Notes: a model not told the origin generated them from the sequence alone. Positions 1-64,000 are shown, counted from the stretch's first letter. The stretch is 64,000 nt of DNA from Thermodesulfobacteriota bacterium (GCA_040757775.1 JBFLWQ010000003.1:62001-126000); one strand, 5' to 3'. Numbers and translations are program-made.

Positions 1-479
1 ACAAAGACAGCGAGGTTTTCCTTGTTAGGATTATAAAAACCGGGGTCGTTATCCATGTAAATGATTTTGCCAAGCATAGCCCCCCTGTCTCTCAATTTTT
101 TTGTCAGAGATCTTGTGTCAACCCCATATATACCCGGAATCTCCTGGCTTTTAAGCCAGTCATCCAGACTTTGCTCTGCGCTCCGGTGGTCATTATTCAG
201 TGAGTATTCAGAAACAATTAGCCCCTGTACCTTAGCGTTATCAGATTCATAGAAGTTCAATATCCCATCTCGTCTGCTGAAATCTGGCATCCCATAATTT
301 CCTATCAAAGGATAGGTGAACACCAGTATCTGTCCTTTGTAGGAAGGGTCGGTCAGAGATTCAGGGTATCCGACCATCCCTGTATTAAAAACTACCTCGC
401 CGGCAACTGACTTTTGATGCCCAAAAGGGTATCCATAATAAACCGAACCGTCCTCAAGTATGAGTTTGCTTACAGACAT
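1..479 (-). CDS. carA: Carbamoyl-phosphate synthase small subunit, N-terminal part (runs off window)
   Basis: The reverse strand from an ATG at 477-479 reads about 159 residues without a stop to the window edge. The start (MSVSKLILEDGSVYYG) and the segments GEVVFNTGMVGYPESLTDPSY and FTYPLIGNYG are the classic N-terminal domain of CarA. CarA is the glutaminase subunit that feeds ammonia to CarB for carbamoyl phosphate, used in pyrimidine and arginine synthesis. The C-terminal class I amidotransferase domain with its Cys-His-Glu triad lies outside the window. It is a housekeeping gene and probably marks the downstream edge of the polysaccharide locus. A link to the locus's need for CTP is only speculation. 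Confidence 0.93.
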   Translation of the reverse strand, partial: MSVSKLILEDGSVYYGYPFGHQKSVAGEVVFNTGMVGYPESLTDPSYKGQILVFTYPLIGNYGMPDFSRRDGILNFYESDNAKVQGLIVSEYSLNNDHRSAEQSLDDWLKSQEIPGIYGVDTRSLTKKLRDRGAMLGKIIYMDNDPGFYNPNKENLAVF

Positions 480-499
480 ATTTATAATGACTTACTTAG

Positions 500-695
500 T
501 TCGAGAGCTTTGCAAAAGTACCCCTTTTCGCTTCAGCATACATTTTTTGACCCATCTAAGCTCGCTTCATTGAAAATTCAGAAACTCCCCACCTCTGGCG
601 GGTCAACCATGTGAATTTTCTACATTACGCTCGCCAAGGTGGGTTCCCCAAAAAATCTATGAATTCGCTCTCAGAGGACTTTTTCAAAGCTCTCG
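500..695. repeat. Imperfect inverted repeat of about 195 bp between carA and asnB
   Basis: The 297-base gap between carA and asnB holds no gene. Its outer arms, 502-519 (CGAGAGCTTTGCAAAAGT) and 678-695 (ACTTTTTCAAAGCTCTCG), match in 17 of 18 positions when one is reverse-complemented. Further in, the arms still pair in patches: a TTTTTTG block, a GCTCGC/GCGAGC region and GAAAATTCA/TGAATTTTC. The centre is the small palindrome CCCACCTCTGGCGGG at 588-602. The whole can fold into one long imperfect hairpin, as MITE-like elements do. I see no clear target-site duplication. Confidence 0.6.
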
Positions 696-711
696 GCAGG
701 TTGTGTAAAGG
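689..711 (+). repeat. Dispersed 23-bp sequence, copy 1
   Basis: This 23-base stretch abuts the right arm of the inverted repeat. It matches the reverse complement of 23886-23908 in 21 of 23 positions. Both copies lie in or at the edge of intergenic sequence, so a dispersed repeat is more likely than a shared coding motif. Its function is unknown. Confidence 0.45.
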
Positions 712-776
712 TCTCAGTTCATCGCGAAAAATTTCAGGATGGACTACTAAGAGGTTTGTTTAGAAGTTCCCTGTAA

Positions 777-2675
777 TCAGAAACTGTCTCTGTCAATAAA
801 CTCTCTATGCCAGAGTTCCAGCATAAGCAATGTCCACAGATGATAGCTGTAATCTTCTTTCCCACCGATGTGAGAATGAACCAACTCCCTGACCCTTTCA
901 GGCTTAAAGTAACCTCTCTTCAGGCAAGTATTCGACAGGAGGTTTTCAGACAAAAAATCCTTCAGATCTTCCCTGAACCACTTGGCAATTGGTACGCCAA
1001 AGCCCATTTTCGTCCGGTGCAGGTTTTCAGAAGGAAGTTGACTGTTGAAAGCCTTTTTTAGAAGATACTTGGATTGCCGTCCATGCAGTTTGAAATTGGA
1101 AGGAAGTCGGGCTACAAATTCCATGAGGACATGATCCAGGAAAGGGGATCGCGCCTCCAGTGAGTTTGCCATACTGGTTATATCTACTTTAACCAGAAGG
1201 TCATAAGGTAAATAGGTATGGGTATCAGTATTGAGAAGGGTATCAACTGGGTCGAGATAATCATGATTGTTAAAAAACGGTGCAAGTAGATCGATGGAAG
1301 AAACTTTTCCCAGTGTATTCTTAAACTCTTCAGAATATAAACCCGTCTTGTCCCTCTCTCTAAAGACACTTATCCACCGAAAATACCGCTCAATTGGAGA
1401 TAAAGATATCCCTTGAAAAAACCTTTTAATCCTTCTGAGTTTACTTTTTGGGTTAATCGAATCTGGGGAAAGTATCTCTATTGGATATGCCAGCATCTTC
1501 TTGAAGAAGTCAGGCAGGTTGTCCAGATATGATGATAATTTAAACCCAAAGTATCTATCATAGCCGGCAAAAAGTTCATCGCCTCCATCACCATTAAGGG
1601 CTACAGTGATGTGTTCTCGTGTAATCTTTGAAAGATAGTAAGTCGGGATAGCTGAAGAATCCGCATATGGTTCTCCATAGTGCCTGATCAGAGTAGGAAG
1701 GATATCCAGGGCTTTAGGTTTTACAATAAATTCATGATGGTCGGTTCCATACAGTCTTGAAACCCTTCTTGCATATCTTAGCTCATCGAAATCCTGCTCT
1801 TCAAAACCGATAGAAAAGGTTTTTACAGGGCCATTTGTAAATTCACTCATTAGGGCTACCACAGTACTTGAATCTATGCCTCCGCTTAAAAATGCCCCCA
1901 ATGGTACCTCACTTATTAAACGAATCTTAACCGATTCTCTTAATAACTCCATGAGCGTCTCAATAGCGTCTTCTTCTGATATCTGTAGCTTTGGATAGTA
2001 ATGTAATTGCCAGTATGGCTGAACCTGAATAGTATCTCCATCGTAAGTCAGAGAGTGTCCCGGAGGAACCTTAAAAATACCTTTAAATATTGTCAGGGGA
2101 GCGGGGATATATGTGTAGCTGAGAAAATAATTTATTGCCTCAGTATCTATTTCTCTACCGAGTCCTCTGTGTTTTAAAAGGGACTGGATTTCAGATGCGA
2201 AAAGGAGGGTTCCATTGGAAAGACGTGTGTATACCAAAGGCTTTTTACCTACTCTGTCTCTAGCCATAAAGAGTTTCTTTTCATTTTTATCCCATAAAGC
2301 AAAGGCAAACATTCCCCTGAAATGCTTAACACAGTGTGAACCAAAACTCTCATAGGCATGGACAACAACCTCAGTGTCACTACTGCTTTCGAAGTGATGT
2401 CCCATGGTCTCTAATTCTTTACGAAGTTCCAGGAAATTATAGATTTCTCCATTCAGTATTACCCAGACAGACTGGTCTTCATTGCATAGGGGCTGCTGAC
2501 CGGTTTTGACATCAATAATGGAAAGTCTGCGATGACCAAAGGCAATACCTGATTCTAAATCAACAAAATACCCTTCCTCATCCGGTCCCCGATGAGAAAG
2601 AGTGTTCGTCATATCTTTTAAAGAGTGTAAGTCAACACCGCTATTAGGATTGTAGATGCCTACTATTCCGCACAT
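777..2675 (-). CDS. asnB: Asparagine synthase (glutamine-hydrolysing), polysaccharide-locus amidotransferase type
   Basis: The protein has 632 residues. The N-terminal class II glutaminase domain starts MCGIVGIY with Cys2 as nucleophile and contains SHRGPDEEG and NGEIYN. The synthase domain has the PP-loop SGGIDSS at residues 264-270 and the later motif NGDGGDELFAGY. Family knowledge: glutamine supplies ammonia to an adenylated carboxylate, classically aspartate. Paralogues of this length are common at the edge of exopolysaccharide loci, including exosortase-associated ones, where they may amidate uronic acids or ulosonates. Start ATG at 2675. It lies 9 bases downstream of the RmlD-like gene, so it is probably co-transcribed with the cluster. 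Substrate in this locus is not established. Confidence 0.93.
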   Translation of the reverse strand: MCGIVGIYNPNSGVDLHSLKDMTNTLSHRGPDEEGYFVDLESGIAFGHRRLSIIDVKTGQQPLCNEDQSVWVILNGEIYNFLELRKELETMGHHFESSSDTEVVVHAYESFGSHCVKHFRGMFAFALWDKNEKKLFMARDRVGKKPLVYTRLSNGTLLFASEIQSLLKHRGLGREIDTEAINYFLSYTYIPAPLTIFKGIFKVPPGHSLTYDGDTIQVQPYWQLHYYPKLQISEEDAIETLMELLRESVKIRLISEVPLGAFLSGGIDSSTVVALMSEFTNGPVKTFSIGFEEQDFDELRYARRVSRLYGTDHHEFIVKPKALDILPTLIRHYGEPYADSSAIPTYYLSKITREHITVALNGDGGDELFAGYDRYFGFKLSSYLDNLPDFFKKMLAYPIEILSPDSINPKSKLRRIKRFFQGISLSPIERYFRWISVFRERDKTGLYSEEFKNTLGKVSSIDLLAPFFNNHDYLDPVDTLLNTDTHTYLPYDLLVKVDITSMANSLEARSPFLDHVLMEFVARLPSNFKLHGRQSKYLLKKAFNSQLPSENLHRTKMGFGVPIAKWFREDLKDFLSENLLSNTCLKRGYFKPERVRELVHSHIGGKEDYSYHLWTLLMLELWHREFIDRDSF

Positions 2676-2684
2676 TCTTGTATC

Positions 2685-3539
2685 TTACTTATCGTCAAAA
2701 CTGAGAAGATATTCTTTTAAAGCATCCTTCCAATGGCTCATGTGGTTCCATCCTAAGAGGTCTAATTTCATGTTCCGCATGGCTTCAGAGTGAGCTCTTG
2801 GGGCAGGTAATGGAAAGTGGGCAGAATTAACGGGGGTTATTTTTATGTCAGTATTTAGAATTTTTGCCATTTCACAGGCTATCTCATACCTGCTGCAAGT
2901 ACCTTTATTGGTCATATGAAATAACCCATAATAATCTGTTTTTAGCAGCTCCCTGATTCCTGTAACCAGTTCTTTCGCATAGGTTGGACTTCCAATTTTA
3001 TCATAAACGATTTTTAGTTCTTTTTCTGTGTTCATCAATTTTTTAATTTTGGCTACGAACTTTTTATCCTTTTCTTTTCCCCCTATCATCCAGCCAGCAC
3101 GAACGATAAAGTATTTTCGCAAAAATTTTTCCACTACCTCTTCACCCTTCAATTTTGTTATGCCATAAACATTAGCTGGGTTTGGCGGGTCAAATTCAGT
3201 AAAGGGGCCTGCCTTGCCATCGGCACCAAAAACCCCTGCAGTGCTGATATATACCATAATGATATCCTTTTCATGGCAAGCTAAGGCTACATTCTGGGTT
3301 CCCAATACATTGATTTTGAAAGCGTAATCAGGGTCCTTTTCACATAAATCCACATCGGTTTCTGCTGCCAGATGTATTACATGAGTATAATCATTTTCGG
3401 AAATCTGTTTTTTTACCGCATGATAATCACCGATATCCAGTGTATCAATATCTGTAAAGACTAACTCTTCATCAAATGTAGCTTTTATTTCATGAAAATA
3501 GCTGCCTACCATACCATTTGAGCCAGTTAATAAAATCAT
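2685..3539 (-). CDS. RmlD-like dTDP-4-dehydrorhamnose reductase / sugar nucleotide reductase (SDR)
   Basis: This 284-residue extended SDR has the Rossmann motif GSNGMVGSYF at the N-terminus, the RmlD-type segment HLAAETDVDLCEKDP and the catalytic YGITK. RmlD-family enzymes reduce a 4-keto-6-deoxy nucleotide sugar with NAD(P)H. Length matches RmlD (about 290). Start ATG at 3539 is preceded by AGGAGG seven bases away. The gene sits between a GT4 and asnB. No rmlA or rmlB is visible in the window, so a dTDP-rhamnose role would need genes elsewhere. It could instead reduce one of the other keto-sugars made here. Confidence 0.82.
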   Translation of the reverse strand: MILLTGSNGMVGSYFHEIKATFDEELVFTDIDTLDIGDYHAVKKQISENDYTHVIHLAAETDVDLCEKDPDYAFKINVLGTQNVALACHEKDIIMVYISTAGVFGADGKAGPFTEFDPPNPANVYGITKLKGEEVVEKFLRKYFIVRAGWMIGGKEKDKKFVAKIKKLMNTEKELKIVYDKIGSPTYAKELVTGIRELLKTDYYGLFHMTNKGTCSRYEIACEMAKILNTDIKITPVNSAHFPLPAPRAHSEAMRNMKLDLLGWNHMSHWKDALKEYLLSFDDK

Positions 3540-3551
3540 TCATCTACCTCC

Positions 3552-4622
3552 TTAAACTAATTGTGTGATAACTCGATGGAAGAGAGGGGCATTATGGTTC
3601 AGGGAAAATCTTTCTTCAACTGTTTTTCTGCCGGCATTGCCAATCTTAACCCGTAATTCTGGGTTTTCAAAAAGTCTGGATAGTTTTTCAAACCATTCTT
3701 CCTCTTTTGATGCCAAAAAACCATTCACGCCATCTTGAACAATGTCTATATTTCCACCAACCCTCGAAACAACAGCAGGTACGCCAACCGACATATATTG
3801 AATTGTCTTAAAAGGGGTTTTTGCCTTTGAACGCTCGTCATCCGGGAGTGGATATATCCCTATGTCCAGTTTCTGAAAGTCATCAACCTCCTCTTCTAAC
3901 GTCCATTCTTTGTTAATTATATTTACCCCGGGTATCCTGAAGTCTTTTCCAGCACCGATTATCTTCAAGTAAAAATCATACTTTTTAGCTAGCGAGATAA
4001 AGACTTTTGTAAGTGGCTCAAGACAATATGATGTAGTATGACTCCCAATCCAGCCTACAATAGGTTTCTTATTGTGAAAGCTGAAATCCTTTAATTTAAA
4101 TTTCTCGGTGTCAATAGATGTTGGAATAACCGTAACATTATTATTATAGGGATAAACAAGGTCTCTCATATATTTATTACAAACAATTATATGACTGCTT
4201 AACCCCAGAATTTGGTAAAATTTATGGGGACATTTCAAATAGTTTATGAATTTATTATTGGTTGTGAAATTTGGTAAATAAATTGCATCCTCAAAATCGT
4301 ATATAATCGGTTTGTTTAGCTTTGAAAAAAACCACTCTAATATAGCCGGGCCAAATGGAAATGATTCTATATGTACAAAAACTACATCGTATTCGTTGCC
4401 TTTGATTACATCCAAACATCTTCTTAACGAAGCCAAGAAAAAATACAAACATTTTTTTGTTAGATTGCCTCTTTTGTAAAGAATCTTAAAGAAATCGGAC
4501 GAAATAAATGGTTGAAGAGAATAATCAATCCCTTTTCCCTTAAGGTAAGGCAGATATTGCTCCACTCTGTATCTGTTGCTGGGGCCTTCAGTAGGATAAG
4601 GAACAATGAATAATACGTTCAT
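3552..4622 (-). CDS. Glycosyltransferase, GT4 family
   Basis: This 356-residue protein has GT-B architecture. The N-terminal half reads VLFIVPYPTEGPSNRYR. The C-terminal nucleotide-sugar domain contains GWIGSHTTSYCL, KTPFKTIQYMSVGVPAVVS and GGNIDIVQDGVNGFLA, which are typical of GT4 retaining transferases. It probably acts on the cytoplasmic face of the inner membrane, adding a sugar to the lipid-linked glycan. Start ATG at 4622 has AAGGAA upstream. The gene ends 12 bases before the RmlD-like gene. Donor and acceptor cannot be read from the sequence. Confidence 0.85.
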   Translation of the reverse strand: MNVLFIVPYPTEGPSNRYRVEQYLPYLKGKGIDYSLQPFISSDFFKILYKRGNLTKKCLYFFLASLRRCLDVIKGNEYDVVFVHIESFPFGPAILEWFFSKLNKPIIYDFEDAIYLPNFTTNNKFINYLKCPHKFYQILGLSSHIIVCNKYMRDLVYPYNNNVTVIPTSIDTEKFKLKDFSFHNKKPIVGWIGSHTTSYCLEPLTKVFISLAKKYDFYLKIIGAGKDFRIPGVNIINKEWTLEEEVDDFQKLDIGIYPLPDDERSKAKTPFKTIQYMSVGVPAVVSRVGGNIDIVQDGVNGFLASKEEEWFEKLSRLFENPELRVKIGNAGRKTVEERFSLNHNAPLFHRVITQLV

Positions 4623-4641
4623 GAGTTTCCTTAAGAATAGT

Positions 4642-5943
4642 TTAACCTTTAATTCTATTCTGCTCTTTTATATGATCTATGGCTCTCTTGCCGTCTAAAA
4701 TTGAATCGTCCATCCAATAGTATTCCCAGCTGCCATATCTACCCGCTGTATAGATATTGTTATCCATCAAAAATTTCTTGATTATAGATGAATTCTTGCT
4801 CCGATTGTGGTCATATATGATGTATCCATACTTTATATCACGAGTATCTATTAACTCTATTTTATCATTACGTTTTAGGACCTTAGCTTTAATTAAGTCT
4901 TTTATCACCCTGTCCACTATTGTACCTTTATCAAGTTCTTTAAACTGTGAATATGAAATTTCAGACGTAATCGAGCTTTTCCCTTCTGGGACTGAGTTTT
5001 CAAGGAAATTCTTTGGGAAACTTATCCGAAAAAAAGAATAATCTCCCTGGGGATAATAAATCCAATGGGCATCATTTAAATTAGGATTCTTAATCCCCAA
5101 ATTAACGCAAAAAATTGAATTGTATCTCAAGCCTTGTGAGGCATTGACTACCTCCCCGGGTAAATCATGTATTATTTTCACTAATTCTGGAAGTGGTGTA
5201 GTAGAGATTAACTTGTCGTACCTTTTTTTGAAGCCATCACTAAACGTGATTTCCTTTTTCTGAATGTCTACTCCAATAGCCTCTTTATTTAAAAATATCT
5301 CTGAATTAATGGAGTAAAATGCATCTGGAATAGTGCATATCCCGTTTTTTTTGGGATATCTGAACGTCCAATTTGGACCGAAACCTTTCTTCTGGTCGCT
5401 TAATGCACCTTCCAGAACCTCTTCCAACTCTGGTCTGGGAATTCTTGAATCTGGCCAATCGGCTGTCATCTCCTTTGGGGGAATAGTCCAGAATTTTTCA
5501 CTATAAGGTATCAAGAAGTGCTCAGCAATCCCTTTACCAAAAGTTGCATATATCCAGTCTTCGTAATTGTCATAATTAATACTGTCTTTGTTGTACACAT
5601 CGATGAATCCGAGAAGACAATCTTTAACCACTTTAATCGGTAACCCGTAAGTGTTTGCCTGAAAGGGATATCTCGTCAGTGTATTATAAGAATATATCCA
5701 GGCTCGCCTGCGCTGAACAAGTAGGGGCGCATTTAAATTCTTGATCAAAAGGTTTAAAACATAATCGTTCTTTGTATGTAGGACGTGAATGCCAAGATCA
5801 AAGGTATAACCTTTGATCTTCGGTGACCTACATGTGCCGCCGACCTCTTTCTCCTTTTCATATATTGTACCGCCACCGTGGTAAGCAGCACTTAAACCTG
5901 TCAAACCAGCTCCTAAAATAACTATATTCATATTTTCTGACAA
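4642..5943 (-). CDS. UDP-galactopyranose mutase / protoporphyrinogen-oxidase-like FAD enzyme
   Basis: The FAD-binding motif is at the extreme N-terminus (IVILGAGLTGLSAAY), followed by YEKEKEVGGTCRS and FDLGIHVLHTKN. These resemble UDP-galactopyranose mutases and related amine-oxidase-like flavoproteins of glycan loci; UGM converts UDP-Galp to UDP-Galf. The longest reading frame starts at 6030 but overlaps the upstream GT by 53 bases and adds a basic non-homologous leader. A TTG at 5943 has AGGAG seven bases upstream and avoids the overlap, so I use it; ATG at 5931 is the alternative. Flanked on both sides by GT4 genes, which fits donor supply. UGM versus a general FAD-dependent oxidoreductase is not resolved. 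Confidence 0.78.
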   Translation of the reverse strand: MSENMNIVILGAGLTGLSAAYHGGGTIYEKEKEVGGTCRSPKIKGYTFDLGIHVLHTKNDYVLNLLIKNLNAPLLVQRRRAWIYSYNTLTRYPFQANTYGLPIKVVKDCLLGFIDVYNKDSINYDNYEDWIYATFGKGIAEHFLIPYSEKFWTIPPKEMTADWPDSRIPRPELEEVLEGALSDQKKGFGPNWTFRYPKKNGICTIPDAFYSINSEIFLNKEAIGVDIQKKEITFSDGFKKRYDKLISTTPLPELVKIIHDLPGEVVNASQGLRYNSIFCVNLGIKNPNLNDAHWIYYPQGDYSFFRISFPKNFLENSVPEGKSSITSEISYSQFKELDKGTIVDRVIKDLIKAKVLKRNDKIELIDTRDIKYGYIIYDHNRSKNSSIIKKFLMDNNIYTAGRYGSWEYYWMDDSILDGKRAIDHIKEQNRIKG

Positions 5944-5977
5944 CGTTTTTCTCCTCTTGCCGATGCTTTGGGAACAC

Positions 5978-7171
5978 CTACACCTGTAATCTCTGATAGA
6001 TTTTCCAGTACTCTTCTGTCCCCATCTCAAGGGAAAAGTACCTTTGGGCTACTTTTCTACATCTTTCCTGAAGGGAATTGCCCTCTCTGAGCAGCTCTTT
6101 CAGAGCTTCAATGGCCCGAGCGTAGGACTTTTCAGTATACTCATCTATCACTACCCCCACTCGTTCCTTCTGGACAATTTGGTCACAATCACCGATTCCA
6201 GAGTTTATAACCACTGGAACTCCACAGGAGAGGCTCTCTCCAAACTTAATGGGACAGCAACCGACCCCGGAAAGAGGACGATGATAGAAAATCAAAGAAA
6301 TAGTAGATTGTTTCAGTATAGTTGGAACTTCCGGGTGAACAACTGAAGTAATGAGGTAGTTATTTGATTCAATACTATAATCTGAGAGAGTCTCTGAGAT
6401 AAGAGGTAAATCATTGTTGGTTATAGCCAAGAAAAATGCATTGGGTATCTCCTCTCTGAGTAAACTGTAGAAATGAACTATTTCGTCGAAACGGTAAAAG
6501 GTACCTACACTGCCCAGATAAGTAACGATGAAACGCCCCTGTGGTATATTCAAATTCGAATTATCACTCGGACATGGTTTAAAGTGTTCCATGTCCACGC
6601 AGCAGGGGATTACAGATGCATGATTATGTTTGAATTTCTCCTCAAGGGTCTTTCTTGCTTTCTTTGTCAGAACAACGATCTCGTCAGATCCACAAATAAA
6701 AATCCTCTCCATGTATTTGGTTAATCTGTAGAGCGTACCCTCCGGGAACCATGCTTTTGCGTCTGCCTTTTCATCTGCCCAGAACCCTCTCATATCAAAA
6801 ATGAAACTAACTTTAGTTAATTTCTTTATAAGCAGGGCTATCAAACCTGTGATATACCCCCTGGCATGGATGATTTTAATACCATCACGCCAGGTGATAA
6901 ATAGCCCTACCAACAGTCCCTGTATTATATCAAAAGATGTTGCAGCAACAATGGGTTTCTTGTGATAACGGAGTGGAATCCATTTTATACCTTTAGTTAT
7001 AAGATCGCTTTGAATGGTTGCAGCATATGTTGACATCAATTTATCCTTCTTTTCAAAACTTATCAGGGTTATTGAGGCTCCCTTTGTTATCAATCCAGAC
7101 AAATATGGAATAACCTGTGATTGACCTACTGGATCAAGAATTCCATCGTATGATATGTAGAGGACATTCAT
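5978..7171 (-). CDS. Glycosyltransferase, GT4 family
   Basis: A 397-residue GT-B glycosyltransferase. The N-terminal acceptor domain carries YDGILDPVGQSQVIPYL and HARGYITGL, and the middle has FDMRGFWADE. The C-terminal donor domain ends with FGESLSCGVPVVINSGIGD, the GT4 pattern of a conserved Glu near the donor site. It likely transfers a hexose to the growing lipid-linked oligosaccharide. Start ATG at 7171 has only a weak ribosome-binding site (AAAGG, somewhat distant). It lies 37 bases downstream of the membrane-protein gene. Specificity unknown. Confidence 0.86.
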   Translation of the reverse strand: MNVLYISYDGILDPVGQSQVIPYLSGLITKGASITLISFEKKDKLMSTYAATIQSDLITKGIKWIPLRYHKKPIVAATSFDIIQGLLVGLFITWRDGIKIIHARGYITGLIALLIKKLTKVSFIFDMRGFWADEKADAKAWFPEGTLYRLTKYMERIFICGSDEIVVLTKKARKTLEEKFKHNHASVIPCCVDMEHFKPCPSDNSNLNIPQGRFIVTYLGSVGTFYRFDEIVHFYSLLREEIPNAFFLAITNNDLPLISETLSDYSIESNNYLITSVVHPEVPTILKQSTISLIFYHRPLSGVGCCPIKFGESLSCGVPVVINSGIGDCDQIVQKERVGVVIDEYTEKSYARAIEALKELLREGNSLQERCRKVAQRYFSLEMGTEEYWKIYQRLQV

Positions 7172-7208
7172 TGTGTTGCTATGACCTTTCTAAAAATTTA
7201 ATTTTGCT

Positions 7209-8576
7209 TTAAACAGGAAGGTTTTTCTCATAATTTTCTGGTTTTCTGAAAATACCGATAGAGATGAAAATGAAGATGAGATAGAGTACTGCTGATTTGT
7301 GTCTAAAAAGTGTCCCGCTGTTACCTTCAACATAACCTAACATAAGCATGATAAAAACCATAAAGAAGATTAGAGGAAAAGTTTCGCTGAATTTGTTCTT
7401 CCAGCAATAAGAAATCCCTTTAAGGAAAAGGGGAAACATGAGATAGAATATTAACATTTCAGGTAGGGCTATAATTTGGGCAGCTGAACCTATTTGCCAG
7501 GGAAAAGGTGAAAACCAGGCGTAGATTGATGCTATAGGCAAAAAAAGTAACGCATCCATTGGAGTCGATATATTGAACCCAGGCATAATAGCCAAATTTC
7601 CATACGCCTTAGCCTCTCTACCTACGGCGATAAATTTTAGTATCGTTGTTTCCCCTGTCATCCTTATCATCAGAGGCTCTAGAAGATTAGAAAAATATAT
7701 TACACTGATTGATGCTGCTGTAAACCCAATAGCCATAAAAAGAAGTAGGATCGTTTTTCTACAGGTGCCGCCTAGTAGAGTGATTAACGCAAGAAAGAAA
7801 GTTAAGAGAAGACTGGGGATAAAGAGAGGACTTAACTTATACAAAACATAGAGAGGAAAAATACTGAGTAAAAAATAGAACATATTAAACTTACGTATGG
7901 TTTTGAGCCATAGAAAAAATACAAAACATAACATCAAATTGATTATCGGCTCTTTAAAATTCTGAGTCGACCAGAAGATTACCGATGGAAAAAATCCTCC
8001 AAATGTGGCGCATAGTATAGCTGCTTTTTTGTCAAGTAATTGTTTGGTTATTGAGTAAAGAAAGATGATGACTAAAGCACCTAAAAAGGAATTAATGAAA
8101 AATAGACTCAAGGGGCTTCTGCCAGTCATCTGGTAAACTCTGGCAACCCAAAAATGATAGCTGGTTAAAGTCCAGCCAAGGTTACTCTCTCTTAGATAGA
8201 AGAATGGATCTACCTCAAACCCTGCGTTATGACGCTGGGCAATATACCACCCGTTTAAATCATAACCCACTCCGTCATTGTTAAGTAAATATCCTTCAAC
8301 CCCGGTATTTCCGTAAGAATAGGATAAAAGGAATAACAAAGTACTGAGAAAAACTCTGATAGCAAAAGCTATAATGAAAAGAGAGAAAATAGTTTTAAAG
8401 TCATGAGGCTCCATCAAAATGGTAACAAAAAGAGCGATAACAATACCAAAAAGAAGAATGACGAAAGGTGCTACGTCCTCTCTGGGTACCCAGACAAAGC
8501 TAATTCCCCCTAACAAGAAAACTCCAATGATAAAATATAACTTGGCAGAGTATGAATTAAGATTGTAATTTCTCAT
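7209..8576 (-). CDS. Multi-pass membrane protein, GT-C / polymerase-like
   Basis: This 455-residue protein is very hydrophobic, with about ten membrane-spanning stretches and loops rich in aromatic residues. An early periplasmic-type loop (NDGVGYDLNGWYIAQRH) and the later TKQLLDKKAAILCATFGGFFPS resemble PMT/GT39-like GT-C proteins, which use polyprenyl-phosphate sugars in the periplasm. An O-antigen-polymerase-like role is also possible. Its ATG overlaps the stop of the methyltransferase gene by four bases (ATGA), indicating translational coupling. No enzyme activity can be assigned with certainty. Confidence 0.7.
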   Translation of the reverse strand: MRNYNLNSYSAKLYFIIGVFLLGGISFVWVPREDVAPFVILLFGIVIALFVTILMEPHDFKTIFSLFIIAFAIRVFLSTLLFLLSYSYGNTGVEGYLLNNDGVGYDLNGWYIAQRHNAGFEVDPFFYLRESNLGWTLTSYHFWVARVYQMTGRSPLSLFFINSFLGALVIIFLYSITKQLLDKKAAILCATFGGFFPSVIFWSTQNFKEPIINLMLCFVFFLWLKTIRKFNMFYFLLSIFPLYVLYKLSPLFIPSLLLTFFLALITLLGGTCRKTILLLFMAIGFTAASISVIYFSNLLEPLMIRMTGETTILKFIAVGREAKAYGNLAIMPGFNISTPMDALLFLPIASIYAWFSPFPWQIGSAAQIIALPEMLIFYLMFPLFLKGISYCWKNKFSETFPLIFFMVFIMLMLGYVEGNSGTLFRHKSAVLYLIFIFISIGIFRKPENYEKNLPV

Positions 8577-9322
8577 GGTTTCCTGGCTAAACAGAATAGG
8601 GAACTTCCCACCGGAAGATCAAAATAGTTGATAATTCTGTTTTCAAATTGAGAAATGAAATTTAAAAAACCATTCAGCCAGAAAGGTAGAGATTTCAAAT
8701 CGGACTGAGTAGACTCATGTTTTCTCAACCGATCAGTCAACCTTTTTATGGAGATGATTGGGAATAAAATCATATGACGATAGCTACATTTTACTATTTC
8801 AAAACCGGATATTTGTATTTTTTTGCACAGCTTAATCCTGGTATAACGCTCTCTTGTCCAGATTACCCTATCGTGGTGACCTCTCAGGAATTCAAAAGCC
8901 GGCAAATTTAAAATCAAGAGACCTCCTTTCTTAGTAACCCTGTACATTTCTTTTAGTGATTTTTCGTCGTCATTCACATTCATGTGATAGAGAACATCCA
9001 GAGAAATAAGTATATCTACCGACTCATTATCCAGAGGTATATGTTCTACTGAGGCTTGTAAAAAGTGAGTATTTTCTCTGTGTTGGCAATGAATTAAAGC
9101 TAAAGGAGATAAATCTGCACCAATAAGGGTCCAAAGAGGGTATATCTTTTGCAGAGCATTGAGTAGCCCACCTGTACCGGATCCCGCGTCTAAAAGAATT
9201 ATTGGCGTGTTATCATAAGGATGAATACGTTTCAGTGTATCGATAACCAATCTGTGTAGAGATTTATACCACCAATGAGAATTTTCAAGTTGAGCGATAG
9301 TTTTATATTCTTCCGGATTCAT
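8573..9322 (-). CDS. Class I SAM-dependent methyltransferase
   Basis: The 249-residue protein has motif I LLDAGSGTGGLLNAL near residue 45, an acidic residue after the second strand (GADLSPLA) and a motif IV-type segment ISLDVLYHMN. These are standard for the seven-strand SAM methyltransferase fold. The N-terminus (HWWYKSLHRLV) is typical of glycan-locus members. It overlaps neighbours by ATGA on both sides, with the DegT aminotransferase upstream. It may therefore N- or C-methylate the deoxyamino sugar made by the 9.3-13.4 kb genes, as methyltransferases do in antibiotic sugar pathways. That assignment is inference. Confidence 0.83.
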   Translation of the reverse strand: MNPEEYKTIAQLENSHWWYKSLHRLVIDTLKRIHPYDNTPIILLDAGSGTGGLLNALQKIYPLWTLIGADLSPLALIHCQHRENTHFLQASVEHIPLDNESVDILISLDVLYHMNVNDDEKSLKEMYRVTKKGGLLILNLPAFEFLRGHHDRVIWTRERYTRIKLCKKIQISGFEIVKCSYRHMILFPIISIKRLTDRLRKHESTQSDLKSLPFWLNGFLNFISQFENRIINYFDLPVGSSLFCLARKP

Positions 9323-10422
9323 AAGTTATTTAATATTTCCTGGAGGGCAGTAATAACAGTTTGTTGTTCATTATCAGTTAAAGAAGGATACATTGGTAGA
9401 GAAAAAATTTCTCTGGAGGCTGTTTCTGTATGGGGTAAATCCCCCTCTTTGTAGCCTAAAAATTGATAACCTGTCATGGTGTGAATAGGCCATTGGTAAC
9501 TTATATTGACGAGAATATCCCTTGTTTGCAGTTCAGATATAATTTTATCTCTTCTCGTATGACGGCATACGTATAAATAATAAACGTGTTTATTTCCCTG
9601 CATCGTTTTTGGTAAAGAGAGACTGGCTGGCAAAAGATTATCATATTGTCGGGCAAGAATTATCCTCCGGCTAATGTAATCATCAAGATGAGCCAGTTTA
9701 CGCAGAAGAATCTCAGCATGAAGTTCGTCAAGTCTTGAATTATGACCATGCTCTACCGAATAATAAGTCTTTTCCATACCATAAAAACGCAGCCTCTTCA
9801 GCTTTACGTAAAGGCTTTCATCATCTGTTATTACCATTCCCCCATCTCCGTATCCCCCTAAAACCTTGGTGGGATAAAATGAGAAAGCTGCGAGGTCAGA
9901 CATTGAACCTGCCTTTTCCCCATTAAAAGCTGCTCCGTGACTCTGGGCACAGTCCTCTACAACTCTCAATTCGTGCCTATTGGCTACCCTCCTTAAATCG
10001 TCCATGTTAACACATTGACCATAGAGATGAACAGGTAATATACATTTTGTTTTTTCTGTAATTGCATTTTCAAGTAATGAAGTATCCATGAGATATGTTC
10101 CTGGGTCTATATCAACAAAACGGGGTGCTGCGCCAGTAGAGACAATGGCAGAAACAGTCGGGACTGCTGTATTTGCTACCGTGATTACCTCATCTCCTGG
10201 ACCTATTCCCAATGCTTTAAGCCCTAGGAAGAGGGCGTCTGTGCCACTATTGACACCTACTCCAAATTTAACTCCGCAGTACCTTGCGAATTTTTCTTCA
10301 AATTTCCTTACACTCTCTCCAAGAATTAAGTACCCTGATTTTAATACCTTTTCAATTGCAGCATGAATTTCTTCTTTTTCTTTTTCATATTCTTTTAGAT
10401 AATCCCAAACCTTTATTGTCAT
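9319..10422 (-). CDS. DegT/DnrJ/EryC1 aminotransferase, sugar 3-aminotransferase type
   Basis: A 367-residue PLP enzyme of aspartate-aminotransferase fold. The N-terminus KVWDYLKEYE, GVNSGTDALFLGL, EDCAQSHGA (the Asp holding the pyridine nitrogen) and AFSFYPTKVLGG (PLP lysine in YPTK) match sugar aminotransferases of the FdtB/QdtB/DnrJ group. These aminate C-3 of dTDP-3-keto-6-deoxyhexoses. Start ATG at 10422 follows AAAGGG. Neighbours upstream are a Gfo/Idh/MocA oxidoreductase, an NDP-hexose 2,3-dehydratase and an FdtA-type ketoisomerase, which together predict a 3-amino-(2),3,6-deoxyhexose. C-3 versus C-4 regiochemistry is inferred from family resemblance. Confidence 0.88.
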   Translation of the reverse strand: MTIKVWDYLKEYEKEKEEIHAAIEKVLKSGYLILGESVRKFEEKFARYCGVKFGVGVNSGTDALFLGLKALGIGPGDEVITVANTAVPTVSAIVSTGAAPRFVDIDPGTYLMDTSLLENAITEKTKCILPVHLYGQCVNMDDLRRVANRHELRVVEDCAQSHGAAFNGEKAGSMSDLAAFSFYPTKVLGGYGDGGMVITDDESLYVKLKRLRFYGMEKTYYSVEHGHNSRLDELHAEILLRKLAHLDDYISRRIILARQYDNLLPASLSLPKTMQGNKHVYYLYVCRHTRRDKIISELQTRDILVNISYQWPIHTMTGYQFLGYKEGDLPHTETASREIFSLPMYPSLTDNEQQTVITALQEILNNL

Positions 10423-10425
10423 ATT

Positions 10426-11385
10426 TTACCCTTTAAAAGCGATTAAACGCAATCTGTGTAATACTGATGCGTCCGACAGTAAATCTTCAACGAACTTTCT
10501 AGAGTCTCCTTTTTGAATGCCTTCTATTACTTTTTGTAAAAAAAGGGAAAAACTATCAGCCTTGGGAGTCTTAAGAGAAGTGTTTTTATTATGCTGTTTT
10601 ATGTGGATTTCGTTCTCCATTTCAGCTGGAATTGTATAGACGCGATCTATATCGATTGATACATCAGTCCCTAAGATATTAAGGTGGTTGCTGTATTCTG
10701 TATTGAAACCAAAATGGCCTATCATGGCTCTACCTTCTGAATAAATTGCGAGCATACTAAAAGACGTGTCTATATCATCGTTTCCGCTTCGAGTGCATAC
10801 CCGGCAAAAAAATTCTTTTGGTTCATCATTAAAAAACAACCTTCCGGTTGCGACAGCGTAGGGACCAAGATCCCAAAGAGCACCACCTCCTGATTCCCTT
10901 TTATATCTGAAATCATCATGGTTTAAGGGTGGAAAAGAAAAGGTTGCCGTTAACTTGGTTGGTTCACTATTTATGCTGGAAAAGACATTTTTAACTGCTT
11001 GAATTTGAGGATGGTATGCAAATACGGTTGCTTCTGCCAAACATAGATTGTATTTTTGTGAGAAGTCTGCTAACCTTTTTGTGTCATCAATAGAGGTGAA
11101 AGATGGTTTATCAACAATTACGTGAAATCCCCTCTTAAGTGCTTTTTCCGCCCATTCTGCATGAGCACTGTTAACTATTGAAATGTAAACTAAATTTGCC
11201 TTGCTTTTAGACAGAGCCTTGTCGTAGTTGTCGAATATTTCACCTTTAAATTTATCAGGCAAGGATATTTTTAAAGCAGATGTGCGTGAAGCGATATCTA
11301 TAGAGGTTACGGAAGATAGTTTCAGTAACGCAGGTAAAACTCGTTTTTGAACAATTCTGGAATATCCAATAAATAGTAGATGCAT
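10426..11385 (-). CDS. Gfo/Idh/MocA family oxidoreductase
   Basis: A 319-residue two-domain NAD(P)-dependent dehydrogenase. The Rossmann part carries YISIVNSAHAEWAEKAL and the family's EKP-like loop appears as VIVDKPSFTS, followed by LCLAEATVFAYHPQ and SGGGALWDLGPYAV. In 2-deoxysugar pathways, Gfo/Idh/MocA enzymes such as KijD10 reduce the 3-keto group left by the 2,3-dehydratase. The adjacency to an EvaA-type gene supports this role here. Start ATG at 11385 has GAGGT upstream. It sits three bases before the aminotransferase. Exact substrate is inferred. Confidence 0.83.
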   Translation of the reverse strand: MHLLFIGYSRIVQKRVLPALLKLSSVTSIDIASRTSALKISLPDKFKGEIFDNYDKALSKSKANLVYISIVNSAHAEWAEKALKRGFHVIVDKPSFTSIDDTKRLADFSQKYNLCLAEATVFAYHPQIQAVKNVFSSINSEPTKLTATFSFPPLNHDDFRYKRESGGGALWDLGPYAVATGRLFFNDEPKEFFCRVCTRSGNDDIDTSFSMLAIYSEGRAMIGHFGFNTEYSNHLNILGTDVSIDIDRVYTIPAEMENEIHIKQHNKNTSLKTPKADSFSLFLQKVIEGIQKGDSRKFVEDLLSDASVLHRLRLIAFKG

Positions 11386-11466
11386 TTTACGACCTCAACA
11401 TACTATTTTAATTGAAGTTATTATCTTTTATTGTTTGATTGTGAGGCAATGATAGACTGATTTATT

Positions 11467-12924
11467 TCATAATAAACTTAAACAAGAAAGCAGGCCTCTG
11501 GCTTCAATATTGAAGAAGTTGTATTTTGTGAATTCCATTATTTGGCCAAGTGTCATCCACATATAATTTTCAGGAATTTCCAATAAATCAGAAGGTTCTA
11601 GCTCAAGTACCATATATTTATTTTGAAAATGGTAAAAACGTCCACCTTCCTCAGATTGAACAGCAGAATATTTTATATGCCTGGATGAAGCATTCATAAA
11701 TATATCTAAAAAAGGTGGTCTGGTAGGCTGTTGGATTCTATCTTCTGCACCGGAACATGACACAGTGGGAGCCATTTCAACGATATCGAAATTCCCGGGT
11801 TCCACTTTAGCCTGAACTAAAAAATGGAGTATGCCATTTATTTTTTTGGTGATAAAGCCTACGATACCATAAGAAGTGTGTTTCAATAAAGGTTGTGTCC
11901 ATCTGTAAACTTCACGGCTTCCTGCCTTTACCGAAACTGCGATAACAGAGAAAAACTTGTTTTTATCATGAACAATTTCTCTTTCAGTACGTATCCAACC
12001 AGAAACATCCTTTAAAGGAATATGTTCAATCTTTAACTCATATCTTGTTTTTAATTCTGTGAACCAGCTGATTATTTCATCTGAACTGTGGCAGACATGT
12101 TTCCTGTCAATCATTGAAATAAATAAATCCCTGGGAAATCCGTCAAGCCTTTGGTTGAATAATTCTATCTGATCATGCTCCTTTGAAGGCAGTGATTCAT
12201 AATAACGTTCCAGATTTTCATCAATAAATGGGAGGCAGGATAAAACCGATCTGGCATCCATGTTTACAAGATTGTCGATGGTTAAAAGCTTCTTAAGCTG
12301 GCATAATGTTAACCAGCAAAAATCATCGTGCAATTGAATGTCTTTATTCACTTCCACAATCATATTGCGGTTTCTTTTTCGAAGAAAGCGGGAACCCTGT
12401 TCAGTCTGTAACTGGTCGATTAAAAATTTTGATTTTGTTCTGTCAAGAAAATATTCAAGATAAACTGGCTCTTTGCCTTTATGTACCTGGGTGTAGTTAC
12501 TTTTAGTGGCTTGAACGGTAGGAGACAACTGGATGATGTTTACATTGCCCGGTTCCATCTTTGCCTGCATGAGAAAATATTTAACACCGTCAAACTCTTT
12601 GGTTATAATACCGAGAATCCCAATTTCGGGCTGGTTGATAATCGGTTGGTCCCATTTTTTAATATGTCCAAAATTTGTATTTACCCTGATTCCTTCAACT
12701 TTGAAAAATTTTCCGGAATTGTGAACAAGATTTCGTGATTGACTTTCAAAATACCAGTTGTCAAATTCATTGAAAGGGATCTGTTCTACTGAGAACCGAT
12801 GTGATGTTTTTCTGGAGTTAAACCAGGACATAAATTCATCCATGCTCTGGAATCGATTTTCTATTGTTAAAGCAGAGCGTAAAAAACCGGATTCTTTGGA
12901 ATTAAGATTTCCTACCATATCCAT
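11467..12924 (-). CDS. NDP-hexose 2,3-dehydratase (EvaA/TylX3/SpnO family)
   Basis: The 485-residue protein consists of two homologous halves of about 240 residues. Each half has WF(N/T), a WxxPL/I segment (KKWDQPIIN, YRWTQPLL), a G-I-(L/V)-G-(I/F)-I-T-K stretch, AK(M/V)EPGN and (L/M)(S/A)PTV, and closes with ARS/GLLSCL. This duplicated arrangement is characteristic of NDP-hexose 2,3-dehydratases, which remove the 2-hydroxyl from a 4-keto-6-deoxy sugar in vancosamine, mycarose and forosamine pathways. Most described members belong to antibiotic clusters, so its place in a surface glycan locus is notable. The 81 bases downstream hold nothing recognisable. Start ATG 12924 has a weak ribosome site; ATG at residue 3 is equally possible. 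Confidence 0.9.
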   Translation of the reverse strand: MDMVGNLNSKESGFLRSALTIENRFQSMDEFMSWFNSRKTSHRFSVEQIPFNEFDNWYFESQSRNLVHNSGKFFKVEGIRVNTNFGHIKKWDQPIINQPEIGILGIITKEFDGVKYFLMQAKMEPGNVNIIQLSPTVQATKSNYTQVHKGKEPVYLEYFLDRTKSKFLIDQLQTEQGSRFLRKRNRNMIVEVNKDIQLHDDFCWLTLCQLKKLLTIDNLVNMDARSVLSCLPFIDENLERYYESLPSKEHDQIELFNQRLDGFPRDLFISMIDRKHVCHSSDEIISWFTELKTRYELKIEHIPLKDVSGWIRTEREIVHDKNKFFSVIAVSVKAGSREVYRWTQPLLKHTSYGIVGFITKKINGILHFLVQAKVEPGNFDIVEMAPTVSCSGAEDRIQQPTRPPFLDIFMNASSRHIKYSAVQSEEGGRFYHFQNKYMVLELEPSDLLEIPENYMWMTLGQIMEFTKYNFFNIEARGLLSCLSLL

Positions 12925-12989
12925 TTTATGTTTTCTTTTGTTTTTTTAACATCGTTATTAAATTCATTTATGAATGTCAATCAGATGAG

Positions 12990-13400
12990 TTATGATTGTT
13001 CCCCCACAATTCTTATGTACTCTTCCCAGTTTCTTATTGATTTTAAAATATCATAATGAGTATTAGCCAGAACCAGACAAACTGCGTCATGAGAGAAGTC
13101 ATAGAGTTTTATGAAAATCATTCTTGGGATATAGAGACCGCGTGTGGCATTATCCATTTCGTATGTTTTTGATGTCACTCCGTCAGCAATATCTATTTTA
13201 AATGTTCCAGAAGGGGCAATTATGACCTGATCTGTATCGATGTGAGCATGCCCGCCTCTGCCAGCTGTAATATGGTGCATATAAAAAATGCGCTTTATAG
13301 TAAAGGGAATATCTGTTCCACTTTCTATAGATGTTAATATACCTCGGGAATCCACTTTAGAAGGTAAATCAATCCATCTGATATTTTTCAATAGGTCCAT
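12990..13400 (-). CDS. FdtA/QdtA-type sugar 3,4-ketoisomerase (WxcM-like cupin)
   Basis: This 136-residue single-domain cupin begins with the family's RWIDLPSKVDSRGILTSIE and contains KRIFYMHH, GRGGHAHIDTDQV and the closing YDILKSIRNWEEYI. FdtA/QdtA enzymes convert dTDP-4-keto-6-deoxyglucose to its 3-keto isomer before C-3 amination; the active-site histidine lies in the GGHAH segment. Length is exactly that of the family (about 135). Together with the DegT gene downstream it predicts a 3-amino-3,6-dideoxyhexose. Ketoisomerase and 2,3-dehydratase are not usually both needed for one sugar, so two products may branch from one precursor. Confidence 0.87.
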   Translation of the reverse strand: MDLLKNIRWIDLPSKVDSRGILTSIESGTDIPFTIKRIFYMHHITAGRGGHAHIDTDQVIIAPSGTFKIDIADGVTSKTYEMDNATRGLYIPRMIFIKLYDFSHDAVCLVLANTHYDILKSIRNWEEYIRIVGEQS

Positions 13401-13421
13401 GACAGTTTTTTTAAAGGGTTG

Positions 13422-14195
13422 TTACGTGTTATTATGGGAAACTCCCCTGTTGACAGGTTTTTCTTCATTATAGGCAATGTTTATTGGTATGTCCCGTTTA
13501 ACCACAAGTTCGTACCAGAGGCGCAGTATGCTAAGAGTAGTCTTAAATAGACGTCTGAAATTGAAGAATTGAGATTTGCCATGTATTCGATGATAATGAT
13601 GAACAGGGAATTCGGCAAAACGATATCCGGCCAGTTCCAGCTTTTTAACCACTTCCAGGCAGATAACACCACTGTTGTGGTGAAGGCTTATATGATTAAA
13701 GACGTGACGACGAATCAGGCGGAAGTCGCAATCCACATCACGAATATGGAAATTAAAGAAAAGACGCATAAGTCGAAGGTAAATTATACCGATGATAACC
13801 CGGTGAAGTGGGTCACCACGATTTATTTTATATCCATTAACAATATCTACACCATCCTGCATAACATTGAAGAGCTTACGAAGCTCGTAAACATCATATT
13901 GCCCGTCACCGTCGGTGTAGAAAATCAAATCCTTGGTGGAATTAAAAAAACCAGAACGCAGAGCTGCGCCATAGCCCTGATTTATCTCGTGAAAAACTAA
14001 ACGTAGTCTGGGATATTTGTCTTGTAACTCAAGCAATAAATCTCTACTGTTATCCGAACTTCCATCATCTACGACAATAATCTCATAGTCATCGGTTAGA
14101 CCTTTGGCTACGGCATCGGCTGCTACCACGAGACTTCCGATAGTTCCAGAGTCATTGAAGCACGGAAAGAATATAGACAGGCTAGGATTAGGCAT
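13422..14195 (-). CDS. Glycosyltransferase, GT2 family (polyprenyl-phosphate sugar synthase-like)
   Basis: A 257-residue GT-A enzyme with SIFFPCFNDSGTIGSLV at the start, IVVDDGSSDNSRDLL for nucleotide binding and TDGDGQYDVYEL carrying the DxD-type metal site. The layout and length resemble dolichol/undecaprenyl-phosphate mannose or glucose synthases without the C-terminal membrane domain. Such enzymes make lipid-phosphate donors for periplasmic GT-C transferases, and the two GT-C-like membrane proteins just upstream fit that. Start ATG at 14195 has GGAGGGGG upstream and overlaps the preceding stop by eight bases. Confidence 0.87.
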   Translation of the reverse strand: MPNPSLSIFFPCFNDSGTIGSLVVAADAVAKGLTDDYEIIVVDDGSSDNSRDLLLELQDKYPRLRLVFHEINQGYGAALRSGFFNSTKDLIFYTDGDGQYDVYELRKLFNVMQDGVDIVNGYKINRGDPLHRVIIGIIYLRLMRLFFNFHIRDVDCDFRLIRRHVFNHISLHHNSGVICLEVVKKLELAGYRFAEFPVHHYHRIHGKSQFFNFRRLFKTTLSILRLWYELVVKRDIPINIAYNEEKPVNRGVSHNNT

Positions 14196-15981
14196 TCCCC
14201 CTCCGCTGTTCGTTTTTGAATATATAAATCAGGTAGTTTTCATCACCATAAACCTTATAAATAGATTGAGCCATTTGAGATTGGCAAAGCAGATTCTTTT
14301 CTAAATCCCGTTTAGTGAGTACGTAGTCGACCTTGTATTTATGAATTAAAGATACAGGGTCTTTTAATTGAAGCATGGCATATTGTCTTTTTAGCCCTTC
14401 TATATATTCCTGATTTTTTGGACGGTTTCCCCCATACAATGCGTGAACCTGCATACCTTTGAACAGCCCTCCATCCAATATTTTAAAGAACGCCTCGGCT
14501 TTATCTTCAGCAACACCAAAGAAACTTAATGCAAAAAGATACCTTTCCTCAATTTCCATATCAGATAGTAAAGAAGCGATAAAAAAAGGATCTGAGATGT
14601 AAACGTAATTTTTAGTGTACGTGGTTATCAATTCCGAATGATCAAAATCAGGAGGGTAAGTCAGGATTACAGCATCTTTAGGTGTGTTTTTATCTATCCA
14701 CTTGAGAGGTGCAGCCATGGCTTGCAGTTGTCTATTACCTTCAATATTTACCCTGTAATAATTGTTTTGCTGGATAAAACCCAGAACCAGTATCAAAAAA
14801 CACACCATAAGAAAGATAATTTTCCCCCCAAATCTCTCTATTCCAGGTGGATAGTTTTTTGTCAATTTGCTTAAAAAACCATGAAAGAGGACAAAGATAG
14901 CCATGATCAAGAATGTCTTGTTAGTATAGCTTTGCCAATGGTATGGTTCAATGCTTTTTCCTGTTATGACCTGTTGGTTAAGACACGCAATGCCGCCTAT
15001 AGCAAACGATAACAAAAACCAGAATTTTTCATCTCTCTTGATAATTCCCAGGTATCCACCTGAAATTATCAAAACAATCGCAAATATTTCTGTCAACGGG
15101 ATTATAGGAACCCTTGTATGCATTCCTCCAAGCCTCTTGAAAAATTCTAGGTAGTCTGGATGGCTGCTTAATTCCCAGACGGTAAACCAATACGGTAACG
15201 AAATTATAAAAGAAATTGCATATGCCAGTATAATGTCCTTACATCGTTCTTTCTTTTTTTTTAAAATCCATTGGATGAGAAGGTAAACAAACATTCCAGC
15301 GTAAATAAATGTCCAGTAATAAACACTGATATAAAACAATATGCCAACTGTCATCCCTGCCAGAATAGCCCAATGTTTCTTATTGGTTAGAATCATTTGA
15401 AGGATAAAACACAAAGATAATAAGAAGGGGATGAAATGAAACTGTGGACTTATTGGCCTGGTGAAGAAAAGGGGGCGGTTACTAAAGGAAGAAAGAATAA
15501 CTCGTATATTGGGACTTAACCAGTAATACCCTACCATAATCGTTAGGGCAATTATTACACCCATCCTGAAAGATCCAGAAAGCCTTTCTGCCAGTTTGAA
15601 AAACAGAATGAATAGGATTGTGGGTAAAAGTAAAGTACCCCAGATGTCCAGTCCCCCGACTGATATGCCAAAAATCTTTCCTAAGTTTCCAAGGATAAAC
15701 TCAGACAAACCAGGTTGAATAATAGGGTCGTTTCTGTGTTCGTATATGCCAGGGTTGGCTAGCCTCCAATCACCCTTGTAGATTCCTGCTATTCGGCTGA
15801 GATAGGTGGGTTCATCGCCTGCTCCTAGAAAACCTATTCCTTTAAAACCTGGACCCAGGTCATGCAAGAACCTGACATCAGGATATACATGCAGGAACCC
15901 AACTGTAACAGCAATCAAGATAAGGACAATTATGCGAAACATCTTCTGATTATTCACTTTTGCCAGCTTATTAATTTCCAA
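14188..15981 (-). CDS. Large multi-pass membrane protein, GT-C glycosyltransferase-like
   Basis: 597 residues with about a dozen hydrophobic segments in the first two thirds and a soluble C-terminal part. After the first membrane span, a loop contains GAGDEPTYLSRIAGIY, an acidic pair where GT-C enzymes place their catalytic or metal-binding acid. The C-terminal region (KWIDKNTPKDAVILTYP) is like the periplasmic domain of PMT/STT3-like proteins. It probably transfers a sugar from a polyprenyl-phosphate donor. The frame opens with TTG at 15981; ATG at 15942 (MFRIIVLI), just before the first membrane segment, is an alternative. Overlaps the GT2 gene downstream. Confidence 0.68.
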   Translation of the reverse strand: MEINKLAKVNNQKMFRIIVLILIAVTVGFLHVYPDVRFLHDLGPGFKGIGFLGAGDEPTYLSRIAGIYKGDWRLANPGIYEHRNDPIIQPGLSEFILGNLGKIFGISVGGLDIWGTLLLPTILFILFFKLAERLSGSFRMGVIIALTIMVGYYWLSPNIRVILSSFSNRPLFFTRPISPQFHFIPFLLSLCFILQMILTNKKHWAILAGMTVGILFYISVYYWTFIYAGMFVYLLIQWILKKKKERCKDIILAYAISFIISLPYWFTVWELSSHPDYLEFFKRLGGMHTRVPIIPLTEIFAIVLIISGGYLGIIKRDEKFWFLLSFAIGGIACLNQQVITGKSIEPYHWQSYTNKTFLIMAIFVLFHGFLSKLTKNYPPGIERFGGKIIFLMVCFLILVLGFIQQNNYYRVNIEGNRQLQAMAAPLKWIDKNTPKDAVILTYPPDFDHSELITTYTKNYVYISDPFFIASLLSDMEIEERYLFALSFFGVAEDKAEAFFKILDGGLFKGMQVHALYGGNRPKNQEYIEGLKRQYAMLQLKDPVSLIHKYKVDYVLTKRDLEKNLLCQSQMAQSIYKVYGDENYLIYIFKNEQRRGNA

Positions 15982-16001
15982 GTCTTATCTGGGCATCCTT
16001 T

Positions 16002-17564
16002 TTAGTTTCTTTTTACATAAAGAGACAAGAAAATAATATCCTGAAAATTTTTTTCCTCTTCCTTCTTATAACCTTGCTGCATAGCTAATACTTCGAATTG
16101 CTTTATCAGTGATTGATATCTAATCGAATTATAGGCAGTCCCTGTAAACCATAAATAAAAGCTTTCATTTTTATCCAGTATTTCGGATATATTTGTCAAC
16201 TGGTCGGTTGAACTTATTACGGCAGGGTTTTTTAACGAACTTTTTTTTGGTAAAGAAGAAAACTGAATTAATATTCGATCTACAGGGTTAGGGATACTGA
16301 TAACTACTTTTGATTTTTCGTTCTTAGTGAGGTAATTTACGACTTCCTCGTAAGGATAGGAGTTAAAGCTCCATACACGGGCTGTCAGGAATAAAAAAAA
16401 ACATCCAGCTAATGTTATGAGTCCATAACGTAGCAATTTGGGAGAGAAGGAAAGCAATGCACCTGCTATCAGAACGCCGGATAATATCGAACTTTGAACA
16501 AAATAGCGGGGGTTAATTGCCAGCTTGCCGACACCTGCGATACCTAAATCACCAAGGATGGAGAGTGAAAGAATACAGATGAGAGGTACAAAAATTAAAC
16601 AAGCCACAAGGAAGGTAGCATTGCTTAGCTTTTCTTTTCTACGAAGGAACTTATATCCTTTGATTAATAAATAAATGCCAATGGCAATAGCAGCTCCGGA
16701 AACTATCAGAAAGGCAATAAAAGAGAAATGGCTTGAATATCTGAGACTTCCTGTAACATCATCAAAATGGAAAACACTGAGAAAGGTTTTTAATATGGCC
16801 CCAATATGAATTTCCCCCCAGTAGAAACCCATTCTGCTTTCATGAAGGAACTGGACTTTAGTGGTGATATTGTCCCTCAGATGAGCCATCTGCCCTTGTT
16901 GAACAAAAAACCAGGGAAGGTATCCGAACCCTACCAGCATATGCCCGATTAACCATTTTAAAATAAATGGTCGTTGAACTTTCAATAAGTATATTCCACA
17001 GATAAAAACGCTCAGTATAATAAATATTGAATAATAGAAAGTATACAAACTCAGTAGCGCTAACAGTAGGTATAATAAAATATTCGATAGAGATGCCGGA
17101 TTTTTTTCTTTAGATTCCTCCATAATGTTTATGAAAAATGAAACGGATAAAAGGCTGAAAATAAGTGCCAGGACGTATGGTCGTGAATACTGTGAAACGA
17201 AAATCAACTGCGGTGATATAGCGGAAAGAACATAGGATATGAGGGCAATTTGGGTTCCAAATAGTCTTAAAACCAGGTGGTATAAAAGAACACAGACTAA
17301 ACTGCCACACAAAACAGAGAATAAACGTAGCCAAACGATATTGCCTGAGATTTGTCCCCAGAGATGAATAAGAAAATAAAAAAGCGGAGGGTGGGCATCA
17401 AGAAATCTATCAGCAATAATCTGCCCCCAAGCTCCGTTTACAGCCTTTAGTGAGTAGCCTTCATCCAAAATAGGCTGTTTGTTTATCCCTGGCAATCTGA
17501 AGACTAATGCTATTACTATTAGAAGGAAATACAAAGGGATGTGTTTATGGAATAGTTTTAACAT
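16002..17564 (-). CDS. GT39/PMT_2-type membrane glycosyltransferase
   Basis: This 520-residue protein has about eleven membrane spans. The first periplasmic loop has the family signature RLPGINKQPILDEGYSLKA, with an acidic DE pair, followed by DAHPPLFYFLIHLWG. These are typical of the PMT_2/ArnT-like GT-C fold, which uses undecaprenyl-phosphate sugars. The C-terminus is a short soluble domain. It overlaps the GT2 gene upstream by 20 bases, supporting a donor-synthase/transferase pair. Start ATG at 17564 has no clear Shine-Dalgarno site and may rely on coupling. Confidence 0.78.
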   Translation of the reverse strand: MLKLFHKHIPLYFLLIVIALVFRLPGINKQPILDEGYSLKAVNGAWGQIIADRFLDAHPPLFYFLIHLWGQISGNIVWLRLFSVLCGSLVCVLLYHLVLRLFGTQIALISYVLSAISPQLIFVSQYSRPYVLALIFSLLSVSFFINIMEESKEKNPASLSNILLYLLLALLSLYTFYYSIFIILSVFICGIYLLKVQRPFILKWLIGHMLVGFGYLPWFFVQQGQMAHLRDNITTKVQFLHESRMGFYWGEIHIGAILKTFLSVFHFDDVTGSLRYSSHFSFIAFLIVSGAAIAIGIYLLIKGYKFLRRKEKLSNATFLVACLIFVPLICILSLSILGDLGIAGVGKLAINPRYFVQSSILSGVLIAGALLSFSPKLLRYGLITLAGCFFLFLTARVWSFNSYPYEEVVNYLTKNEKSKVVISIPNPVDRILIQFSSLPKKSSLKNPAVISSTDQLTNISEILDKNESFYLWFTGTAYNSIRYQSLIKQFEVLAMQQGYKKEEEKNFQDIIFLSLYVKRN

Positions 17565-18366
17565 AATTATTTTTTGGAGGTTGTGTATATTGGTATTCTA
17601 GAAATTTTTGTCTGACAGATTCTTTATAATTTGAACTTTTGAACAGTTCTTTCCTAATAACACGAAGATAGCCCATGATAGTCTCTATACGCTTCATTTT
17701 GCTTTTCCCTATGCGAGCACTGCATACTAGTTCCATGGGTACTTCAGTTATTTTTAGTTCCAGTCTGTTTAGTTTTATTATCATTTCAATCATGCAGGCA
17801 AATCCTTTTTCCTCAATTAAGTTGGGTCCGTAAACCGAGTAGGCTGCTTTTAGCATTTCTGCCTTGAAGGCACGGTAAAAAGAGCTGTAGGTATGAACAT
17901 TTCTAATTCGAAAAAGGGTTTTAACCAGGAGGTTAGCTCCATAACTCAGAATTATTCGATCCCAGGAAGTATTTAATACTTTACCGCCGTTAGCGTAACA
18001 TGATGCCAATACAACGTCGTAACCAGTATCTATCTTGTGTAGCATTTTATCCAGTATGCCCAGGTCACTGGTATTGTCTGCTTCTTTAGTAACTATAATG
18101 TCTCCAGCCTTTATTTGACTCAGGGTATATTGAAAACCTGTTCTGAATACCTGACCAACATTTTTGTTGGTTTCATGGTTTAGAATTGTAATTGGATATA
18201 ACTTTTGATAATTTTCTAATAAGGAGAGAGTGCCGTCCGTGCTGCCATCGTTAACCACAATTAATCTATAGGGTAAATTCAGCTCTTCCATTTTATTTGC
18301 AGTGAGTTTAATTAAACTAAGAATATTTTTTTCCTCGTTATATGCTGGGATGATAAAGATTATCAA
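17545..18366 (-). CDS. Glycosyltransferase, GT2 family
   Basis: A 273-residue GT-A protein. It starts FIIPAYNEEKNILSLIKL, has VVNDGSTDGTLSLLEN and, in place of a simple DxD, VTKEADNTSDL. The family includes polyprenyl-phosphate mannosyl- and glucosyltransferases. No C-terminal membrane helix is visible. It overlaps the PMT-like gene downstream, suggesting that it charges the lipid carrier used by that enzyme. Specificity is not readable. Confidence 0.83.
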   Translation of the reverse strand: MIIFIIPAYNEEKNILSLIKLTANKMEELNLPYRLIVVNDGSTDGTLSLLENYQKLYPITILNHETNKNVGQVFRTGFQYTLSQIKAGDIIVTKEADNTSDLGILDKMLHKIDTGYDVVLASCYANGGKVLNTSWDRIILSYGANLLVKTLFRIRNVHTYSSFYRAFKAEMLKAAYSVYGPNLIEEKGFACMIEMIIKLNRLELKITEVPMELVCSARIGKSKMKRIETIMGYLRVIRKELFKSSNYKESVRQKFLEYQYTQPPKNNYVKTIP

Positions 18367-18404
18367 AAAGTTTGCCTCATTTTTAATTGTAGCAGGTTAA
18401 TATG

Positions 18405-19388
18405 TTAATTTATGTTGTGTAATATCTTTCTTCGTTCTTTAATAGTTATTTCTATAGCCTTACGGAGTGAAACTTTTGGCTCATAACCTAATATTTTTTT
18501 TGCCTTGGTAAGGTCTGGTTTTCTTTTCATAATATCCTTGTACTTCCCAAAAATTTCCTCCATTGGTACAAATTTTAGCTTTAACTCCTTACCAGTATTT
18601 GCAATCTCATGTATAAGGTAAGCGCTATCAATAACACTAAGCTCTTCATCGTTGCCAATATTGATAATTTCACCTGTTGCTTCTTTCTCTTCCATAGCCA
18701 GGACGGTTCCATCAACGAGATCCGTAACATAGCCCATCGATCTTGTTTGGGTTCCATCTCCATGGATAATAACCTCTTCGTCTTTCAATATGGCATCGAT
18801 AAAGATCGGGATATGCCCTCCGCTCCAGGTAAAACTGGAACGTGAACTGAATGAACCAAAATATCTAAGGACAACAACAGGAACGCTGTAATCCTTATAA
18901 TAGGCAAATACCATCTGTTCATCGTATAGTTTTGATACAGCATAGCTCCATCTTTTTATCATGCTTGGCCCTAAAAGAAGGTCACCATCTTCCCGATGGG
19001 GTATATCTGGAGACATCCCGTAAACATCAGAGGTTGAGGCAAACATAACCTTACTACCCCACATCTTAGCAATTTCCAAGACGTTCTCCGTTCCCTTTCC
19101 ATTTACCATTAGGGTTGCCATACTTGAATCAGCCTCCCCAACCTTTTTAACTGCGGCTAGATGAACGATTATATCGACATCTTTTCCCAGTATCTTCATT
19201 GTTTCAAAATCCAGAACATCTACCTGATAAAATTTAAATCCGGGACCATTTACATTGCCGCTTATGTTTTCTAGTTTGCCGAAAGACAGGTTGTCAATGC
19301 CCACTACCTCGTAACCTTTTTCCAGCAGGGCATCCAATAAATGAGAACCGACCATTCCAGCCACGCCAGTTATTAAAACTCTTTTCAA
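18405..19388 (-). CDS. NAD-dependent epimerase/dehydratase (extended SDR)
   Basis: 327 residues with the NAD motif GVAGMVGSHL near the N-terminus, HLAAVKKV, the FASTSDVYG serine strand and the catalytic YAVSK. These are extended-SDR nucleotide-sugar epimerases or dehydratases. The start is a TTG at 19388 with GGGGA six bases upstream; no ATG fits as well. It lies 32 bases downstream of the HAD gene and probably belongs to the sugar-acid block that runs up to 28.2 kb. Substrate unknown. Confidence 0.85.
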   Translation of the reverse strand: MKRVLITGVAGMVGSHLLDALLEKGYEVVGIDNLSFGKLENISGNVNGPGFKFYQVDVLDFETMKILGKDVDIIVHLAAVKKVGEADSSMATLMVNGKGTENVLEIAKMWGSKVMFASTSDVYGMSPDIPHREDGDLLLGPSMIKRWSYAVSKLYDEQMVFAYYKDYSVPVVVLRYFGSFSSRSSFTWSGGHIPIFIDAILKDEEVIIHGDGTQTRSMGYVTDLVDGTVLAMEEKEATGEIINIGNDEELSVIDSAYLIHEIANTGKELKLKFVPMEEIFGKYKDIMKRKPDLTKAKKILGYEPKVSLRKAIEITIKERRKILHNIN

Positions 19389-19420
19389 GTTATTTCCCCT
19401 TTTTAAAACTCATTTTGTAG

Positions 19421-20083
19421 TTATAGTTTCTCAATTATTTTATGAAGCAATGTTAAATCCTCTATTTTTAAACAACTGATGTCTGCAAACAGACTGTCTT
19501 TTGTCCCAGCCCTTGCAATAAAAGTAACTGAGTTTATTTTTGCTGCTTCATAATCACTCAAGGCGTCTCCTATATAGATAGCTTCTGAGGGAGTAATTTT
19601 TTCTTTGTTAATTATCTTTTTTACAATATCAAGCTTTTTTATAGGTGCGCCATAGATACCCTTAAAGTAATGCCCTATATTCCTCTTTCTTACTATTTCT
19701 TCTATTTCTTCCTGTGGAGTACCCGTAGCAATAAAGCATCGATACAATTCTGCATGTTCTTCTAAAAACTCTTTTGCGCCCCTTACATATGATGAGCTTA
19801 CAACTTCATCTACAACGAGGTCTGAAAATTTTTTACATAATTGCTGAAACTTTAGTTCTGTTAAGGGTTGTTTTAATATGTTTTCATATATATATTTGAA
19901 TTTCTCATACCTTGAAACACCACCATTTCTGGTGTGGTACTCTATGATTTTTCTGACCGCTATTTCCCCTTCAGATTCAAAGAGGATTGCAAATGCCTTG
20001 GTTTTTATATCAAAAGATTCGACAATTACCCCATCAAAATCAAAAATTATCACTTTAACCCTTAGTTTCTGCACTGTATTCAT
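19421..20083 (-). CDS. HAD-superfamily phosphatase (beta-phosphoglucomutase-like)
   Basis: 220 residues with HAD motif I IFDFDGVIVES, motif II in FIATGTPQEE, the motif III lysine in GAPIKKLDI and motif IV IYIGDALSDYEAA. The helical cap between motifs I and II places it with PGMB/phosphoglycolate-phosphatase-like subfamily I enzymes. A phosphatase is expected after aldol or PEP condensation steps that use phosphorylated sugars, which fits the aldolase and KdsB genes in the same block. Its ATG overlaps the upstream SDR stop by four bases. Confidence 0.85.
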   Translation of the reverse strand: MNTVQKLRVKVIIFDFDGVIVESFDIKTKAFAILFESEGEIAVRKIIEYHTRNGGVSRYEKFKYIYENILKQPLTELKFQQLCKKFSDLVVDEVVSSSYVRGAKEFLEEHAELYRCFIATGTPQEEIEEIVRKRNIGHYFKGIYGAPIKKLDIVKKIINKEKITPSEAIYIGDALSDYEAAKINSVTFIARAGTKDSLFADISCLKIEDLTLLHKIIEKL

Positions 20084-20991
20084 TCTTTTACCACCAGCCC
20101 ATCATAAGTGGGGAGCGGATAAAGGTCTTTATATATACCCTGAAGGCATTTAATAAGCCCTTGGCCCAGATCAACATAGCTTTTGCTGATAAGTCTTTTT
20201 GCAATTTTCGGGGCAAAGGTGTAGGGTGTAATCTCATAGTGATAATTGAATGAAGGGGGGGTATATTTTATCTCTATTTTGTTGTCAAGTATCTCCTTTA
20301 TCATACTTAAAAGGTCTTTCAGCTTCATCTGCTGATTGCCAGTGATTATTACATACTGATTGACAAATTCGTCTGTAAGTATTTCTATACTGCCTTTGGC
20401 TGCATCATACACATGGATGTATTCCCTTAGTTCTTCTCCATCACCTTCGCGGGTAATCTTTCCTTTAGTAAGTGCCTCAGTTAATATCTTATGAATAAAG
20501 TTTTTCTTGTCAGCTCGTGGTCCATAAAGAGAACCATATCGGAGTATGGTATAGGGTAATCCAAAGACCTCTTTATAGTTTTCTATCAGGAGTTCACAGG
20601 ATTGTTTTGTGCTTCTATAGAAAGAACCAGCCTTGCTGTACACATAAAGTGAGCTGGCAAACATAAACCTCTTGATACTGTTTTTTCTGCATGCTTCCAG
20701 AATAATAGAGTTGCCTACTATGTTATACTTTACACTGTCCAGCGGTCTCTTGCTGGCTTCATCTATATCTGCAATGCCTGCAAAGTTATAAACAAAATCA
20801 CACCCTGACACAGCCTCTTCAACAGCGGATTCATTAAGAATGTCTCCGACAATCATTTCCTGTTTACTACTTATAAACGGAGATGGACGAATATCAAAAA
20901 CCCTCACTTCATATTCCACAGCTGTCAATGCATCTGCGACATGGCTTCCAAGAAACCCTGAACCACCAAAAATTACCGCTCTCTTTGACAA
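20080..20991 (-). CDS. NAD-dependent epimerase/dehydratase (extended SDR)
   Basis: 303 residues. The Rossmann motif is FGGSGFLGSHVADAL, followed by YNFAGIADIDEA, FASSLYVYS and the catalytic YRSTK. The start is TTG at 20991 with GAGGTG six bases upstream; the gene abuts the preceding dehydrogenase gene directly. It is smaller than typical 4,6-dehydratases and closer to generic nucleotide-sugar epimerases or reductases. It is translationally coupled to the HAD gene, suggesting consecutive steps. Confidence 0.83.
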   Translation of the reverse strand: MSKRAVIFGGSGFLGSHVADALTAVEYEVRVFDIRPSPFISSKQEMIVGDILNESAVEEAVSGCDFVYNFAGIADIDEASKRPLDSVKYNIVGNSIILEACRKNSIKRFMFASSLYVYSKAGSFYRSTKQSCELLIENYKEVFGLPYTILRYGSLYGPRADKKNFIHKILTEALTKGKITREGDGEELREYIHVYDAAKGSIEILTDEFVNQYVIITGNQQMKLKDLLSMIKEILDNKIEIKYTPPSFNYHYEITPYTFAPKIAKRLISKSYVDLGQGLIKCLQGIYKDLYPLPTYDGLVVKE

Positions 20992-21900
20992 TTACGCCAC
21001 CTCTTTTAAACCCTTTAAAAGATTTTCCACCGCCTGTGTTTCCATCTGTATCCTTGCTTCCTTTGCATAAGATCCAATGTGTGGAGTCAGGATAACACTG
21101 TTCAGATCTTTCAAAGAACCGTTGTAAGGCTCTTTTGCAAAGACATCCAAAGCGGCACCTGATAGATCACCTGCTTTGAGGGCATTGTGTAATGCATCCT
21201 CGTCAACTATACCGCCTCTGGAGGAATTAACTAGCCATGCCCCTTTTTTCATTATTTTAAATTCCCTCTTTCCTAATAGCTTTTCGTTCCCGGAAACATG
21301 GATAGACACGATGTCTGCCCAGACAAGCAGCTCTTCCAAAGATAGTCGTTTTAATTCCATCAGTCCATCTTCAACAAAAGGGTCCGCATAGGCTATCTCA
21401 CAACCAAAGGGCTTCAGAAACTCAGCCACTTTCTTTCCAACCCTTCCAAAACCAACTATGCCAATTTTTTTACAAAACAGGAGGTTTCCCATCTTTTTTT
21501 GCCAGTGTCCGTTACGAAGTTTTCTATCCATATCACAAACTTTTCGTAGCAAATTAAGCATTAACCCGATAGTTAATTCAGCAACTGCAAGTGTTGGAGC
21601 ATCTGGAGTATTGAATACTTTTATCCCCAGTTTATCAGCGGCAGTAATATCTACATTCTCAACCCCCACCCCGCACCGAGAGATAACTTTTAATTCTGAG
21701 AGCTTTTGAAGGACATCCGCAGTGATTCGCTCTGTACCAGCTATAAGACCAGCACATCCCTGGCAAAGATTTGTCAACTCTTCTCCTGATAAAGTTCTTT
21801 TATGGGGATTAAGCTGGAACTCTAATTCATGTTCCATTAGAGTATCCAAAGGGGTTCTGTCGTACTCCGCAAATGAAGATGTCGAGATCAAAATTTTCAT
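20992..21900 (-). CDS. D-2-hydroxyacid dehydrogenase (phosphoglycerate-dehydrogenase-like)
   Basis: 302 residues with the NAD motif GIVGFGRVGKKVAEFL, SRCGVGVENVD, the catalytic Arg in NSSRGGIVDE, Glu in DVFAKEPY and His in LTPHIGS. It is therefore an intact member of the SerA/hydroxypyruvate-reductase family, without the C-terminal ACT regulatory domain of biosynthetic SerA. It probably interconverts a 2-keto acid and a D-2-hydroxy acid for the cluster's sugar-acid pathway rather than for serine synthesis. Start ATG at 21900. It ends next to the SDR start with no gap. Confidence 0.88.
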   Translation of the reverse strand: MKILISTSSFAEYDRTPLDTLMEHELEFQLNPHKRTLSGEELTNLCQGCAGLIAGTERITADVLQKLSELKVISRCGVGVENVDITAADKLGIKVFNTPDAPTLAVAELTIGLMLNLLRKVCDMDRKLRNGHWQKKMGNLLFCKKIGIVGFGRVGKKVAEFLKPFGCEIAYADPFVEDGLMELKRLSLEELLVWADIVSIHVSGNEKLLGKREFKIMKKGAWLVNSSRGGIVDEDALHNALKAGDLSGAALDVFAKEPYNGSLKDLNSVILTPHIGSYAKEARIQMETQAVENLLKGLKEVA

Positions 21901-21905
21901 TTATT

Positions 21906-23876
21906 TTACTGGACTCCCAGTGCACTCAACTTGTCTCTCAGATATTCACATGGCATATCGACAAACTTGAAAAACTCGTTGACATTGTCTTTTGCCTTTA
22001 TCATATCAGAGTCGTTGATCTGGTCATTTTTGTTTATTATATCTGTAATTTCATTTTCCAGTTCAGCACTTGAAGAGACATATTTAAATAATCCTGTTAC
22101 TCTTGTGGCTGAAAAAGGACTGTGATCAAGCGTATTCACAATCAGGGGTATTATAACTTTACACTGATATGCCAGGGCTTCTAAATTTGCAGTTGAACCG
22201 CAGGCAACTAAGATCTTTGACTCCTCTAATAGCTTCTCAAGCAGATGGTTGGATTGTGTAAAATTAAATCGAATCTCGTCTTTATTAATAATATGGTTCA
22301 GACTTAGGGCAGGATGGGTTTTTATAATGACATTAAAATCGTAATTATTGATATTTATGCTATTGAAAAGCTGGATAAGCTTTCTTGATTCATCAGCGTG
22401 CAGGTTGGTAGCAATAACAATCTGATTCTTCTTTCTTTGCCATGAATAGTTGTTTAAAAGTACCTTGTATAAGTATTGATGCCGGAAACTACACCATACC
22501 TGAATGGTTTTGTTTCCCCATCCACACTCTCTCAGGAAATTTGCAGGAATCTCACCTGAACAGGCAATCAAATCTGGTTTGGGTATCGAACAAAGGTCGT
22601 TTCCCTCAAGCTCAACCCTGGAATTAAAATAGCCTAAGAAGTAGTAAGGTAATATTGCATGCTGAAGGGCAAGCAAATTTGCATTTGTATATTTTTTAAC
22701 ATTGAAACACAGTGATTTTTCCCAGGGCTGCATCTCAAAAATGTAAAATGCTAATTTAAGATGCTTCTGCCCTTTAAAAGTATTCTTGAAAGAATAAAAA
22801 TGCATCAGTTCTTGAAGTAGATGTGCACCCTCAAAAGACCTGTACCATGTTTCTCTAAATATGGGCCATACATCCCAGTCTCTGTAAAAGTCATTGAATA
22901 GCAATTTGATTCTATTCTTATATAGCATTGATTTAAATTTCATTGTCAGATAATTCAGCATTATCCAGAACCAACTATGCAACTTTAAGTACTCAAGATG
23001 AAATTTCAGGTTGTATCCTTTCTTGTTTAAATCTTTACCTATCCTTAAAATTTCAGAATATTTGTAACCATCCATTTCTACCGGGATGGCGATCCATTTG
23101 ATTTTCTCTTTTTTCCCATTTTCTATTGCTGATTGAATATCAGGGCAGTATTTATTAACGAATTTCCCATTCTTTAATTTTTCTCTGTCTAATAAGGGGA
23201 AATAGGTTACACCAATCGTTTCAGTTTCGATACTCTCTGAGGTAACTTCAGCGGTTAACCTCTTGTTTAAGAGATAAAACTTTAAAAATCCAAGTATCAA
23301 GGCATATATTGCAACACAATGTTTAATAATGTTTTTTATGGTAAACCTGATGGTGTTGTTTTTTCTAAGAGTTACCAGGTCTATTTTTTGCTTAATGCAG
23401 GCTTTAATAAGAGTTCTTATAACCTCATAATTTTCAAAATCAGCTATTACCAAACTGCAATCATATTTATTCGCAGTAGAAATTATTGAATAGAATAAAG
23501 TCAAATCTTTAAAAACTGATGTCTTATAGGTGCTTTTCTCTTCGACTAACGAAGACCACCAGAGCGAATAGTTTTCATCAATCATTTTAGTAAAATCTAA
23601 GATATTTTGTGATCTTTTTACTTGTTTCTTTGCTATATCACCAACGTATTTAATGTATTCATGCCTGATATTATATGCATTTTCATGAAAGATTTCTGAT
23701 GAGTTTAAATTCTCATAGTCTATAGATTCTTTTTTTAAAAAGTCTGCGATGGATAAATGCCCTGATACATCTAGGGCAAATAAATAGTATTTATAGGTTT
23801 TAAATTCCTTTATTGTCCTCTCACTCTTTGAATTCCAGCCTTCATTATCAAAAATGTAGAGCGCTGTTTTCTTCAT
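21906..23876 (-). CDS. Uncharacterised large surface-carbohydrate protein, possible GT-B transferase
   Basis: About 656 residues. It starts MKKTALYIFDNEGWNS, has one hydrophobic stretch in the first half (IKHCVAIYALILGFLKFYLL) and a C-terminal half like GT-B transferases: IVIATNLHADESRKL, IIKTHPALSLN and VACGSTANLEALAYQCKVII. The last pattern, a Ser/Thr loop followed by Glu, resembles capsule-synthesis and ulosonic-acid transferase folds. I do not recognise a named family. A GTG at 23912 would add 12 residues but overlaps the upstream stop and lies over a dispersed repeat, so ATG 23876 is preferred. It sits amid CMP-sugar genes and may transfer such a sugar; this is inference. Confidence 0.6.
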   Translation of the reverse strand: MKKTALYIFDNEGWNSKSERTIKEFKTYKYYLFALDVSGHLSIADFLKKESIDYENLNSSEIFHENAYNIRHEYIKYVGDIAKKQVKRSQNILDFTKMIDENYSLWWSSLVEEKSTYKTSVFKDLTLFYSIISTANKYDCSLVIADFENYEVIRTLIKACIKQKIDLVTLRKNNTIRFTIKNIIKHCVAIYALILGFLKFYLLNKRLTAEVTSESIETETIGVTYFPLLDREKLKNGKFVNKYCPDIQSAIENGKKEKIKWIAIPVEMDGYKYSEILRIGKDLNKKGYNLKFHLEYLKLHSWFWIMLNYLTMKFKSMLYKNRIKLLFNDFYRDWDVWPIFRETWYRSFEGAHLLQELMHFYSFKNTFKGQKHLKLAFYIFEMQPWEKSLCFNVKKYTNANLLALQHAILPYYFLGYFNSRVELEGNDLCSIPKPDLIACSGEIPANFLRECGWGNKTIQVWCSFRHQYLYKVLLNNYSWQRKKNQIVIATNLHADESRKLIQLFNSININNYDFNVIIKTHPALSLNHIINKDEIRFNFTQSNHLLEKLLEESKILVACGSTANLEALAYQCKVIIPLIVNTLDHSPFSATRVTGLFKYVSSSAELENEITDIINKNDQINDSDMIKAKDNVNEFFKFVDMPCEYLRDKLSALGVQ

Positions 23877-23885
23877 AGAGAGATG

Positions 23886-23908
23886 CCTTTGCACAACCTG
23901 CCAAGAGC
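23886..23908 (-). repeat. Dispersed 23-bp sequence, copy 2
   Basis: Read on the minus strand, this stretch matches 689-711 on the plus strand in 21 of 23 positions (core GGCAGGTTGTG). It occupies nearly all of the short gap between the methyltransferase stop and the ATG at 23876. Function unknown. Confidence 0.45.
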
Positions 23909-23913
23909 CCACG

Positions 23914-24906
23914 TTATAACTTTTGGGCTAACATACACATATGAGAGCTTAAATTGTTTTCCTGAAGAAACTTCTGGAAATTTTCCTTCACACTCGTTGG
24001 TGATTTCTTAATAAGATACCGAATGAATCTGTTCTGCGAAACAAGATCGATATTGTTTTCAATGATATTAACGTCGAGTTTCCCAGGTGTGAAAGATTTT
24101 ATTACCCTGTATCCAGTTCGGTCTAAAAGTATTTCCAACGATTCTACATTAAAGAAATTTATATGGTGGGGAGGGAAGATGCTGTCCGATTTGTTCCATA
24201 GATTTAACAGCTCAAAACCATTAATATTTAACGTTGTTAAAATTAAATAACCGTTATTGGCCAAAAGTCCATTGATCGCTCTTAAAAATTTTTCTGGAGA
24301 AAAAAGGTGCTCAATGACTTCAAACGAGGTTGCTGCCTTAAAATAATTTTTTGGTTCTTTTACTTTTTCTACCGCCATTTCAATAATGCTAAACCCTTTT
24401 TCCCTGCATATAGCAGCTAAATAAGTTGACGGCTCTACCCCTGTAATCTCGTTGAAAAAATTTATTTTTTGGACTTCCTCTCCAAAAATCCCGTATCCCA
24501 TCCCAACATCCAGAAGGTTTTCCATCCTTTCATCTCCTGAGGCTTCCCTCAGTAAGTCGACAACCATTTTAGCCTTTGGTGAGAAGATTTCTTTTCGCCT
24601 TGCCTCCTCTGTTTCTTTAAAGAGATGTTCTGCCCAGTATTTAGTAGCTTTTGATCTCTTATAGTAATTATTAATCGCCGATTCGGGAGGCCGAGGGTTG
24701 GCAAAGAGAGTGCCGCATTTCAGACACTCAACGTAAACAAATCCGTTTTTGGTAAACTGATTTTTGAAATCCTTTGATTCTTTACATGCAGGGCAGGGGC
24801 AATAAAGACGTTTAACTGTATCGTTAAAGAATTCTTTGATGTCTTCTCTGGACAAACGCAGAAATTCCTTCTGTAAATGAAGGGGTCTGATATCGGCTTC
24901 TTTCAT
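23914..24906 (-). CDS. Zinc-ribbon class I SAM methyltransferase
   Basis: 330 residues. An N-terminal zinc ribbon shows CPACKESKD and, 20-odd residues on, VECLKCGTLFANPRPP. A Rossmann methyltransferase domain follows, with motif I LLDVGMGYGIFGEEV and FEVIEHLFSPEKFL. Zinc-ribbon methyltransferases of this type occur widely in O-antigen loci and act on nucleotide sugars or glycan termini; related C-methyltransferases make branched sugars. Start ATG at 24906 is preceded by GGGGAAG. It lies between an uncharacterised transferase and a KdsB-type gene. Methyl acceptor unknown. Confidence 0.85.
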   Translation of the reverse strand: MKEADIRPLHLQKEFLRLSREDIKEFFNDTVKRLYCPCPACKESKDFKNQFTKNGFVYVECLKCGTLFANPRPPESAINNYYKRSKATKYWAEHLFKETEEARRKEIFSPKAKMVVDLLREASGDERMENLLDVGMGYGIFGEEVQKINFFNEITGVEPSTYLAAICREKGFSIIEMAVEKVKEPKNYFKAATSFEVIEHLFSPEKFLRAINGLLANNGYLILTTLNINGFELLNLWNKSDSIFPPHHINFFNVESLEILLDRTGYRVIKSFTPGKLDVNIIENNIDLVSQNRFIRYLIKKSPTSVKENFQKFLQENNLSSHMCMLAQKL

Positions 24907-24924
24907 TATCTTCCCCTAGATCAC

Positions 24925-25686
24925 CTAATACTTTAATAATAGAGGATCATTTTTCATGATTTTTTCTACATTTTTCACGTCTTCTGGAACATCTACGCTG
25001 TATGTCTCAAAAGGTGACTCGATTATTTTTACCCTGTATCCGTGCTCAAGCCATCGCAGCATGTCAATGGACTCTATTTCCTCTAAAGTGGTCATTTCCA
25101 AAGACGTATAAAGCTGTAAGGATTCTTTTGTAAAGGGCATGACACAGACTTCAACCAGACAATCAAACCTCTTATCTCCAAGCCATTTTGACGGAATAGT
25201 TTCTCTTGAAAAATACATGGCATAACCCTTTTTATCGCATACAACCTTTACCTCATTTCTATCCTCTGCATATTCCTGCGAGACTCTTTTCGCCAGGTTT
25301 ACACATACTATAGAATTATCTTGGATAAGTGACTCAACCGCCAATCGTAACATTTCGGGATTAACCAGCGGTTCATCACCCTGCAGATTTATGATAATAT
25401 CTGCATCGTTGCCGAGAATCATCGCCGCTTCAGCCACCCTCTCAGATGCCCTCCTGTGCTGGTTACCTGTCATGATAACTTTTCCGCCGAATGCTTCCAC
25501 TCTCTCCTTTATTTCATGGTCAGGGGTTGCAATATATGTCCCATCAAGAAAATCAGTCATGTCAGCACGTTTATAAACATGCTCTATCATGGGCTTACCG
25601 CATATATTAACAAAGGGTTTGTCCCTGAAACGGTAAGACCCCAGACGGGCAGGAATGATACAGATGATTTTCTTTCCATCCTTCAT
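24925..25686 (-). CDS. KdsB-type CMP-ulosonate cytidylyltransferase, copy 1
   Basis: 253 residues, the length of KdsB. It has IIPARLGSYRFRDKPFVNI, GKPMIEHVYKRA, LQGDEPLVNPEM (metal-binding Asp) and EVKVVCDKKGYAMYFSR, all features of 3-deoxy-manno-octulosonate cytidylyltransferases. The usual TERLAE segment is changed to SERVAEAA, and the sequence is quite divergent, so the substrate may be a different 3-deoxy-ulosonic acid. The ATG overlaps the stop of the SDR upstream. A second, non-identical KdsB-type gene lies just beyond that SDR, so at least one copy is probably not the housekeeping Kdo enzyme. Confidence 0.85.
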   Translation of the reverse strand: MKDGKKIICIIPARLGSYRFRDKPFVNICGKPMIEHVYKRADMTDFLDGTYIATPDHEIKERVEAFGGKVIMTGNQHRRASERVAEAAMILGNDADIIINLQGDEPLVNPEMLRLAVESLIQDNSIVCVNLAKRVSQEYAEDRNEVKVVCDKKGYAMYFSRETIPSKWLGDKRFDCLVEVCVMPFTKESLQLYTSLEMTTLEEIESIDMLRWLEHGYRVKIIESPFETYSVDVPEDVKNVEKIMKNDPLLLKY

Positions 25687-26621
25687 TTTTTCATCCTTTC
25701 CAGACTGAGTGCTTGAGCAAGCATCTTTTCCAATCCTTTTTTCAATTCTACATATGGCTGAAAACCCGCCACTTTTTGAAAAAGACTGATGTCCGCACAG
25801 ATGCCAAAAATATCTCCTTGTGTGTTTCCTGATACTTCAACAGGTACTTTTCTCCCATAAACCTCAAACAGGGTTTCAATCAACTGCTGGACAGTTGTTT
25901 TTATTCCTGTCCCCACATTAAATATTTTGCCGATTGTTCTTTCGTCACGCAAGCAAATTAAAAAAGCATTAACTACATCGTCTATATATATGAAATCCCG
26001 AAAACGATTCAGGCTGCCTTTCACTATAATATTGTTATTCTTAATCATCTGAGCCAGATAAATACTTACCATTCCCTGACGCAAATTTTCGAGATTCTGA
26101 CCGGGCCCGTAAACATTAAACAACCGCAAAGAGGTCGGTCTGATTCCCATCTTATGATATATCCTGAGATAATGTTCACTGGCTACCTTCCCAACACCAT
26201 AAAAAGAAACGGGCATTAGCTCTTCATCTTCATTAACTGGTCTGTCTTCCTTTACCCCGTACACCGACATCGTACTTGCATAGATGAATCTCTCGCACCC
26301 GGTCTTCAGTCCAAAATTGATGAGGTGCAATGTTGACTCTGTATTCGTACTGAGATCATATACCGGGTCGTCAAAACTGATTTCTCCAGAGGACTGGCCT
26401 GCAATATGTAAGATTGCGTCAAACCTGGTATCTGTCAAGTCGTCATAAATTGAGCTATCCTGGCAGTCTCCATTTATGAACACCGAACCTTTTGGAACAT
26501 TTTCCAGATAGCCGGTAGTGAGATTATCGATAATGACGACTTCATGTTCCTGTTCCAGCAGGACCTTTGCAACCCACGAACCGATAAAACCCGCTCCCCC
26601 TGTCACCAGATATTTGCTCAT
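25683..26621 (-). CDS. NAD-dependent epimerase/dehydratase (GalE-like extended SDR)
   Basis: 312 residues with TGGAGFIGSWVAKVLL, a GalE-like second segment IIDNLTTGYLENV, YASTMSVYG and catalytic YGVGK. It resembles UDP-hexose 4-epimerases and related dehydratases. It is locked between two KdsB-type genes by ATGA overlaps at both ends (25683-25686 and 26618-26621), which suggests the three proteins are made together and act on related substrates. It may modify a CMP-linked or precursor sugar; no activity can be assigned. Confidence 0.86.
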   Translation of the reverse strand: MSKYLVTGGAGFIGSWVAKVLLEQEHEVVIIDNLTTGYLENVPKGSVFINGDCQDSSIYDDLTDTRFDAILHIAGQSSGEISFDDPVYDLSTNTESTLHLINFGLKTGCERFIYASTMSVYGVKEDRPVNEDEELMPVSFYGVGKVASEHYLRIYHKMGIRPTSLRLFNVYGPGQNLENLRQGMVSIYLAQMIKNNNIIVKGSLNRFRDFIYIDDVVNAFLICLRDERTIGKIFNVGTGIKTTVQQLIETLFEVYGRKVPVEVSGNTQGDIFGICADISLFQKVAGFQPYVELKKGLEKMLAQALSLERMKK

Positions 26622-27397
26622 AACTTAATCTCTGCATACCTGTGGATAAGATCATCAGTTTTCATCAAACTTTCCACCTTACACAGGTCTTCCAGTGTAT
26701 CTACACTATAAGTATCACGGTCAGTCATCACCATCTTGATTTTAAACCCATGCTCTATAATTCGTAACATATCAACTGACTCTATAATTTCCAGAGGTGT
26801 TGGTTCAAGCTCATTGAACTTAATAAGAAAATCTCTCCTGAAGGGAATAATACATACCTGTTTTAACATTGGAACTTCTTTTGCCCCTTTTTTCCAGGAG
26901 GGTATGGGTTCCCTGGAAAAGTAAATTGCATAATTTTTTTTATCTATGACCACCTTGACCTCATTGGGGTCATTATGTTCTTCCTGGGATTTCTGGGGAG
27001 CCATTAGATTTACTACCTGAATATTTTCATCCTTCAACATGGGGTTAACTGCTGCGTCAATCATCTCCGGGTAAATCATCGGCTCATCACCCTGTATCAT
27101 CACCACAATATCAGTCTTTCTTCCTGTTTCATTTTCTATCGTAAGCATTGCTTCAGAGGCTCTATCTGATGCCCTCTCATGAGTATCACTGGTCATAATG
27201 GCCCTTGCCCCGATAGACCCTGCATAATCCATTATATCTCTGTCACAGGTTGCAATGTAGACTTCATTTAAAATACTGCTCATTTTGCTTCTAAAATAAA
27301 CGTGCCCTATCATCGGGATACCATTTATTTTGGCAAGAGGCTTACCAGGAAAACGGGATGAAGCCATCCGGGCAGGAATTATACCAATAGTGTTCAT
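26618..27397 (-). CDS. KdsB-type CMP-ulosonate cytidylyltransferase, copy 2
   Basis: 259 residues from ATG 27397, which is preceded by AGGAG and overlaps the aldolase stop by ATGA; a longer frame from 27445 lies inside the aldolase gene and is rejected. It contains GIIPARMASSRFPGKPLAKI, GIPMIGHVYFRS, MIQGDEPMIYPEM and EVKVVIDKKNYAIYFSR. It shares the fold of copy 1 but is clearly divergent, so this is not a recent duplication. The KdsB TERLAE motif is replaced by SDRASEA. Predicted to couple CTP to a 2-keto-3-deoxy sugar acid, probably the product of the adjacent aldolase. Confidence 0.85.
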   Translation of the reverse strand: MNTIGIIPARMASSRFPGKPLAKINGIPMIGHVYFRSKMSSILNEVYIATCDRDIMDYAGSIGARAIMTSDTHERASDRASEAMLTIENETGRKTDIVVMIQGDEPMIYPEMIDAAVNPMLKDENIQVVNLMAPQKSQEEHNDPNEVKVVIDKKNYAIYFSREPIPSWKKGAKEVPMLKQVCIIPFRRDFLIKFNELEPTPLEIIESVDMLRIIEHGFKIKMVMTDRDTYSVDTLEDLCKVESLMKTDDLIHRYAEIKL

Positions 27398-28191
27398 ATA
27401 TTCTCCTTTAATCCTCGCATAATCTTTTTCATTCCCTCTCTGCATGAAGTGCCCAAAAACAACGTATCCAAACTGAAGGCAATAAATCGGTAGCCTTCCT
27501 CTATCTTTTTTAGGACATGTTTGGCATCCGGTGGAATTATATGAAACCCTGATACCGCCCCATATTTTTTTGCCACTTCCATTATACGGTTAAGGGCTTT
27601 TCTCACCTCAGGATGATCAAATTCACCTGGTTTTCCCAACGACCCTGATAGATCATAAGGTCCAACTATAAAGGCGTTTATACCATCTACACTCAGGATT
27701 TTTTCTAGGTTATTTACTGCTTCAATGTGTTCAATCTGAACGATAACAATACTTTCTTTGTTTACCCATTCTTTGTATTCCTCAAATTCTAGGCCGTATC
27801 CTTGTGCACGGGCAAGTCCTACTCCCCTTGTTCCCACAGGTGGATACTTTACAGCATTTACTGCCTTTATTGCATCTTCCTGTGTATTTACCATAGGGAC
27901 AATAACCCCGTAGGCACCCGCATCCATAACTCTTTTTATGATATTGGCGTTGTTTTCTTCAACACGAACTAAAGGAGGTACACCGCATAGTTCTATAACC
28001 TGTATGATTTGCTGTGCCTGATGTAATGTTATAGCAGAATGTTCCATATCCACGGTCAGCCAGTCAAAACCAGACCTTGCCATAATCTCTGCTATATAAG
28101 GGTTGCCTATAGTAATCCACGAGCCAATAGTTACGTTATGAGTATTCAGGCGTTCTTTGAAGCTAAGTTTCTTTTTTTCCATTTTTTTCAT
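27394..28191 (-). CDS. HpcH/HpaI-family class II pyruvate aldolase
   Basis: 265 residues of TIM-barrel fold. Visible family features are TVDMEHSAITL (catalytic His region), PPLVRVEENN (substrate Arg), GAYGVIVPMVNTQ, GTRGVGLARAQGYG, IVQIEHIEAV with the metal-binding Glu, and FIVGPYDLSGSLG with the metal-binding Asp. Such enzymes add pyruvate to an aldehyde to form a 4-hydroxy-2-keto acid, or run in reverse. In catabolism they cleave ketodeoxyglucarate and similar acids. Here, next to two CMP-ulosonate synthetases, it more likely makes a 2-keto-3-deoxy acid for activation. Start ATG at 28191. The 93 bases upstream hold no recognisable gene. Confidence 0.88.
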   Translation of the reverse strand: MKKMEKKKLSFKERLNTHNVTIGSWITIGNPYIAEIMARSGFDWLTVDMEHSAITLHQAQQIIQVIELCGVPPLVRVEENNANIIKRVMDAGAYGVIVPMVNTQEDAIKAVNAVKYPPVGTRGVGLARAQGYGLEFEEYKEWVNKESIVIVQIEHIEAVNNLEKILSVDGINAFIVGPYDLSGSLGKPGEFDHPEVRKALNRIMEVAKKYGAVSGFHIIPPDAKHVLKKIEEGYRFIAFSLDTLFLGTSCREGMKKIMRGLKENI

Positions 28192-28284
28192 ATTCTACTG
28201 AGGTTCTCTCCTTTGTTTCCCGATAAGATTAAATGAAGATTGATAAAACGGATATTTTCAGGGTATAGCTCATAACTTACAGAT

Positions 28285-29418
28285 TCAGTTGACCATCATG
28301 GTTTTCTTTTTCTTTAAATTTTCGTACAACTCGATCACCTTGTTTACATATGAACTGGACTTAAAGTTCTGGATTACGTGTTGACGGGCAGCTAGCCCTA
28401 ATTTTTCTGCCTCCCCCCGATTATCCAGTACCCAGGCTAAAGCATTTGCCAGTTCACCATGGTTATTGACTTCGACTAATTTGCCAGTTACACCATCGCT
28501 CAGGAGTTCTTCTATCCCACCCACCCGGGTAGCGATGCAAGGCAGACCCATAGACATAGCTTCTAGCAGAGAGATTGGCATCCCTTCGCTGATAGAAGGC
28601 AGTATGAAGACGTCTAATGAATTAAGGATATTTGCTACATCGTCTCGCCACCCTGTAAAACGAACTTTGGAACTTATATCCAACGAAATAGCGTACTTCC
28701 TTAATTCTTCTTTAAGCGGGCCATCACCCACAAATACAAGAAACAGTTCTTTTTCCTTGAATCTATATAAAAGATCTATCAAAAGCCTCTGGTTTTTTAT
28801 CCTTGACAGAGAAGAAACCGTCCCCAAAACCGTTGCTTGTTCAGGAAGTTGTAACTCGTGTCTAATGGTCTTTCTCGATCGACTGACATGTAGTGTTTCA
28901 TCCTCCACCATATTTTTGATCACTTTTATTTTTGTTTCTGGAACATGATAGAGTCTCTGAATGTCTTTTTTAATGGCATCACTACAACACAAAATGACAT
29001 CACTGAGACGGGCTATTAATCGTCCAATTAATCTATGAAACCAATATCTTGTCTTTAAATGAAAACTGTGTTCCCCGTGTTCTTCTGTAATAATCAAAGG
29101 AATTTTTGCAAGTGTGCCCGCCAGGGTACTGTGGTAGTTGGCGAAAAAAAGAGAGGAATGAATAATATCGAAAGCCTCACTTTTCATGTAGGCAAAGAGT
29201 TTATAGGTAGTTAAAAACGAGAAAAAATGAGAAGATTGGGTTAGTTCCTTGATTCGATATCCCATAGCTTCTAACTTATCCCCGTATCTCCCCTTTTTTC
29301 TCAAACAACAAATATGTATTTTATATTCGTCTTTGGGAAGATGTTTCAAAAACATGTATCTTATTGCTTGAGCGCCACCTATATCCAGGTCGTTATGAAC
29401 ATATAAAATATTAATCAT
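28285..29418 (-). CDS. Glycosyltransferase, GT4 family
   Basis: 377 residues with GT-B layout: YVHNDLDIGGAQAIRYMF at the acceptor N-terminus, GTVSSLSRIKNQRLLI starting the donor domain, VFVGDGPLKEEL and EGMPISLLEAMSMGLPCIA with the conserved EX7E pattern. It is a typical GT4 transferase of lipid-linked glycan assembly. It is the last gene before a 93-base gap and follows an acetyltransferase and a GT2. Confidence 0.9.
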   Translation of the reverse strand: MINILYVHNDLDIGGAQAIRYMFLKHLPKDEYKIHICCLRKKGRYGDKLEAMGYRIKELTQSSHFFSFLTTYKLFAYMKSEAFDIIHSSLFFANYHSTLAGTLAKIPLIITEEHGEHSFHLKTRYWFHRLIGRLIARLSDVILCCSDAIKKDIQRLYHVPETKIKVIKNMVEDETLHVSRSRKTIRHELQLPEQATVLGTVSSLSRIKNQRLLIDLLYRFKEKELFLVFVGDGPLKEELRKYAISLDISSKVRFTGWRDDVANILNSLDVFILPSISEGMPISLLEAMSMGLPCIATRVGGIEELLSDGVTGKLVEVNNHGELANALAWVLDNRGEAEKLGLAARQHVIQNFKSSSYVNKVIELYENLKKKKTMMVN

Positions 29419-29446
29419 GCGGTTATACCGATAAACTTCCGAATTT

Positions 29447-29941
29447 CTAAACCTGAACCTGGAAATCTGGCGAATAGTCTTTTATCTTGATTGCTGGATT
29501 CCCCCCTATCATGGCATAACCTTCTGTATAAGATTTTGTCACTACCGAACCAGCTCCAACAATGGTATACGGGCCTAACGTGATGTTACCCAGAACAACG
29601 GAATTGGCTCCTACAAAAACATGGTCATTGAGGATAGGAAACATCTCTCCGAATTCATCCAGGTAAGCATCTGGTGATCCGAAAACAACTCCGCTCATAA
29701 TTTTTACAGAGTTCCCGATAATTGTCTTTCTGCCAATGACCACACCGACTGGATGGGGAATTTTAAAATTCTGACCAATTTGGACAGTCGGTGGAATGTC
29801 TGCTCCAGTTAAAAATAGATTGAGTCTATAAAGGAAAAAAGCTACCCAACGGCATGGTCTGAATGGTTTATGCTGAAACCAGGCAGAAATCCTGAATAAT
29901 AGGATGCAAAGACGGCCAGTATCCAGAATATTAGCCAACAT
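29447..29941 (-). CDS. Serine-acetyltransferase-like hexapeptide acyltransferase
   Basis: 164 residues. A helical N-terminal part is followed by left-handed beta-helix repeats (IPPTVQIGQNFKI, GVVIGRKTIIGNSVKI, HVFVGANSVVLG) and ends GGNPAIKI. This is the CysE/EpsC layout, but shorter than CysE (about 260). In glycan loci such enzymes O- or N-acetylate sugars using acetyl-CoA. Located between GT2 and GT4 genes, so glycan acetylation is more likely than cysteine synthesis. Acceptor unknown. Confidence 0.84.
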   Translation of the reverse strand: MLANILDTGRLCILLFRISAWFQHKPFRPCRWVAFFLYRLNLFLTGADIPPTVQIGQNFKIPHPVGVVIGRKTIIGNSVKIMSGVVFGSPDAYLDEFGEMFPILNDHVFVGANSVVLGNITLGPYTIVGAGSVVTKSYTEGYAMIGGNPAIKIKDYSPDFQVQV

Positions 29942-29947
29942 TATTTT

Positions 29948-30889
29948 CTACATATTTCTGATTTTGTAATAAATTTTGGTAATAGTATGGAGTAATCTGC
30001 TGCCTAAAAAGCTCAGAACATAATTTCTCAACAAGGTAGTATCCGTTTGTTTTAAATCGTTAGTAAATACTTTATAGGTAAGTTTCCTTACTTTAGCATA
30101 GTCATGTAAGTGGAAACAGTGCATAGCTGCCAATTTGAATGCGTTTGAATAAACGGAGTTTTTTATTTGATGTATTGTTTCTGGCAAATTGGAGAGAGAA
30201 TAAAAACTATCTAAAGCTGCCAATATTGCAGCTACTCTTTCCTGGGAATTTGATTTACTACCCTGGTGGATTCTGTAAAATAAGTCTCTTGAATGTGTCC
30301 AATAAAATTTATATTTAAGAGAAAGCCGAAGAAGCAATTCCCAATCTTCACAGGTTACCAGCTCTTTATGTTCATTAAATTTCCCTGTGTCTTCCAGACA
30401 ACTTCTTTTTATTATTACACTGGAAAGGGCTGCAAAATTATAATGCAGTAGTTTCCTGGTTATGTTTCCTTCATAGTGTATCGGTGTATATCTCCTGCTG
30501 ACAGGCTCACCATTTTCTCCTATAATTTCATAGTCACTGTACACAATCCCGGCTTCAGGGTTTTTTTTAAAAACATCCAGTTGCTTTTCAATTTTATCAT
30601 GCTTCCAAAGGTCATCGGAATCAAGAAAGGCTACATATTCTCCTGTTGAATTGTCTATTCCTAAATTTCGTGATGCGGCTATGATTCCATGGTTTTTAAA
30701 TATAAAATACCTTATCCTTGGGTCCTTATATGAGGATACCAATTCTTCAGTCTGATCTTCTGAGTGATTGTCCACTATTATTAATTCAAAATTTTTATGA
30801 GTTTGAGAAAAAACTGAGTCTATTGCATAACCAAGGAATTTGGCTTGATTATATGTAGGTATTATTACTGATACCAAAGGGTCATTCAT
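29948..30889 (-). CDS. Glycosyltransferase, GT2 family
   Basis: 313 residues. N-terminal GT-A domain with VSVIIPTYNQAKFLGYA, IIVDNHSEDQTEEL and VAFLDSDDLW containing the DxD metal motif. The later EDWELLLRLS matches the catalytic ED region of GT2 inverting transferases. No membrane segments. Its ATG at 30889 lies ten bases from the SDR stop, in the same run of genes as the CDP-sugar branch. Confidence 0.9.
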   Translation of the reverse strand: MNDPLVSVIIPTYNQAKFLGYAIDSVFSQTHKNFELIIVDNHSEDQTEELVSSYKDPRIRYFIFKNHGIIAASRNLGIDNSTGEYVAFLDSDDLWKHDKIEKQLDVFKKNPEAGIVYSDYEIIGENGEPVSRRYTPIHYEGNITRKLLHYNFAALSSVIIKRSCLEDTGKFNEHKELVTCEDWELLLRLSLKYKFYWTHSRDLFYRIHQGSKSNSQERVAAILAALDSFYSLSNLPETIHQIKNSVYSNAFKLAAMHCFHLHDYAKVRKLTYKVFTNDLKQTDTTLLRNYVLSFLGSRLLHTITKIYYKIRNM

Positions 30890-30898
30890 TTTTTGATA

Positions 30899-31852
30899 TT
30901 ATAAAAACTCTTCGCAAACAGAGAGTGTCTTTAGAATTTCTTTATCCATTTCACTTTTCAGCGTAAAGCCTGTATACATAATTTTTTGAATACTATACGT
31001 AAATGGCATCTCTAAAACTTCTGGAGCTGTTTTTTCATTGGGCACCTCTAGTTTAATTTTTTTCCCGTACTTAACATCACAGACTTCTGCGACTTTTTGG
31101 GCTGCATTCAGAATAGATATCGCACAATTTCCACCCAGATTATATAATCCATCCCCCCATTTGTCTTTTAAAACAAAAATAAAATGATAAACAGCCCTTG
31201 CTATGTCTTCAATTGATATGAAATCTCTGTACTGCCTGCCGGATGATTTTAACCTTATTTTGCCGGTTGTTACCGCTTGCCGGCATAGATCGTTAAAAAC
31301 TAAAGTCCATCTGTTAATATCTTTATCCATGGGGTAACCGTAGCCGTTTGACAACCTCAATATTAGTGTTTTAATTCCATAATAATGCTCAAAGTATCTC
31401 ACGAAATCCTCTGCAGCCCTGTGCGTTATTGAATAAGGATGAAACGGTTTTGTGGGGGTTTCCTCGGTAATGATTGAGTTTGAAGGATTGCCGTATACAT
31501 GAAAGGTAGAAAAGTAGATAAACTTTTTTATCCCTTTAGTTCGTGAAAGCTCTAATAGATTAAATGTCCCCTTTACATTTATCTCCCATGCGGATTGTGG
31601 GTCTTTTAGAGAGTCAATCTCATTTAATGCTGCCAGATGGATGACAACTTCCACTCCGTCCAGGCACTTATCAATGGATTCCTTTTCAAGAACGTCCATC
31701 TGTAATATTTCAAACTCTTTTGCCCATGAGGGTAATTTTCTGTCTTTATTCCTTGTTGTGAGACTAATCTTAATATCTTCTGCTTCTCTTTTAAGGTAAT
31801 TTGCAATTCGCCCTCCAATGTATCCCAATCCACCGGTTATTAATATTTTCAC
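30899..31852 (-). CDS. NAD-dependent epimerase/dehydratase with altered active site (YxxxH)
   Basis: 317 residues of extended-SDR fold: GGLGYIGGRIANYL, HLAALNEIDSLKDP, YFSTFHVYG. Where the family has YxxxK, this protein has Tyr140-Ser-Ile-Thr-His144 (codon CAC at 31421-31423). The catalytic Lys is therefore replaced by His, which would be expected to weaken or change activity. The rest looks intact. Its ATG overlaps the stop of the epimerase upstream (31849-31852). In the CDP branch it would be the expected 4-keto reductase acting after RfbG and the epimerase. Confidence 0.82.
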   Translation of the reverse strand: MKILITGGLGYIGGRIANYLKREAEDIKISLTTRNKDRKLPSWAKEFEILQMDVLEKESIDKCLDGVEVVIHLAALNEIDSLKDPQSAWEINVKGTFNLLELSRTKGIKKFIYFSTFHVYGNPSNSIITEETPTKPFHPYSITHRAAEDFVRYFEHYYGIKTLILRLSNGYGYPMDKDINRWTLVFNDLCRQAVTTGKIRLKSSGRQYRDFISIEDIARAVYHFIFVLKDKWGDGLYNLGGNCAISILNAAQKVAEVCDVKYGKKIKLEVPNEKTAPEVLEMPFTYSIQKIMYTGFTLKSEMDKEILKTLSVCEEFL

Positions 31853-32298
31853 TTATGCTTTAGCTCCCAGCTATAAGGAATATGGTTGTTGAAAGGGTCC
31901 AATCTTTCAATTTCATCAGGTCTGTGAGGAATCGTTGCAAGGTTGGCAACTATGCTTATGGTTGTTCCGATACCCTTGAAACCGTTCCAGACCAAGGGAG
32001 GTATCTTTACCAGGCAATAGTTATTCAAACCTAAGAATATTTCCTGTATTTTTCCTTTGGTTGGCGAATTTTCCCTCTCGTCATAGAGTACCAGCTTTAT
32101 CATCCCATATATGACAGCATAGTTTAATGTCATCTCTTTATGAATGTGCCAGCCCTTTATTACACCCGGATACACGGTAGAAAAATATATCTCGCCAAAT
32201 TTTTCAAACTCCGGATCATCAACCCTCATCATATGCATAACTGATCCCCGTTCATCCGGGATTTTTCTTAATGGTTTAATCGTTACTCCTTGAATCAT
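31849..32298 (-). CDS. dTDP-4-dehydrorhamnose 3,5-epimerase-family cupin
   Basis: 149 residues from ATG 32298, which has AGAGGA seven bases upstream. The frame stays open to 32385, but the extra 29 residues come from an unrelated four-helix-bundle remnant and repeat DNA. RmlC-like features are IPDERGSVMHMM, GVIKGWHIHKEMTLNYAV (catalytic-type His), LVKIPPLVWNGFKG and HRPDEIERLDPFNN. It is shorter than RmlC (about 180) and lacks the exact KLVRV lysine segment, so it may epimerise only one carbon or act on a CDP-sugar. It precedes an SDR and follows RfbG, suggesting CDP-4-keto-6-deoxyhexose epimerisation. Confidence 0.78.
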   Translation of the reverse strand: MIQGVTIKPLRKIPDERGSVMHMMRVDDPEFEKFGEIYFSTVYPGVIKGWHIHKEMTLNYAVIYGMIKLVLYDERENSPTKGKIQEIFLGLNNYCLVKIPPLVWNGFKGIGTTISIVANLATIPHRPDEIERLDPFNNHIPYSWELKHK

Positions 32299-32313
32299 GG
32301 ATATTTCCTCTGG

Positions 32314-32426
32314 GATAGTTGAGTAGTTGAGTGATAGCTTTTGTCCTTTTTGCCATACTTCCAGGTCACGGAAATCAGATTTCATTTGTCCATTCTGTTC
32401 TTCATCTACTCAACCACTCAACTATC
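32314..32426. repeat. CAACTACT-type repeat arms around a four-helix-bundle remnant
   Basis: The arms 32314-32333 (minus strand CTCAACTACTCAACTATC-like) and 32407-32426 (plus strand CTCAACCACTCAACTATC-like) are near-perfect inverted copies. A third copy lies at 33403-33424. They enclose the remnant at 32335-32385. The right arm overlaps the stop codon of the RfbG gene. Confidence 0.6.
32335..32385 (-). pseudogene. N-terminal remnant of a four-helix-bundle (23S rRNA IVS-type) protein
   Basis: The first 17 codons of the long frame, MKSDFRDLEVWQKGQKL, match the conserved start of four-helix-bundle proteins encoded by 23S rRNA intervening sequences and found dispersed in many genomes (DLEVWQKA-type). 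After this the frame runs into low-complexity CAACTACT repeat codons (LNYSTI) and then into the epimerase. The rest of the roughly 120-residue family is missing. It is therefore a broken copy that happens to be in frame with the epimerase. Confidence 0.68.
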
Positions 32427-33396
32427 TACTAAAAAACTCCCTATACCATTCTATCGTTTCGCTAAGTCCTTTCTCTAAGGTATATAAAGGCTTCCATTCC
32501 AATACCTCTCTTGCCTTTTGTGCTGAAAGATATTGATGATGAATTTCGTTTTTAACCTTATTTAATACGATTGGCTCTAAATCTTCTCTGCCCATCATTT
32601 TCAATATCTTCTTTACTAATTCTAAAACAGATATTTGTATTTCATTACTGAAATTAAAGGCTTCTCCGTATATAAGCAGTGTGTCCATCTTTTCTGCTAA
32701 AAATAGATAGGCATTAACCGCATCAAGTATATAAATGTAATCCCTGATAAATGAACCATCACTTCTAATTACTGGATATTCGTTATTTATAACCGAACGA
32801 ATGGTTCCGGGGACGATCCGGTTGAAGTTCAAATCCCCCCCACCATAAAAGTTCCCGCACCTGGTGATGCAGACTGGCAGTTTATAAGTGTCGTAGTAAG
32901 TAAATGCAATTAAATCAGCACAGCTCTTTGAAACGTCATACGGATGAGAACCTCTGAGGGGTGTGTCTTCGGTATAGGGCAGAATTTCCTGCTCTCCGTA
33001 TGCCTTGTCACTGGAGGCTACTACAATTCTTTTGACTGTTGGATTCCTCCGGCATGCTTCTAAAAGATTCCATGTACCTTTTATATTGGTTTCAAAAGTG
33101 GATATTGGATTTCTGTTTGCAATGCTGACTATGGTTTGGGCAGATAAATGGAAGACTGTGTCTATTTCATATTCGTTGATGACTCTCTCCAGGAGTAAGT
33201 AGTCTTCAATTTCTCCTCTTAGCACATTTATTTCATTTATAAATCCGGACCAGTTCAGATTGGATTTAGGCACCCAGTCTCTTATCAAGCCTGTAACATT
33301 GGCACCCCTTTCAACCAGGAGTTTAGTTAACCATGAGCCTAAAAGTCCAGTACAGCCTGTTACAAATACATTCCTGTTCAGCCAGTAATCCCGCAT
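32422..33396 (-). CDS. rfbG: CDP-glucose 4,6-dehydratase-like SDR
   Basis: 324 residues. The N-terminus [46 protein letters not shown] and catalytic YDVSK are close to RfbG/DdhB, which turns CDP-glucose into CDP-4-keto-6-deoxyglucose using bound NAD. Start ATG at 33396 has AGGAG upstream. The cytidylyltransferase RfbF is immediately upstream, a standard pairing. The usual next enzyme, the iron-sulfur 3-dehydratase RfbH, is absent from the window; an epimerase and SDR follow instead. Slightly shorter than typical RfbG (about 355). Confidence 0.86.
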
Positions 33397-33402
33397 AATC
33401 TC

Positions 33403-33424
33403 CTACTCAACTACTCAACTAATC
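33403..33424 (+). repeat. CAACTACT-type repeat, third copy
   Basis: The RfbG-RfbF gap contains CTACTCAACTACTCAACT, nearly identical to the arms at 32314-32333 and 32407-32426, continuing into a CTCAACCAACCC variant. This is probably debris from the same repeat family. Confidence 0.55.
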
Positions 33425-33440
33425 AGCCCCTCAACCAACC

Positions 33441-34214
33441 CTACCATACCTTCCAGGGAGGATTACCATTTTCCCATAACTCAGTCAGGTATTTATAGTC
33501 CCTGTAGGTATCCATGCACTGCCAGAAGCCTTTATGCTGGAATATTTTTAGTTCACCATCTGAAGCCAATTTTTCTAAAGGCTCCCTTTCCAGGACACAA
33601 TTATCGTCGTTTTTCAGGTAATTGAAGAACGCCCTGTTAAATACAAAAAAACCACCATTAATTGAGTTATTATTGGTTATAGGTTTCTCATTGAATGAAA
33701 TTACCTGATCTTTATGAATCAGGAGCTCGCCATATCGGGAAGGTGGAGATACCCCCGTTACCGTTCCTATCTTGCCATGGCTTTTATGAAAATTCAGTAA
33801 TTCTTGAACATTCAGATCTGTTACCCCATCTCCATAGGTTAACATGAAGGTATCTCCATCAATAAATCTCTCAATTCGTTTTACACGTGTGCCTGTCATG
33901 GCGTTTAGCCCTGTGTCTATTAATGTAATTTCCCATCCTGTTTCTGAATGCTTGGGATATATTTCTATGTTCTTCGAGCCAAGCTCAATTGTGAAGTCGT
34001 TTGATAGGATTTCATAGTGATAAAAATACTCTTTTATAACTTCACCTTTATAACCAAGACAAAGAATAAACTTGTTAAACCCGTAATAGGCGTATGTCTT
34101 CATGATATGCCATAGAATCGGCATACCTCCAATTTCGACCATGGGCTTTGGTCTTATCTCTGTCTCTTCTCTCAAACGGGTACCAAAACCACCACAGAGT
34201 ATAGCAACTTTCAT
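33441..34214 (-). CDS. rfbF: Glucose-1-phosphate cytidylyltransferase
   Basis: 257 residues from ATG 34214; a TTG at 34229 would add five residues. It has the nucleotidyltransferase signature ILCGGFGTRLREETEIRPKPM and the RfbF-specific continuation MKTYAYYGFNKFILCLGYKG, then LTYGDGVTDLN with the metal Asp and WQCMDTYRDYKYL. RfbF makes CDP-glucose from CTP and glucose-1-phosphate. Length equals the family (about 257). It starts the CDP-6-deoxyhexose branch with RfbG downstream. Confidence 0.94.
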   Translation of the reverse strand: MKVAILCGGFGTRLREETEIRPKPMVEIGGMPILWHIMKTYAYYGFNKFILCLGYKGEVIKEYFYHYEILSNDFTIELGSKNIEIYPKHSETGWEITLIDTGLNAMTGTRVKRIERFIDGDTFMLTYGDGVTDLNVQELLNFHKSHGKIGTVTGVSPPSRYGELLIHKDQVISFNEKPITNNNSINGGFFVFNRAFFNYLKNDDNCVLEREPLEKLASDGELKIFQHKGFWQCMDTYRDYKYLTELWENGNPPWKVW

Positions 34215-34259
34215 AGTACAGCCTTTCAAAAGTATCTTCTATTTAAGGACAAAACTCAC

Positions 34260-34304
34260 GGTGCCGCTATGGAGCACAGCGGAATAGCGGTCAAATGCAG
34301 CACC
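34260..34304. repeat. Nested intergenic hairpin
   Basis: GGTGC (34260-34264) can pair with GCACC (34300-34304), and CCGCTAT (34264-34270) with ATAGCGG (34284-34290), giving a small nested hairpin between the FkbM gene and rfbF. No U-run follows on either strand, so I do not call it a terminator. It could be a small repeat element or an mRNA processing site. Confidence 0.4.
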
Positions 34305-34336
34305 TTATAAGATATTATAAGTATTAGCCCAATTTA

Positions 34337-35182
34337 CTACGACCGTACAAAGATGTGATTGTACACATTAGAAAACTTGCTATTATCAAATTCGGGAGCA
34401 TGCTGTTTTTTGAAAAACTTTAATCCTGAGTTTTCGAGTATATCTATTACTTCCTTGCAATAGTCTTTTCTATCTGTGTCTAATTCTACAAGAACTGATT
34501 TGAGTCGTTTGTCAGTAAGCGTTTTTCTAGCCCCTTTAACAATCTTATTTTCATTGCCATCAACATCAATTTTGATGCCGTTTGGAAAAGGAGGATTAAA
34601 CTGTTCAACAAAATCATCTATGCTAAGCCCAATCATTGCTTGTTTCAAAGATGCTGTAAAAGTGTTACCCTCCCAGTCGAGTGTTTCACCAAAGCTATTT
34701 AGGGCTGCGCCGAGCTCGGTGTTTGCCATATAGAAAGTATCCAGCTTTGTTGTATCATTGAAAGCTATGCAGTAAGCCGATATCCTATCATCCATTTTAT
34801 TGATTTCTATATTTCTGCTCAACAAATAGTAATTGCCTGGGTGAGGTTCAAATGCTAGTACGAGCATTCCTTTCGCTCCTGCATACAGAGAATACACTCC
34901 AACACTTGCACCAATATCCCAAATAATCTCTGCTTTATTGAAGGTATGTATCCATTCAATAGTTTCTGGTTCCTTTGTAAGTAAAGTTCTAGCACGCCAT
35001 TCAGGTAACTTTCCTGGACAGAAAAACTTTATTTCTCCAACCTCAGTTTTTAAGGCGAAGACTGGCGCAAGATCTTCTGACAAATGGGCAAAAATCACCG
35101 TAGCTTTATCTCTCCCAACAATTTGGATTCCTCTTTTCAATAGTTTTGTTGCTTGATCAAGTGCCTTTTGTTTGATGCGCAT
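34337..35182 (-). CDS. FkbM-family methyltransferase
   Basis: 281 residues. SAM-binding segment IWDIGASVGVYSLYAG near residue 90, FEPHPGNYYLLSRNI (the acidic residue binding ribose), LNSFGE, GLSIDDFVEQ and IKIDVDGNENKIVKGA are the hallmarks of the FkbM family. Members O-methylate sugars in polyketides and surface glycans. Start ATG at 35182. It is flanked by small gaps with hairpins on both sides, so it may be a semi-independent insertion. Target hydroxyl unknown. Confidence 0.87.
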   Translation of the reverse strand: MRIKQKALDQATKLLKRGIQIVGRDKATVIFAHLSEDLAPVFALKTEVGEIKFFCPGKLPEWRARTLLTKEPETIEWIHTFNKAEIIWDIGASVGVYSLYAGAKGMLVLAFEPHPGNYYLLSRNIEINKMDDRISAYCIAFNDTTKLDTFYMANTELGAALNSFGETLDWEGNTFTASLKQAMIGLSIDDFVEQFNPPFPNGIKIDVDGNENKIVKGARKTLTDKRLKSVLVELDTDRKDYCKEVIDILENSGLKFFKKQHAPEFDNSKFSNVYNHIFVRS

Positions 35183-35208
35183 ATTTGCTCGTTTTTTATG
35201 GAGCTTCT

Positions 35209-35231
35209 GAGTAACTTCAAAAAAGTTACTC
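35209..35231. repeat. Perfect 9-bp stem hairpin between ABC exporter and FkbM gene
   Basis: GAGTAACTT (35209-35217) and AAGTTACTC (35223-35231) form a perfect stem with a five-base loop. A GCCCC-TGT-GGGGC palindrome lies close by at about 35242-35254. Neither is followed by a T-run in the transcription direction. The 121-base gap contains nothing else I recognise. Confidence 0.45.
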
Positions 35232-35303
35232 CTTGATAAACTGCCCCTGTGGGGCGTGGGTCGCTAACAGAGATATCCACCGGTAGCTAAGATAGGAATC
35301 CTT

Positions 35304-37082
35304 TTAAAAAATCTGTGTTTCATAATATTTTCTATAGATGCCATTTTTCTCTATAAGGCTTTGGTGTGTACCAATTTCTGTTATTTTGCCTTCGTTAAAA
35401 ACGACAATACGGTCTGCATTTTTAACTGTTGATAGTCTATGGGCAATAGCTATTACTGTGCGGTTTCGGCTTAAATCATAGATCGCTTCCTGTATTAGTT
35501 GTTCAGTACCGCTATCCAGAGCGCTCGTTGCTTCATCCAGCACAAGGATATCACTGTCCCTCATAAAAGCACGGGCAATGGCAATGCGCTGCCTTTGGCC
35601 TCCTGAGAGTTTTACGCCCCGTTCGCCCAATTCCGTCTTTACTTTTTCTGGTAGAGCATTTATAAATTCTTCACTCCTTGACTGTTTAACTGCCAGCCAG
35701 AATTTTTCTTCGTCAGTATAACTGTCATCATCAACACCATATTTGATGTTATTTTCTACTGTGTCGTCGAAAATAAAGGTATCCTGGCTTACCACACTGA
35801 CCAGCCTTCGCCAGTCTGATCGTTTTATTTCATTCAAGTCAATTCCATCAACGGTTATTCTACCTTTATCCGGATCAAAAAGTCTCAAGAGGAGACGAAT
35901 AAAGGTTGATTTACCGGCACCTGATTCGCCCACGATTGCAATTGTCTCATTTGCATTTATACATAGGTTAATATCACTCAATGCATAATGGTTGCTGTTG
36001 GGATAAGAAAAGTGAACTGATTCGAAACATATTTTATCATAAAGTTTCTTTTTGCTTTTTTCTCCCCATTTCAGAACAGGCTGCACTGTGTCATCTCTGA
36101 ATGCCTTTTCAATAAAATTGATGCCTGCTGTGTACTCGGCAATCCTGATTCTTGCGTCATTAATGGTTGAAATCTTGGGAACTATTCTGAGTACTATGGC
36201 CAGAAAAACTATCAGGGATGTGCTTGAGATTGAAAAACGTGATACAGCGAAATAAATGATTATGCATATACCTCCAAAACCAATAAGGCTGTCAAAAAAC
36301 CTGTTTTGTTGTTGATTCATAACCATTGCATTGACATTCTTCAAAAGACTCTGTGTTAATTTCTTAAAAGCTGAAGATTCTTTTGCTTCGGCTGTGTATA
36401 ACTTAATTACCTCTATTCCCTGAAAAATGCTAATCAGGTGCTTGTTTAGCAATCTTCTCACTTGCATGGTTTCTTTTCCCAGCCTTCTCATTTTTTTTAT
36501 GAATATACCGGATACAAGATAACGAGCCAGGGCAGCGAGAGCTATTATGAGGGTTAGTTTCCATGATATAAGTAGTAAAAATAATGAATAGACCAGGACT
36601 GAAAGTGAATCAATAACCATGCTGATAAGAAAATTCAGAGACTGGCCTACATGTTCCACTTCCAACATCAGAGTATTAACCGTTGTTCCACTTGAAGTGG
36701 AATGAAAATAGGGTAGGGGGTAATTAATAATTCTATTAAATCCCTCGTCTCTGATGGCTTTCATAATAGGGTTATATGTTCTTGCAGAAATATTATGGGT
36801 TATGAAAAATACAAGGAAACTTAACAGTAGAACTATAAAAATAGCCCAGATAAAATTAGATACCGATGCTTCAAGACCAAAAAACTGGATTGCCCGGAAT
36901 ATCTGCATGAATTTTTTATCTGTGACTATAGCTTCTCCTTTCTGTATGTATTCAATGAGAGGGAAGAATAACCCCACACCTACCCCTTCAATTAAAGTAT
37001 TCAAAAATATGAATACTAGCAGAATTAAAATACGATATTTATAAATCCAGAAGAACTGCCTGAAAAGCCAGAGTTTTCTCAA
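35304..37082 (-). CDS. ABC exporter, fused permease and ATPase (MsbA-like)
   Basis: 592 residues: an N-terminal six-helix transmembrane domain to about residue 320, then an ATPase domain with Walker A GESGAGKS (395-402), signature LSGGQRQR, Walker B ILVLDEATSALD and H-loop AHRLST. This is the half-transporter layout of MsbA/PglK, acting as a homodimer. PglK-like members flip lipid-linked oligosaccharides across the inner membrane. No Wzx flippase is seen in the window, so this is the best candidate exporter. Start is TTG at 37082, three bases before the radical SAM stop. Substrate inferred. Confidence 0.9.
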   Translation of the reverse strand: MRKLWLFRQFFWIYKYRILILLVFIFLNTLIEGVGVGLFFPLIEYIQKGEAIVTDKKFMQIFRAIQFFGLEASVSNFIWAIFIVLLLSFLVFFITHNISARTYNPIMKAIRDEGFNRIINYPLPYFHSTSSGTTVNTLMLEVEHVGQSLNFLISMVIDSLSVLVYSLFLLLISWKLTLIIALAALARYLVSGIFIKKMRRLGKETMQVRRLLNKHLISIFQGIEVIKLYTAEAKESSAFKKLTQSLLKNVNAMVMNQQQNRFFDSLIGFGGICIIIYFAVSRFSISSTSLIVFLAIVLRIVPKISTINDARIRIAEYTAGINFIEKAFRDDTVQPVLKWGEKSKKKLYDKICFESVHFSYPNSNHYALSDINLCINANETIAIVGESGAGKSTFIRLLLRLFDPDKGRITVDGIDLNEIKRSDWRRLVSVVSQDTFIFDDTVENNIKYGVDDDSYTDEEKFWLAVKQSRSEEFINALPEKVKTELGERGVKLSGGQRQRIAIARAFMRDSDILVLDEATSALDSGTEQLIQEAIYDLSRNRTVIAIAHRLSTVKNADRIVVFNEGKITEIGTHQSLIEKNGIYRKYYETQIF

Positions 37083-37084
37083 TG

Positions 37085-38887
37085 CTACCTGCCCCTTCTG
37101 AGTGCGACCATTTCTGGACTCCCCAAATACGGATGATCAACATCCTCTTCAACAATCTTCCGAAGGGATCTGTATTCCCATGGGAATATCTTTTTCTTAA
37201 ATGGTCTTTTGATGTGAAACAGGAGAAACTCTTTAAACAAACATAAGGATTTGATTAAACCCTCTTTTCTGGCAACCCGTACCAGACTGACAATCCACAA
37301 GAGTGAGCGGGCTTTATAAACAGCAACGGGATACCTGTCAAATAATCCCAGCTTCCCTGTACGTAGGAAAGTTTGTACAAGACACAACAGGTTTGGTGGT
37401 TGTTTGCCATTAAATATCCATTTAAAATAATGGTCAAGCCCGAAAAGTCTGATATAACTGTAATTAACACAGGATATAAGGAGCAGAGGCCATGAAAGAA
37501 GAGTCAGTCGCGGGTATCCTGTGAAGTTTATCGTAGTAGCACTGTCGGCAGCGTCCCTGTCTGATATTGTGAGCAGATATTGCTCCTCATCTTCGAGAGT
37601 CTGTCCAATTTTCCCGATACTTCGGGCATATTCATAAAGCGGTGTTCCGGGCAGGGCTTGAGCAAAATTTATACTTATCTCCCTGGGATTCTGAGACTTT
37701 TTTGATGTTATTTTTATTAAATCAGATAAGAATTTCTTTGTTTCTCTAATGGTTTCCGGTGTCTCGCCAGGCATCCCTATAACTAGCTGGACAATAGTAT
37801 GCAGACCGGCATTTAGTGTCCACTGAACAGCATTGTAGTTTTCTTCCAGGGGGACCCGTTTTTCCATAATCTTCAGAATTTTTTCGCTTCCACTCTCCAT
37901 GCCGTAAATTATTGTACGGCATCCAGCATCTTTCATTATTTCAATTAGTTCCGGAGTAACCGAATCAACCCTCATCCCGCCAACCTTCCACAGCAAATCG
38001 AGTGGTTTGATTAACTCACAGAACTTTTGCAACCATTGAGGAATTACACCAAAACATTCATCAGAAATAAAAAGAGTGCCAACATCAAAACGGGTAATCA
38101 ACTCCTTAATCCGTTCCATAACAATTTCAGGAGGGATAATCCGAATACCTTTAACAAAACGGTGACAGTATGTACAGCGACAGATACATCCTTTGGAGCA
38201 TGAGATCACCCCTATTGTTTTGTTCAGTCTGTCGATTGGAATGGACTCCGGATTATCATGATAATTATGGAAGAAATACCTGAACGGAAGGGTATTCTGG
38301 TTCAGTTTCCCTAATCTGGGGAAGTAGTGCCTTACTGAAATTGAATCCAGGATATCCCATTCAACATCAAAGATTGCTTCTTTTGGAATCTGCTCGGCAT
38401 AGCCGGTTACAACAAGTTTGTCATCGTCAAGGAAAGCAAGCCCTTTAATATCATACATATCCTTTTTTGACTTATGAGGGAAGTATCTGTCAAGAATTTG
38501 AGAACAGACCTTTTCCCCTTCGCCAAGAACACAAAAATCAACGCCGGTCTTTCTTAGAATGATTTCCGCACTTGCCGCCAGGTTGCCTCCAAGAATCACT
38601 GTAATATCAGGCAAACGTCTCTTTATCTCCAGGGAGAAAAACTTACAATTCTCATATCCGGTGGAAACAGGCGAGCTTATAGCCAGAACGTCGGGATTGA
38701 AGGATAGAATATAATCAATTGCATCTTCCCTTGAGGGCCTAAGTACGTCCATATTGTAAAGAAATGTATTTTTGTAGCCTGCTCTGTGAAGAGAGGTAAT
38801 AACCGCCATAGCTCCATAAGGTGGGTAATTATCCGGTATACCTCTCTGTGATAAGGTAATAAATAGAATCCTTATGTCTTTATCCAT
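37085..38887 (-). CDS. B12-binding-domain radical SAM protein
   Basis: 600 residues from ATG 38887; a TTG three codons upstream is possible. An N-terminal cobalamin-binding-like Rossmann domain (PPYGAMAVITSLHRAGY, NPDVLAISSPVSTG, VILGGNLAA, VLGEGE) precedes the radical SAM core with Cys234, Cys238 and Cys241 in CxxxCxxC. No DxHxxG motif for base-off B12 is obvious. A helical C-terminal part follows. Such proteins methylate unactivated carbons or rearrange sugars and lipids. It overlaps the upstream gene slightly. A role in modifying a sugar or lipid carrier is inference. Confidence 0.86.
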   Translation of the reverse strand: MDKDIRILFITLSQRGIPDNYPPYGAMAVITSLHRAGYKNTFLYNMDVLRPSREDAIDYILSFNPDVLAISSPVSTGYENCKFFSLEIKRRLPDITVILGGNLAASAEIILRKTGVDFCVLGEGEKVCSQILDRYFPHKSKKDMYDIKGLAFLDDDKLVVTGYAEQIPKEAIFDVEWDILDSISVRHYFPRLGKLNQNTLPFRYFFHNYHDNPESIPIDRLNKTIGVISCSKGCICRCTYCHRFVKGIRIIPPEIVMERIKELITRFDVGTLFISDECFGVIPQWLQKFCELIKPLDLLWKVGGMRVDSVTPELIEIMKDAGCRTIIYGMESGSEKILKIMEKRVPLEENYNAVQWTLNAGLHTIVQLVIGMPGETPETIRETKKFLSDLIKITSKKSQNPREISINFAQALPGTPLYEYARSIGKIGQTLEDEEQYLLTISDRDAADSATTINFTGYPRLTLLSWPLLLISCVNYSYIRLFGLDHYFKWIFNGKQPPNLLCLVQTFLRTGKLGLFDRYPVAVYKARSLLWIVSLVRVARKEGLIKSLCLFKEFLLFHIKRPFKKKIFPWEYRSLRKIVEEDVDHPYLGSPEMVALRRGR

Positions 38888-40115
38888 TGCTAGCAATTTT
38901 TCCTAGTAGTGTATCCGCCACAATGTCTCCAAATAGACGATCTTCGTTTGTATCCAGTTTTATATACTTTCTCTCAAAATCTTCATAACCAGCAGGATTA
39001 TAGGAAAAAATCCCTTTATTTAACATCTGCTGCAAGTCGGCATCCCTGTCAATATAGTGAATTTCTGAACCCAAAGCCTTGGCATGAGCTATTATATTAT
39101 TTTGGAAAAAGGTGTCGCCCTTCATTTTCCATATTGATATAAAACATACAGGCTTTTTATGAATTACCGCAAACTTCACTGCCCCAGAGTAATGGCAGAT
39201 TACACCGCTTGAGTATTTTATCAACTGTTCAGTATCGTAAAGAAAAGGGCGTTCATTATAGACATTATCTTCATCTGTATGTTTAGGATGTGCTGCTATT
39301 ATTATCCTTTTTCCTGTATTTCTTTCCACAAAATCGAAGAACTCATTAATAATTTTGGAGTAATCTAGTTTGCTTATTCCTCCAGTTATGTTGAGAATGG
39401 GATAATCATGGCCGCCCCAGGGTGTGTCTGCAATATGGACATAATATTCTCCATCCGGGATATATTCTGCTTTGGGTTTGCATTTATTTCTCAGGTATCT
39501 GTCATAATCAAAGGAGTGTGCATGAATAACCTGAGTTTTCGGAGGGGGGTAGCAGTAAGGAGAGGTTTCTGATCCGAGAAAATAGTATTCTGGATATCTG
39601 ATGCCAAAGAAATATGCGAATCTGTAGGAAAGCCTGTACATATAATTTTTGACTTTTCCCATAAAGGAACTTGAAAAAAAGGTTGCAGGGTTTGCAATCA
39701 TAGTTTTAAATATTCGTAAAAAGCGTCCGAAAATTGTTTTTCCCTCTCCCATGACAGGCGGATGTATGTTTCCATTTGTGATTATATAGTCCACATTAGC
39801 GCTCTTAAGAATTCGTAGTAACTTTATGCCAGGAAAAACCACGAGAAAGGCGATCTTCCATCCCCTTATACTATCCAGATGCTTTCTTAAATCCTTTCCG
39901 GACTCAATCCAGAACTGTTCAATTCCCATTACCGGTTCCAGTAACTTATTGTATTGCAATTCTTCCAGAGCCTCAGGATGTAAAAAATTGAATACGTTCA
40001 ATATAACAATGTTAAATCCTCTTTTGCTCAGTATATCGAATCCATATTTGAGGGCATAGTCCTCATTGAATGGGTAAACCGTAATAAATATTATGTTCTT
40101 CTTGCTTACCAGCAC
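38880..40115 (-). CDS. Uncharacterised protein, possible GT-B transferase
   Basis: 411 residues, no signal peptide or clear membrane span. The N-terminus NIIFITVYPFNEDYALKYG is Rossmann-like. The C-terminal half has RIIIAAHPKHTDE and ICHYSGAVKFAVIHKKPVCF, which resemble the donor-binding half of capsule or sialyl-type GT-B transferases. I do not recognise a named family. It starts with GTG at 40115, overlapping the SDR stop upstream, with GGAGG close to the start. Placed in the CMP-sugar block, so transfer of a CMP-activated sugar is conceivable but unproven. Confidence 0.58.
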   Translation of the reverse strand: MLVSKKNIIFITVYPFNEDYALKYGFDILSKRGFNIVILNVFNFLHPEALEELQYNKLLEPVMGIEQFWIESGKDLRKHLDSIRGWKIAFLVVFPGIKLLRILKSANVDYIITNGNIHPPVMGEGKTIFGRFLRIFKTMIANPATFFSSSFMGKVKNYMYRLSYRFAYFFGIRYPEYYFLGSETSPYCYPPPKTQVIHAHSFDYDRYLRNKCKPKAEYIPDGEYYVHIADTPWGGHDYPILNITGGISKLDYSKIINEFFDFVERNTGKRIIIAAHPKHTDEDNVYNERPFLYDTEQLIKYSSGVICHYSGAVKFAVIHKKPVCFISIWKMKGDTFFQNNIIAHAKALGSEIHYIDRDADLQQMLNKGIFSYNPAGYEDFERKYIKLDTNEDRLFGDIVADTLLGKIASNG

Positions 40116-40936
40116 GTCCTCCCGCCATCAATTACCAGATTAGTACCGGTCATATAGTATGATGCATCAGAGACGAGAAAAATAATTGCAGCCTTGTATT
40201 CATCTTTTTTTGCCATTCTTCCCATTGGTATCAGGTTTGTAAGCCTGGCTACGAAATCCTCGGGCTGGTTGGTATAGACCCCACCGGGTGAGATGGCATT
40301 GACCCTCACACCTGCCTTTGCCCAGTATGTGGCAAGATACCTTGTCAGTCCGATAAGACCGTGTTTAACAACAGAGTACGTAACGGGCTTTACAGGCTGA
40401 AGCTCTTCTGATAGCCCCTCTTTTTGATAAATTCGCTGGTCAGGTGCAATAATGCTCAAATCGGATGCGATATTCAGGATCACTCCACCACCACTTTTAG
40501 CCATGTGTGTACCAACTATCTGACTGCACAAAAAGGCACCTGTCAGACCGACAGAAATATCCTGATGCCACATCTCAATAGAGAAATTCTCAAAACGACT
40601 CCACTCGTGTTCACTCGCATTGTCAACCTTTGGATCGTTAGCGGCATTATTAATCAGTATGTCAACCCTGCCAAAATCTGATAGTGTTTTATTTAATCCA
40701 TCTTTAATAGTATCGCCAGAGGTTATGTCTACCTCCATGGCACGGCATGGAACCTTCCACTGCTTTGAGATTTCTGACACATATTCTTCAGCATTTGTTA
40801 CATCTATGTCCCATAATACAGGGATTCCCCCTGCTTCGGCAATCGCCTCGGCATGTTGAATCCCTAAGAGTCCAGCGCCTCCGGTGATCAGCGCCACCTT
40901 GTTATCAATTCTGAATTGCTTAAGCGCTTCTTCCAT
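40106..40936 (-). CDS. Classical SDR, PtmA-like
   Basis: 276 residues from ATG 40936, preceded by AGAGGAGAAC; the longer frame to 40978 runs into the upstream gene. Classical SDR features: VALITGGAGLLGIQHA cofactor motif, VDILINNAANDP, NIASDLS serine, YSVVKHGL active site and the C-terminal TGTNLVIDGG. The variant GGAGLLG and the company of a NeuA-type gene recall PtmA of Campylobacter flagellin glycosylation, which is found beside the cytidylyltransferase PtmB. It probably oxidises or reduces a sugar or sugar acid. Confidence 0.85.
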   Translation of the reverse strand: MEEALKQFRIDNKVALITGGAGLLGIQHAEAIAEAGGIPVLWDIDVTNAEEYVSEISKQWKVPCRAMEVDITSGDTIKDGLNKTLSDFGRVDILINNAANDPKVDNASEHEWSRFENFSIEMWHQDISVGLTGAFLCSQIVGTHMAKSGGGVILNIASDLSIIAPDQRIYQKEGLSEELQPVKPVTYSVVKHGLIGLTRYLATYWAKAGVRVNAISPGGVYTNQPEDFVARLTNLIPMGRMAKKDEYKAAIIFLVSDASYYMTGTNLVIDGGRTCW

Positions 40937-40946
40937 GTTCTCCTCT

Positions 40947-41762
40947 TTAAGACTCCGGGATCCGGAAATAGGATTCATCTTGTTCCAGCTTTTTGACTGC
41001 TAAGCCGACGGCATCAGCCAGCTTGAAAAAAGTGATCCGATAGTCATCAAGCTGGGTCTCCCGCATTTTGTTTTCAGACAGTAAGTCTTTGCGTAGTTTG
41101 ATAAACCATTCTGACGAACCTGGATATTTCTTAAGCCTGACAAAAGCCCTTCTGCCTCCTGGCTCATCGACCAAGACCTTTAAATTTGACTGGTAAAGAT
41201 AGGAACAATCTGCGATGAATTCAGCCACATGGATACCCGTGCAGGCTTCCAAGCTGACACCGAGCAACAAGATGTAGCCGCCGTCTTTAAACAGCTTATA
41301 ACATGGACTTCCTACTCCCTCAGACTCATGAAGAGGATGTCCGCAGGTATAGTAATCTGCTTTTCTGCCAATAGCAGCCACGGAACTGATTGGATGATAG
41401 CTCCTTCGGACTTCCGGATAGTTTAAGAAGTACTGAGGAAGAATCCCCCTGTTCCTGACCGGTGTTTTCTTTGGATCAAAAGGATTCATTTTTTGCTTGA
41501 TTTTCTTTACCCATGTCTGAGGCACAGGGGGATTTTTCCAGTCCTGAGGATCGGTCAGATCGCCGCTATGTGATGGCACCAGCAGCGTGCCACCAGGCCC
41601 GATCAATTCAAGCAGCGCATCTATGATGTCATACGGTCCATTGACCACGTAACCTAAACCGCTCAATGAACTATGCACCATTAACGACATGTTAGACTTG
41701 ATACCTAGTTGGAGAAAAATCTTGACCAGATCACCCTTCGAATAGATTTTCTGCTCTGGCAA
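40947..41762 (-). CDS. AAC(3)-family N-acetyltransferase
   Basis: 271 residues from a TTG at 41762 with AAAGGAGGT just upstream; a TTG at 41804 lies inside the preceding gene. Family features: MVHSSLSGLGYVVNGPYDI, GPGGTLLVPSHSGD, HPISSVAAIG and a Cys-rich LEACTGIHVAEF segment. AAC(3) enzymes acetylate the 3-amino group of aminoglycosides with acetyl-CoA. Relatives in glycan loci acetylate amino sugars. With two class III aminotransferases next to it, it most likely acetylates the amino group they add. It need not confer antibiotic resistance. Confidence 0.84.
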   Translation of the reverse strand: MPEQKIYSKGDLVKIFLQLGIKSNMSLMVHSSLSGLGYVVNGPYDIIDALLELIGPGGTLLVPSHSGDLTDPQDWKNPPVPQTWVKKIKQKMNPFDPKKTPVRNRGILPQYFLNYPEVRRSYHPISSVAAIGRKADYYTCGHPLHESEGVGSPCYKLFKDGGYILLLGVSLEACTGIHVAEFIADCSYLYQSNLKVLVDEPGGRRAFVRLKKYPGSSEWFIKLRKDLLSENKMRETQLDDYRITFFKLADAVGLAVKKLEQDESYFRIPES

Positions 41763-41787
41763 ACGACCTCCTTTTAATCTCCTGTCA

Positions 41788-43179
41788 TCACAGCAATTCC
41801 CCAATCGCCTCTTCTACTACCTCAAGTCCCTCGACTAATGCATCTTCAGCGATATTAAGGGGCGGACCGTATTTAAGGGTGCCGCAACCTGTACGTATCA
41901 AAAACACCCCCTTTTGCATCGCCTTTTCCACAATCCTGTCAGTCAGTTCTACATCCAGTTGTTCCCTGAATGGTTTGTGAGATTCAGCTCTTGGGTCGCT
42001 TATATATACGGCGTGAAGCATACCTTTTCCAAGGATCAATCTTACAATTTCAGGATATTTTTCACGCAGTCTCTTATTGGCTTCATTAAAGAATATCTCT
42101 TTTCTCTTCGACTCTTCAATCAGTTTCTCTTTTTCGAATATTTCAATAGTCTTTAATCCTGCTGTACAGGCTAATGGGTGCCCCCCGTGTGTACTGGTAT
42201 ATTCAGGATCGAGATCGATTAAGTCAGCCCTGCCCATGACTACCGATAGTGGCACGCTTGATGAGGTTGCTTTTCCACAGATTACCAGATCAGGTTCAAT
42301 ATCATAGTACTGGTAGGCAAAGAGTTTTCCTGTCCTGCCGAACCCTGCCTGAATCTCATCACACATAAGGAGTGATTCATTATCTCGTGACCACTGTCTC
42401 ATTGTCTGGACATAATCCTTCGGATAAAAAACAGCCCCCCATCCCTGAAAGGACTCGATAATAAAGGCAGCTATGTTCTTTAGATTAATTCCTCTTTCTT
42501 CCAGTTGATGGAGATGTTTTTGAAACAGATCTTTTCCTGTCAGCTTTTTTGTGTCTTCTTCCCAGGGATATGGAAACGGCATATGCACCATATTGGGGTC
42601 TAGATATCCTATCCATTTCTTGTCGGCATGTTTTCCGCCAACCATCTGTGAACCCATGGTCTTCCCATGAAAGTTTCCGTCACCTCCAACAATAATATTT
42701 TTATTGGTGGATTTTGTAAGCCCGTACAATCTTGCCAGTTTAACAGCACGCTCAACTGCTTCAGTTCCTGCGCTGAACAGGGAGAATTTTTTAATATAAT
42801 CAGGGGTAAACTGCGACAGCTTTTCAAGATAGTTTGCACGCTCAAAAGTGGGGTAGCTGTATGAATGTAAAAGCGGCTTATCGATTACTTCTTTAAGCCC
42901 TTTTCTGATAGTTTCATGTCCATGCCCTGTATTTGTTACAAAAATTGTAGAAGAAAAATCGATCCATCTGTTACCCCATAAATCTTCGAGGGTATGACCG
43001 TATGCACGGGTCCACATAATAGGCGGCTGGTTTACAACATTTGAAGATTCGTATTTAATGATTTTATTTAATACAGGGAGGGATTCAGGTACAGGAAGCA
43101 TGGTCTTGATGCGCCTGTTCTTCGTTTCTACATGGGGTACATCTACGGGTTTCATTTTAAATCTGTATTCTTCTGTCAT
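41788..43179 (-). CDS. Class III PLP aminotransferase, copy 1
   Basis: 463 residues of fold type I class III: WGNRWIDFSSTIFVTNTGHGH, LFSAGTEAVERAVKLAR, MCDEIQAGFGRTGKLFA (Asp binding the pyridine ring) and VICGKATSSSVPLS with the PLP lysine. Relatives include ornithine, GABA and glutamate-semialdehyde enzymes. In this locus it would aminate a terminal aldehyde or keto group of a sugar. A second class III enzyme lies 0.9 kb upstream across a NeuA gene, but the two are only distantly similar. Start ATG 43179. Confidence 0.87.
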   Translation of the reverse strand: MTEEYRFKMKPVDVPHVETKNRRIKTMLPVPESLPVLNKIIKYESSNVVNQPPIMWTRAYGHTLEDLWGNRWIDFSSTIFVTNTGHGHETIRKGLKEVIDKPLLHSYSYPTFERANYLEKLSQFTPDYIKKFSLFSAGTEAVERAVKLARLYGLTKSTNKNIIVGGDGNFHGKTMGSQMVGGKHADKKWIGYLDPNMVHMPFPYPWEEDTKKLTGKDLFQKHLHQLEERGINLKNIAAFIIESFQGWGAVFYPKDYVQTMRQWSRDNESLLMCDEIQAGFGRTGKLFAYQYYDIEPDLVICGKATSSSVPLSVVMGRADLIDLDPEYTSTHGGHPLACTAGLKTIEIFEKEKLIEESKRKEIFFNEANKRLREKYPEIVRLILGKGMLHAVYISDPRAESHKPFREQLDVELTDRIVEKAMQKGVFLIRTGCGTLKYGPPLNIAEDALVEGLEVVEEAIGELL

Positions 43180-43198
43180 TTTTATATCTCTTTTCTCT

Positions 43199-43245
43199 TA
43201 ACCCCCCAGCCCCCCCTTTTTCAAAGGGGGGGGTGAGGGGGGGTA
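43199..43245. repeat. G/C-run palindromic repeat (PPLTPPF-GG type), copy 1
   Basis: A C-run, CTTTTTCAAAG and a G-run form a strong hairpin (CCCCCCC with GGGGGGG), followed by GTGAGGGGGGG. Conceptual translation on the minus strand gives IPPLTPPFEKGGAGG, a repeat-derived peptide seen across many bacterial genomes. It sits in the gap between the cytidylyltransferase and the aminotransferase. It could act as a transcript stabiliser or attenuator, but no T-run follows. Confidence 0.7.
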
Positions 43246-43278
43246 TTGTCCTTTGTGTCGCCATACGGCATGGATGTT

Positions 43279-44073
43279 TTATTCCCTTTTCACTTGCACC
43301 CCTTTCCAAAGAAGGGGTGAGGGGGGTGCCTTTTCGTAGTTGTTGCACAAATATTCGTGAATCTTGTATTTTTTAGTAAGCAGGTTGTACTCTATCCTTT
43401 CAAAGTCCTCTTCCCTGTCCAGTTCTCCTGTATCAGGTGCGATAAAGCCCAACATTCTACGCCCATAACATGAATTGTGTTTGATTAATGTTTCGCTTTT
43501 GATTATGTCAACGTAACCATTTCCAAAGTATGTTGGAGGAAACGCCTGCCTTGGCAGGTTGTAATACTCTGGCCGTGGATCATTAGGGCAAAGTCCTATA
43601 AGAAATTCATCTTCCATGCCAAACATTTTACATGGGGATTCCTGTATTTCATGAACAGAGACCAAGCCTGTTGCTTCAGGGTAGCTTTTAATCTTTTTTA
43701 CCGCTGTATCAATGACCTCAGGTTCTCTCAGGGGTGTGGTAGGACGTATTTGAACTAAATATTCGGGGATAAACGATTCATTCTCTTTAAACCACCTGAC
43801 GGCGTGTTGGAAGACCTCAATGTCCATAGAGTTATCCCTGGCGAACTCTTCAGGCCTTAAGAAGGGTACTTCGGCTCCAAATTGGCGTGCGACATCAGCA
43901 ATTTCTTCAGAGTCAGTAGATACAATAGTCCTTCCGATCTCAGTCGCAAGTTTACACGCAGCTATCGAATAGGCGATTAACGGGAAACCGCCCATAAACT
44001 TAATATTCTTTTTTGGTATCCCTTTCGATCCTCCCCTCGCTTGAATTATAGCAACTACATTGGCCTTTTTCAT
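43279..44073 (-). CDS. NeuA-type acylneuraminate cytidylyltransferase, copy 1
   Basis: 264 residues from ATG 44073, preceded by GGAG; a GTG at 44082 is possible. The N-terminus VAIIQARGGSKGIPKKNIK with GGFPLIAYSI is the CTP-binding signature of NeuA/PtmB enzymes, followed by VSTDSEEIADVARQFGAEV and RPTTPLRE. It couples CMP to a nonulosonic or related keto acid. The last 15 or so residues are encoded by a palindromic repeat and look foreign. Between two class III aminotransferases, so its substrate is likely an amino-bearing ulosonate. Confidence 0.88.
   Translation of the reverse strand: MKKANVVAIIQARGGSKGIPKKNIKFMGGFPLIAYSIAACKLATEIGRTIVSTDSEEIADVARQFGAEVPFLRPEEFARDNSMDIEVFQHAVRWFKENESFIPEYLVQIRPTTPLREPEVIDTAVKKIKSYPEATGLVSVHEIQESPCKMFGMEDEFLIGLCPNDPRPEYYNLPRQAFPPTYFGNGYVDIIKSETLIKHNSCYGRRMLGFIAPDTGELDREEDFERIEYNLLTKKYKIHEYLCNNYEKAPPSPLLWKGVQVKRE
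43296..43329. repeat. G/C-run palindromic repeat, copy 2, inside a coding C-terminus
   Basis: GCACCCC-TTTCCAAAGAA-GGGGTGAGGGGGGTGC is a second member of the family, only about 50 bases from copy 1. It encodes the last residues of the NeuA-type protein (KAPPSPLLWKGVQVKRE), so the natural C-terminus has been replaced or extended by repeat sequence. Confidence 0.68.
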
Positions 44074-44091
44074 AACTATCACTCCGGCATA

Positions 44092-45426
44092 TTAATTAGA
44101 AACGGCATTTCTTTCTCTAAGCCCCTTGAATACAGGAGCTCCCACTTTGCAGGTCAGAAACTCTTCGATGTCCTTACCACTTGTAACCGCTTTTTTTATA
44201 ACATTACATGCCTTGTCAAATGCCCAGACAAGATGCTCTAAATCTTCCTTTGAATGAGAGTAAGATAACATGAGTACCCCTGCAAAACAGAGTATTCCCT
44301 CTTTGAACATCTCCTGCTGATAAAGTGAGGCAAATTTATAATTCTGAATCCCATTTTCATCATGGGTATTTACCATTAAACGCACCGGGTAGCCGGCAAG
44401 AGAGACATATTTTTTAATTTCATATTTGTCAATCACAGCCTGAAGGTTTTTTTCCAGAAACTCACCTTTTTCCCAGAGCTTTGAAATCACATCATTTTCT
44501 TTATAAAAGTCAATATTGGCTGAGGCTGCTGCTAAGGTTAAAACCTCAGGTGCATAAGTCGTAGAAAGGAATACATGATCGAAATGTTTCATGTATTCTT
44601 CTTTCCCTGCTATCACACCTAAGGGCATTCCATTTGTAATTCCCTTTCCAAAGGCTGCCAGGTCCGGAATGACATTAAAGAATTCCTGTGCTCCTCCTAT
44701 ACGAAAGCGAAAGCCTGAAATCATTTCGTCAAAAATTAAGAGTGCACCATTGGCGTGGGTGAGTTCTTTTACCTTATTCAAAAAGTCATCTCTTGGTTTT
44801 TCCGCAATAACAGGCTCCATCATTACTGCCGCTATCTTATCAGGGTAGGTTTCAAAGAGTTTCTTCAGTCCATCGAGGTCATTGTATTCAAATGTCTTTG
44901 TCAATGCCTTAACACATTCAGGAACACCCGCATTGCGGTCTGTTGACCCGATATACCAGTCACCATAACCATGATATCCATAAGTGAGGATCATATCCCT
45001 TCCTGTAACATCCCTGGCGATTCTAACACTGGCTGTGCAAACATCGCCTCCATTTTTAGAAAATTTAACCATCTCTGCACATGGGATGCACTCAATAAGT
45101 TTTTCAGCTACTTCTATTTCAAGTGGATGAAGCATGCTGAACAGGATACCCTTTTCAAGTTGCTCCTTTATGGCATCATTAATCGGTTTAAAATTATGCC
45201 CCAGAGTTGTTGGCCCACATGCCATTACCATATCTATAAATTCGTTTCCATCAACATCCCAGACGTGTGAACCTTCCTGTCTTATCAAATACTTGGGTGC
45301 TGCGCCATCAGGGTAGACCCCTGGAGACCTGCTGAAAGTCTGTGTGCCTGTTGCGATAACTTTACATGCCTTTTCCCATAGTTCATTGCTCTTTTTTATT
45401 CCATTTTTTAGTCCTAAATGTTTCAT
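44092..45426 (-). CDS. Class III PLP aminotransferase, glutamate-1-semialdehyde aminomutase-like
   Basis: 444 residues. Features: TGTQTFSRSPGVYPDGAAP, VWDVDGNEFIDMVMACG, KNGGDVCTASVRIARD, LLIFDEMISGFRFRIGGAQ and FGKGITNGMPLGVIAG with the PLP lysine. These are strongly GSA-aminomutase-like (HemL fold), but the gene stands in a glycan locus with CMP-sugar genes, so it is probably a sugar aminotransferase. Start ATG at 45426 follows GGGAGGG. The 86 bases upstream hold a small palindrome (45480-45494) and no gene. Confidence 0.88.
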   Translation of the reverse strand: MKHLGLKNGIKKSNELWEKACKVIATGTQTFSRSPGVYPDGAAPKYLIRQEGSHVWDVDGNEFIDMVMACGPTTLGHNFKPINDAIKEQLEKGILFSMLHPLEIEVAEKLIECIPCAEMVKFSKNGGDVCTASVRIARDVTGRDMILTYGYHGYGDWYIGSTDRNAGVPECVKALTKTFEYNDLDGLKKLFETYPDKIAAVMMEPVIAEKPRDDFLNKVKELTHANGALLIFDEMISGFRFRIGGAQEFFNVIPDLAAFGKGITNGMPLGVIAGKEEYMKHFDHVFLSTTYAPEVLTLAAASANIDFYKENDVISKLWEKGEFLEKNLQAVIDKYEIKKYVSLAGYPVRLMVNTHDENGIQNYKFASLYQQEMFKEGILCFAGVLMLSYSHSKEDLEHLVWAFDKACNVIKKAVTSGKDIEEFLTCKVGAPVFKGLRERNAVSN

Positions 45427-45479
45427 TGTTCCCTCCCAAATTAAACAAATCAGGATTTAGTTGATAAAAAGGATTCGAG

Positions 45480-45494
45480 TCCGCCAGAGGTGGA
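45480..45494. repeat. Small palindrome TCCGCC-AGA-GGTGGA
   Basis: This 15-base palindrome is the reverse complement, apart from end bases, of the centre of the inverted-repeat element at 588-602. It follows AAAAGGATTCGAG, a phrase repeated at 48115-48126. It looks like a dispersed intergenic motif of this genome. Confidence 0.45.
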
Positions 45495-45512
45495 AAGGGT
45501 TCAAGTGTTTAG

Positions 45513-46358
45513 CTACGAAAATCCATGACTTTTCAAAAATGGCATTATCCATTGCAGTTGTTCTTTGAAGATTTTAATTCCCTCATCATCCCGGTATGCC
45601 TGCATAATAAATGGCCCCTCGTAACCTACCTTTATTAGAACTGCAAAAAACCTTTCAAAATCAGTATCACCACTTCCAAGAATTACCGATCCACCATTCA
45701 ATAGACGATCTTTAATGTGAATATCGCTAATACGACCTCCATAAGCCTTAAGTTCCTCTTCTGGGTCGTATCCCAGAGAAGCGCTGTTCCCGGTGTCGTA
45801 ATTTACAGTAATTTGTGGAGAGTCAAGCTTTCCAAGCAATTCTGAAAAGGGTCCTGGTGCGAGGTCGGTTTCAAGTGCAAGATTTATTTCCAGTTTTTCA
45901 ACTAGGCTCACTGCTGGTCTGACATTGCTGATAAACCGCTCGATATTTTTGTTATTGTTAGCCAGCGTGGCTTGATCCACACAGGGAATTACTATATCGC
46001 AAACCCCTAATTTTGAACTATTGATTATAAGAGTTTCCAGAACTTTCTGACTCTCTTTGAGAGCCATGTCAGATGAGCTATGAAGAGGTGCTTCCATAAA
46101 ATAATCTGCACAGATGCTTTTTACAGCAACGCCTGTTTTTTCTGTAAGGGTCAGAATTTCATGTATGCCTGGTTCATTCATAACAGGATTTTCGTAAACA
46201 TCATTAGAGTCGAGGATAAATTCTATAAGATCCAGTCCAAGACCAGCAGCAATAGAAAACTCATCCTTCCAGTAGCCGACAGGATGAGCCTGGTAACGAC
46301 CCCTGTATTTCGGAAGGAGACGGCCCTGCATAATACCAAGCTGAGATCGTTTGCTCAT
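45513..46358 (-). CDS. Sugar phosphate isomerase/epimerase (xylose-isomerase-like TIM barrel)
   Basis: 281 residues from ATG 46358, preceded by AGGA and overlapping the methyltransferase stop by ATGA; the frame open to 46397 is rejected. AP-endonuclease-2-like TIM barrel features: LGIMQGRLLPKYRGRYQ, LDLIEFILDSNDVYE, LALETDLAPGPFS, TVNYDTGNSASLGYD and ISDIHIKDRLLNGG with metal-binding Glu, Asp and His. Such enzymes isomerise or epimerise sugars or inositols. It probably prepares an aldose or ketose for the aminotransferases or the short NeuB next door. Confidence 0.84.
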   Translation of the reverse strand: MSKRSQLGIMQGRLLPKYRGRYQAHPVGYWKDEFSIAAGLGLDLIEFILDSNDVYENPVMNEPGIHEILTLTEKTGVAVKSICADYFMEAPLHSSSDMALKESQKVLETLIINSSKLGVCDIVIPCVDQATLANNNKNIERFISNVRPAVSLVEKLEINLALETDLAPGPFSELLGKLDSPQITVNYDTGNSASLGYDPEEELKAYGGRISDIHIKDRLLNGGSVILGSGDTDFERFFAVLIKVGYEGPFIMQAYRDDEGIKIFKEQLQWIMPFLKSHGFS

Positions 46359-47209
46359 AGTTGTTCCTTTGAAAAACTTGCCAGAAGTGTATCGCAATGA
46401 CCTATTGAAGCCAGCTGTTTTTCATAGGCGTCATGAAGTTCACGTGAGTTAAGGAAACTCCACTCCTTATGCCCTCCGGGTTTACCTCTGGCTAACCAGT
46501 ATAAATGATTAGACAATGGATACCTCTGGACTTGTTTTATATAGTTTACTGTAAGACATGTAGATTCTGCCAGTCTGAAAAGGGTTGAGACAGAAAATAA
46601 GAAAAGATGACAACTCCAGTATGTAAAATTTGAAAATGGTTTGCTCTTGTATAGTTGCAACAATGCATCATTAGCATTAGGGGTCTCTATGATTATTTGT
46701 CCTTTATCTTTTAGCTTCTCTGCCAGTCTCGTTAAAATGCTGCGCGGGTCTGGAATATGCTCCAGGACATGAAAGAGGGTGATAACATCAAAAAAATTAG
46801 AGATGTTATTGAGGTCAGGGGAAACGTTAAGGTTATTTTTTAAAAAGTGTGATTGTAAACGCCTTTCAGGTTCAACCCCTTCAACTTTTTTAGCTATGTC
46901 ACGTGCTCTTAACAAAAATCCGCCGGTTCCACAGCCAAAATCAAGAATAGATTTGTTCTCTATTAAAGGTTTGAAAAAATCGAAACGCCTTTCATCATCC
47001 CATTTAGCTTCTCGTATCAATGTCTCAATGTCTATATCTCCCTCGTGCATCCCGGATGATTCGTAGAATTCTTCTTTGATGTGTGAAAAGGATGACAAAA
47101 AAACCAGTCCACAGTAGGTACATTTGATAATTTCAAGGTTAGGATTGTCTCTAACTCTTCCGGTTCTTTTCTTAAAGTTTTTCCCCTGGCAAAGATAGCA
47201 GGTATGCAT
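46355..47209 (-). CDS. Zinc-ribbon class I SAM methyltransferase
   Basis: 284 residues. Two Cys pairs at the N-terminus (CYLCQG and IKCTYCGLVF) form a zinc ribbon. SAM motif I is SILDFGCGTGGFLL, then VEGVEPERRLQ and FHVLEHIPDPRSIL. Similar in layout to the 23.9 kb gene but not a close copy. It is translationally coupled to the TIM-barrel gene downstream. It may methylate a nucleotide sugar or the glycan end; acceptor unknown. Confidence 0.86.
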   Translation of the reverse strand: MHTCYLCQGKNFKKRTGRVRDNPNLEIIKCTYCGLVFLSSFSHIKEEFYESSGMHEGDIDIETLIREAKWDDERRFDFFKPLIENKSILDFGCGTGGFLLRARDIAKKVEGVEPERRLQSHFLKNNLNVSPDLNNISNFFDVITLFHVLEHIPDPRSILTRLAEKLKDKGQIIIETPNANDALLQLYKSKPFSNFTYWSCHLFLFSVSTLFRLAESTCLTVNYIKQVQRYPLSNHLYWLARGKPGGHKEWSFLNSRELHDAYEKQLASIGHCDTLLASFSKEQL

Positions 47210-47218
47210 GTTAGTTTT

Positions 47219-48067
47219 TTATTTAGTATTTTTTTGCGGGATATGAGCCCTTAATTTATTTATAATAGGTATTTCACTTTCAGGGATAAAAATATTACCA
47301 TTTCCCATGGCCTCCGGGATTTTACGTATCGCCCCTACCAGCATTCGCAGCCCTGCAGGTTCAATAGAAGCAGCCTGGTCTGAACCATACATGGCACGAT
47401 CAAGAGTTATGTGTCTCTCTAGAGAGGTTATACCAAGGGTTGCTGCAGCATAAGAGATTGCCAGTCCTACTTCATGACCGCTGTACCCAACATTGCACTT
47501 AAACCGTTCCCTTAGTGTTTTGATACAGTTAAGGTTTGCATCTTTGTCTTTCATGGGATAGGTAGACCTACAGTACATAAGTTCAAAAGGACATTTATGT
47601 TTGCGGAAAATCTCTACAGCATGAGAGATTTCTTCTAATGTGCTCATGCCTGTAGAAACAAAGGAGTGTTTTCCTTCGGAGGCTATCTCCTCGATCAATT
47701 CGTCATAGACAAGCATAGCAGATGCAACTTTGTTATACTTCAGGTTAAACTGTCTTAAAAATTTCTGGCTTTCAATATCCCATGCTGAGGCAAACCATTC
47801 AATTCCAAGCTCTTTACAATAACGGTCTATTTCTTTGTATTCTTCCAGACCAAATTCTAATCCTTCTTTCTGGTCCCTCTGGGTTGTGCCCCAGGGACTT
47901 TCTCTCGGAGAATCAAGCATCTCTCTGGAATAAACCATATGAATTGTCCGTTTTTGAAATTTTACAGCATCACAGCCGGCATCTTTAGCCACTTTAATTA
48001 GCTCTTTTGCTATATTAATATCGCCGTTGTGATTTATACCTATTTCAGCAATAATAAAGATGGACAT
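47219..48067 (-). CDS. Short NeuB-family PEP-dependent ulosonate synthase, no SAF domain
   Basis: 282 residues. The NeuB barrel is intact: FIIAEIGINHNGDINIAKEL, CDAVKFQKRT, SAWDIESQKFL, KVASAMLVYDELI, VSTGMSTLEEI, GYSGHEVGLAISYAA, LERHITLDRAMYGSDQAASIEP. It stops after the barrel, without the C-terminal antifreeze-like (SAF) domain of NeuB (about 345 residues; compare 54987-56024). Related short synthases use phosphorylated sugars. A KdsC-like phosphatase lies just upstream, consistent with a 9-phosphate route as for KDN or Neu5Ac-9-P. Start ATG 48067 with GGAG upstream. Confidence 0.86.
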   Translation of the reverse strand: MSIFIIAEIGINHNGDINIAKELIKVAKDAGCDAVKFQKRTIHMVYSREMLDSPRESPWGTTQRDQKEGLEFGLEEYKEIDRYCKELGIEWFASAWDIESQKFLRQFNLKYNKVASAMLVYDELIEEIASEGKHSFVSTGMSTLEEISHAVEIFRKHKCPFELMYCRSTYPMKDKDANLNCIKTLRERFKCNVGYSGHEVGLAISYAAATLGITSLERHITLDRAMYGSDQAASIEPAGLRMLVGAIRKIPEAMGNGNIFIPESEIPIINKLRAHIPQKNTK

Positions 48068-48117
48068 TACAGGCTCCTTTTTTGGTTAGTATTCTTCTCC
48101 CATTTGATTGGTGAAAA

Positions 48118-48144
48118 GGATTCGAGGATTCCTCACTCGAATCC
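48118..48144. repeat. Intergenic hairpin GGATTCGAG / CTCGAATCC
   Basis: A perfect 9-bp stem (48118-48126 with 48136-48144) and 9-base loop lie in the 141-base gap between the KdsC-like and short NeuB genes. It is followed by a T/C-rich run of near-repeats (CCTTGACCCTTTGAACCC). The phrase AAAAGGATTCGAG also occurs at 45467-45479. No gene is seen in this gap. No T-run follows on the transcribed strand. Confidence 0.5.
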
Positions 48145-48208
48145 CTGACTCCTTGACCCTTTGAACCCTCTTAATCCATTAACTAATTTGGAGATGATCC
48201 AAACATCA

Positions 48209-48676
48209 TTATCCTTCCAGCATGTCTGCAAGTTCTCGGACAACACCATATCCTCCGCGTGTTTTTAATGCTAAAGCAACCTTCAAAATTAATGGATGTG
48301 CATCAACAGGGCATACCGGCATCCCTACTGCCTTCATTACGCTTAAATCGTTAACGTCATTACCTACATAGAGAACCCTGGACAATTGACAGCTGTTTTG
48401 GTCACAGAACGATTTCAGAGCCTTCAGTTTATCTTCGCAATTATACAGGACTTGAAGACCAATCTTTTTTGCACGAGCCTCAACTACAGGGTTTGACTCT
48501 GTTGAAATAATTATCTGAGGTATACCAAGTTTCCTTATCATTTTTATGCCCAAGCCATCTGATCTGTTGCAGTAAACTGCCTCACGGCCATCCTGAAAAA
48601 CAAGCACTCTATTATCAGTCATGACACCATCAAAATCATATACAATAAGATCAATCTTTTTTAATGGTAATTTCAT
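48209..48676 (-). CDS. KdsC-like HAD-IIIA phosphatase
   Basis: 155 residues, the size of KdsC. HAD motifs: LIVYDFDGVMTDN (nucleophile Asp), IISTESNPVVEARAKKIG (motif II and III region), LYVGNDVNDLSVMKAVG (motif IV). No cap domain, as in KdsC, which works as a tetramer. KdsC removes phosphate from Kdo-8-P; the same subfamily includes KDN-9-phosphate phosphatase. Sitting directly before a short NeuB and near NeuA-type genes, it probably dephosphorylates a nonulosonate phosphate. Housekeeping Kdo-8-P remains an alternative. Confidence 0.88.
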   Translation of the reverse strand: MKLPLKKIDLIVYDFDGVMTDNRVLVFQDGREAVYCNRSDGLGIKMIRKLGIPQIIISTESNPVVEARAKKIGLQVLYNCEDKLKALKSFCDQNSCQLSRVLYVGNDVNDLSVMKAVGMPVCPVDAHPLILKVALALKTRGGYGVVRELADMLEG

Positions 48677-48732
48677 TTCTTTTTTATCGTGTTAATCAAT
48701 GATTTCCTTTATAAGGTCGTATAATGTACAAT

Positions 48733-49272
48733 CTATTTTAAGTTTTTAATCAATCTGGCTGGATTACCAGCTACCACAGTAAATGGTTCAACATCCCTGG
48801 TAACAATAGCACATGCACCGACAACCGAATTCTGGCCAATCGTTACGCCGGGAAGAATGATAACATTGGCGCCTATCCATGCCCCGCGGCAAATCCGCAC
48901 TGGCTCTACAGGATAATGCCCCTGGTGCTTAATTGGAATATCAGTCATATCATACCGATGATTTGAGACATAAATATGAACGCCGGTTCCAATAGCAACA
49001 TCATCTTCTATGGTGATAGTTTCGCTTTCATTTTCCAGGGAGGTTCCCGACAATACTGTCCCTGGATGGATTGTCACATTTTTGCCTATAGAGATTTTCG
49101 AGGGAGAATGACTATATGCAAATGGTCTAAACTGTGAGCCCTCTCCGAACGACTTAAATTTCTTCTCGCATATCCATCTCGCAGTTTTTGGAAAATATAG
49201 AAAAAAATGCGTAAGCGGAATATCGGGTCCCAACCTGTCACATGTCCAGAACCACCATAGTCTTTTAAACAT
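48733..49272 (-). CDS. Hexapeptide-repeat O-acetyltransferase (WbbJ/Maa-like)
   Basis: 179 residues. Left-handed beta-helix repeats run from about residue 55 (KISIGKNVTIHPGTVLSG) through IEDDVAIGTGVHIYVSNHRY (catalytic His), RGAWIGANVIILPGVTIG and NSVVGACAIVTRDV, ending VAGNPARLIKN. This is the acyltransferase type common in O-antigen loci, using acetyl-CoA. Start ATG at 49272 follows AGGAGGG. It likely acetylates the ulosonate or amino sugar made by its neighbours. Confidence 0.86.
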   Translation of the reverse strand: MFKRLWWFWTCDRLGPDIPLTHFFLYFPKTARWICEKKFKSFGEGSQFRPFAYSHSPSKISIGKNVTIHPGTVLSGTSLENESETITIEDDVAIGTGVHIYVSNHRYDMTDIPIKHQGHYPVEPVRICRGAWIGANVIILPGVTIGQNSVVGACAIVTRDVEPFTVVAGNPARLIKNLK

Positions 49273-49296
49273 GGAGATTCCCTCCTGAACTCGTCC

Positions 49297-50268
49297 TTAT
49301 TCCGTACCCCTAAGTGTTTCACAAACAAGTTGAATGGTTCTTGTCTGTGTCTTTATCCATGCATCCACAGTTGCTCCTGCATAATGCGGAGTAATGATTA
49401 GGTTATCATGCTCTCTGGCATATTTGATCAATGGCGACTCATTGAATCTGACTTTAAAGTCAGATTGATATTCGTCAGCTAAAACGTCCAGTGCCGCTCC
49501 GCCCAGATGTCCTGATTCAAGTCCTTCCAGTAATGCGGATTCATCAATTAATGCTCCCCTTGCTGTATTCACTATAAAAGAACCAGGCTTCATTGCCTGA
49601 ATAAAAGTCTTGTCAATAATCTTTTCAGTCGCTGAAGTATGATGGGCATGCACGGATACAATGTCAGAACATTGTGCCAGCTCAAATAAGGTTGAGCACT
49701 GTTTATAAGAAGGATCTCTTGATGAGGGGCTGTAGTAGTATACTTTCATGCCGAAGGTTCTTCCGTAAGATGCGACAATTGAACCAAGCCGTCCAAGTCC
49801 AACAATTCCGAGAGTCATCTGTGATAGCATATGGGGTGTTCTGTGCCCAAATTGGCGTCCATTCCATTGATATGCACGTACAGCTTTATGCGCTGATGGG
49901 ATTCTCCTGACAAGGGCAATCAGCAATCCCCATGTTAATTCAGCTGTAGAGGTTATTGTTTCAAGAAATTCCTTCTGTCCGGAAAGCGAAACAATATTTA
50001 TACCCTTTGAAACGGCATATTCAACATCAATATGTGGAACGCTCAGGGTAGAGCTCGCAATTATCTTCAGAGATGGACAGCGGTCTATCTTCATCCTGTC
50101 AAATTGAAACCCCAGAGGTGCCACTGTAACTTCGATAGCATGAAGTGCCTCATCAGTATCATGATCGGGATCAGGCAAAGTAATAACCTCAAAATTATCA
50201 TGCATAAGCTCTAATACAGAACCCTGATAATTAAGAATTTCGTAATATAAAAGTCTGGATTTTTTCAA
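49297..50268 (-). CDS. D-2-hydroxyacid dehydrogenase, paralogue A (complete catalytic triad)
   Basis: 323 residues. NAD motif GIVGLGRLGSIVA (Gly157-Gly162 region), catalytic Arg237 in NTARGALIDE, Glu266 in DVLADEY and His295 in IITPHYAGATVDAW. All three catalytic residues are present. It aligns without gaps over 300 residues with the protein encoded at 51014-51991, at roughly half identity by eye. The NeuA-type gene lies between the two. Start is TTG at 50268 with no clear ribosome site. Probably converts a keto acid of the sugar-acid pathway. Confidence 0.87.
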   Translation of the reverse strand: MKKSRLLYYEILNYQGSVLELMHDNFEVITLPDPDHDTDEALHAIEVTVAPLGFQFDRMKIDRCPSLKIIASSTLSVPHIDVEYAVSKGINIVSLSGQKEFLETITSTAELTWGLLIALVRRIPSAHKAVRAYQWNGRQFGHRTPHMLSQMTLGIVGLGRLGSIVASYGRTFGMKVYYYSPSSRDPSYKQCSTLFELAQCSDIVSVHAHHTSATEKIIDKTFIQAMKPGSFIVNTARGALIDESALLEGLESGHLGGAALDVLADEYQSDFKVRFNESPLIKYAREHDNLIITPHYAGATVDAWIKTQTRTIQLVCETLRGTE

Positions 50269-50291
50269 TTTTGAACTTTTTGAAAGAGGAC

Positions 50292-51017
50292 TTATATAAT
50301 AACCAACTTATTTTTAATCATCAACTCCGCTATTTCAATGTCTTCATGTCCATCAAGGTCATAGGCGTTATACAATGGTATAACAACAGGAATACTCGGT
50401 CGCCCGAAAATAGTTTTTTCCTCAATCAACGGTTTGGTGCGTGTCACAATCAAATTGCCATATGTATAATAAACTGGCTTTGTTTGTTTACTGTAGCCTT
50501 TTTTTCTTTCCTCCTCGTACACAAAAGCAATGTCTTTCCCGTCATCATACATAATCCTCTGATTATGAGCATGAAACTGATGCGGTACTTTGACAACTGT
50601 CTGAGAACTTTTTGCATCCGGATTAATGAGCAAGGCATTGACTGCAGCATCAATCTGTTCAGGAGTAATAAATATCGAGGTAGGCTGGAATAAGGCTAAA
50701 ATCTCTGCAAGAGCCCCTTCCGTCTTTTCAATGGTTTCAACCGCATGAATCATTACATCAACCGACGCAACAAGGTCACCGCTTAAATACTCTGGTCGAT
50801 CAATAACATCAATGCCGAGCGTTCTACATGTTTCGGCAATCTTCTGATGGTCGGTTGAACATATGAGTCTGCTGATAGTTTTTGCCTTTTTTGCCGCATT
50901 AATCGTGTATTCAATAAGTGGCTTACCACAAACAGGCACCAGGTTTTTAAGAGGGATGCTTTTAGAACCTCCCCGTGCTGTGATTATTCCCCATGCCACA
51001 CCTTTCAGTATGTTCAC
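50292..51017 (-). CDS. NeuA-type acylneuraminate cytidylyltransferase, copy 2
   Basis: 241 residues. GIITARGGSKSIPLKNLVP, GKPLIEYTINAAKK, ICSTDHQKIAETCRTLG and LFQPTSIFITPEQ match NeuA/LegF-type enzymes. Start GTG at 51017 overlaps the upstream stop (GTGA), tying it to the dehydrogenase at 51014-51991. It could be the LegF partner of the NeuB-NeuC-NeuD genes at 55-58 kb, which otherwise lack a cytidylyltransferase, or the partner of the short NeuB. The sequence does not decide between these. Confidence 0.88.
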   Translation of the reverse strand: MNILKGVAWGIITARGGSKSIPLKNLVPVCGKPLIEYTINAAKKAKTISRLICSTDHQKIAETCRTLGIDVIDRPEYLSGDLVASVDVMIHAVETIEKTEGALAEILALFQPTSIFITPEQIDAAVNALLINPDAKSSQTVVKVPHQFHAHNQRIMYDDGKDIAFVYEEERKKGYSKQTKPVYYTYGNLIVTRTKPLIEEKTIFGRPSIPVVIPLYNAYDLDGHEDIEIAELMIKNKLVII

Positions 51018-51991
51018 ATTACACCTGTATTTTTCAGTTCCTGAATTATCAAGTCAACTACATGTTTCTCTGTCTTTTCCCATGCATCAACAGTGCAGCC
51101 TCCCATTTTGGGAGTAATTATAAGATTGTCATGGGTTTTAGCATATTGAACGAGTGGATGTTTGCTGAGGTTTTCTTTAAAGTCAGGCAGATGCTCACCT
51201 TTTAGTATATCAAGACCTGCGCCTGCCAGATATCCTGAAGTTAAGCCTTCAAGCAGTGCACCTTCATCCAATACCTCTCCCCTTGCTGTATTTATTATGA
51301 ATGAACCGCGAGGCATAGCATGTATAAAATCTTTGTTTATCAAATTCTCAGTTTTTTCTGTTAAATTAAGGTGAATTGAAACAATATTGCTCGATTGAGC
51401 TAACTCTATAAGGCTATTACATCTTATGTATCTTTCATCAGTTACATAAGGATCATAATAAAAAACTTTCATTTTAAAAGCCTGACCATATCGAGCAACC
51501 AAAGAGCCTAATCTCCCAAGTCCAACAACACCTAAGGTCATAACAGAAAGCATTTTAGGCGTTTGCCTGCCAAAATTGTATCCATCCCATTTTCCTTCAC
51601 ACACAGAATTATACGCGGGAATGATATGACGTGTCACTGCTACGATTAATCCCCATGCAAGTTCTGCTGTTGGAGTTATTGTAAAGAGAAAAGCCCGCTG
51701 ATCTTTTAGAGAACAGATGTTTATTTCTTTTTGTTTAACATAATCAACATCTATATGAAGCAATCCTGTTGTAGGGGATCCGATAACCCTAAGATTTCTG
51801 CATTTATCAATTTTTTCCCTTCCAAAAACAAATCCCATAGGTGCAAAAATAATTGTGGCTTCCCTGAGTATATCCTCAGTATCATGATTTGGATCAGGTA
51901 ATTTTACTATGTCGAAATGCCTGTTGATGTAGTCTAATGTACCTTTTTGAAAATCCTGAACTTCATAGTACAATAATAATGGTTTTTTCAT
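51014..51991 (-). CDS. D-2-hydroxyacid dehydrogenase, paralogue B with His-to-Lys change
   Basis: 325 residues, paralogous to 49297-50268. The NAD motif GVVGLGRLGSLVA, Arg237 (NTARGEVLDE) and Glu266 (DILKGEH) are kept, but the catalytic His295 position is Lys (IITPKMGGCTVDAW; AAA codon at 51107-51109). The family's His protonates the substrate carbonyl with help from Glu, so activity may be altered or lost; Lys serves this role in some other dehydrogenase families. Start ATG 51991. The 97 bases upstream show nothing recognisable. Confidence 0.87.
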   Translation of the reverse strand: MKKPLLLYYEVQDFQKGTLDYINRHFDIVKLPDPNHDTEDILREATIIFAPMGFVFGREKIDKCRNLRVIGSPTTGLLHIDVDYVKQKEINICSLKDQRAFLFTITPTAELAWGLIVAVTRHIIPAYNSVCEGKWDGYNFGRQTPKMLSVMTLGVVGLGRLGSLVARYGQAFKMKVFYYDPYVTDERYIRCNSLIELAQSSNIVSIHLNLTEKTENLINKDFIHAMPRGSFIINTARGEVLDEGALLEGLTSGYLAGAGLDILKGEHLPDFKENLSKHPLVQYAKTHDNLIITPKMGGCTVDAWEKTEKHVVDLIIQELKNTGVM

Positions 51992-52088
51992 TTTAAGGTC
52001 AGAAGTGATTAAGATTCGAATCTATAAATGCTCAAAGCGGAATTGACGTCGTATGTGCTTATCGTTCATCGAATAAAGAGGGAAATCA

Positions 52089-53477
52089 TTATTGTTGGCG
52101 GAAACCTCTGAAAGTAGCATCGTTTGATAGATAAAGCTTTTTTGCCTGTTCAATTGTGACAGACGCTTTTTTTTGAAAATAATCTTTTATGAGGGTGGTA
52201 TTGGCTTCTAATAAACAACAATGAAATTCATCGTCACTCATATCTGTAAAATTTACAGATAATAAATCTGAATTGGTATGTTTATTTTCATAAAAATCTT
52301 CACAATCGTTAAGAAGCCCCTTTTCTATAGCATGGTAATAAAGTGGTGATCCAGGGTATGGTGTTACCGGCCTTATAGTACGCATTTGAGCCCCATCACC
52401 GTATTTCAGTAAAAACTCCACCCCCTTTTTTAATATGTCTCTGTTGTCTCCAATATTACCGAATATAATATTAAGACCAGGACTTATTCCTGCATTCAGA
52501 GTAGCTTCAACACCCTTAATAATTTGCCCGGTTGTAAGACCTTTTTTCATGTTTTTTAATACCTGGTCATCCATAGATTCAATGCCGTAATTAATAAATG
52601 TACACCCCGCCTCTTTCATCAACCTCAACACCTCAGGCTTGGCATAGTTTAATCTCCCGTTACAATCCCATTTTATATCTAATTTTATACTAATAAACTT
52701 TTCACATAAGCTTACCACTCTTTCCATAGATGACATCAGCAGTTCATCTGAAAATATAATATATGTGATACCATAGTTCTTCTTTAGAAGCATGATTTCC
52801 TCTATGATGTTCTCCTCACTCCTTGGTCTGTACCCTTTGTCCATTCGATAACAGAAGGTGCATTCGAATATACATCCTCTGCCTGATAAAACAGGCATTA
52901 CCAGGTCAGTATTTGATACATGAGGTGGTCTTAAAAGCCTGTAATAATCTACAGGAAATAAACTGAAGGCAGGTAATGGTATGCTGTCAACATCTTTTAT
53001 TAACAGACGTCTCTCATTGACAATTACCCTATCTTTTTCACGAAAGGCTATTCCTTTAATGCCATTTAATGATTTGTGCTGTTTTATTGCTTCTAGAAGT
53101 TCAATAATTGTTATCTCGCCTTCCCCGATAACTGCTGCATCTGCAGAGGTTTTTTTAAGAAAATACTCTGGTTCAGGAGAAGGGCCGTGTCCCCCGATTA
53201 TATAAAATGGCCTATTTTTTGATCTGTTTATTGCTTCAGATATTTTAAGCAATTTTCTATACTGATAGTACCCTGCTATTACACCCACTCCAACAATGTC
53301 AAACTTGTTATTATCCAAAAACTCAGTCAGGTGTTCATCAGGATAATGAAACTTGTCTTGATTATATATTTCTACCTGGTATCCTTCTTTTAAAAGTACT
53401 GAAGCAATATAGGCGAGGCCCTGTGGGAACCAATGTATATAAGATTCATTATCATATACTACTAACAGGATTCTCAT
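52089..53477 (-). CDS. B12-binding-domain radical SAM protein
   Basis: 462 residues. The N-terminal cobalamin-type domain shows WFPQGLAYIASVLLKEGY, FDIVGVGVIAGYY, FYIIGGHGPSPEPEYF and AVIGEGEIT. The radical SAM core has Cys202, Cys206 and Cys209 (GCIFECTFCYR), then ISDELLMSSMERV and INYGIESMDDQVLKNM. The second B12-type radical SAM in the locus; not close to the one at 37 kb. Possible roles are C-methylation or dehydration of a sugar acid. Start ATG 53477. Gaps of about 90 bases on both sides hold nothing recognisable. Confidence 0.86.
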   Translation of the reverse strand: MRILLVVYDNESYIHWFPQGLAYIASVLLKEGYQVEIYNQDKFHYPDEHLTEFLDNNKFDIVGVGVIAGYYQYRKLLKISEAINRSKNRPFYIIGGHGPSPEPEYFLKKTSADAAVIGEGEITIIELLEAIKQHKSLNGIKGIAFREKDRVIVNERRLLIKDVDSIPLPAFSLFPVDYYRLLRPPHVSNTDLVMPVLSGRGCIFECTFCYRMDKGYRPRSEENIIEEIMLLKKNYGITYIIFSDELLMSSMERVVSLCEKFISIKLDIKWDCNGRLNYAKPEVLRLMKEAGCTFINYGIESMDDQVLKNMKKGLTTGQIIKGVEATLNAGISPGLNIIFGNIGDNRDILKKGVEFLLKYGDGAQMRTIRPVTPYPGSPLYYHAIEKGLLNDCEDFYENKHTNSDLLSVNFTDMSDDEFHCCLLEANTTLIKDYFQKKASVTIEQAKKLYLSNDATFRGFRQQ

Positions 53478-53567
53478 TATTGTTTACCATTTCCCTTTTT
53501 ATAAAATCCATAACCACTGGACAAGAGTTAGCTAAATTTAAGAAAAACATAAATATATAAAAGTCTT

Positions 53568-54953
53568 TTAAATTCTACTTAACGATAGATAATTGTGGTA
53601 TTTTGAGTCGTTGTAATCATGGAACAGGTTTTCTTGCCGGTATGCAGTAACGAAATCTTTAATAGTATCAGCCAGTTTATATTCTACCGAAAACCCTAAG
53701 TGTCTCCTTATTTTTTCAAAACTTACTCTATAGTTTCTTTTATCTATCTGGTCCTTTAAATATTCTATTTCCACCTCAGGCAGAATGTTTTTAATAATCA
53801 TGCCTATCTGGGATAATTGATAGTTCTCTCTTGAGTCTCCCAAATTGAAGACTTGATTTTTAACCTTTTCCCTATCGGTGTGTAGAACCTGGATAATACC
53901 CTCACAGACATCCTTGACAGATATGAATGGTCTCCATTGAACACCACCAAAAATCTTTATCTTTTTTTCTGCTAACGCTTTGATAGTTAATAAATTAACT
54001 ACCAAATCGAATCGTTGCCTATAGGACTTTCCGTGAACCGTAGCCAGCCTCAGGATTGTGGGGCAAAAATTGTTACTACCATAAGACAAAATTGCCTTTT
54101 CTGATTCGATTTTACAACGGGCATAAAGTGAAACCGGATTCAGTTCAGATTCTTCATTAATCTCATGGTCATTCTGGCCATAGACACTACAACTTGATGC
54201 AAAGATAAGACGATTTATTTGATTCTTCATGCATTGTTCAACGATTCTATGAGTTGCTAAGTAGTTGGTTTCAATAGTAAATGATTCATTGATGCTACAA
54301 GCAGGGTCTCCAACAATCTCACCAAGGTGTACTACAGCATCAACACCATCCAGAACCTGTTTTATGGTTTCCTCGTTTCGACAATCTCCTCTGATGAATT
54401 CCAGATTTTCTCCTTCAAAATTACAAATAGGATTTTCTCCGTAAAGAAGCAGATCCAACACCCGTACCTTATATCCCTTTCTCAGGAGTTTTTCTACTAA
54501 AACGGAGCCAATATATCCTGCGCCTCCTATAACTAAAATTTTTTGGGGAGGGAGTATCATGCCATTTCCAATAAAGCTTCCGGAAGTCTGCTTGTTGAAT
54601 AAGTCCTCTAAAATATCAGGCAGATAAATGTAATCGATTACACTCCTTTTTTTATCAACAATTGGTACCAGCATTTTCTCTGATTTAATAAAGAGTTGTT
54701 TTCTCATTTCTAATGGGATGCCATCAGCGATAACAAATGGTGTGGTCTTCATAATAGTTTTGACAGAAGCATTCAAGTCAAGATTGCTTAAAACAGCTCG
54801 TCTGATGTCAGAATCCATAACAATACCCATGAGTTCTCTGTTCTTATCACAAATGAATACTCCGCGGGTACCAGTATTGCTTATGGTTTCTATAATGCTG
54901 CGGATTGTAGAGTTAAGGGGAACGATGATGTCTGATAAATTCTTTTTTTTCAT
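53568..54953 (-). CDS. CBS-domain pair fused to an NAD-dependent epimerase (SDR)
   Basis: 461 residues. Residues 1-120 are a tandem CBS pair (STIRSIIETISNTGTRGVFI, ELMGIVMDSDIRRAVL, VKTIMKTTPFVI, KMLVPIVDKKRSVIDYIYL). An extended SDR starts near residue 138: ILVIGGAGYIGSVLVEKLL, HLGEIVGDPACSINES, FASSCSVYG and catalytic YARCK. The CBS part is like the one fused to the nucleotidyltransferase of LegE/PtmE in the legionaminate pathway, but here the partner is an SDR. CBS pairs usually bind adenosine or CMP-type nucleotides, so allosteric control is likely. Start ATG 54953 with AGGAG upstream. Confidence 0.88.
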   Translation of the reverse strand: MKKKNLSDIIVPLNSTIRSIIETISNTGTRGVFICDKNRELMGIVMDSDIRRAVLSNLDLNASVKTIMKTTPFVIADGIPLEMRKQLFIKSEKMLVPIVDKKRSVIDYIYLPDILEDLFNKQTSGSFIGNGMILPPQKILVIGGAGYIGSVLVEKLLRKGYKVRVLDLLLYGENPICNFEGENLEFIRGDCRNEETIKQVLDGVDAVVHLGEIVGDPACSINESFTIETNYLATHRIVEQCMKNQINRLIFASSCSVYGQNDHEINEESELNPVSLYARCKIESEKAILSYGSNNFCPTILRLATVHGKSYRQRFDLVVNLLTIKALAEKKIKIFGGVQWRPFISVKDVCEGIIQVLHTDREKVKNQVFNLGDSRENYQLSQIGMIIKNILPEVEIEYLKDQIDKRNYRVSFEKIRRHLGFSVEYKLADTIKDFVTAYRQENLFHDYNDSKYHNYLSLSRI

Positions 54954-54986
54954 ATTTCTCCTTGTTTCTTATAATGTATTGAACAT

Positions 54987-56024
54987 TTAAAGGTCAAGTT
55001 GGGACCACTGGATCAAATGGTCTGCCAGTATATCTTTTTTAGCCCGGGTACCTGGTATCACTTTTAAAAACTTGGGGGGTATGCCTGTTCCCGGTCTTTT
55101 TGTTGATAGGTCATCTCTGTTAATAATCTGACCTCTCCTGATATTTTTAAGGGCAACAATGCTTTTCCTTGCAACATCCCTTATGTTTTCTTCTGAAGGC
55201 ATACATCTCTTGATACCGTCTCCGAGGGCAATTTCAAGGAGTCTTATTTTCCGCACCATTTCCTTAAATTCATTTGGCTCTAAAGAAGCTCTATGATCTC
55301 CACCTTCCATATTTTTATCTAATGTAATATGTTTTTCAATAACAACAGCCCCCATCCCTACGGCTACTAAGGGGAGTTCTATCCCTTCGGTATGATCAGA
55401 AAAGCCAACCGGAAGATGAAATGCAGATCTAATGGTTTGTATAGCCCTGAGATTAGTGTCTTCCCATTTGGCAGGGTAGTCTGATAAACAGTGCATTAGA
55501 ATAACGTTTTTTCTGTTTTCTTTGCCAATTGAGTTAAGAGCGTCCTCTATCTCACCGAGGTTAGCCATTCCAGTTGATAGAATAATAGGTTTGCCAAAGG
55601 AACCAATATACTCAAGAAGAGGAAGATTTGTGATCTCCCCGGACGGGATTTTAAAGAAGGGAAGATTCATTTTATGCAAAAAGTATGCACTTTTGTGATC
55701 AAATGGTGAAGAAGAAAAGATTATATTTTTCTGTTCACAGAAGGTTTTTAACTCTTCCTGTTCACTGTGGCTCAAGCTCATTCTTTTCAGTCGCTGAAAT
55801 TGAGATTCTTTTGTATCTATAGCCTTAATTTGGTAGATTGCTTTTGGAGCATTTTCCGTGATCATCTCTTCTGGTGTAAAAGTCTGGAATTTAGCCACAT
55901 CAGCGCCTCCCTCGGCTGCTACTTCAATCAGCTTCTTGGCAAGAGATATATCCCCATTATGGTTACATCCTATCTCTGCGATAATCAATACACTTTTTTT
56001 TATTAATTCGAAAAGGGTATCCAT
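54987..56024 (-). CDS. neuB: Full-length N-acetylneuraminate/legionaminate synthase with SAF domain
   Basis: 345 residues. TIM barrel with LIIAEIGCNHNGDISLAKKL, ADVAKFQTFTPEEMI, FKIPSGEITNLPLLEYI, LSTGMANLGEIEDAL, HCLSDYPAKWEDTNL, GFSDHTEGIELPLVA, EKHITLDKNMEGGDHRASLEP, and a C-terminal SAF domain (RGQIINRDDLSTKRPGTGIPP). It condenses PEP with an N-acetylhexosamine to a nine-carbon acid. Neighbours NeuC and NeuD show that it serves a sialic- or legionaminic-type pathway. Start ATG 56024. Confidence 0.93.
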   Translation of the reverse strand: MDTLFELIKKSVLIIAEIGCNHNGDISLAKKLIEVAAEGGADVAKFQTFTPEEMITENAPKAIYQIKAIDTKESQFQRLKRMSLSHSEQEELKTFCEQKNIIFSSSPFDHKSAYFLHKMNLPFFKIPSGEITNLPLLEYIGSFGKPIILSTGMANLGEIEDALNSIGKENRKNVILMHCLSDYPAKWEDTNLRAIQTIRSAFHLPVGFSDHTEGIELPLVAVGMGAVVIEKHITLDKNMEGGDHRASLEPNEFKEMVRKIRLLEIALGDGIKRCMPSEENIRDVARKSIVALKNIRRGQIINRDDLSTKRPGTGIPPKFLKVIPGTRAKKDILADHLIQWSQLDL

Positions 56025-56049
56025 AAACCGAACCCTACCCCTGGATAAT

Positions 56050-57204
56050 CTAATATGTCATTTTTTTTCTAATCAGACTTTCATCAATTTTCAAATCTTT
56101 CAAGATAGAGACTATTCTTTCAGACGCATGCCCATCCCCATATGGAGATTTGCAGTGTTTCACCTTTTCTTTAAATTCGTTATCAAAAATGGCTGTTCTG
56201 ATAGCTTCCATAATCTGTTCTTTACTGTGGTCAACATCTATTACATTATCAGCCCTGAGCCTTCCTTCCTGACGAATCCCAATGTTTACAAAAGGGATTT
56301 TAAATGAAGGTGTTTCCAATACGCCAGAACTTGAATTGCCAATGAAAACACTTGCAATATTCATCAGTCCCCAAAAATCTGAAAACTCGATATTCTTGTG
56401 TAGCTGAAAATAGAGGCGCTCACTGTATTCCAGCATTACCTTTATAATTGACTCATAACCTGGATCAGAACAAGGATAGACTGCAATAGTCTGATAACCA
56501 AGTTGATCAATAGCTTCCATCGTCTGGCGCATCTGGTATTCAGCATCTTCTACCTGCCACGTAACAGAGTGCTGTAACAATAACAAAATAGGCTTTTCAG
56601 TATCCAGGTCAAACATTTGTTTTACCTTATCAGGATGACTAAAACGCTTCTGGCGTATCAAATCCATAACCGGTAAGCCCACATTATACACTCTCCAGGG
56701 TTCCTCTCCCATTTTCAGTATTCGATTGGCGCTATCCTGGTTTGAGGCAAAGTGTATGTTTGCTAATTTTGTAATAGCATGCCTGACAGGTTCATCAACT
56801 CCACCCTGGCAGATATCCCCACCAGCTAAGTGGACGACAGGGATATTCATCTCCAGTGCACATATGACCATTGCTAATACTTCACCTCTGTCCCCTAAAA
56901 CAAATACAATATCTGGTTTTATTTGTGCCAGCAATTCTGATATCCCCATTATTCCGATACCAATAGATTTAGCCCTTGACATCTTCGAATCAGAATGTAG
57001 AGCTGTTTCTACAGAATATACATTTTCTGTCCACTTAGTTACCTCTTTGATGGTATTCCCAAAAAACGGGGAAAGATGCATATCAGAGGCTATGATTGAA
57101 TAGGATAGTTTTGCCTCTTTCTTTATCAATTCAATAATGGGAACCATGTGGCTAAATCCTCCACGTTTCCCTGTGAAAAAGCATATATGTTTATTGGTGG
57201 ACAT
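56050..57204 (-). CDS. neuC: UDP-N-acetylhexosamine 2-epimerase, hydrolysing (NeuC/LegG)
   Basis: 384 residues of GT-B-like fold. The start CFFTGKRGGFSHMVPIIELI corresponds to the TGTRADYG region; the hydrolysing-type signature HLAGGDICQGGVDEPVRHAI, then LANIHFASN, GLPVMDLI and FIGNSSSGVLETPSFKIP with INIG-type downstream motifs, are all present. NeuC/LegG releases UDP and makes a ManNAc-type sugar for NeuB. It lies 26 bases upstream of neuB. Whether the substrate is UDP-GlcNAc or a diacetamido form depends on the aminotransferase and acetyltransferase upstream, which favour the latter. Confidence 0.92.
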   Translation of the reverse strand: MSTNKHICFFTGKRGGFSHMVPIIELIKKEAKLSYSIIASDMHLSPFFGNTIKEVTKWTENVYSVETALHSDSKMSRAKSIGIGIMGISELLAQIKPDIVFVLGDRGEVLAMVICALEMNIPVVHLAGGDICQGGVDEPVRHAITKLANIHFASNQDSANRILKMGEEPWRVYNVGLPVMDLIRQKRFSHPDKVKQMFDLDTEKPILLLLQHSVTWQVEDAEYQMRQTMEAIDQLGYQTIAVYPCSDPGYESIIKVMLEYSERLYFQLHKNIEFSDFWGLMNIASVFIGNSSSGVLETPSFKIPFVNIGIRQEGRLRADNVIDVDHSKEQIMEAIRTAIFDNEFKEKVKHCKSPYGDGHASERIVSILKDLKIDESLIRKKMTY

Positions 57205-57253
57205 AAAATGTTCTGTAATCGAAATCGAATTTACTCATAGTTCGGGGAGTTAC

Positions 57254-57919
57254 TTAACTCCGTGTGCACTTTTTGCGGTGAGAATCAGTTTTAGTTACAT
57301 GAGCTGGAACCCCCGCAACAGTCACATTATCGTTTACATTTGCCAGAACAACTCCTCCAGCCCCTATAACGGAGTACTCACCTACCTCAATTTTTGGGGC
57401 AACTACCGCACCAGTATAAACCGTTGCACCTTTTCCAATTTTTACATAACCTGCCAATGTAACCCTAGGAGCAAGATTCACATAATCTTGAATAACGCAG
57501 TCATGTTCAATAATAACACCAGCATGAATCATTACATGATTGCCAATACTGGCATAAGGTTGGATAACAGCATTGGAATTTACTATTATACCGTGCCCTA
57601 ATACTGCTGTCCTTGCAATTACTGCTGTAGGATGAATAGCATTGATATACCCGGGAGAATATTTTGATAGCCTCTTTCCCAGTTCTTCTTTCGTTTTGTT
57701 TTTGCTACAACACAAAAGAAGATAAGGTTTCCTGTTCTTCAGGTAGATATCTTCAAAATTATCCAAATTACCAAGCAGATCAGCTCCATCTAACTTTTCA
57801 GTGAGCGTTTCTTCTGGTAGAGAAATTAACCCGGCTACAGGTACTTCTCTCAAATGGAAGATTTCGAGAGCATATTTTGCCTGAGCGCCGGTACCGATAA
57901 TTAGTATCTGTTGAGACAT
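57254..57919 (-). CDS. neuD: NeuD/PglD-family sugar acetyltransferase
   Basis: 221 residues. The N-terminal Rossmann-like part (ILIIGTGAQAKYALEIFHL) and C-terminal beta-helix repeats (IHAGVIIEHDCVIQDYVNL, GKGATVYTGAVVAPKIEVG, SVIGAGGVVLANV, VAGVPAHVTK) are the NeuD/PglD layout. It uses acetyl-CoA to acetylate an amino sugar; HAGVIIEHD has the catalytic His. Next to a DegT aminotransferase, it probably acetylates the 4-amino group, giving a diacetamido sugar, as LegH does. Start ATG 57919. Confidence 0.9.
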   Translation of the reverse strand: MSQQILIIGTGAQAKYALEIFHLREVPVAGLISLPEETLTEKLDGADLLGNLDNFEDIYLKNRKPYLLLCCSKNKTKEELGKRLSKYSPGYINAIHPTAVIARTAVLGHGIIVNSNAVIQPYASIGNHVMIHAGVIIEHDCVIQDYVNLAPRVTLAGYVKIGKGATVYTGAVVAPKIEVGEYSVIGAGGVVLANVNDNVTVAGVPAHVTKTDSHRKKCTRS

Positions 57920-57921
57920 AG

Positions 57922-59091
57922 TCAGTATAAATTGAGAACACTTTCTACAATATATTTAAGATCTTCTTTCTGAAGCGCAGGATGATTTGGTAATCCAATG
58001 ATACCTCCGGCCAGTTCTTCGACATTAGGAAGATACAGCCGTTTGTAATCTGGAATATTTGATTCTGGTTGACAGGCGAAAGGGCATCTTCCGGGATAGG
58101 GACTGTAATCCTGGACAACTTTCTGCTTGTATAATGGCATATGATATCGTTGCCTCACCTCAATCCCCCTTTTTTTAAGTCTCTCGACCACATCACTTGT
58201 AATAAAACCTTTCCCTCTTTTGACTACTAGAGGGCACCAAAAAAAGGTATGCTTTACTTTGTCAGATAATTTAGGAAGGCCGAACCAATTTTTAGTCTCT
58301 TTTCTTAATTCGTTTAATAGAAATAGTGAGTTCTTAATCCTTTGCTCATTAAGTCTGTCAAGTTTCTTGAGTTGCACCAACCCTATCGCAGCTGCAATCT
58401 CGTTCATTCTATAATTATAACCGAGAACTAGATGGTCATCACGATTTATCATTCCATGACTTCGTATTTGTTTTACTTTCTCAATCCATGCTTCATTATC
58501 TGATGTAATCATTCCTCCTTCGCCAGTAGTCATGTGCTTAGTAGCGAAGAAAGAAAATGCCCCTATATGTCCAATACTTCCAACTTTCCTACCCTTGTAC
58601 TCTGTTCCATGTGCCTGGGCGCAATCTTCGATTACATAGAGCCCGTGCTCATGAGCAATTTGCTCAATTTCGTCCATCTCGGCTGCGTTTCCATAGAGGT
58701 GCACCGGTATAATCGCTTTTGTCCGTTGTGTAATTCTCCTCCTGATATCTTCAGGTGATATGCAAAAGCTGTCTCTATCAATATCAGCAAAAACAGGGAT
58801 GGCATTTTGGTGGAAGACAGACGTAATAGTGCTCATAAAGGTAAGAGGCGGAACAATAACCTCATCTCCGGGTCCGATACCCAGAACTGCCAGGGCTGTA
58901 TGCAAGGCAGCAGTGCCATTATTTACTGCTGCGGCATATTTCACTCCTACATAAGAGGCAAACCTGCTTTCAAACTCCGAAACATTTTTACCAGATACAA
59001 ACTGTCCTGATAAAATTACTTCTCGGACAACAGAAACCTCTTCCTCTCCGGTAATTGGTACGGCTACTTTTATATTCCTTTCATCCTGCAT
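57922..59091 (-). CDS. DegT/DnrJ/EryC1 sugar aminotransferase
   Basis: 389 residues. SGQFVSGKNVSEFESRFASY, VNNGTAALHTALAVLGIGPG, HLYGNAAEMDEI, EDCAQAHGTEYKG and FSFFATKHMTTGEGG with the PLP lysine in ATKH place it with nucleotide-sugar aminotransferases. It is the probable 4-aminotransferase of the nonulosonate module (LegC role), acting before NeuD. Its stop is two bases from the neuD start codon, so they are co-translated. Start ATG 59091. Confidence 0.9.
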   Translation of the reverse strand: MQDERNIKVAVPITGEEEVSVVREVILSGQFVSGKNVSEFESRFASYVGVKYAAAVNNGTAALHTALAVLGIGPGDEVIVPPLTFMSTITSVFHQNAIPVFADIDRDSFCISPEDIRRRITQRTKAIIPVHLYGNAAEMDEIEQIAHEHGLYVIEDCAQAHGTEYKGRKVGSIGHIGAFSFFATKHMTTGEGGMITSDNEAWIEKVKQIRSHGMINRDDHLVLGYNYRMNEIAAAIGLVQLKKLDRLNEQRIKNSLFLLNELRKETKNWFGLPKLSDKVKHTFFWCPLVVKRGKGFITSDVVERLKKRGIEVRQRYHMPLYKQKVVQDYSPYPGRCPFACQPESNIPDYKRLYLPNVEELAGGIIGLPNHPALQKEDLKYIVESVLNLY

Positions 59092-59142
59092 TTCCGTTTA
59101 TCTCCGAATATGGTGCATCCAGACCGCAGAAACACCTATCTG

Positions 59143-60291
59143 TTATCCCAAAAAGCGGTCTTTATACTGTCCGATAATCTCCTTATAAGGAAGCAGTGAC
59201 TTCAGCATCTGTTGTGTTCCCGATGAAATAGTATATTTAGGTTCAGATAGGATGTTAGAGAAATTTGTTGTATCCACTGTCATTTGATGTTCTTCTTTTT
59301 CTACTCTCGGATTTGGGATATGCTTTATCTCAATCTCAAGACCCAATTCCTTTCCTGCTGCCCTGATTGACTCAGCTAAGCTCACAATACTAACTATTTC
59401 TGAGGTTTGATTGTAAACCTTAAATTCCGCGGTCTTTTTTAACTTCAATGTATTTACACTCGATTGCACAACATCCTCAAGGGATATCTGTGGTTTTTTC
59501 TGTTCACCTTTGCCGTAGATGGTAATAGGGTAACCTGCAAGAGCCATAGCGCAAAAACGGTTGAGTACAACTCCGAAATAAAAATCGAAGTCAAATCGGG
59601 TAGCTAACCGTGGATCAAGCTTAGTTTCCTCTGTTTCTGTGCCATACACAATCGCTGTCCTCAAATCTGTAATAGATAGTTTCCACTGCCTATTGGCAAG
59701 CCATAGGTTATTGACATCGTTTGCCTTGCTCATGTGGTACCATGAACCAGCCATGCCCGGGAAAAGGATCAGGTCTCTTTCCCCTTTATTTTCAGCCATA
59801 ACGAATCCCTCGGGAATTTCAAATTCAGGTGTTCCATAGACTCCCATAGTTGTTGTTTCGATAAAATGACAACTCTTCTCTAAATTGTTTTCTTTAATAG
59901 CCCAAAGGAGATTTCTTGTGGATTGGTTGTTATTAAACTGGGTAAAATTAGCGCGTTCTCCATTTATCTGTGAGTAAGGAGCGGAAGGCTGCGCTGCAAG
60001 ATGAAGAACAGCATCAAATTTATACATCTCAATAAGCTGCTTGACGAAATCTCTATCGGTAAGATCACCCTCTATAAAACTGATATTTGAAAAACCAAAT
60101 TCCCTGGCTATGGTGAGCCTTTCTTCCATATTCAAAACGGGTATGGCAGATATGGAACCAGATTCTTCTACCCATCGTTGCCTGCCCATATTATCAACTC
60201 CTATTATCCTCGCCTCTGGAAATTCCTTTGATAATTTTAGTGCCGTAGGCCATCCCATATAACCATCGATCCCTGTTAATAAAATATTCAT
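59143..60291 (-). CDS. SQD1-like extended SDR (UDP-sulfoquinovose synthase family)
   Basis: 382 residues. NILLTGIDGYMGWPTALKL, VDNMGRQRWVEE, HLAAQPSAPYSQI, ETTTMGVYGTPEF, the catalytic YHMSK, then FYFGVVLNRFCAMALAGYP and IYGKGEQKKPQISLEDVVQS align with UDP-sulfoquinovose synthase SQD1. SQD1 itself joins sulfite to UDP-glucose. In this locus the protein takes the position of the 4,6-dehydratase LegB before aminotransferase, NeuD, NeuC and NeuB. It may thus be a 4,6-dehydratase or epimerase rather than a sulfosugar enzyme. Start ATG 60291 has AAGGGG upstream. Confidence 0.86.
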   Translation of the reverse strand: MNILLTGIDGYMGWPTALKLSKEFPEARIIGVDNMGRQRWVEESGSISAIPVLNMEERLTIAREFGFSNISFIEGDLTDRDFVKQLIEMYKFDAVLHLAAQPSAPYSQINGERANFTQFNNNQSTRNLLWAIKENNLEKSCHFIETTTMGVYGTPEFEIPEGFVMAENKGERDLILFPGMAGSWYHMSKANDVNNLWLANRQWKLSITDLRTAIVYGTETEETKLDPRLATRFDFDFYFGVVLNRFCAMALAGYPITIYGKGEQKKPQISLEDVVQSSVNTLKLKKTAEFKVYNQTSEIVSIVSLAESIRAAGKELGLEIEIKHIPNPRVEKEEHQMTVDTTNFSNILSEPKYTISSGTQQMLKSLLPYKEIIGQYKDRFLG

Positions 60292-60338
60292 TTTTTATCC
60301 CCTTAACGTTAAATCTGAAGTTTTATATACCCTGCCTT

Positions 60339-62345
60339 TTATCTAGATTCAATCGAAACAGTATGAGGGAAATCCTTAAAACCTTCAATATATTGTGCAA
60401 AGGTCCCGTTACTTGTCTCCAACAATTCGCTAAATATTTTTTTGATTCTAACAAAACAGTTTCCATCGAATTCAGGTCCTGCATAATGATTTCTTCTTAT
60501 TTCTTTGATTACCTTTTCAGGGAAGCCGTTTTCTAATCCATAGTTCAAGTATGCTACGAGTTCTTCCTGGTTTCTGGCGACTAACCGATGATAGTATTTT
60601 CTATAAATGTGATATTCCCCCAATTGACGTAAATCGTAATAAGTGACAGGTATGCCTGCTATCAGGGCTTCACCGCCCAGACTGCTTGAATTAGTACAGA
60701 TACACCAATCAATTACTGAAAGAAGATCATATGGGTCCATAGCTGGGTCTATTAATATCCGGTCAGATGGAAAAGACAGTAATAAGTCCTGGAACTCCGG
60801 ATGTTTAAATTCATGATTAGTGCCCTTTGGCTTAACAAAAAGAAATATATCATCTCGCCCTTTTGCCCAGTCAAATACTACCCTGTAAAAATGCAAGAGG
60901 AGAGTCTTGGGAAATATATCATCTCGTCCTTTTGTCCAGTCAAATACTACCCTGTAAAAAAGTAAAAGAAGAGCCTTAATCTTGGTAGGGTGACTATCCT
61001 TGCTAAAAAATGAAGTTGCGAATACTGCAATTATCTTTCTTCCTTTATCTTTTATTTCCTTGGTCCAATCAAATTCATTTTTTTTTGCCATGTTTAAGTA
61101 AATATGATCTGTATTCGGGGGTCCCACTATAGGTATATTTCTAATTCCTTTCATAAACGGCCCATGTTTCTTTATATAAAAGTCTCCCCACATAAAGAAA
61201 TAATCGAATACATCCCCGTATAGTTGCGGTCCAAGTGTGATAATATCGCCATGGCACATGGAAACGGTTTTGATATCCTTCTTGTTAGCAACGATTGTCA
61301 GGACGTGGTAAAATAACGGGTAATCAGTTCTGAAAACAATGACCTTTACTGTGATGTATTGCAATAGTAACTCTGCCTTAATAATGTTTGGAACAATCAT
61401 TGTAATCCATAGAGCAATCATTGAATTGCTTTCTTTTTGAAAAAGATTGAATATAAAGGTTGGTAACAATAACTTATAGTATCTATTCAGGAAATTGGTA
61501 AAATATTTCAAATCCATTTTTATTTCACTATGATCTAGGAGGATACCTCCGTTGTCTTCTAAGTAATCTTTTTTTTCCTGGTTAAATCGTTCAAATGAAC
61601 TGGCATGTATCGCCTGATCGATTCTGAACACACCATTTTTAAAATATAAGAAATCACTCCATACCCTTTTTTCCAGGAATCCAAACCGATGTTCGAAGAA
61701 TATCTCTCTTTCTATAGGTTTTTCTTTCTGGGAAAGAATGACATTGTTGGAGATCAATTTCTTAACAAAAAGCAGAAATGGGAAAACAGTTGCTATAACA
61801 ATCATAACCATTCTTTTGATTGTTTCGGTAATATAATGTGCCCATAAAGATGGCTTCACAAGACTAACATTACTTCCAGCATACAGCTCATGAACATATT
61901 TTGAGAGAAACACGTTTGAGGAAGGAACAATTTTAACTTTACAATCAGGGTTTCTTTTCCCAATCTCCCTTGCAAAAAAATAAACCTTTAATATTTTGAA
62001 GAAGTAATCAGCTGCCATTTTTTTTACAGGATGGATATATCTTTCGTCTTCACCAAATTTTATAAGGCATTTTGCTAGCCTAACGTTATTTTCTGTAAAA
62101 TACCTTTCTGTCCATTGAACTGCCGACTCGATTATTTCGAAATATAAAGCAGGGAAATCAGAATAGGACAATCCTTTCAGGTTAAATGTTGTTGTTATCA
62201 ACCTAGGCAGCCTATTGTTCCTATTATTTTTTTCAATATAATATACTGTTCGAAATCTAAATTTTGTTATGACCAGAAACACAAAACTGAAAAGATTTAA
62301 TTTCTCAAGGATTAGTATTTTCGGTAATTTTTTCAAGGCGTTCAA
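60339..62345 (-). CDS. Large uncharacterised surface-carbohydrate protein, possible transferase, with internal duplication
   Basis: 668 residues from TTG 62345, which has GGGA upstream. A hydrophobic stretch lies near residue 190 (MVMIVIATVFPFLLFVKKLI). The C-terminal half is transferase-like: SMCHGDIITLGPQLYGD, VFATSFFSKDSHPT, FVKPKGTNHEF and NSSSLGGEALIAGIPVTYYD, where a Ser-rich loop precedes Glu as in GT-B capsule and sialyl-type enzymes. A 23-residue segment (FYRVVFDWTKGRDDIF...) is tandemly repeated. I know no family name. Location beside NeuB-NeuC-NeuD genes suggests transfer of their product. Confidence 0.58.
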   Translation of the reverse strand: MNALKKLPKILILEKLNLFSFVFLVITKFRFRTVYYIEKNNRNNRLPRLITTTFNLKGLSYSDFPALYFEIIESAVQWTERYFTENNVRLAKCLIKFGEDERYIHPVKKMAADYFFKILKVYFFAREIGKRNPDCKVKIVPSSNVFLSKYVHELYAGSNVSLVKPSLWAHYITETIKRMVMIVIATVFPFLLFVKKLISNNVILSQKEKPIEREIFFEHRFGFLEKRVWSDFLYFKNGVFRIDQAIHASSFERFNQEKKDYLEDNGGILLDHSEIKMDLKYFTNFLNRYYKLLLPTFIFNLFQKESNSMIALWITMIVPNIIKAELLLQYITVKVIVFRTDYPLFYHVLTIVANKKDIKTVSMCHGDIITLGPQLYGDVFDYFFMWGDFYIKKHGPFMKGIRNIPIVGPPNTDHIYLNMAKKNEFDWTKEIKDKGRKIIAVFATSFFSKDSHPTKIKALLLLFYRVVFDWTKGRDDIFPKTLLLHFYRVVFDWAKGRDDIFLFVKPKGTNHEFKHPEFQDLLLSFPSDRILIDPAMDPYDLLSVIDWCICTNSSSLGGEALIAGIPVTYYDLRQLGEYHIYRKYYHRLVARNQEELVAYLNYGLENGFPEKVIKEIRRNHYAGPEFDGNCFVRIKKIFSELLETSNGTFAQYIEGFKDFPHTVSIESR
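60842..60979. repeat. In-frame 69-bp tandem duplication within the large transferase-like gene
   Basis: The segments 60842-60910 and 60911-60979 match in about 60 of 69 positions by eye, most strongly in the first 50. Each encodes 23 residues including FYRVVFDW(T/A)KGRDDIF. The high similarity suggests a fairly recent duplication that kept the frame. Confidence 0.8.
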
Positions 62346-62366
62346 ACGTCGTTCCCTTTCAACCCA

Positions 62367-63845
62367 CTAGGTGATCCTGTGAGATAGTATCTTTTTTATG
62401 CGGAGTAACGGAGAAGAAGTGGGAGGGATGATCACAATTGCTTTCGCTTGGTGGTCCGTAATCTTCTCTAAACTCTCCTTATGAAGAGCCAATTCTTTTA
62501 TATATGTGTTGCCTATTTTAACCACAGGAAAAGTAATATCTGCCCACTCCACCAGATCAAATATGAAAGGAGACATTACGCCATGTGGGGCATCTGCCAG
62601 TACATAATCGTATTTGGAAAAATCTCCTGAACCCAGATTTTTTTCAGACGTACTTTTTAGATTAATGGTATTAGAAGGATTAGCCATTAACTTTTTATGT
62701 ATCTCCTCATATATCTTCTGATTGTCAGTATTGTAGTTAATCACTAAAACCTTTCTGCCTATTTCGGATAATGCCTTTCCGATTTTACAGATCAAGATGG
62801 TTTTCTCAGGATTCTCATCCATACTACTGAAGACTATCTTTCGTGGGCATGTATCATCATTGACCATAAAGGAGCTTTCTATGTTTTTTCTTATTATTTT
62901 TTCTTCTTCTGAAATATACATTGTTTCAGCAAGGTTTTTCCTCCCTCTCCAGTTTAGGGTTAAGGTGCCTGAGATGGGCATACCTATCTTATCTATAGCT
63001 TCCATTTCGTAGATTCTTTTATCCAGAGCTTCCAGAGCGAAAGCCAATAATATACCGATGGTGAGACCAATCAGTGCCCATGTTAAGGCTATTTTTCTCC
63101 TCTGGGGTCCTACAGGTACTTCAGGTATAAGGGCACTATCCAATACCGTGAAGTTGGAATATGTATCTTCTTCAAGTTTGGCTAAATCATACTGCTGGAT
63201 AGAGGATTGGCGGACTGCCTCTAGTGCCAGTACATTTGAGAATTGCCTTTTATAATTTTCAAACCTTATTGTATTGTCACGGAGTAATGCCTCGCTTCTT
63301 TTGATCTTTTCTCTTAAACCGTCTCTGTACGTTTTGAAATTTTTTTCCAAATAATTCCTTAAAGCCACCGGATAATAATTGGCTATGTCAGCTGCCTTTT
63401 TGGGGTTGGCTGACTCGTATGTTACGACAATCGTTCCCTCAGAATCAGCGGCATTGACAGACCCTTTGATAGACAGGGCAGCCTTCTCAACCGGTTCTCC
63501 TTTGGCCAGATTAAAGTGTCTGACTACATCTTCTGCTACTACCCTGCTTTTCAGTATAGTAATGAGATTCTGGCCGGGTCCGCCAGCCGGCCTGATGCCT
63601 AAAGCAGGCATCTGAGTTCCCGCAAGATTACCCAGTGCTTGCGAAAGCCCAGTCATTTGAGGGGCTGAGCCACTGGGCAGTATTATAGTTGTAGATGCCC
63701 TGTAGATATTGGGAAGTTTCTTGGCGTAAAATACAGCTCCAATGGAAAAAGCCAGTATACAGATGATAATATAGATTTTCCTTCTATTAAGGATTCTCAA
63801 ATATCTTAAGAGAATGCCAAAATAATCGTCTTCATTTTTGGCCAT
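62367..63845 (-). CDS. Wzz/PCP chain-length protein with degenerate tyrosine-kinase-like domain
   Basis: 492 residues from ATG 63845 (AGAGG seven bases upstream); a longer frame to 63962 overlaps the next gene and is rejected. Membrane segments lie at about 24-40 and 252-272, enclosing a periplasmic coiled-coil region with a PCP motif (IYRASTTIILP) and a proline-rich PEVPVGPQRR before the second span. A cytoplasmic BY-kinase-like domain follows, but the Walker A glycines are lost (SSMDENPEKT) and Walker A-prime reads VLVINYNTD. No Tyr cluster at the C-terminus. It likely sets glycan chain length, without normal kinase activity. Confidence 0.88.
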   Translation of the reverse strand: MAKNEDDYFGILLRYLRILNRRKIYIIICILAFSIGAVFYAKKLPNIYRASTTIILPSGSAPQMTGLSQALGNLAGTQMPALGIRPAGGPGQNLITILKSRVVAEDVVRHFNLAKGEPVEKAALSIKGSVNAADSEGTIVVTYESANPKKAADIANYYPVALRNYLEKNFKTYRDGLREKIKRSEALLRDNTIRFENYKRQFSNVLALEAVRQSSIQQYDLAKLEEDTYSNFTVLDSALIPEVPVGPQRRKIALTWALIGLTIGILLAFALEALDKRIYEMEAIDKIGMPISGTLTLNWRGRKNLAETMYISEEEKIIRKNIESSFMVNDDTCPRKIVFSSMDENPEKTILICKIGKALSEIGRKVLVINYNTDNQKIYEEIHKKLMANPSNTINLKSTSEKNLGSGDFSKYDYVLADAPHGVMSPFIFDLVEWADITFPVVKIGNTYIKELALHKESLEKITDHQAKAIVIIPPTSSPLLRIKKILSHRIT

Positions 63846-63879
63846 AGTAATACCTCTTTCTTGTTTTCTTGAAGATAAT

Positions 63880-64000
63880 CTACCCAAGACCCTCCATAAT
63901 GCCAAACACATCAAAAACGCTTGGATTTTCAGGGATATAATAACCCTCAGAGCCTTTGACAATTAAGAAGGCATCATTCTGTGTATGTTTCCCGGTAAAG
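63880..64000 (-). CDS. C-terminus of an alkaline-phosphatase / type I phosphodiesterase-like protein (runs off window)
   Basis: The last 39 codons before a TAG at 63880-63882 encode a tail with FTGKHTQNDAFLIVKGSEG and SVFDVFGIMEGLG. This follows the pattern G-x-H-x-x-x-(G/D)-x-F/L-I-x-x-G then a (V/I)xD(V/I)xxxx-(M/L)xGL end seen in the alkaline-phosphatase superfamily nucleotide pyrophosphatase/phosphodiesterase group, where the His binds metal. The gene ends 34 bases before the PCP start and is probably part of the same operon. Only the tail is visible, so the call is tentative. Confidence 0.5.
   Translation of the reverse strand, partial: FTGKHTQNDAFLIVKGSEGYYIPENPSVFDVFGIMEGLG

Follow-up and report, generated by a model that had tools for sequence, protein, structure and literature searches.

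To our knowledge, the sugars known to be activated with CMP (sialic, legionaminic and pseudaminic acids and Kdo) all come from PEP-dependent synthases. Compared with condensation of PEP, aldol addition of pyruvate is the less favourable reaction, which counts against aldolase-based synthesis. The Kdo pathway uses KdsA, KdsC and KdsB, with KpsU in group 2 capsules (in E. coli, KpsU duplicates KdsB), while sialic, legionaminic and pseudaminic acids are made through NeuB and NeuA. One paper describes Kdo as the only other sugar that is activated in the same way as sialic acid (PMC2901514).

The locus described here lies in a window of 64,000 nucleotides (the whole stretch of DNA that was analysed), which is part of contig C3 of a Thermodesulfobacteriota genome (3.1 Mb in 50 contigs). 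Its front is formed by four minus-strand genes encoding, in this order, an HpcH/HpaI-type aldolase, a KdsB-type cytidylyltransferase (KdsB_a), an extended SDR and a second KdsB-type enzyme (KdsB_b). The genes are real and conserved, and they probably represent an undescribed, aldolase-fed route, independent of KdsA and NeuB, to a non-Kdo 2-ulosonic acid activated with CMP. We have much less confidence in any given sugar as the product.

The module has in common with the Kdo pathway the KdsB fold and its catalytic residues, a HAD phosphatase and, as predicted from these, the direct conversion of the acid to a CMP-sugar with CTP. It differs in having an aldolase in place of KdsA, in KdsBs that are altered at otherwise constant positions and form a separate clade, and in its occurrence in genomes where no KdsA scored above the cut-off. 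With the NeuB/NeuA pathways it would share a CMP-ulosonic acid destined for surface glycans and, in 28 of the loci listed below, a NeuA-like transferase. However, it includes an aldolase and a dehydrogenase (PGDH) and no PEP-dependent synthase as a core gene (NeuB scored above threshold in four of the 86 listed loci). The open-access literature that we searched does not describe such a set of genes, in line with the first-pass annotation, which knew of no characterised pathway with this exact set; closed-access work may do so.

The first-pass annotation had also reported four coupled genes with ATGA at three junctions and, downstream, a zinc-ribbon methyltransferase, a PGDH-like enzyme and a HAD phosphatase. 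All of these are present (Table 1). The overlaps (aldolase/KdsB_a, KdsB_a/SDR and SDR/KdsB_b) are each of 4 nt, and the four genes are assigned to the same families by Pfam and by NCBIfam. The first ATG of the KdsB_a ORF is at 27445 and the likely start is at 27397 (codon 17), from which the protein begins MNTIGIIPAR and the gene overlaps the aldolase stop codon in ATGA. Two further downstream genes, for a TIGR04326-like protein and a second extended SDR (SDR2), can be added to the earlier list. The five genes 3' of KdsB_b, from the methyltransferase to HAD, are tightly packed on the same strand.

Table 1. Genes of the module and their coordinates in the window
Gene	Product	Coordinates	Strand	Match or residues
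Aldolase	HpcH/HpaI-type class II pyruvate aldolase, 265 aa	27394..28191	-	PF03328, 138 bits
KdsB_a	KdsB-type cytidylyltransferase	26618..27397	-	PF02348, 163 bits
SDR	Extended SDR, NAD-dependent epimerase/dehydratase, GalE-like	25683..26621	-	PF01370, 186 bits; Y141xxxK145, D32
KdsB_b	Second KdsB-type transferase	24925..25686	-	PF02348, 154 bits
Methyltransferase	Zinc-ribbon (CxxC...CxxC) SAM methyltransferase	23914..24906	-	
TIGR04326-like	Surface-carbohydrate protein, predicted GT-B glycosyltransferase	21906..23912	-	181 bits to TIGR04326
PGDH	D-2-hydroxyacid dehydrogenase, PGDH-like, no ACT domain	20992..21900	-	R228/E257/H274
SDR2	Extended SDR	20080..20991	-	Y125xxxK129
HAD	HAD phosphatase	19421..20083	-	D15xD17, T122, K150, D173/D177

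The aldolase is a member of the HpcH/HpaI class II family (PF03328 match, with H51, R76, E154 and D180 in place). It obtained no curated identity as an HpaI, GarL or KDR aldolase, since all NCBIfam equivalog scores were below the cut-off. The subfamily to which it belongs shares PF03328 and the metal and catalytic residues with HpcH/HpaI, YfaU and GarL but differs from them in its glycan context and in two sequence features: a motif, RGVGL-A/Y-RAQ, that is two residues shorter than in YfaU/HpaI (the deletion precedes LARAQ), and GPYDLS in place of GPADLS. Aligned members are 52-68% identical to each other and about 38% identical to the HpaI-type plasmid relatives examined. D48, E50, H51, R76, D90, E154 and D180 are invariant in 87/87 members. 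By alignment, D48, H51, R76, E154 and D180 match the His and Arg of HpaI (PMC8560999) and its metal ligands.

Related aldolases were collected in two surveys. In the phylum (395 genomes, cut-off E <= 1e-60), the subfamily was found in 14 genomes, including that of the window. An alignment of ten of the phylum aldolases was then run as the query against 84,980 species genomes, from which the best 80 loci were taken. Removal of duplicates left 86 distinct loci anchored on the subfamily, and all counts given here are among these listed matches. The frequencies are biased, as the loci are the best 80 scan matches and mostly from MAGs, and some of the archaeal cases may be mis-binned. The listed loci cover many bacterial phyla and a few archaeal MAGs. 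The module occurs in many bacterial phyla and some archaea, where it probably serves surface glycans. Cultured carriers include Syntrophomonas wolfei subsp. methylbutyratica and Daejeonella sp. H1SJ63. Two weak, unannotated aldolase matches were the only ones in phage records.

A CMP-transferase lies beside the aldolase (same strand, within 8 kb, as for the other neighbour counts unless stated) in 80 of the 86 listed loci, and in 47 of those 80 the gap between the two is 150 bp or less. The transferase is of the KdsB type in 52 loci and NeuA-like in 28; at the score thresholds used, on which this mutual exclusion depends, no listed locus has both. On the aldolase tree the transferase type switches at least 12 times, with one type nearly always retained. 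Nothing points more strongly to CMP activation of the aldolase product than this repeated exchange. As a control we read 29 PF03328 loci with flanks of about 1.5 kb. Within these flanks all three loci that belong to the subfamily had a KdsB or NeuA neighbour, and none of the other 26 did. Because the control loci mostly carry more distant aldolases, three closer relatives were also read: two HpaI-type plasmid aldolases (those of about 38% identity) lie in aromatic-catabolic operons, and a haloarchaeal relative has no CMP-transferase nearby. Since the pairing recurs in the listed loci and the control loci outside the subfamily are without it, the adjacency is not due to chance. A search for gene fusions, as proof of coupling, found none.

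Other genes recur near the aldolase: PGDH in 60/86 listed loci, SDR2 in 44/86, HAD in 39/86, TIGR04326-like relatives in 30/86 (within 10 kb) and the zinc-ribbon methyltransferase family in 24/86. High-scoring relatives of the GalE-like SDR are present in only 9/86. In a plasmid of the cultured Acuticoccus, the aldolase, NeuA-like, PGDH, HAD and SDR2 genes are consecutive. The genome search called for by the first-pass annotation gave a mixed result. Aldolase and KdsB do recur together, followed in several loci by the GalE-like SDR, directly or after one gene (L029, L062, L112 and L127), but among the listed loci the exact four-gene order was seen in this window only. Similarly, the functional coupling of aldolase and KdsB that it had proposed is supported by association and residues, whereas the four-gene unit was drawn too narrowly: the first SDR and a second KdsB recur far less often than PGDH, SDR2 and HAD. 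This rules out the four genes as the whole pathway.

An alternative branch was also seen in which a MocA-type oxidoreductase, a GmhA-like SIS isomerase and a short SDR replace SDR2/HAD (for example, L063, L073, L086, L092 and L103). MocA-type genes occur in 17/86 listed loci, and the SDR2/HAD set (45 loci) and the MocA/GmhA/short-SDR set (17 loci) do not overlap among the 86. A PF04199 'cyclase' (an arylformamidase-like hydrolase) is found near the aldolase in 20/86 listed loci (for example, L061, L080, L110 and L119) and may act in the pathway as a lactonase or deacylase.

We aligned 62 module KdsBs (a few near-identical) with 21 canonical ones (KpsU, Haemophilus influenzae KdsB and 19 housekeeping enzymes from the phylum), using KpsU numbering. 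The module enzymes, KdsB_a and KdsB_b included, belong to the KdsB fold family and retain the catalytic residues R10, K19, Q96, D98 and D225 together with R15 and R204. They differ at four positions, which we take, from KdsB-Kdo structures, to line the Kdo site: E201 and Q202 (changed to D and M in 62/62), H172 (Q in 60/62) and Y176 (I in 56/62). In the canonical enzymes E201, Q202 and Y176 are constant and H172 nearly so. At 172/176/201/202, KdsB_a has Q/I/D/M and KdsB_b E/M/D/M, so that neither has the canonical set; the genome's own canonical KdsB has H/Y/E/Q. In a tree, the module KdsBs form one clade split from canonical KdsB with 100/100 support, and KpsU falls on the canonical side. These comparisons support the view that the module KdsBs are not ordinary Kdo enzymes.

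The two KdsBs of the window are non-identical, as had been noted (about 47% identity). KdsB_b belongs to a second clade, where it groups with 100/100 support with the second KdsB of two other carriers, Daejeonella (L129, Bacteroidota) and a MAG from Chlorobiota (L134). In L129, KdsB_b forms a cluster away from the aldolase with the SDR, a methyltransferase-like gene and a TIGR04326-like gene. This clade and these neighbours indicate that the pair is an old arrangement, and KdsB_b and the GalE-like SDR appear to form an additional branch that would serve a second acid related to the first, such as its epimer. Conservation and the KdsB_b clade rule out a local accident or duplication.

The window's genome has its own Kdo genes, KdsA on contig C11 (392 bits) and canonical KdsB on contig C26, and KdsA is also present in the Daejeonella and Chlorobiota carriers. 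In nine other carriers (archaea, Bacillota and Chloroflexota) no KdsA was found above the curated cut-off. A Nitrosomonas assembly has no KdsA match either, so single absences may be assembly gaps. With that limit, the earlier suggestion of a route that bypasses KdsA has support, and the module looks independent of it.

The accessory enzymes keep their catalytic residues. PGDH has the R-E-H catalytic triad and GxGxxG of the D-2-hydroxyacid dehydrogenases (the best other copy in the genome, on contig C19, is 39% identical), the DxD and following motifs of HAD are intact, and both SDRs have YxxxK. The TIGR04326-like protein resembles the surface carbohydrate proteins of that family in its match, which extends over most of its length, and in its predicted GT-B fold (AF2 mean pLDDT 80.7), but scores below the curated cut-off of 250 bits. 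Foldseek matched it to GT-B proteins in general. Its identification as a KpsC-like Kdo transferase was considered and dropped, as the sequence match (E=0.18) was not used and the fold search was unspecific. It is a possible user of the CMP-sugar.

In the route that we propose, the metal-dependent aldolase would combine a small aldehyde with pyruvate (or hydroxypyruvate) into a 2-keto acid, as its family and intact active site suggest. KdsB_a, or elsewhere a NeuA-like enzyme, would couple this acid with CTP to form the CMP-acid, a step for which gene association and the catalytic residues argue and which would pull the reversible aldol reaction forward. PGDH, SDR2 and HAD may prepare the substrate or alter the product, in an order and on substrates that are predicted, and the GT-B protein or another transferase would place the residue in a surface glycan.

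Several other explanations were weighed against this. Both KdsBs might make ordinary CMP-Kdo for capsule or O-antigen, the aldolase being an unrelated neighbour. KpsU is the best PDB match for both, both exceed the TIGR00466 kdsB cut-off and carry the NCBIfam label 3-deoxy-manno-octulosonate cytidylyltransferase, and the genome does make Kdo. We nevertheless consider this unlikely, given the changes at positions where canonical KdsB is constant, the separate clade with KpsU outside it, the nine carriers without KdsA above the cut-off and the coupling of aldolase and transferase in most listed loci. That the aldolase replaces NeuB-type synthases, adding pyruvate to a hexosamine-like sugar to give a nonulosonic acid, would fit the 28 loci with NeuA-like transferases, a family that scores weakly to PseF, and the promiscuity of HpcH aldolases (PMC7610986). 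But the aldehydes preferred by HpcH/HpaI aldolases, which use pyruvate or hydroxypyruvate, are small hydroxyaldehydes (PMC7610986), KdsB-type enzymes fill the same role in 52 listed loci, and separate NeuB, NeuC and LegC/PseC-like genes are present in the window; we regard it as improbable. Highly improbable is an aldolase that works towards cleavage, to break down or recycle an ulosonic acid. Although the characterised HpcH/HpaI members are mostly catabolic (PMC7610986), here a CMP-transferase and glycan genes stand alongside, catabolic neighbours are absent, and catabolic relatives have quite different surroundings.

A further alternative concerns the nucleophile. PGDH and HAD might convert 3-phosphoglycerate to hydroxypyruvate for the aldolase, and the product would then be a 3-hydroxy, not a 3-deoxy, 2-ulosonic acid. 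The CMP-activated ulosonates that we know of are all 3-deoxy, which counts against this; moreover, HAD is absent where loci carry MocA/GmhA instead, and the substrate of PGDH is a prediction. We therefore find it distinctly unlikely, even with two intact active sites and genes that often adjoin the aldolase. Some wild-type HpcH/HpaI aldolases do accept hydroxypyruvate (PMC7610986), and this and their substrate range make its supply by PGDH/HAD possible rather than demonstrated.

The window contains other sugar-acid genes, all on the minus strand. Its NeuB genes are 19-28 kb from the module and have their own NeuA/NeuC genes. At 47219-51991, a short NeuB-like protein, a KdsC-type phosphatase and a NeuA/PseF-like transferase, with PGDH-like dehydrogenases on either side, form a second ulosonic-acid-like unit, in which PGDH again adjoins a CMP-transferase and NeuB takes the aldolase's place. 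NeuB, NeuC, NeuD-like and LegC/PseC-like genes at 54987-59091 make up an apparent sialic/legionaminic-type pathway. At 40106-46397, genes for an SDR, an acetyltransferase that by eye is AAC(3)-like, two class-III aminotransferases, a PseF-like transferase and a protein like a sugar isomerase may constitute another CMP-sugar route, one whose nitrogen chemistry would be unusual. An RfbG-like dehydratase and RfbF (358.7 bits) are encoded at 32422-34229; RfbF is near the aldolase in several other listed loci too.

Taken at its fullest, the aldolase-fed route would define a new class of CMP-ulosonic acid in bacteria and archaea, built by the aldolase, perhaps from hydroxypyruvate supplied by PGDH/HAD, and activated by a KdsB-derived family that has departed from Kdo, with two related acids in genomes that have two KdsBs. 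We put this forward tentatively, as a possibility. A widespread aldolase-fed route, one that extends to archaea and to monoderms without KdsA, would in itself bring a further class of sugar to surface glycans. Many KdsB entries now labelled as Kdo enzymes in databases would be corrected, and the module would provide a genetic marker for finding the sugar.
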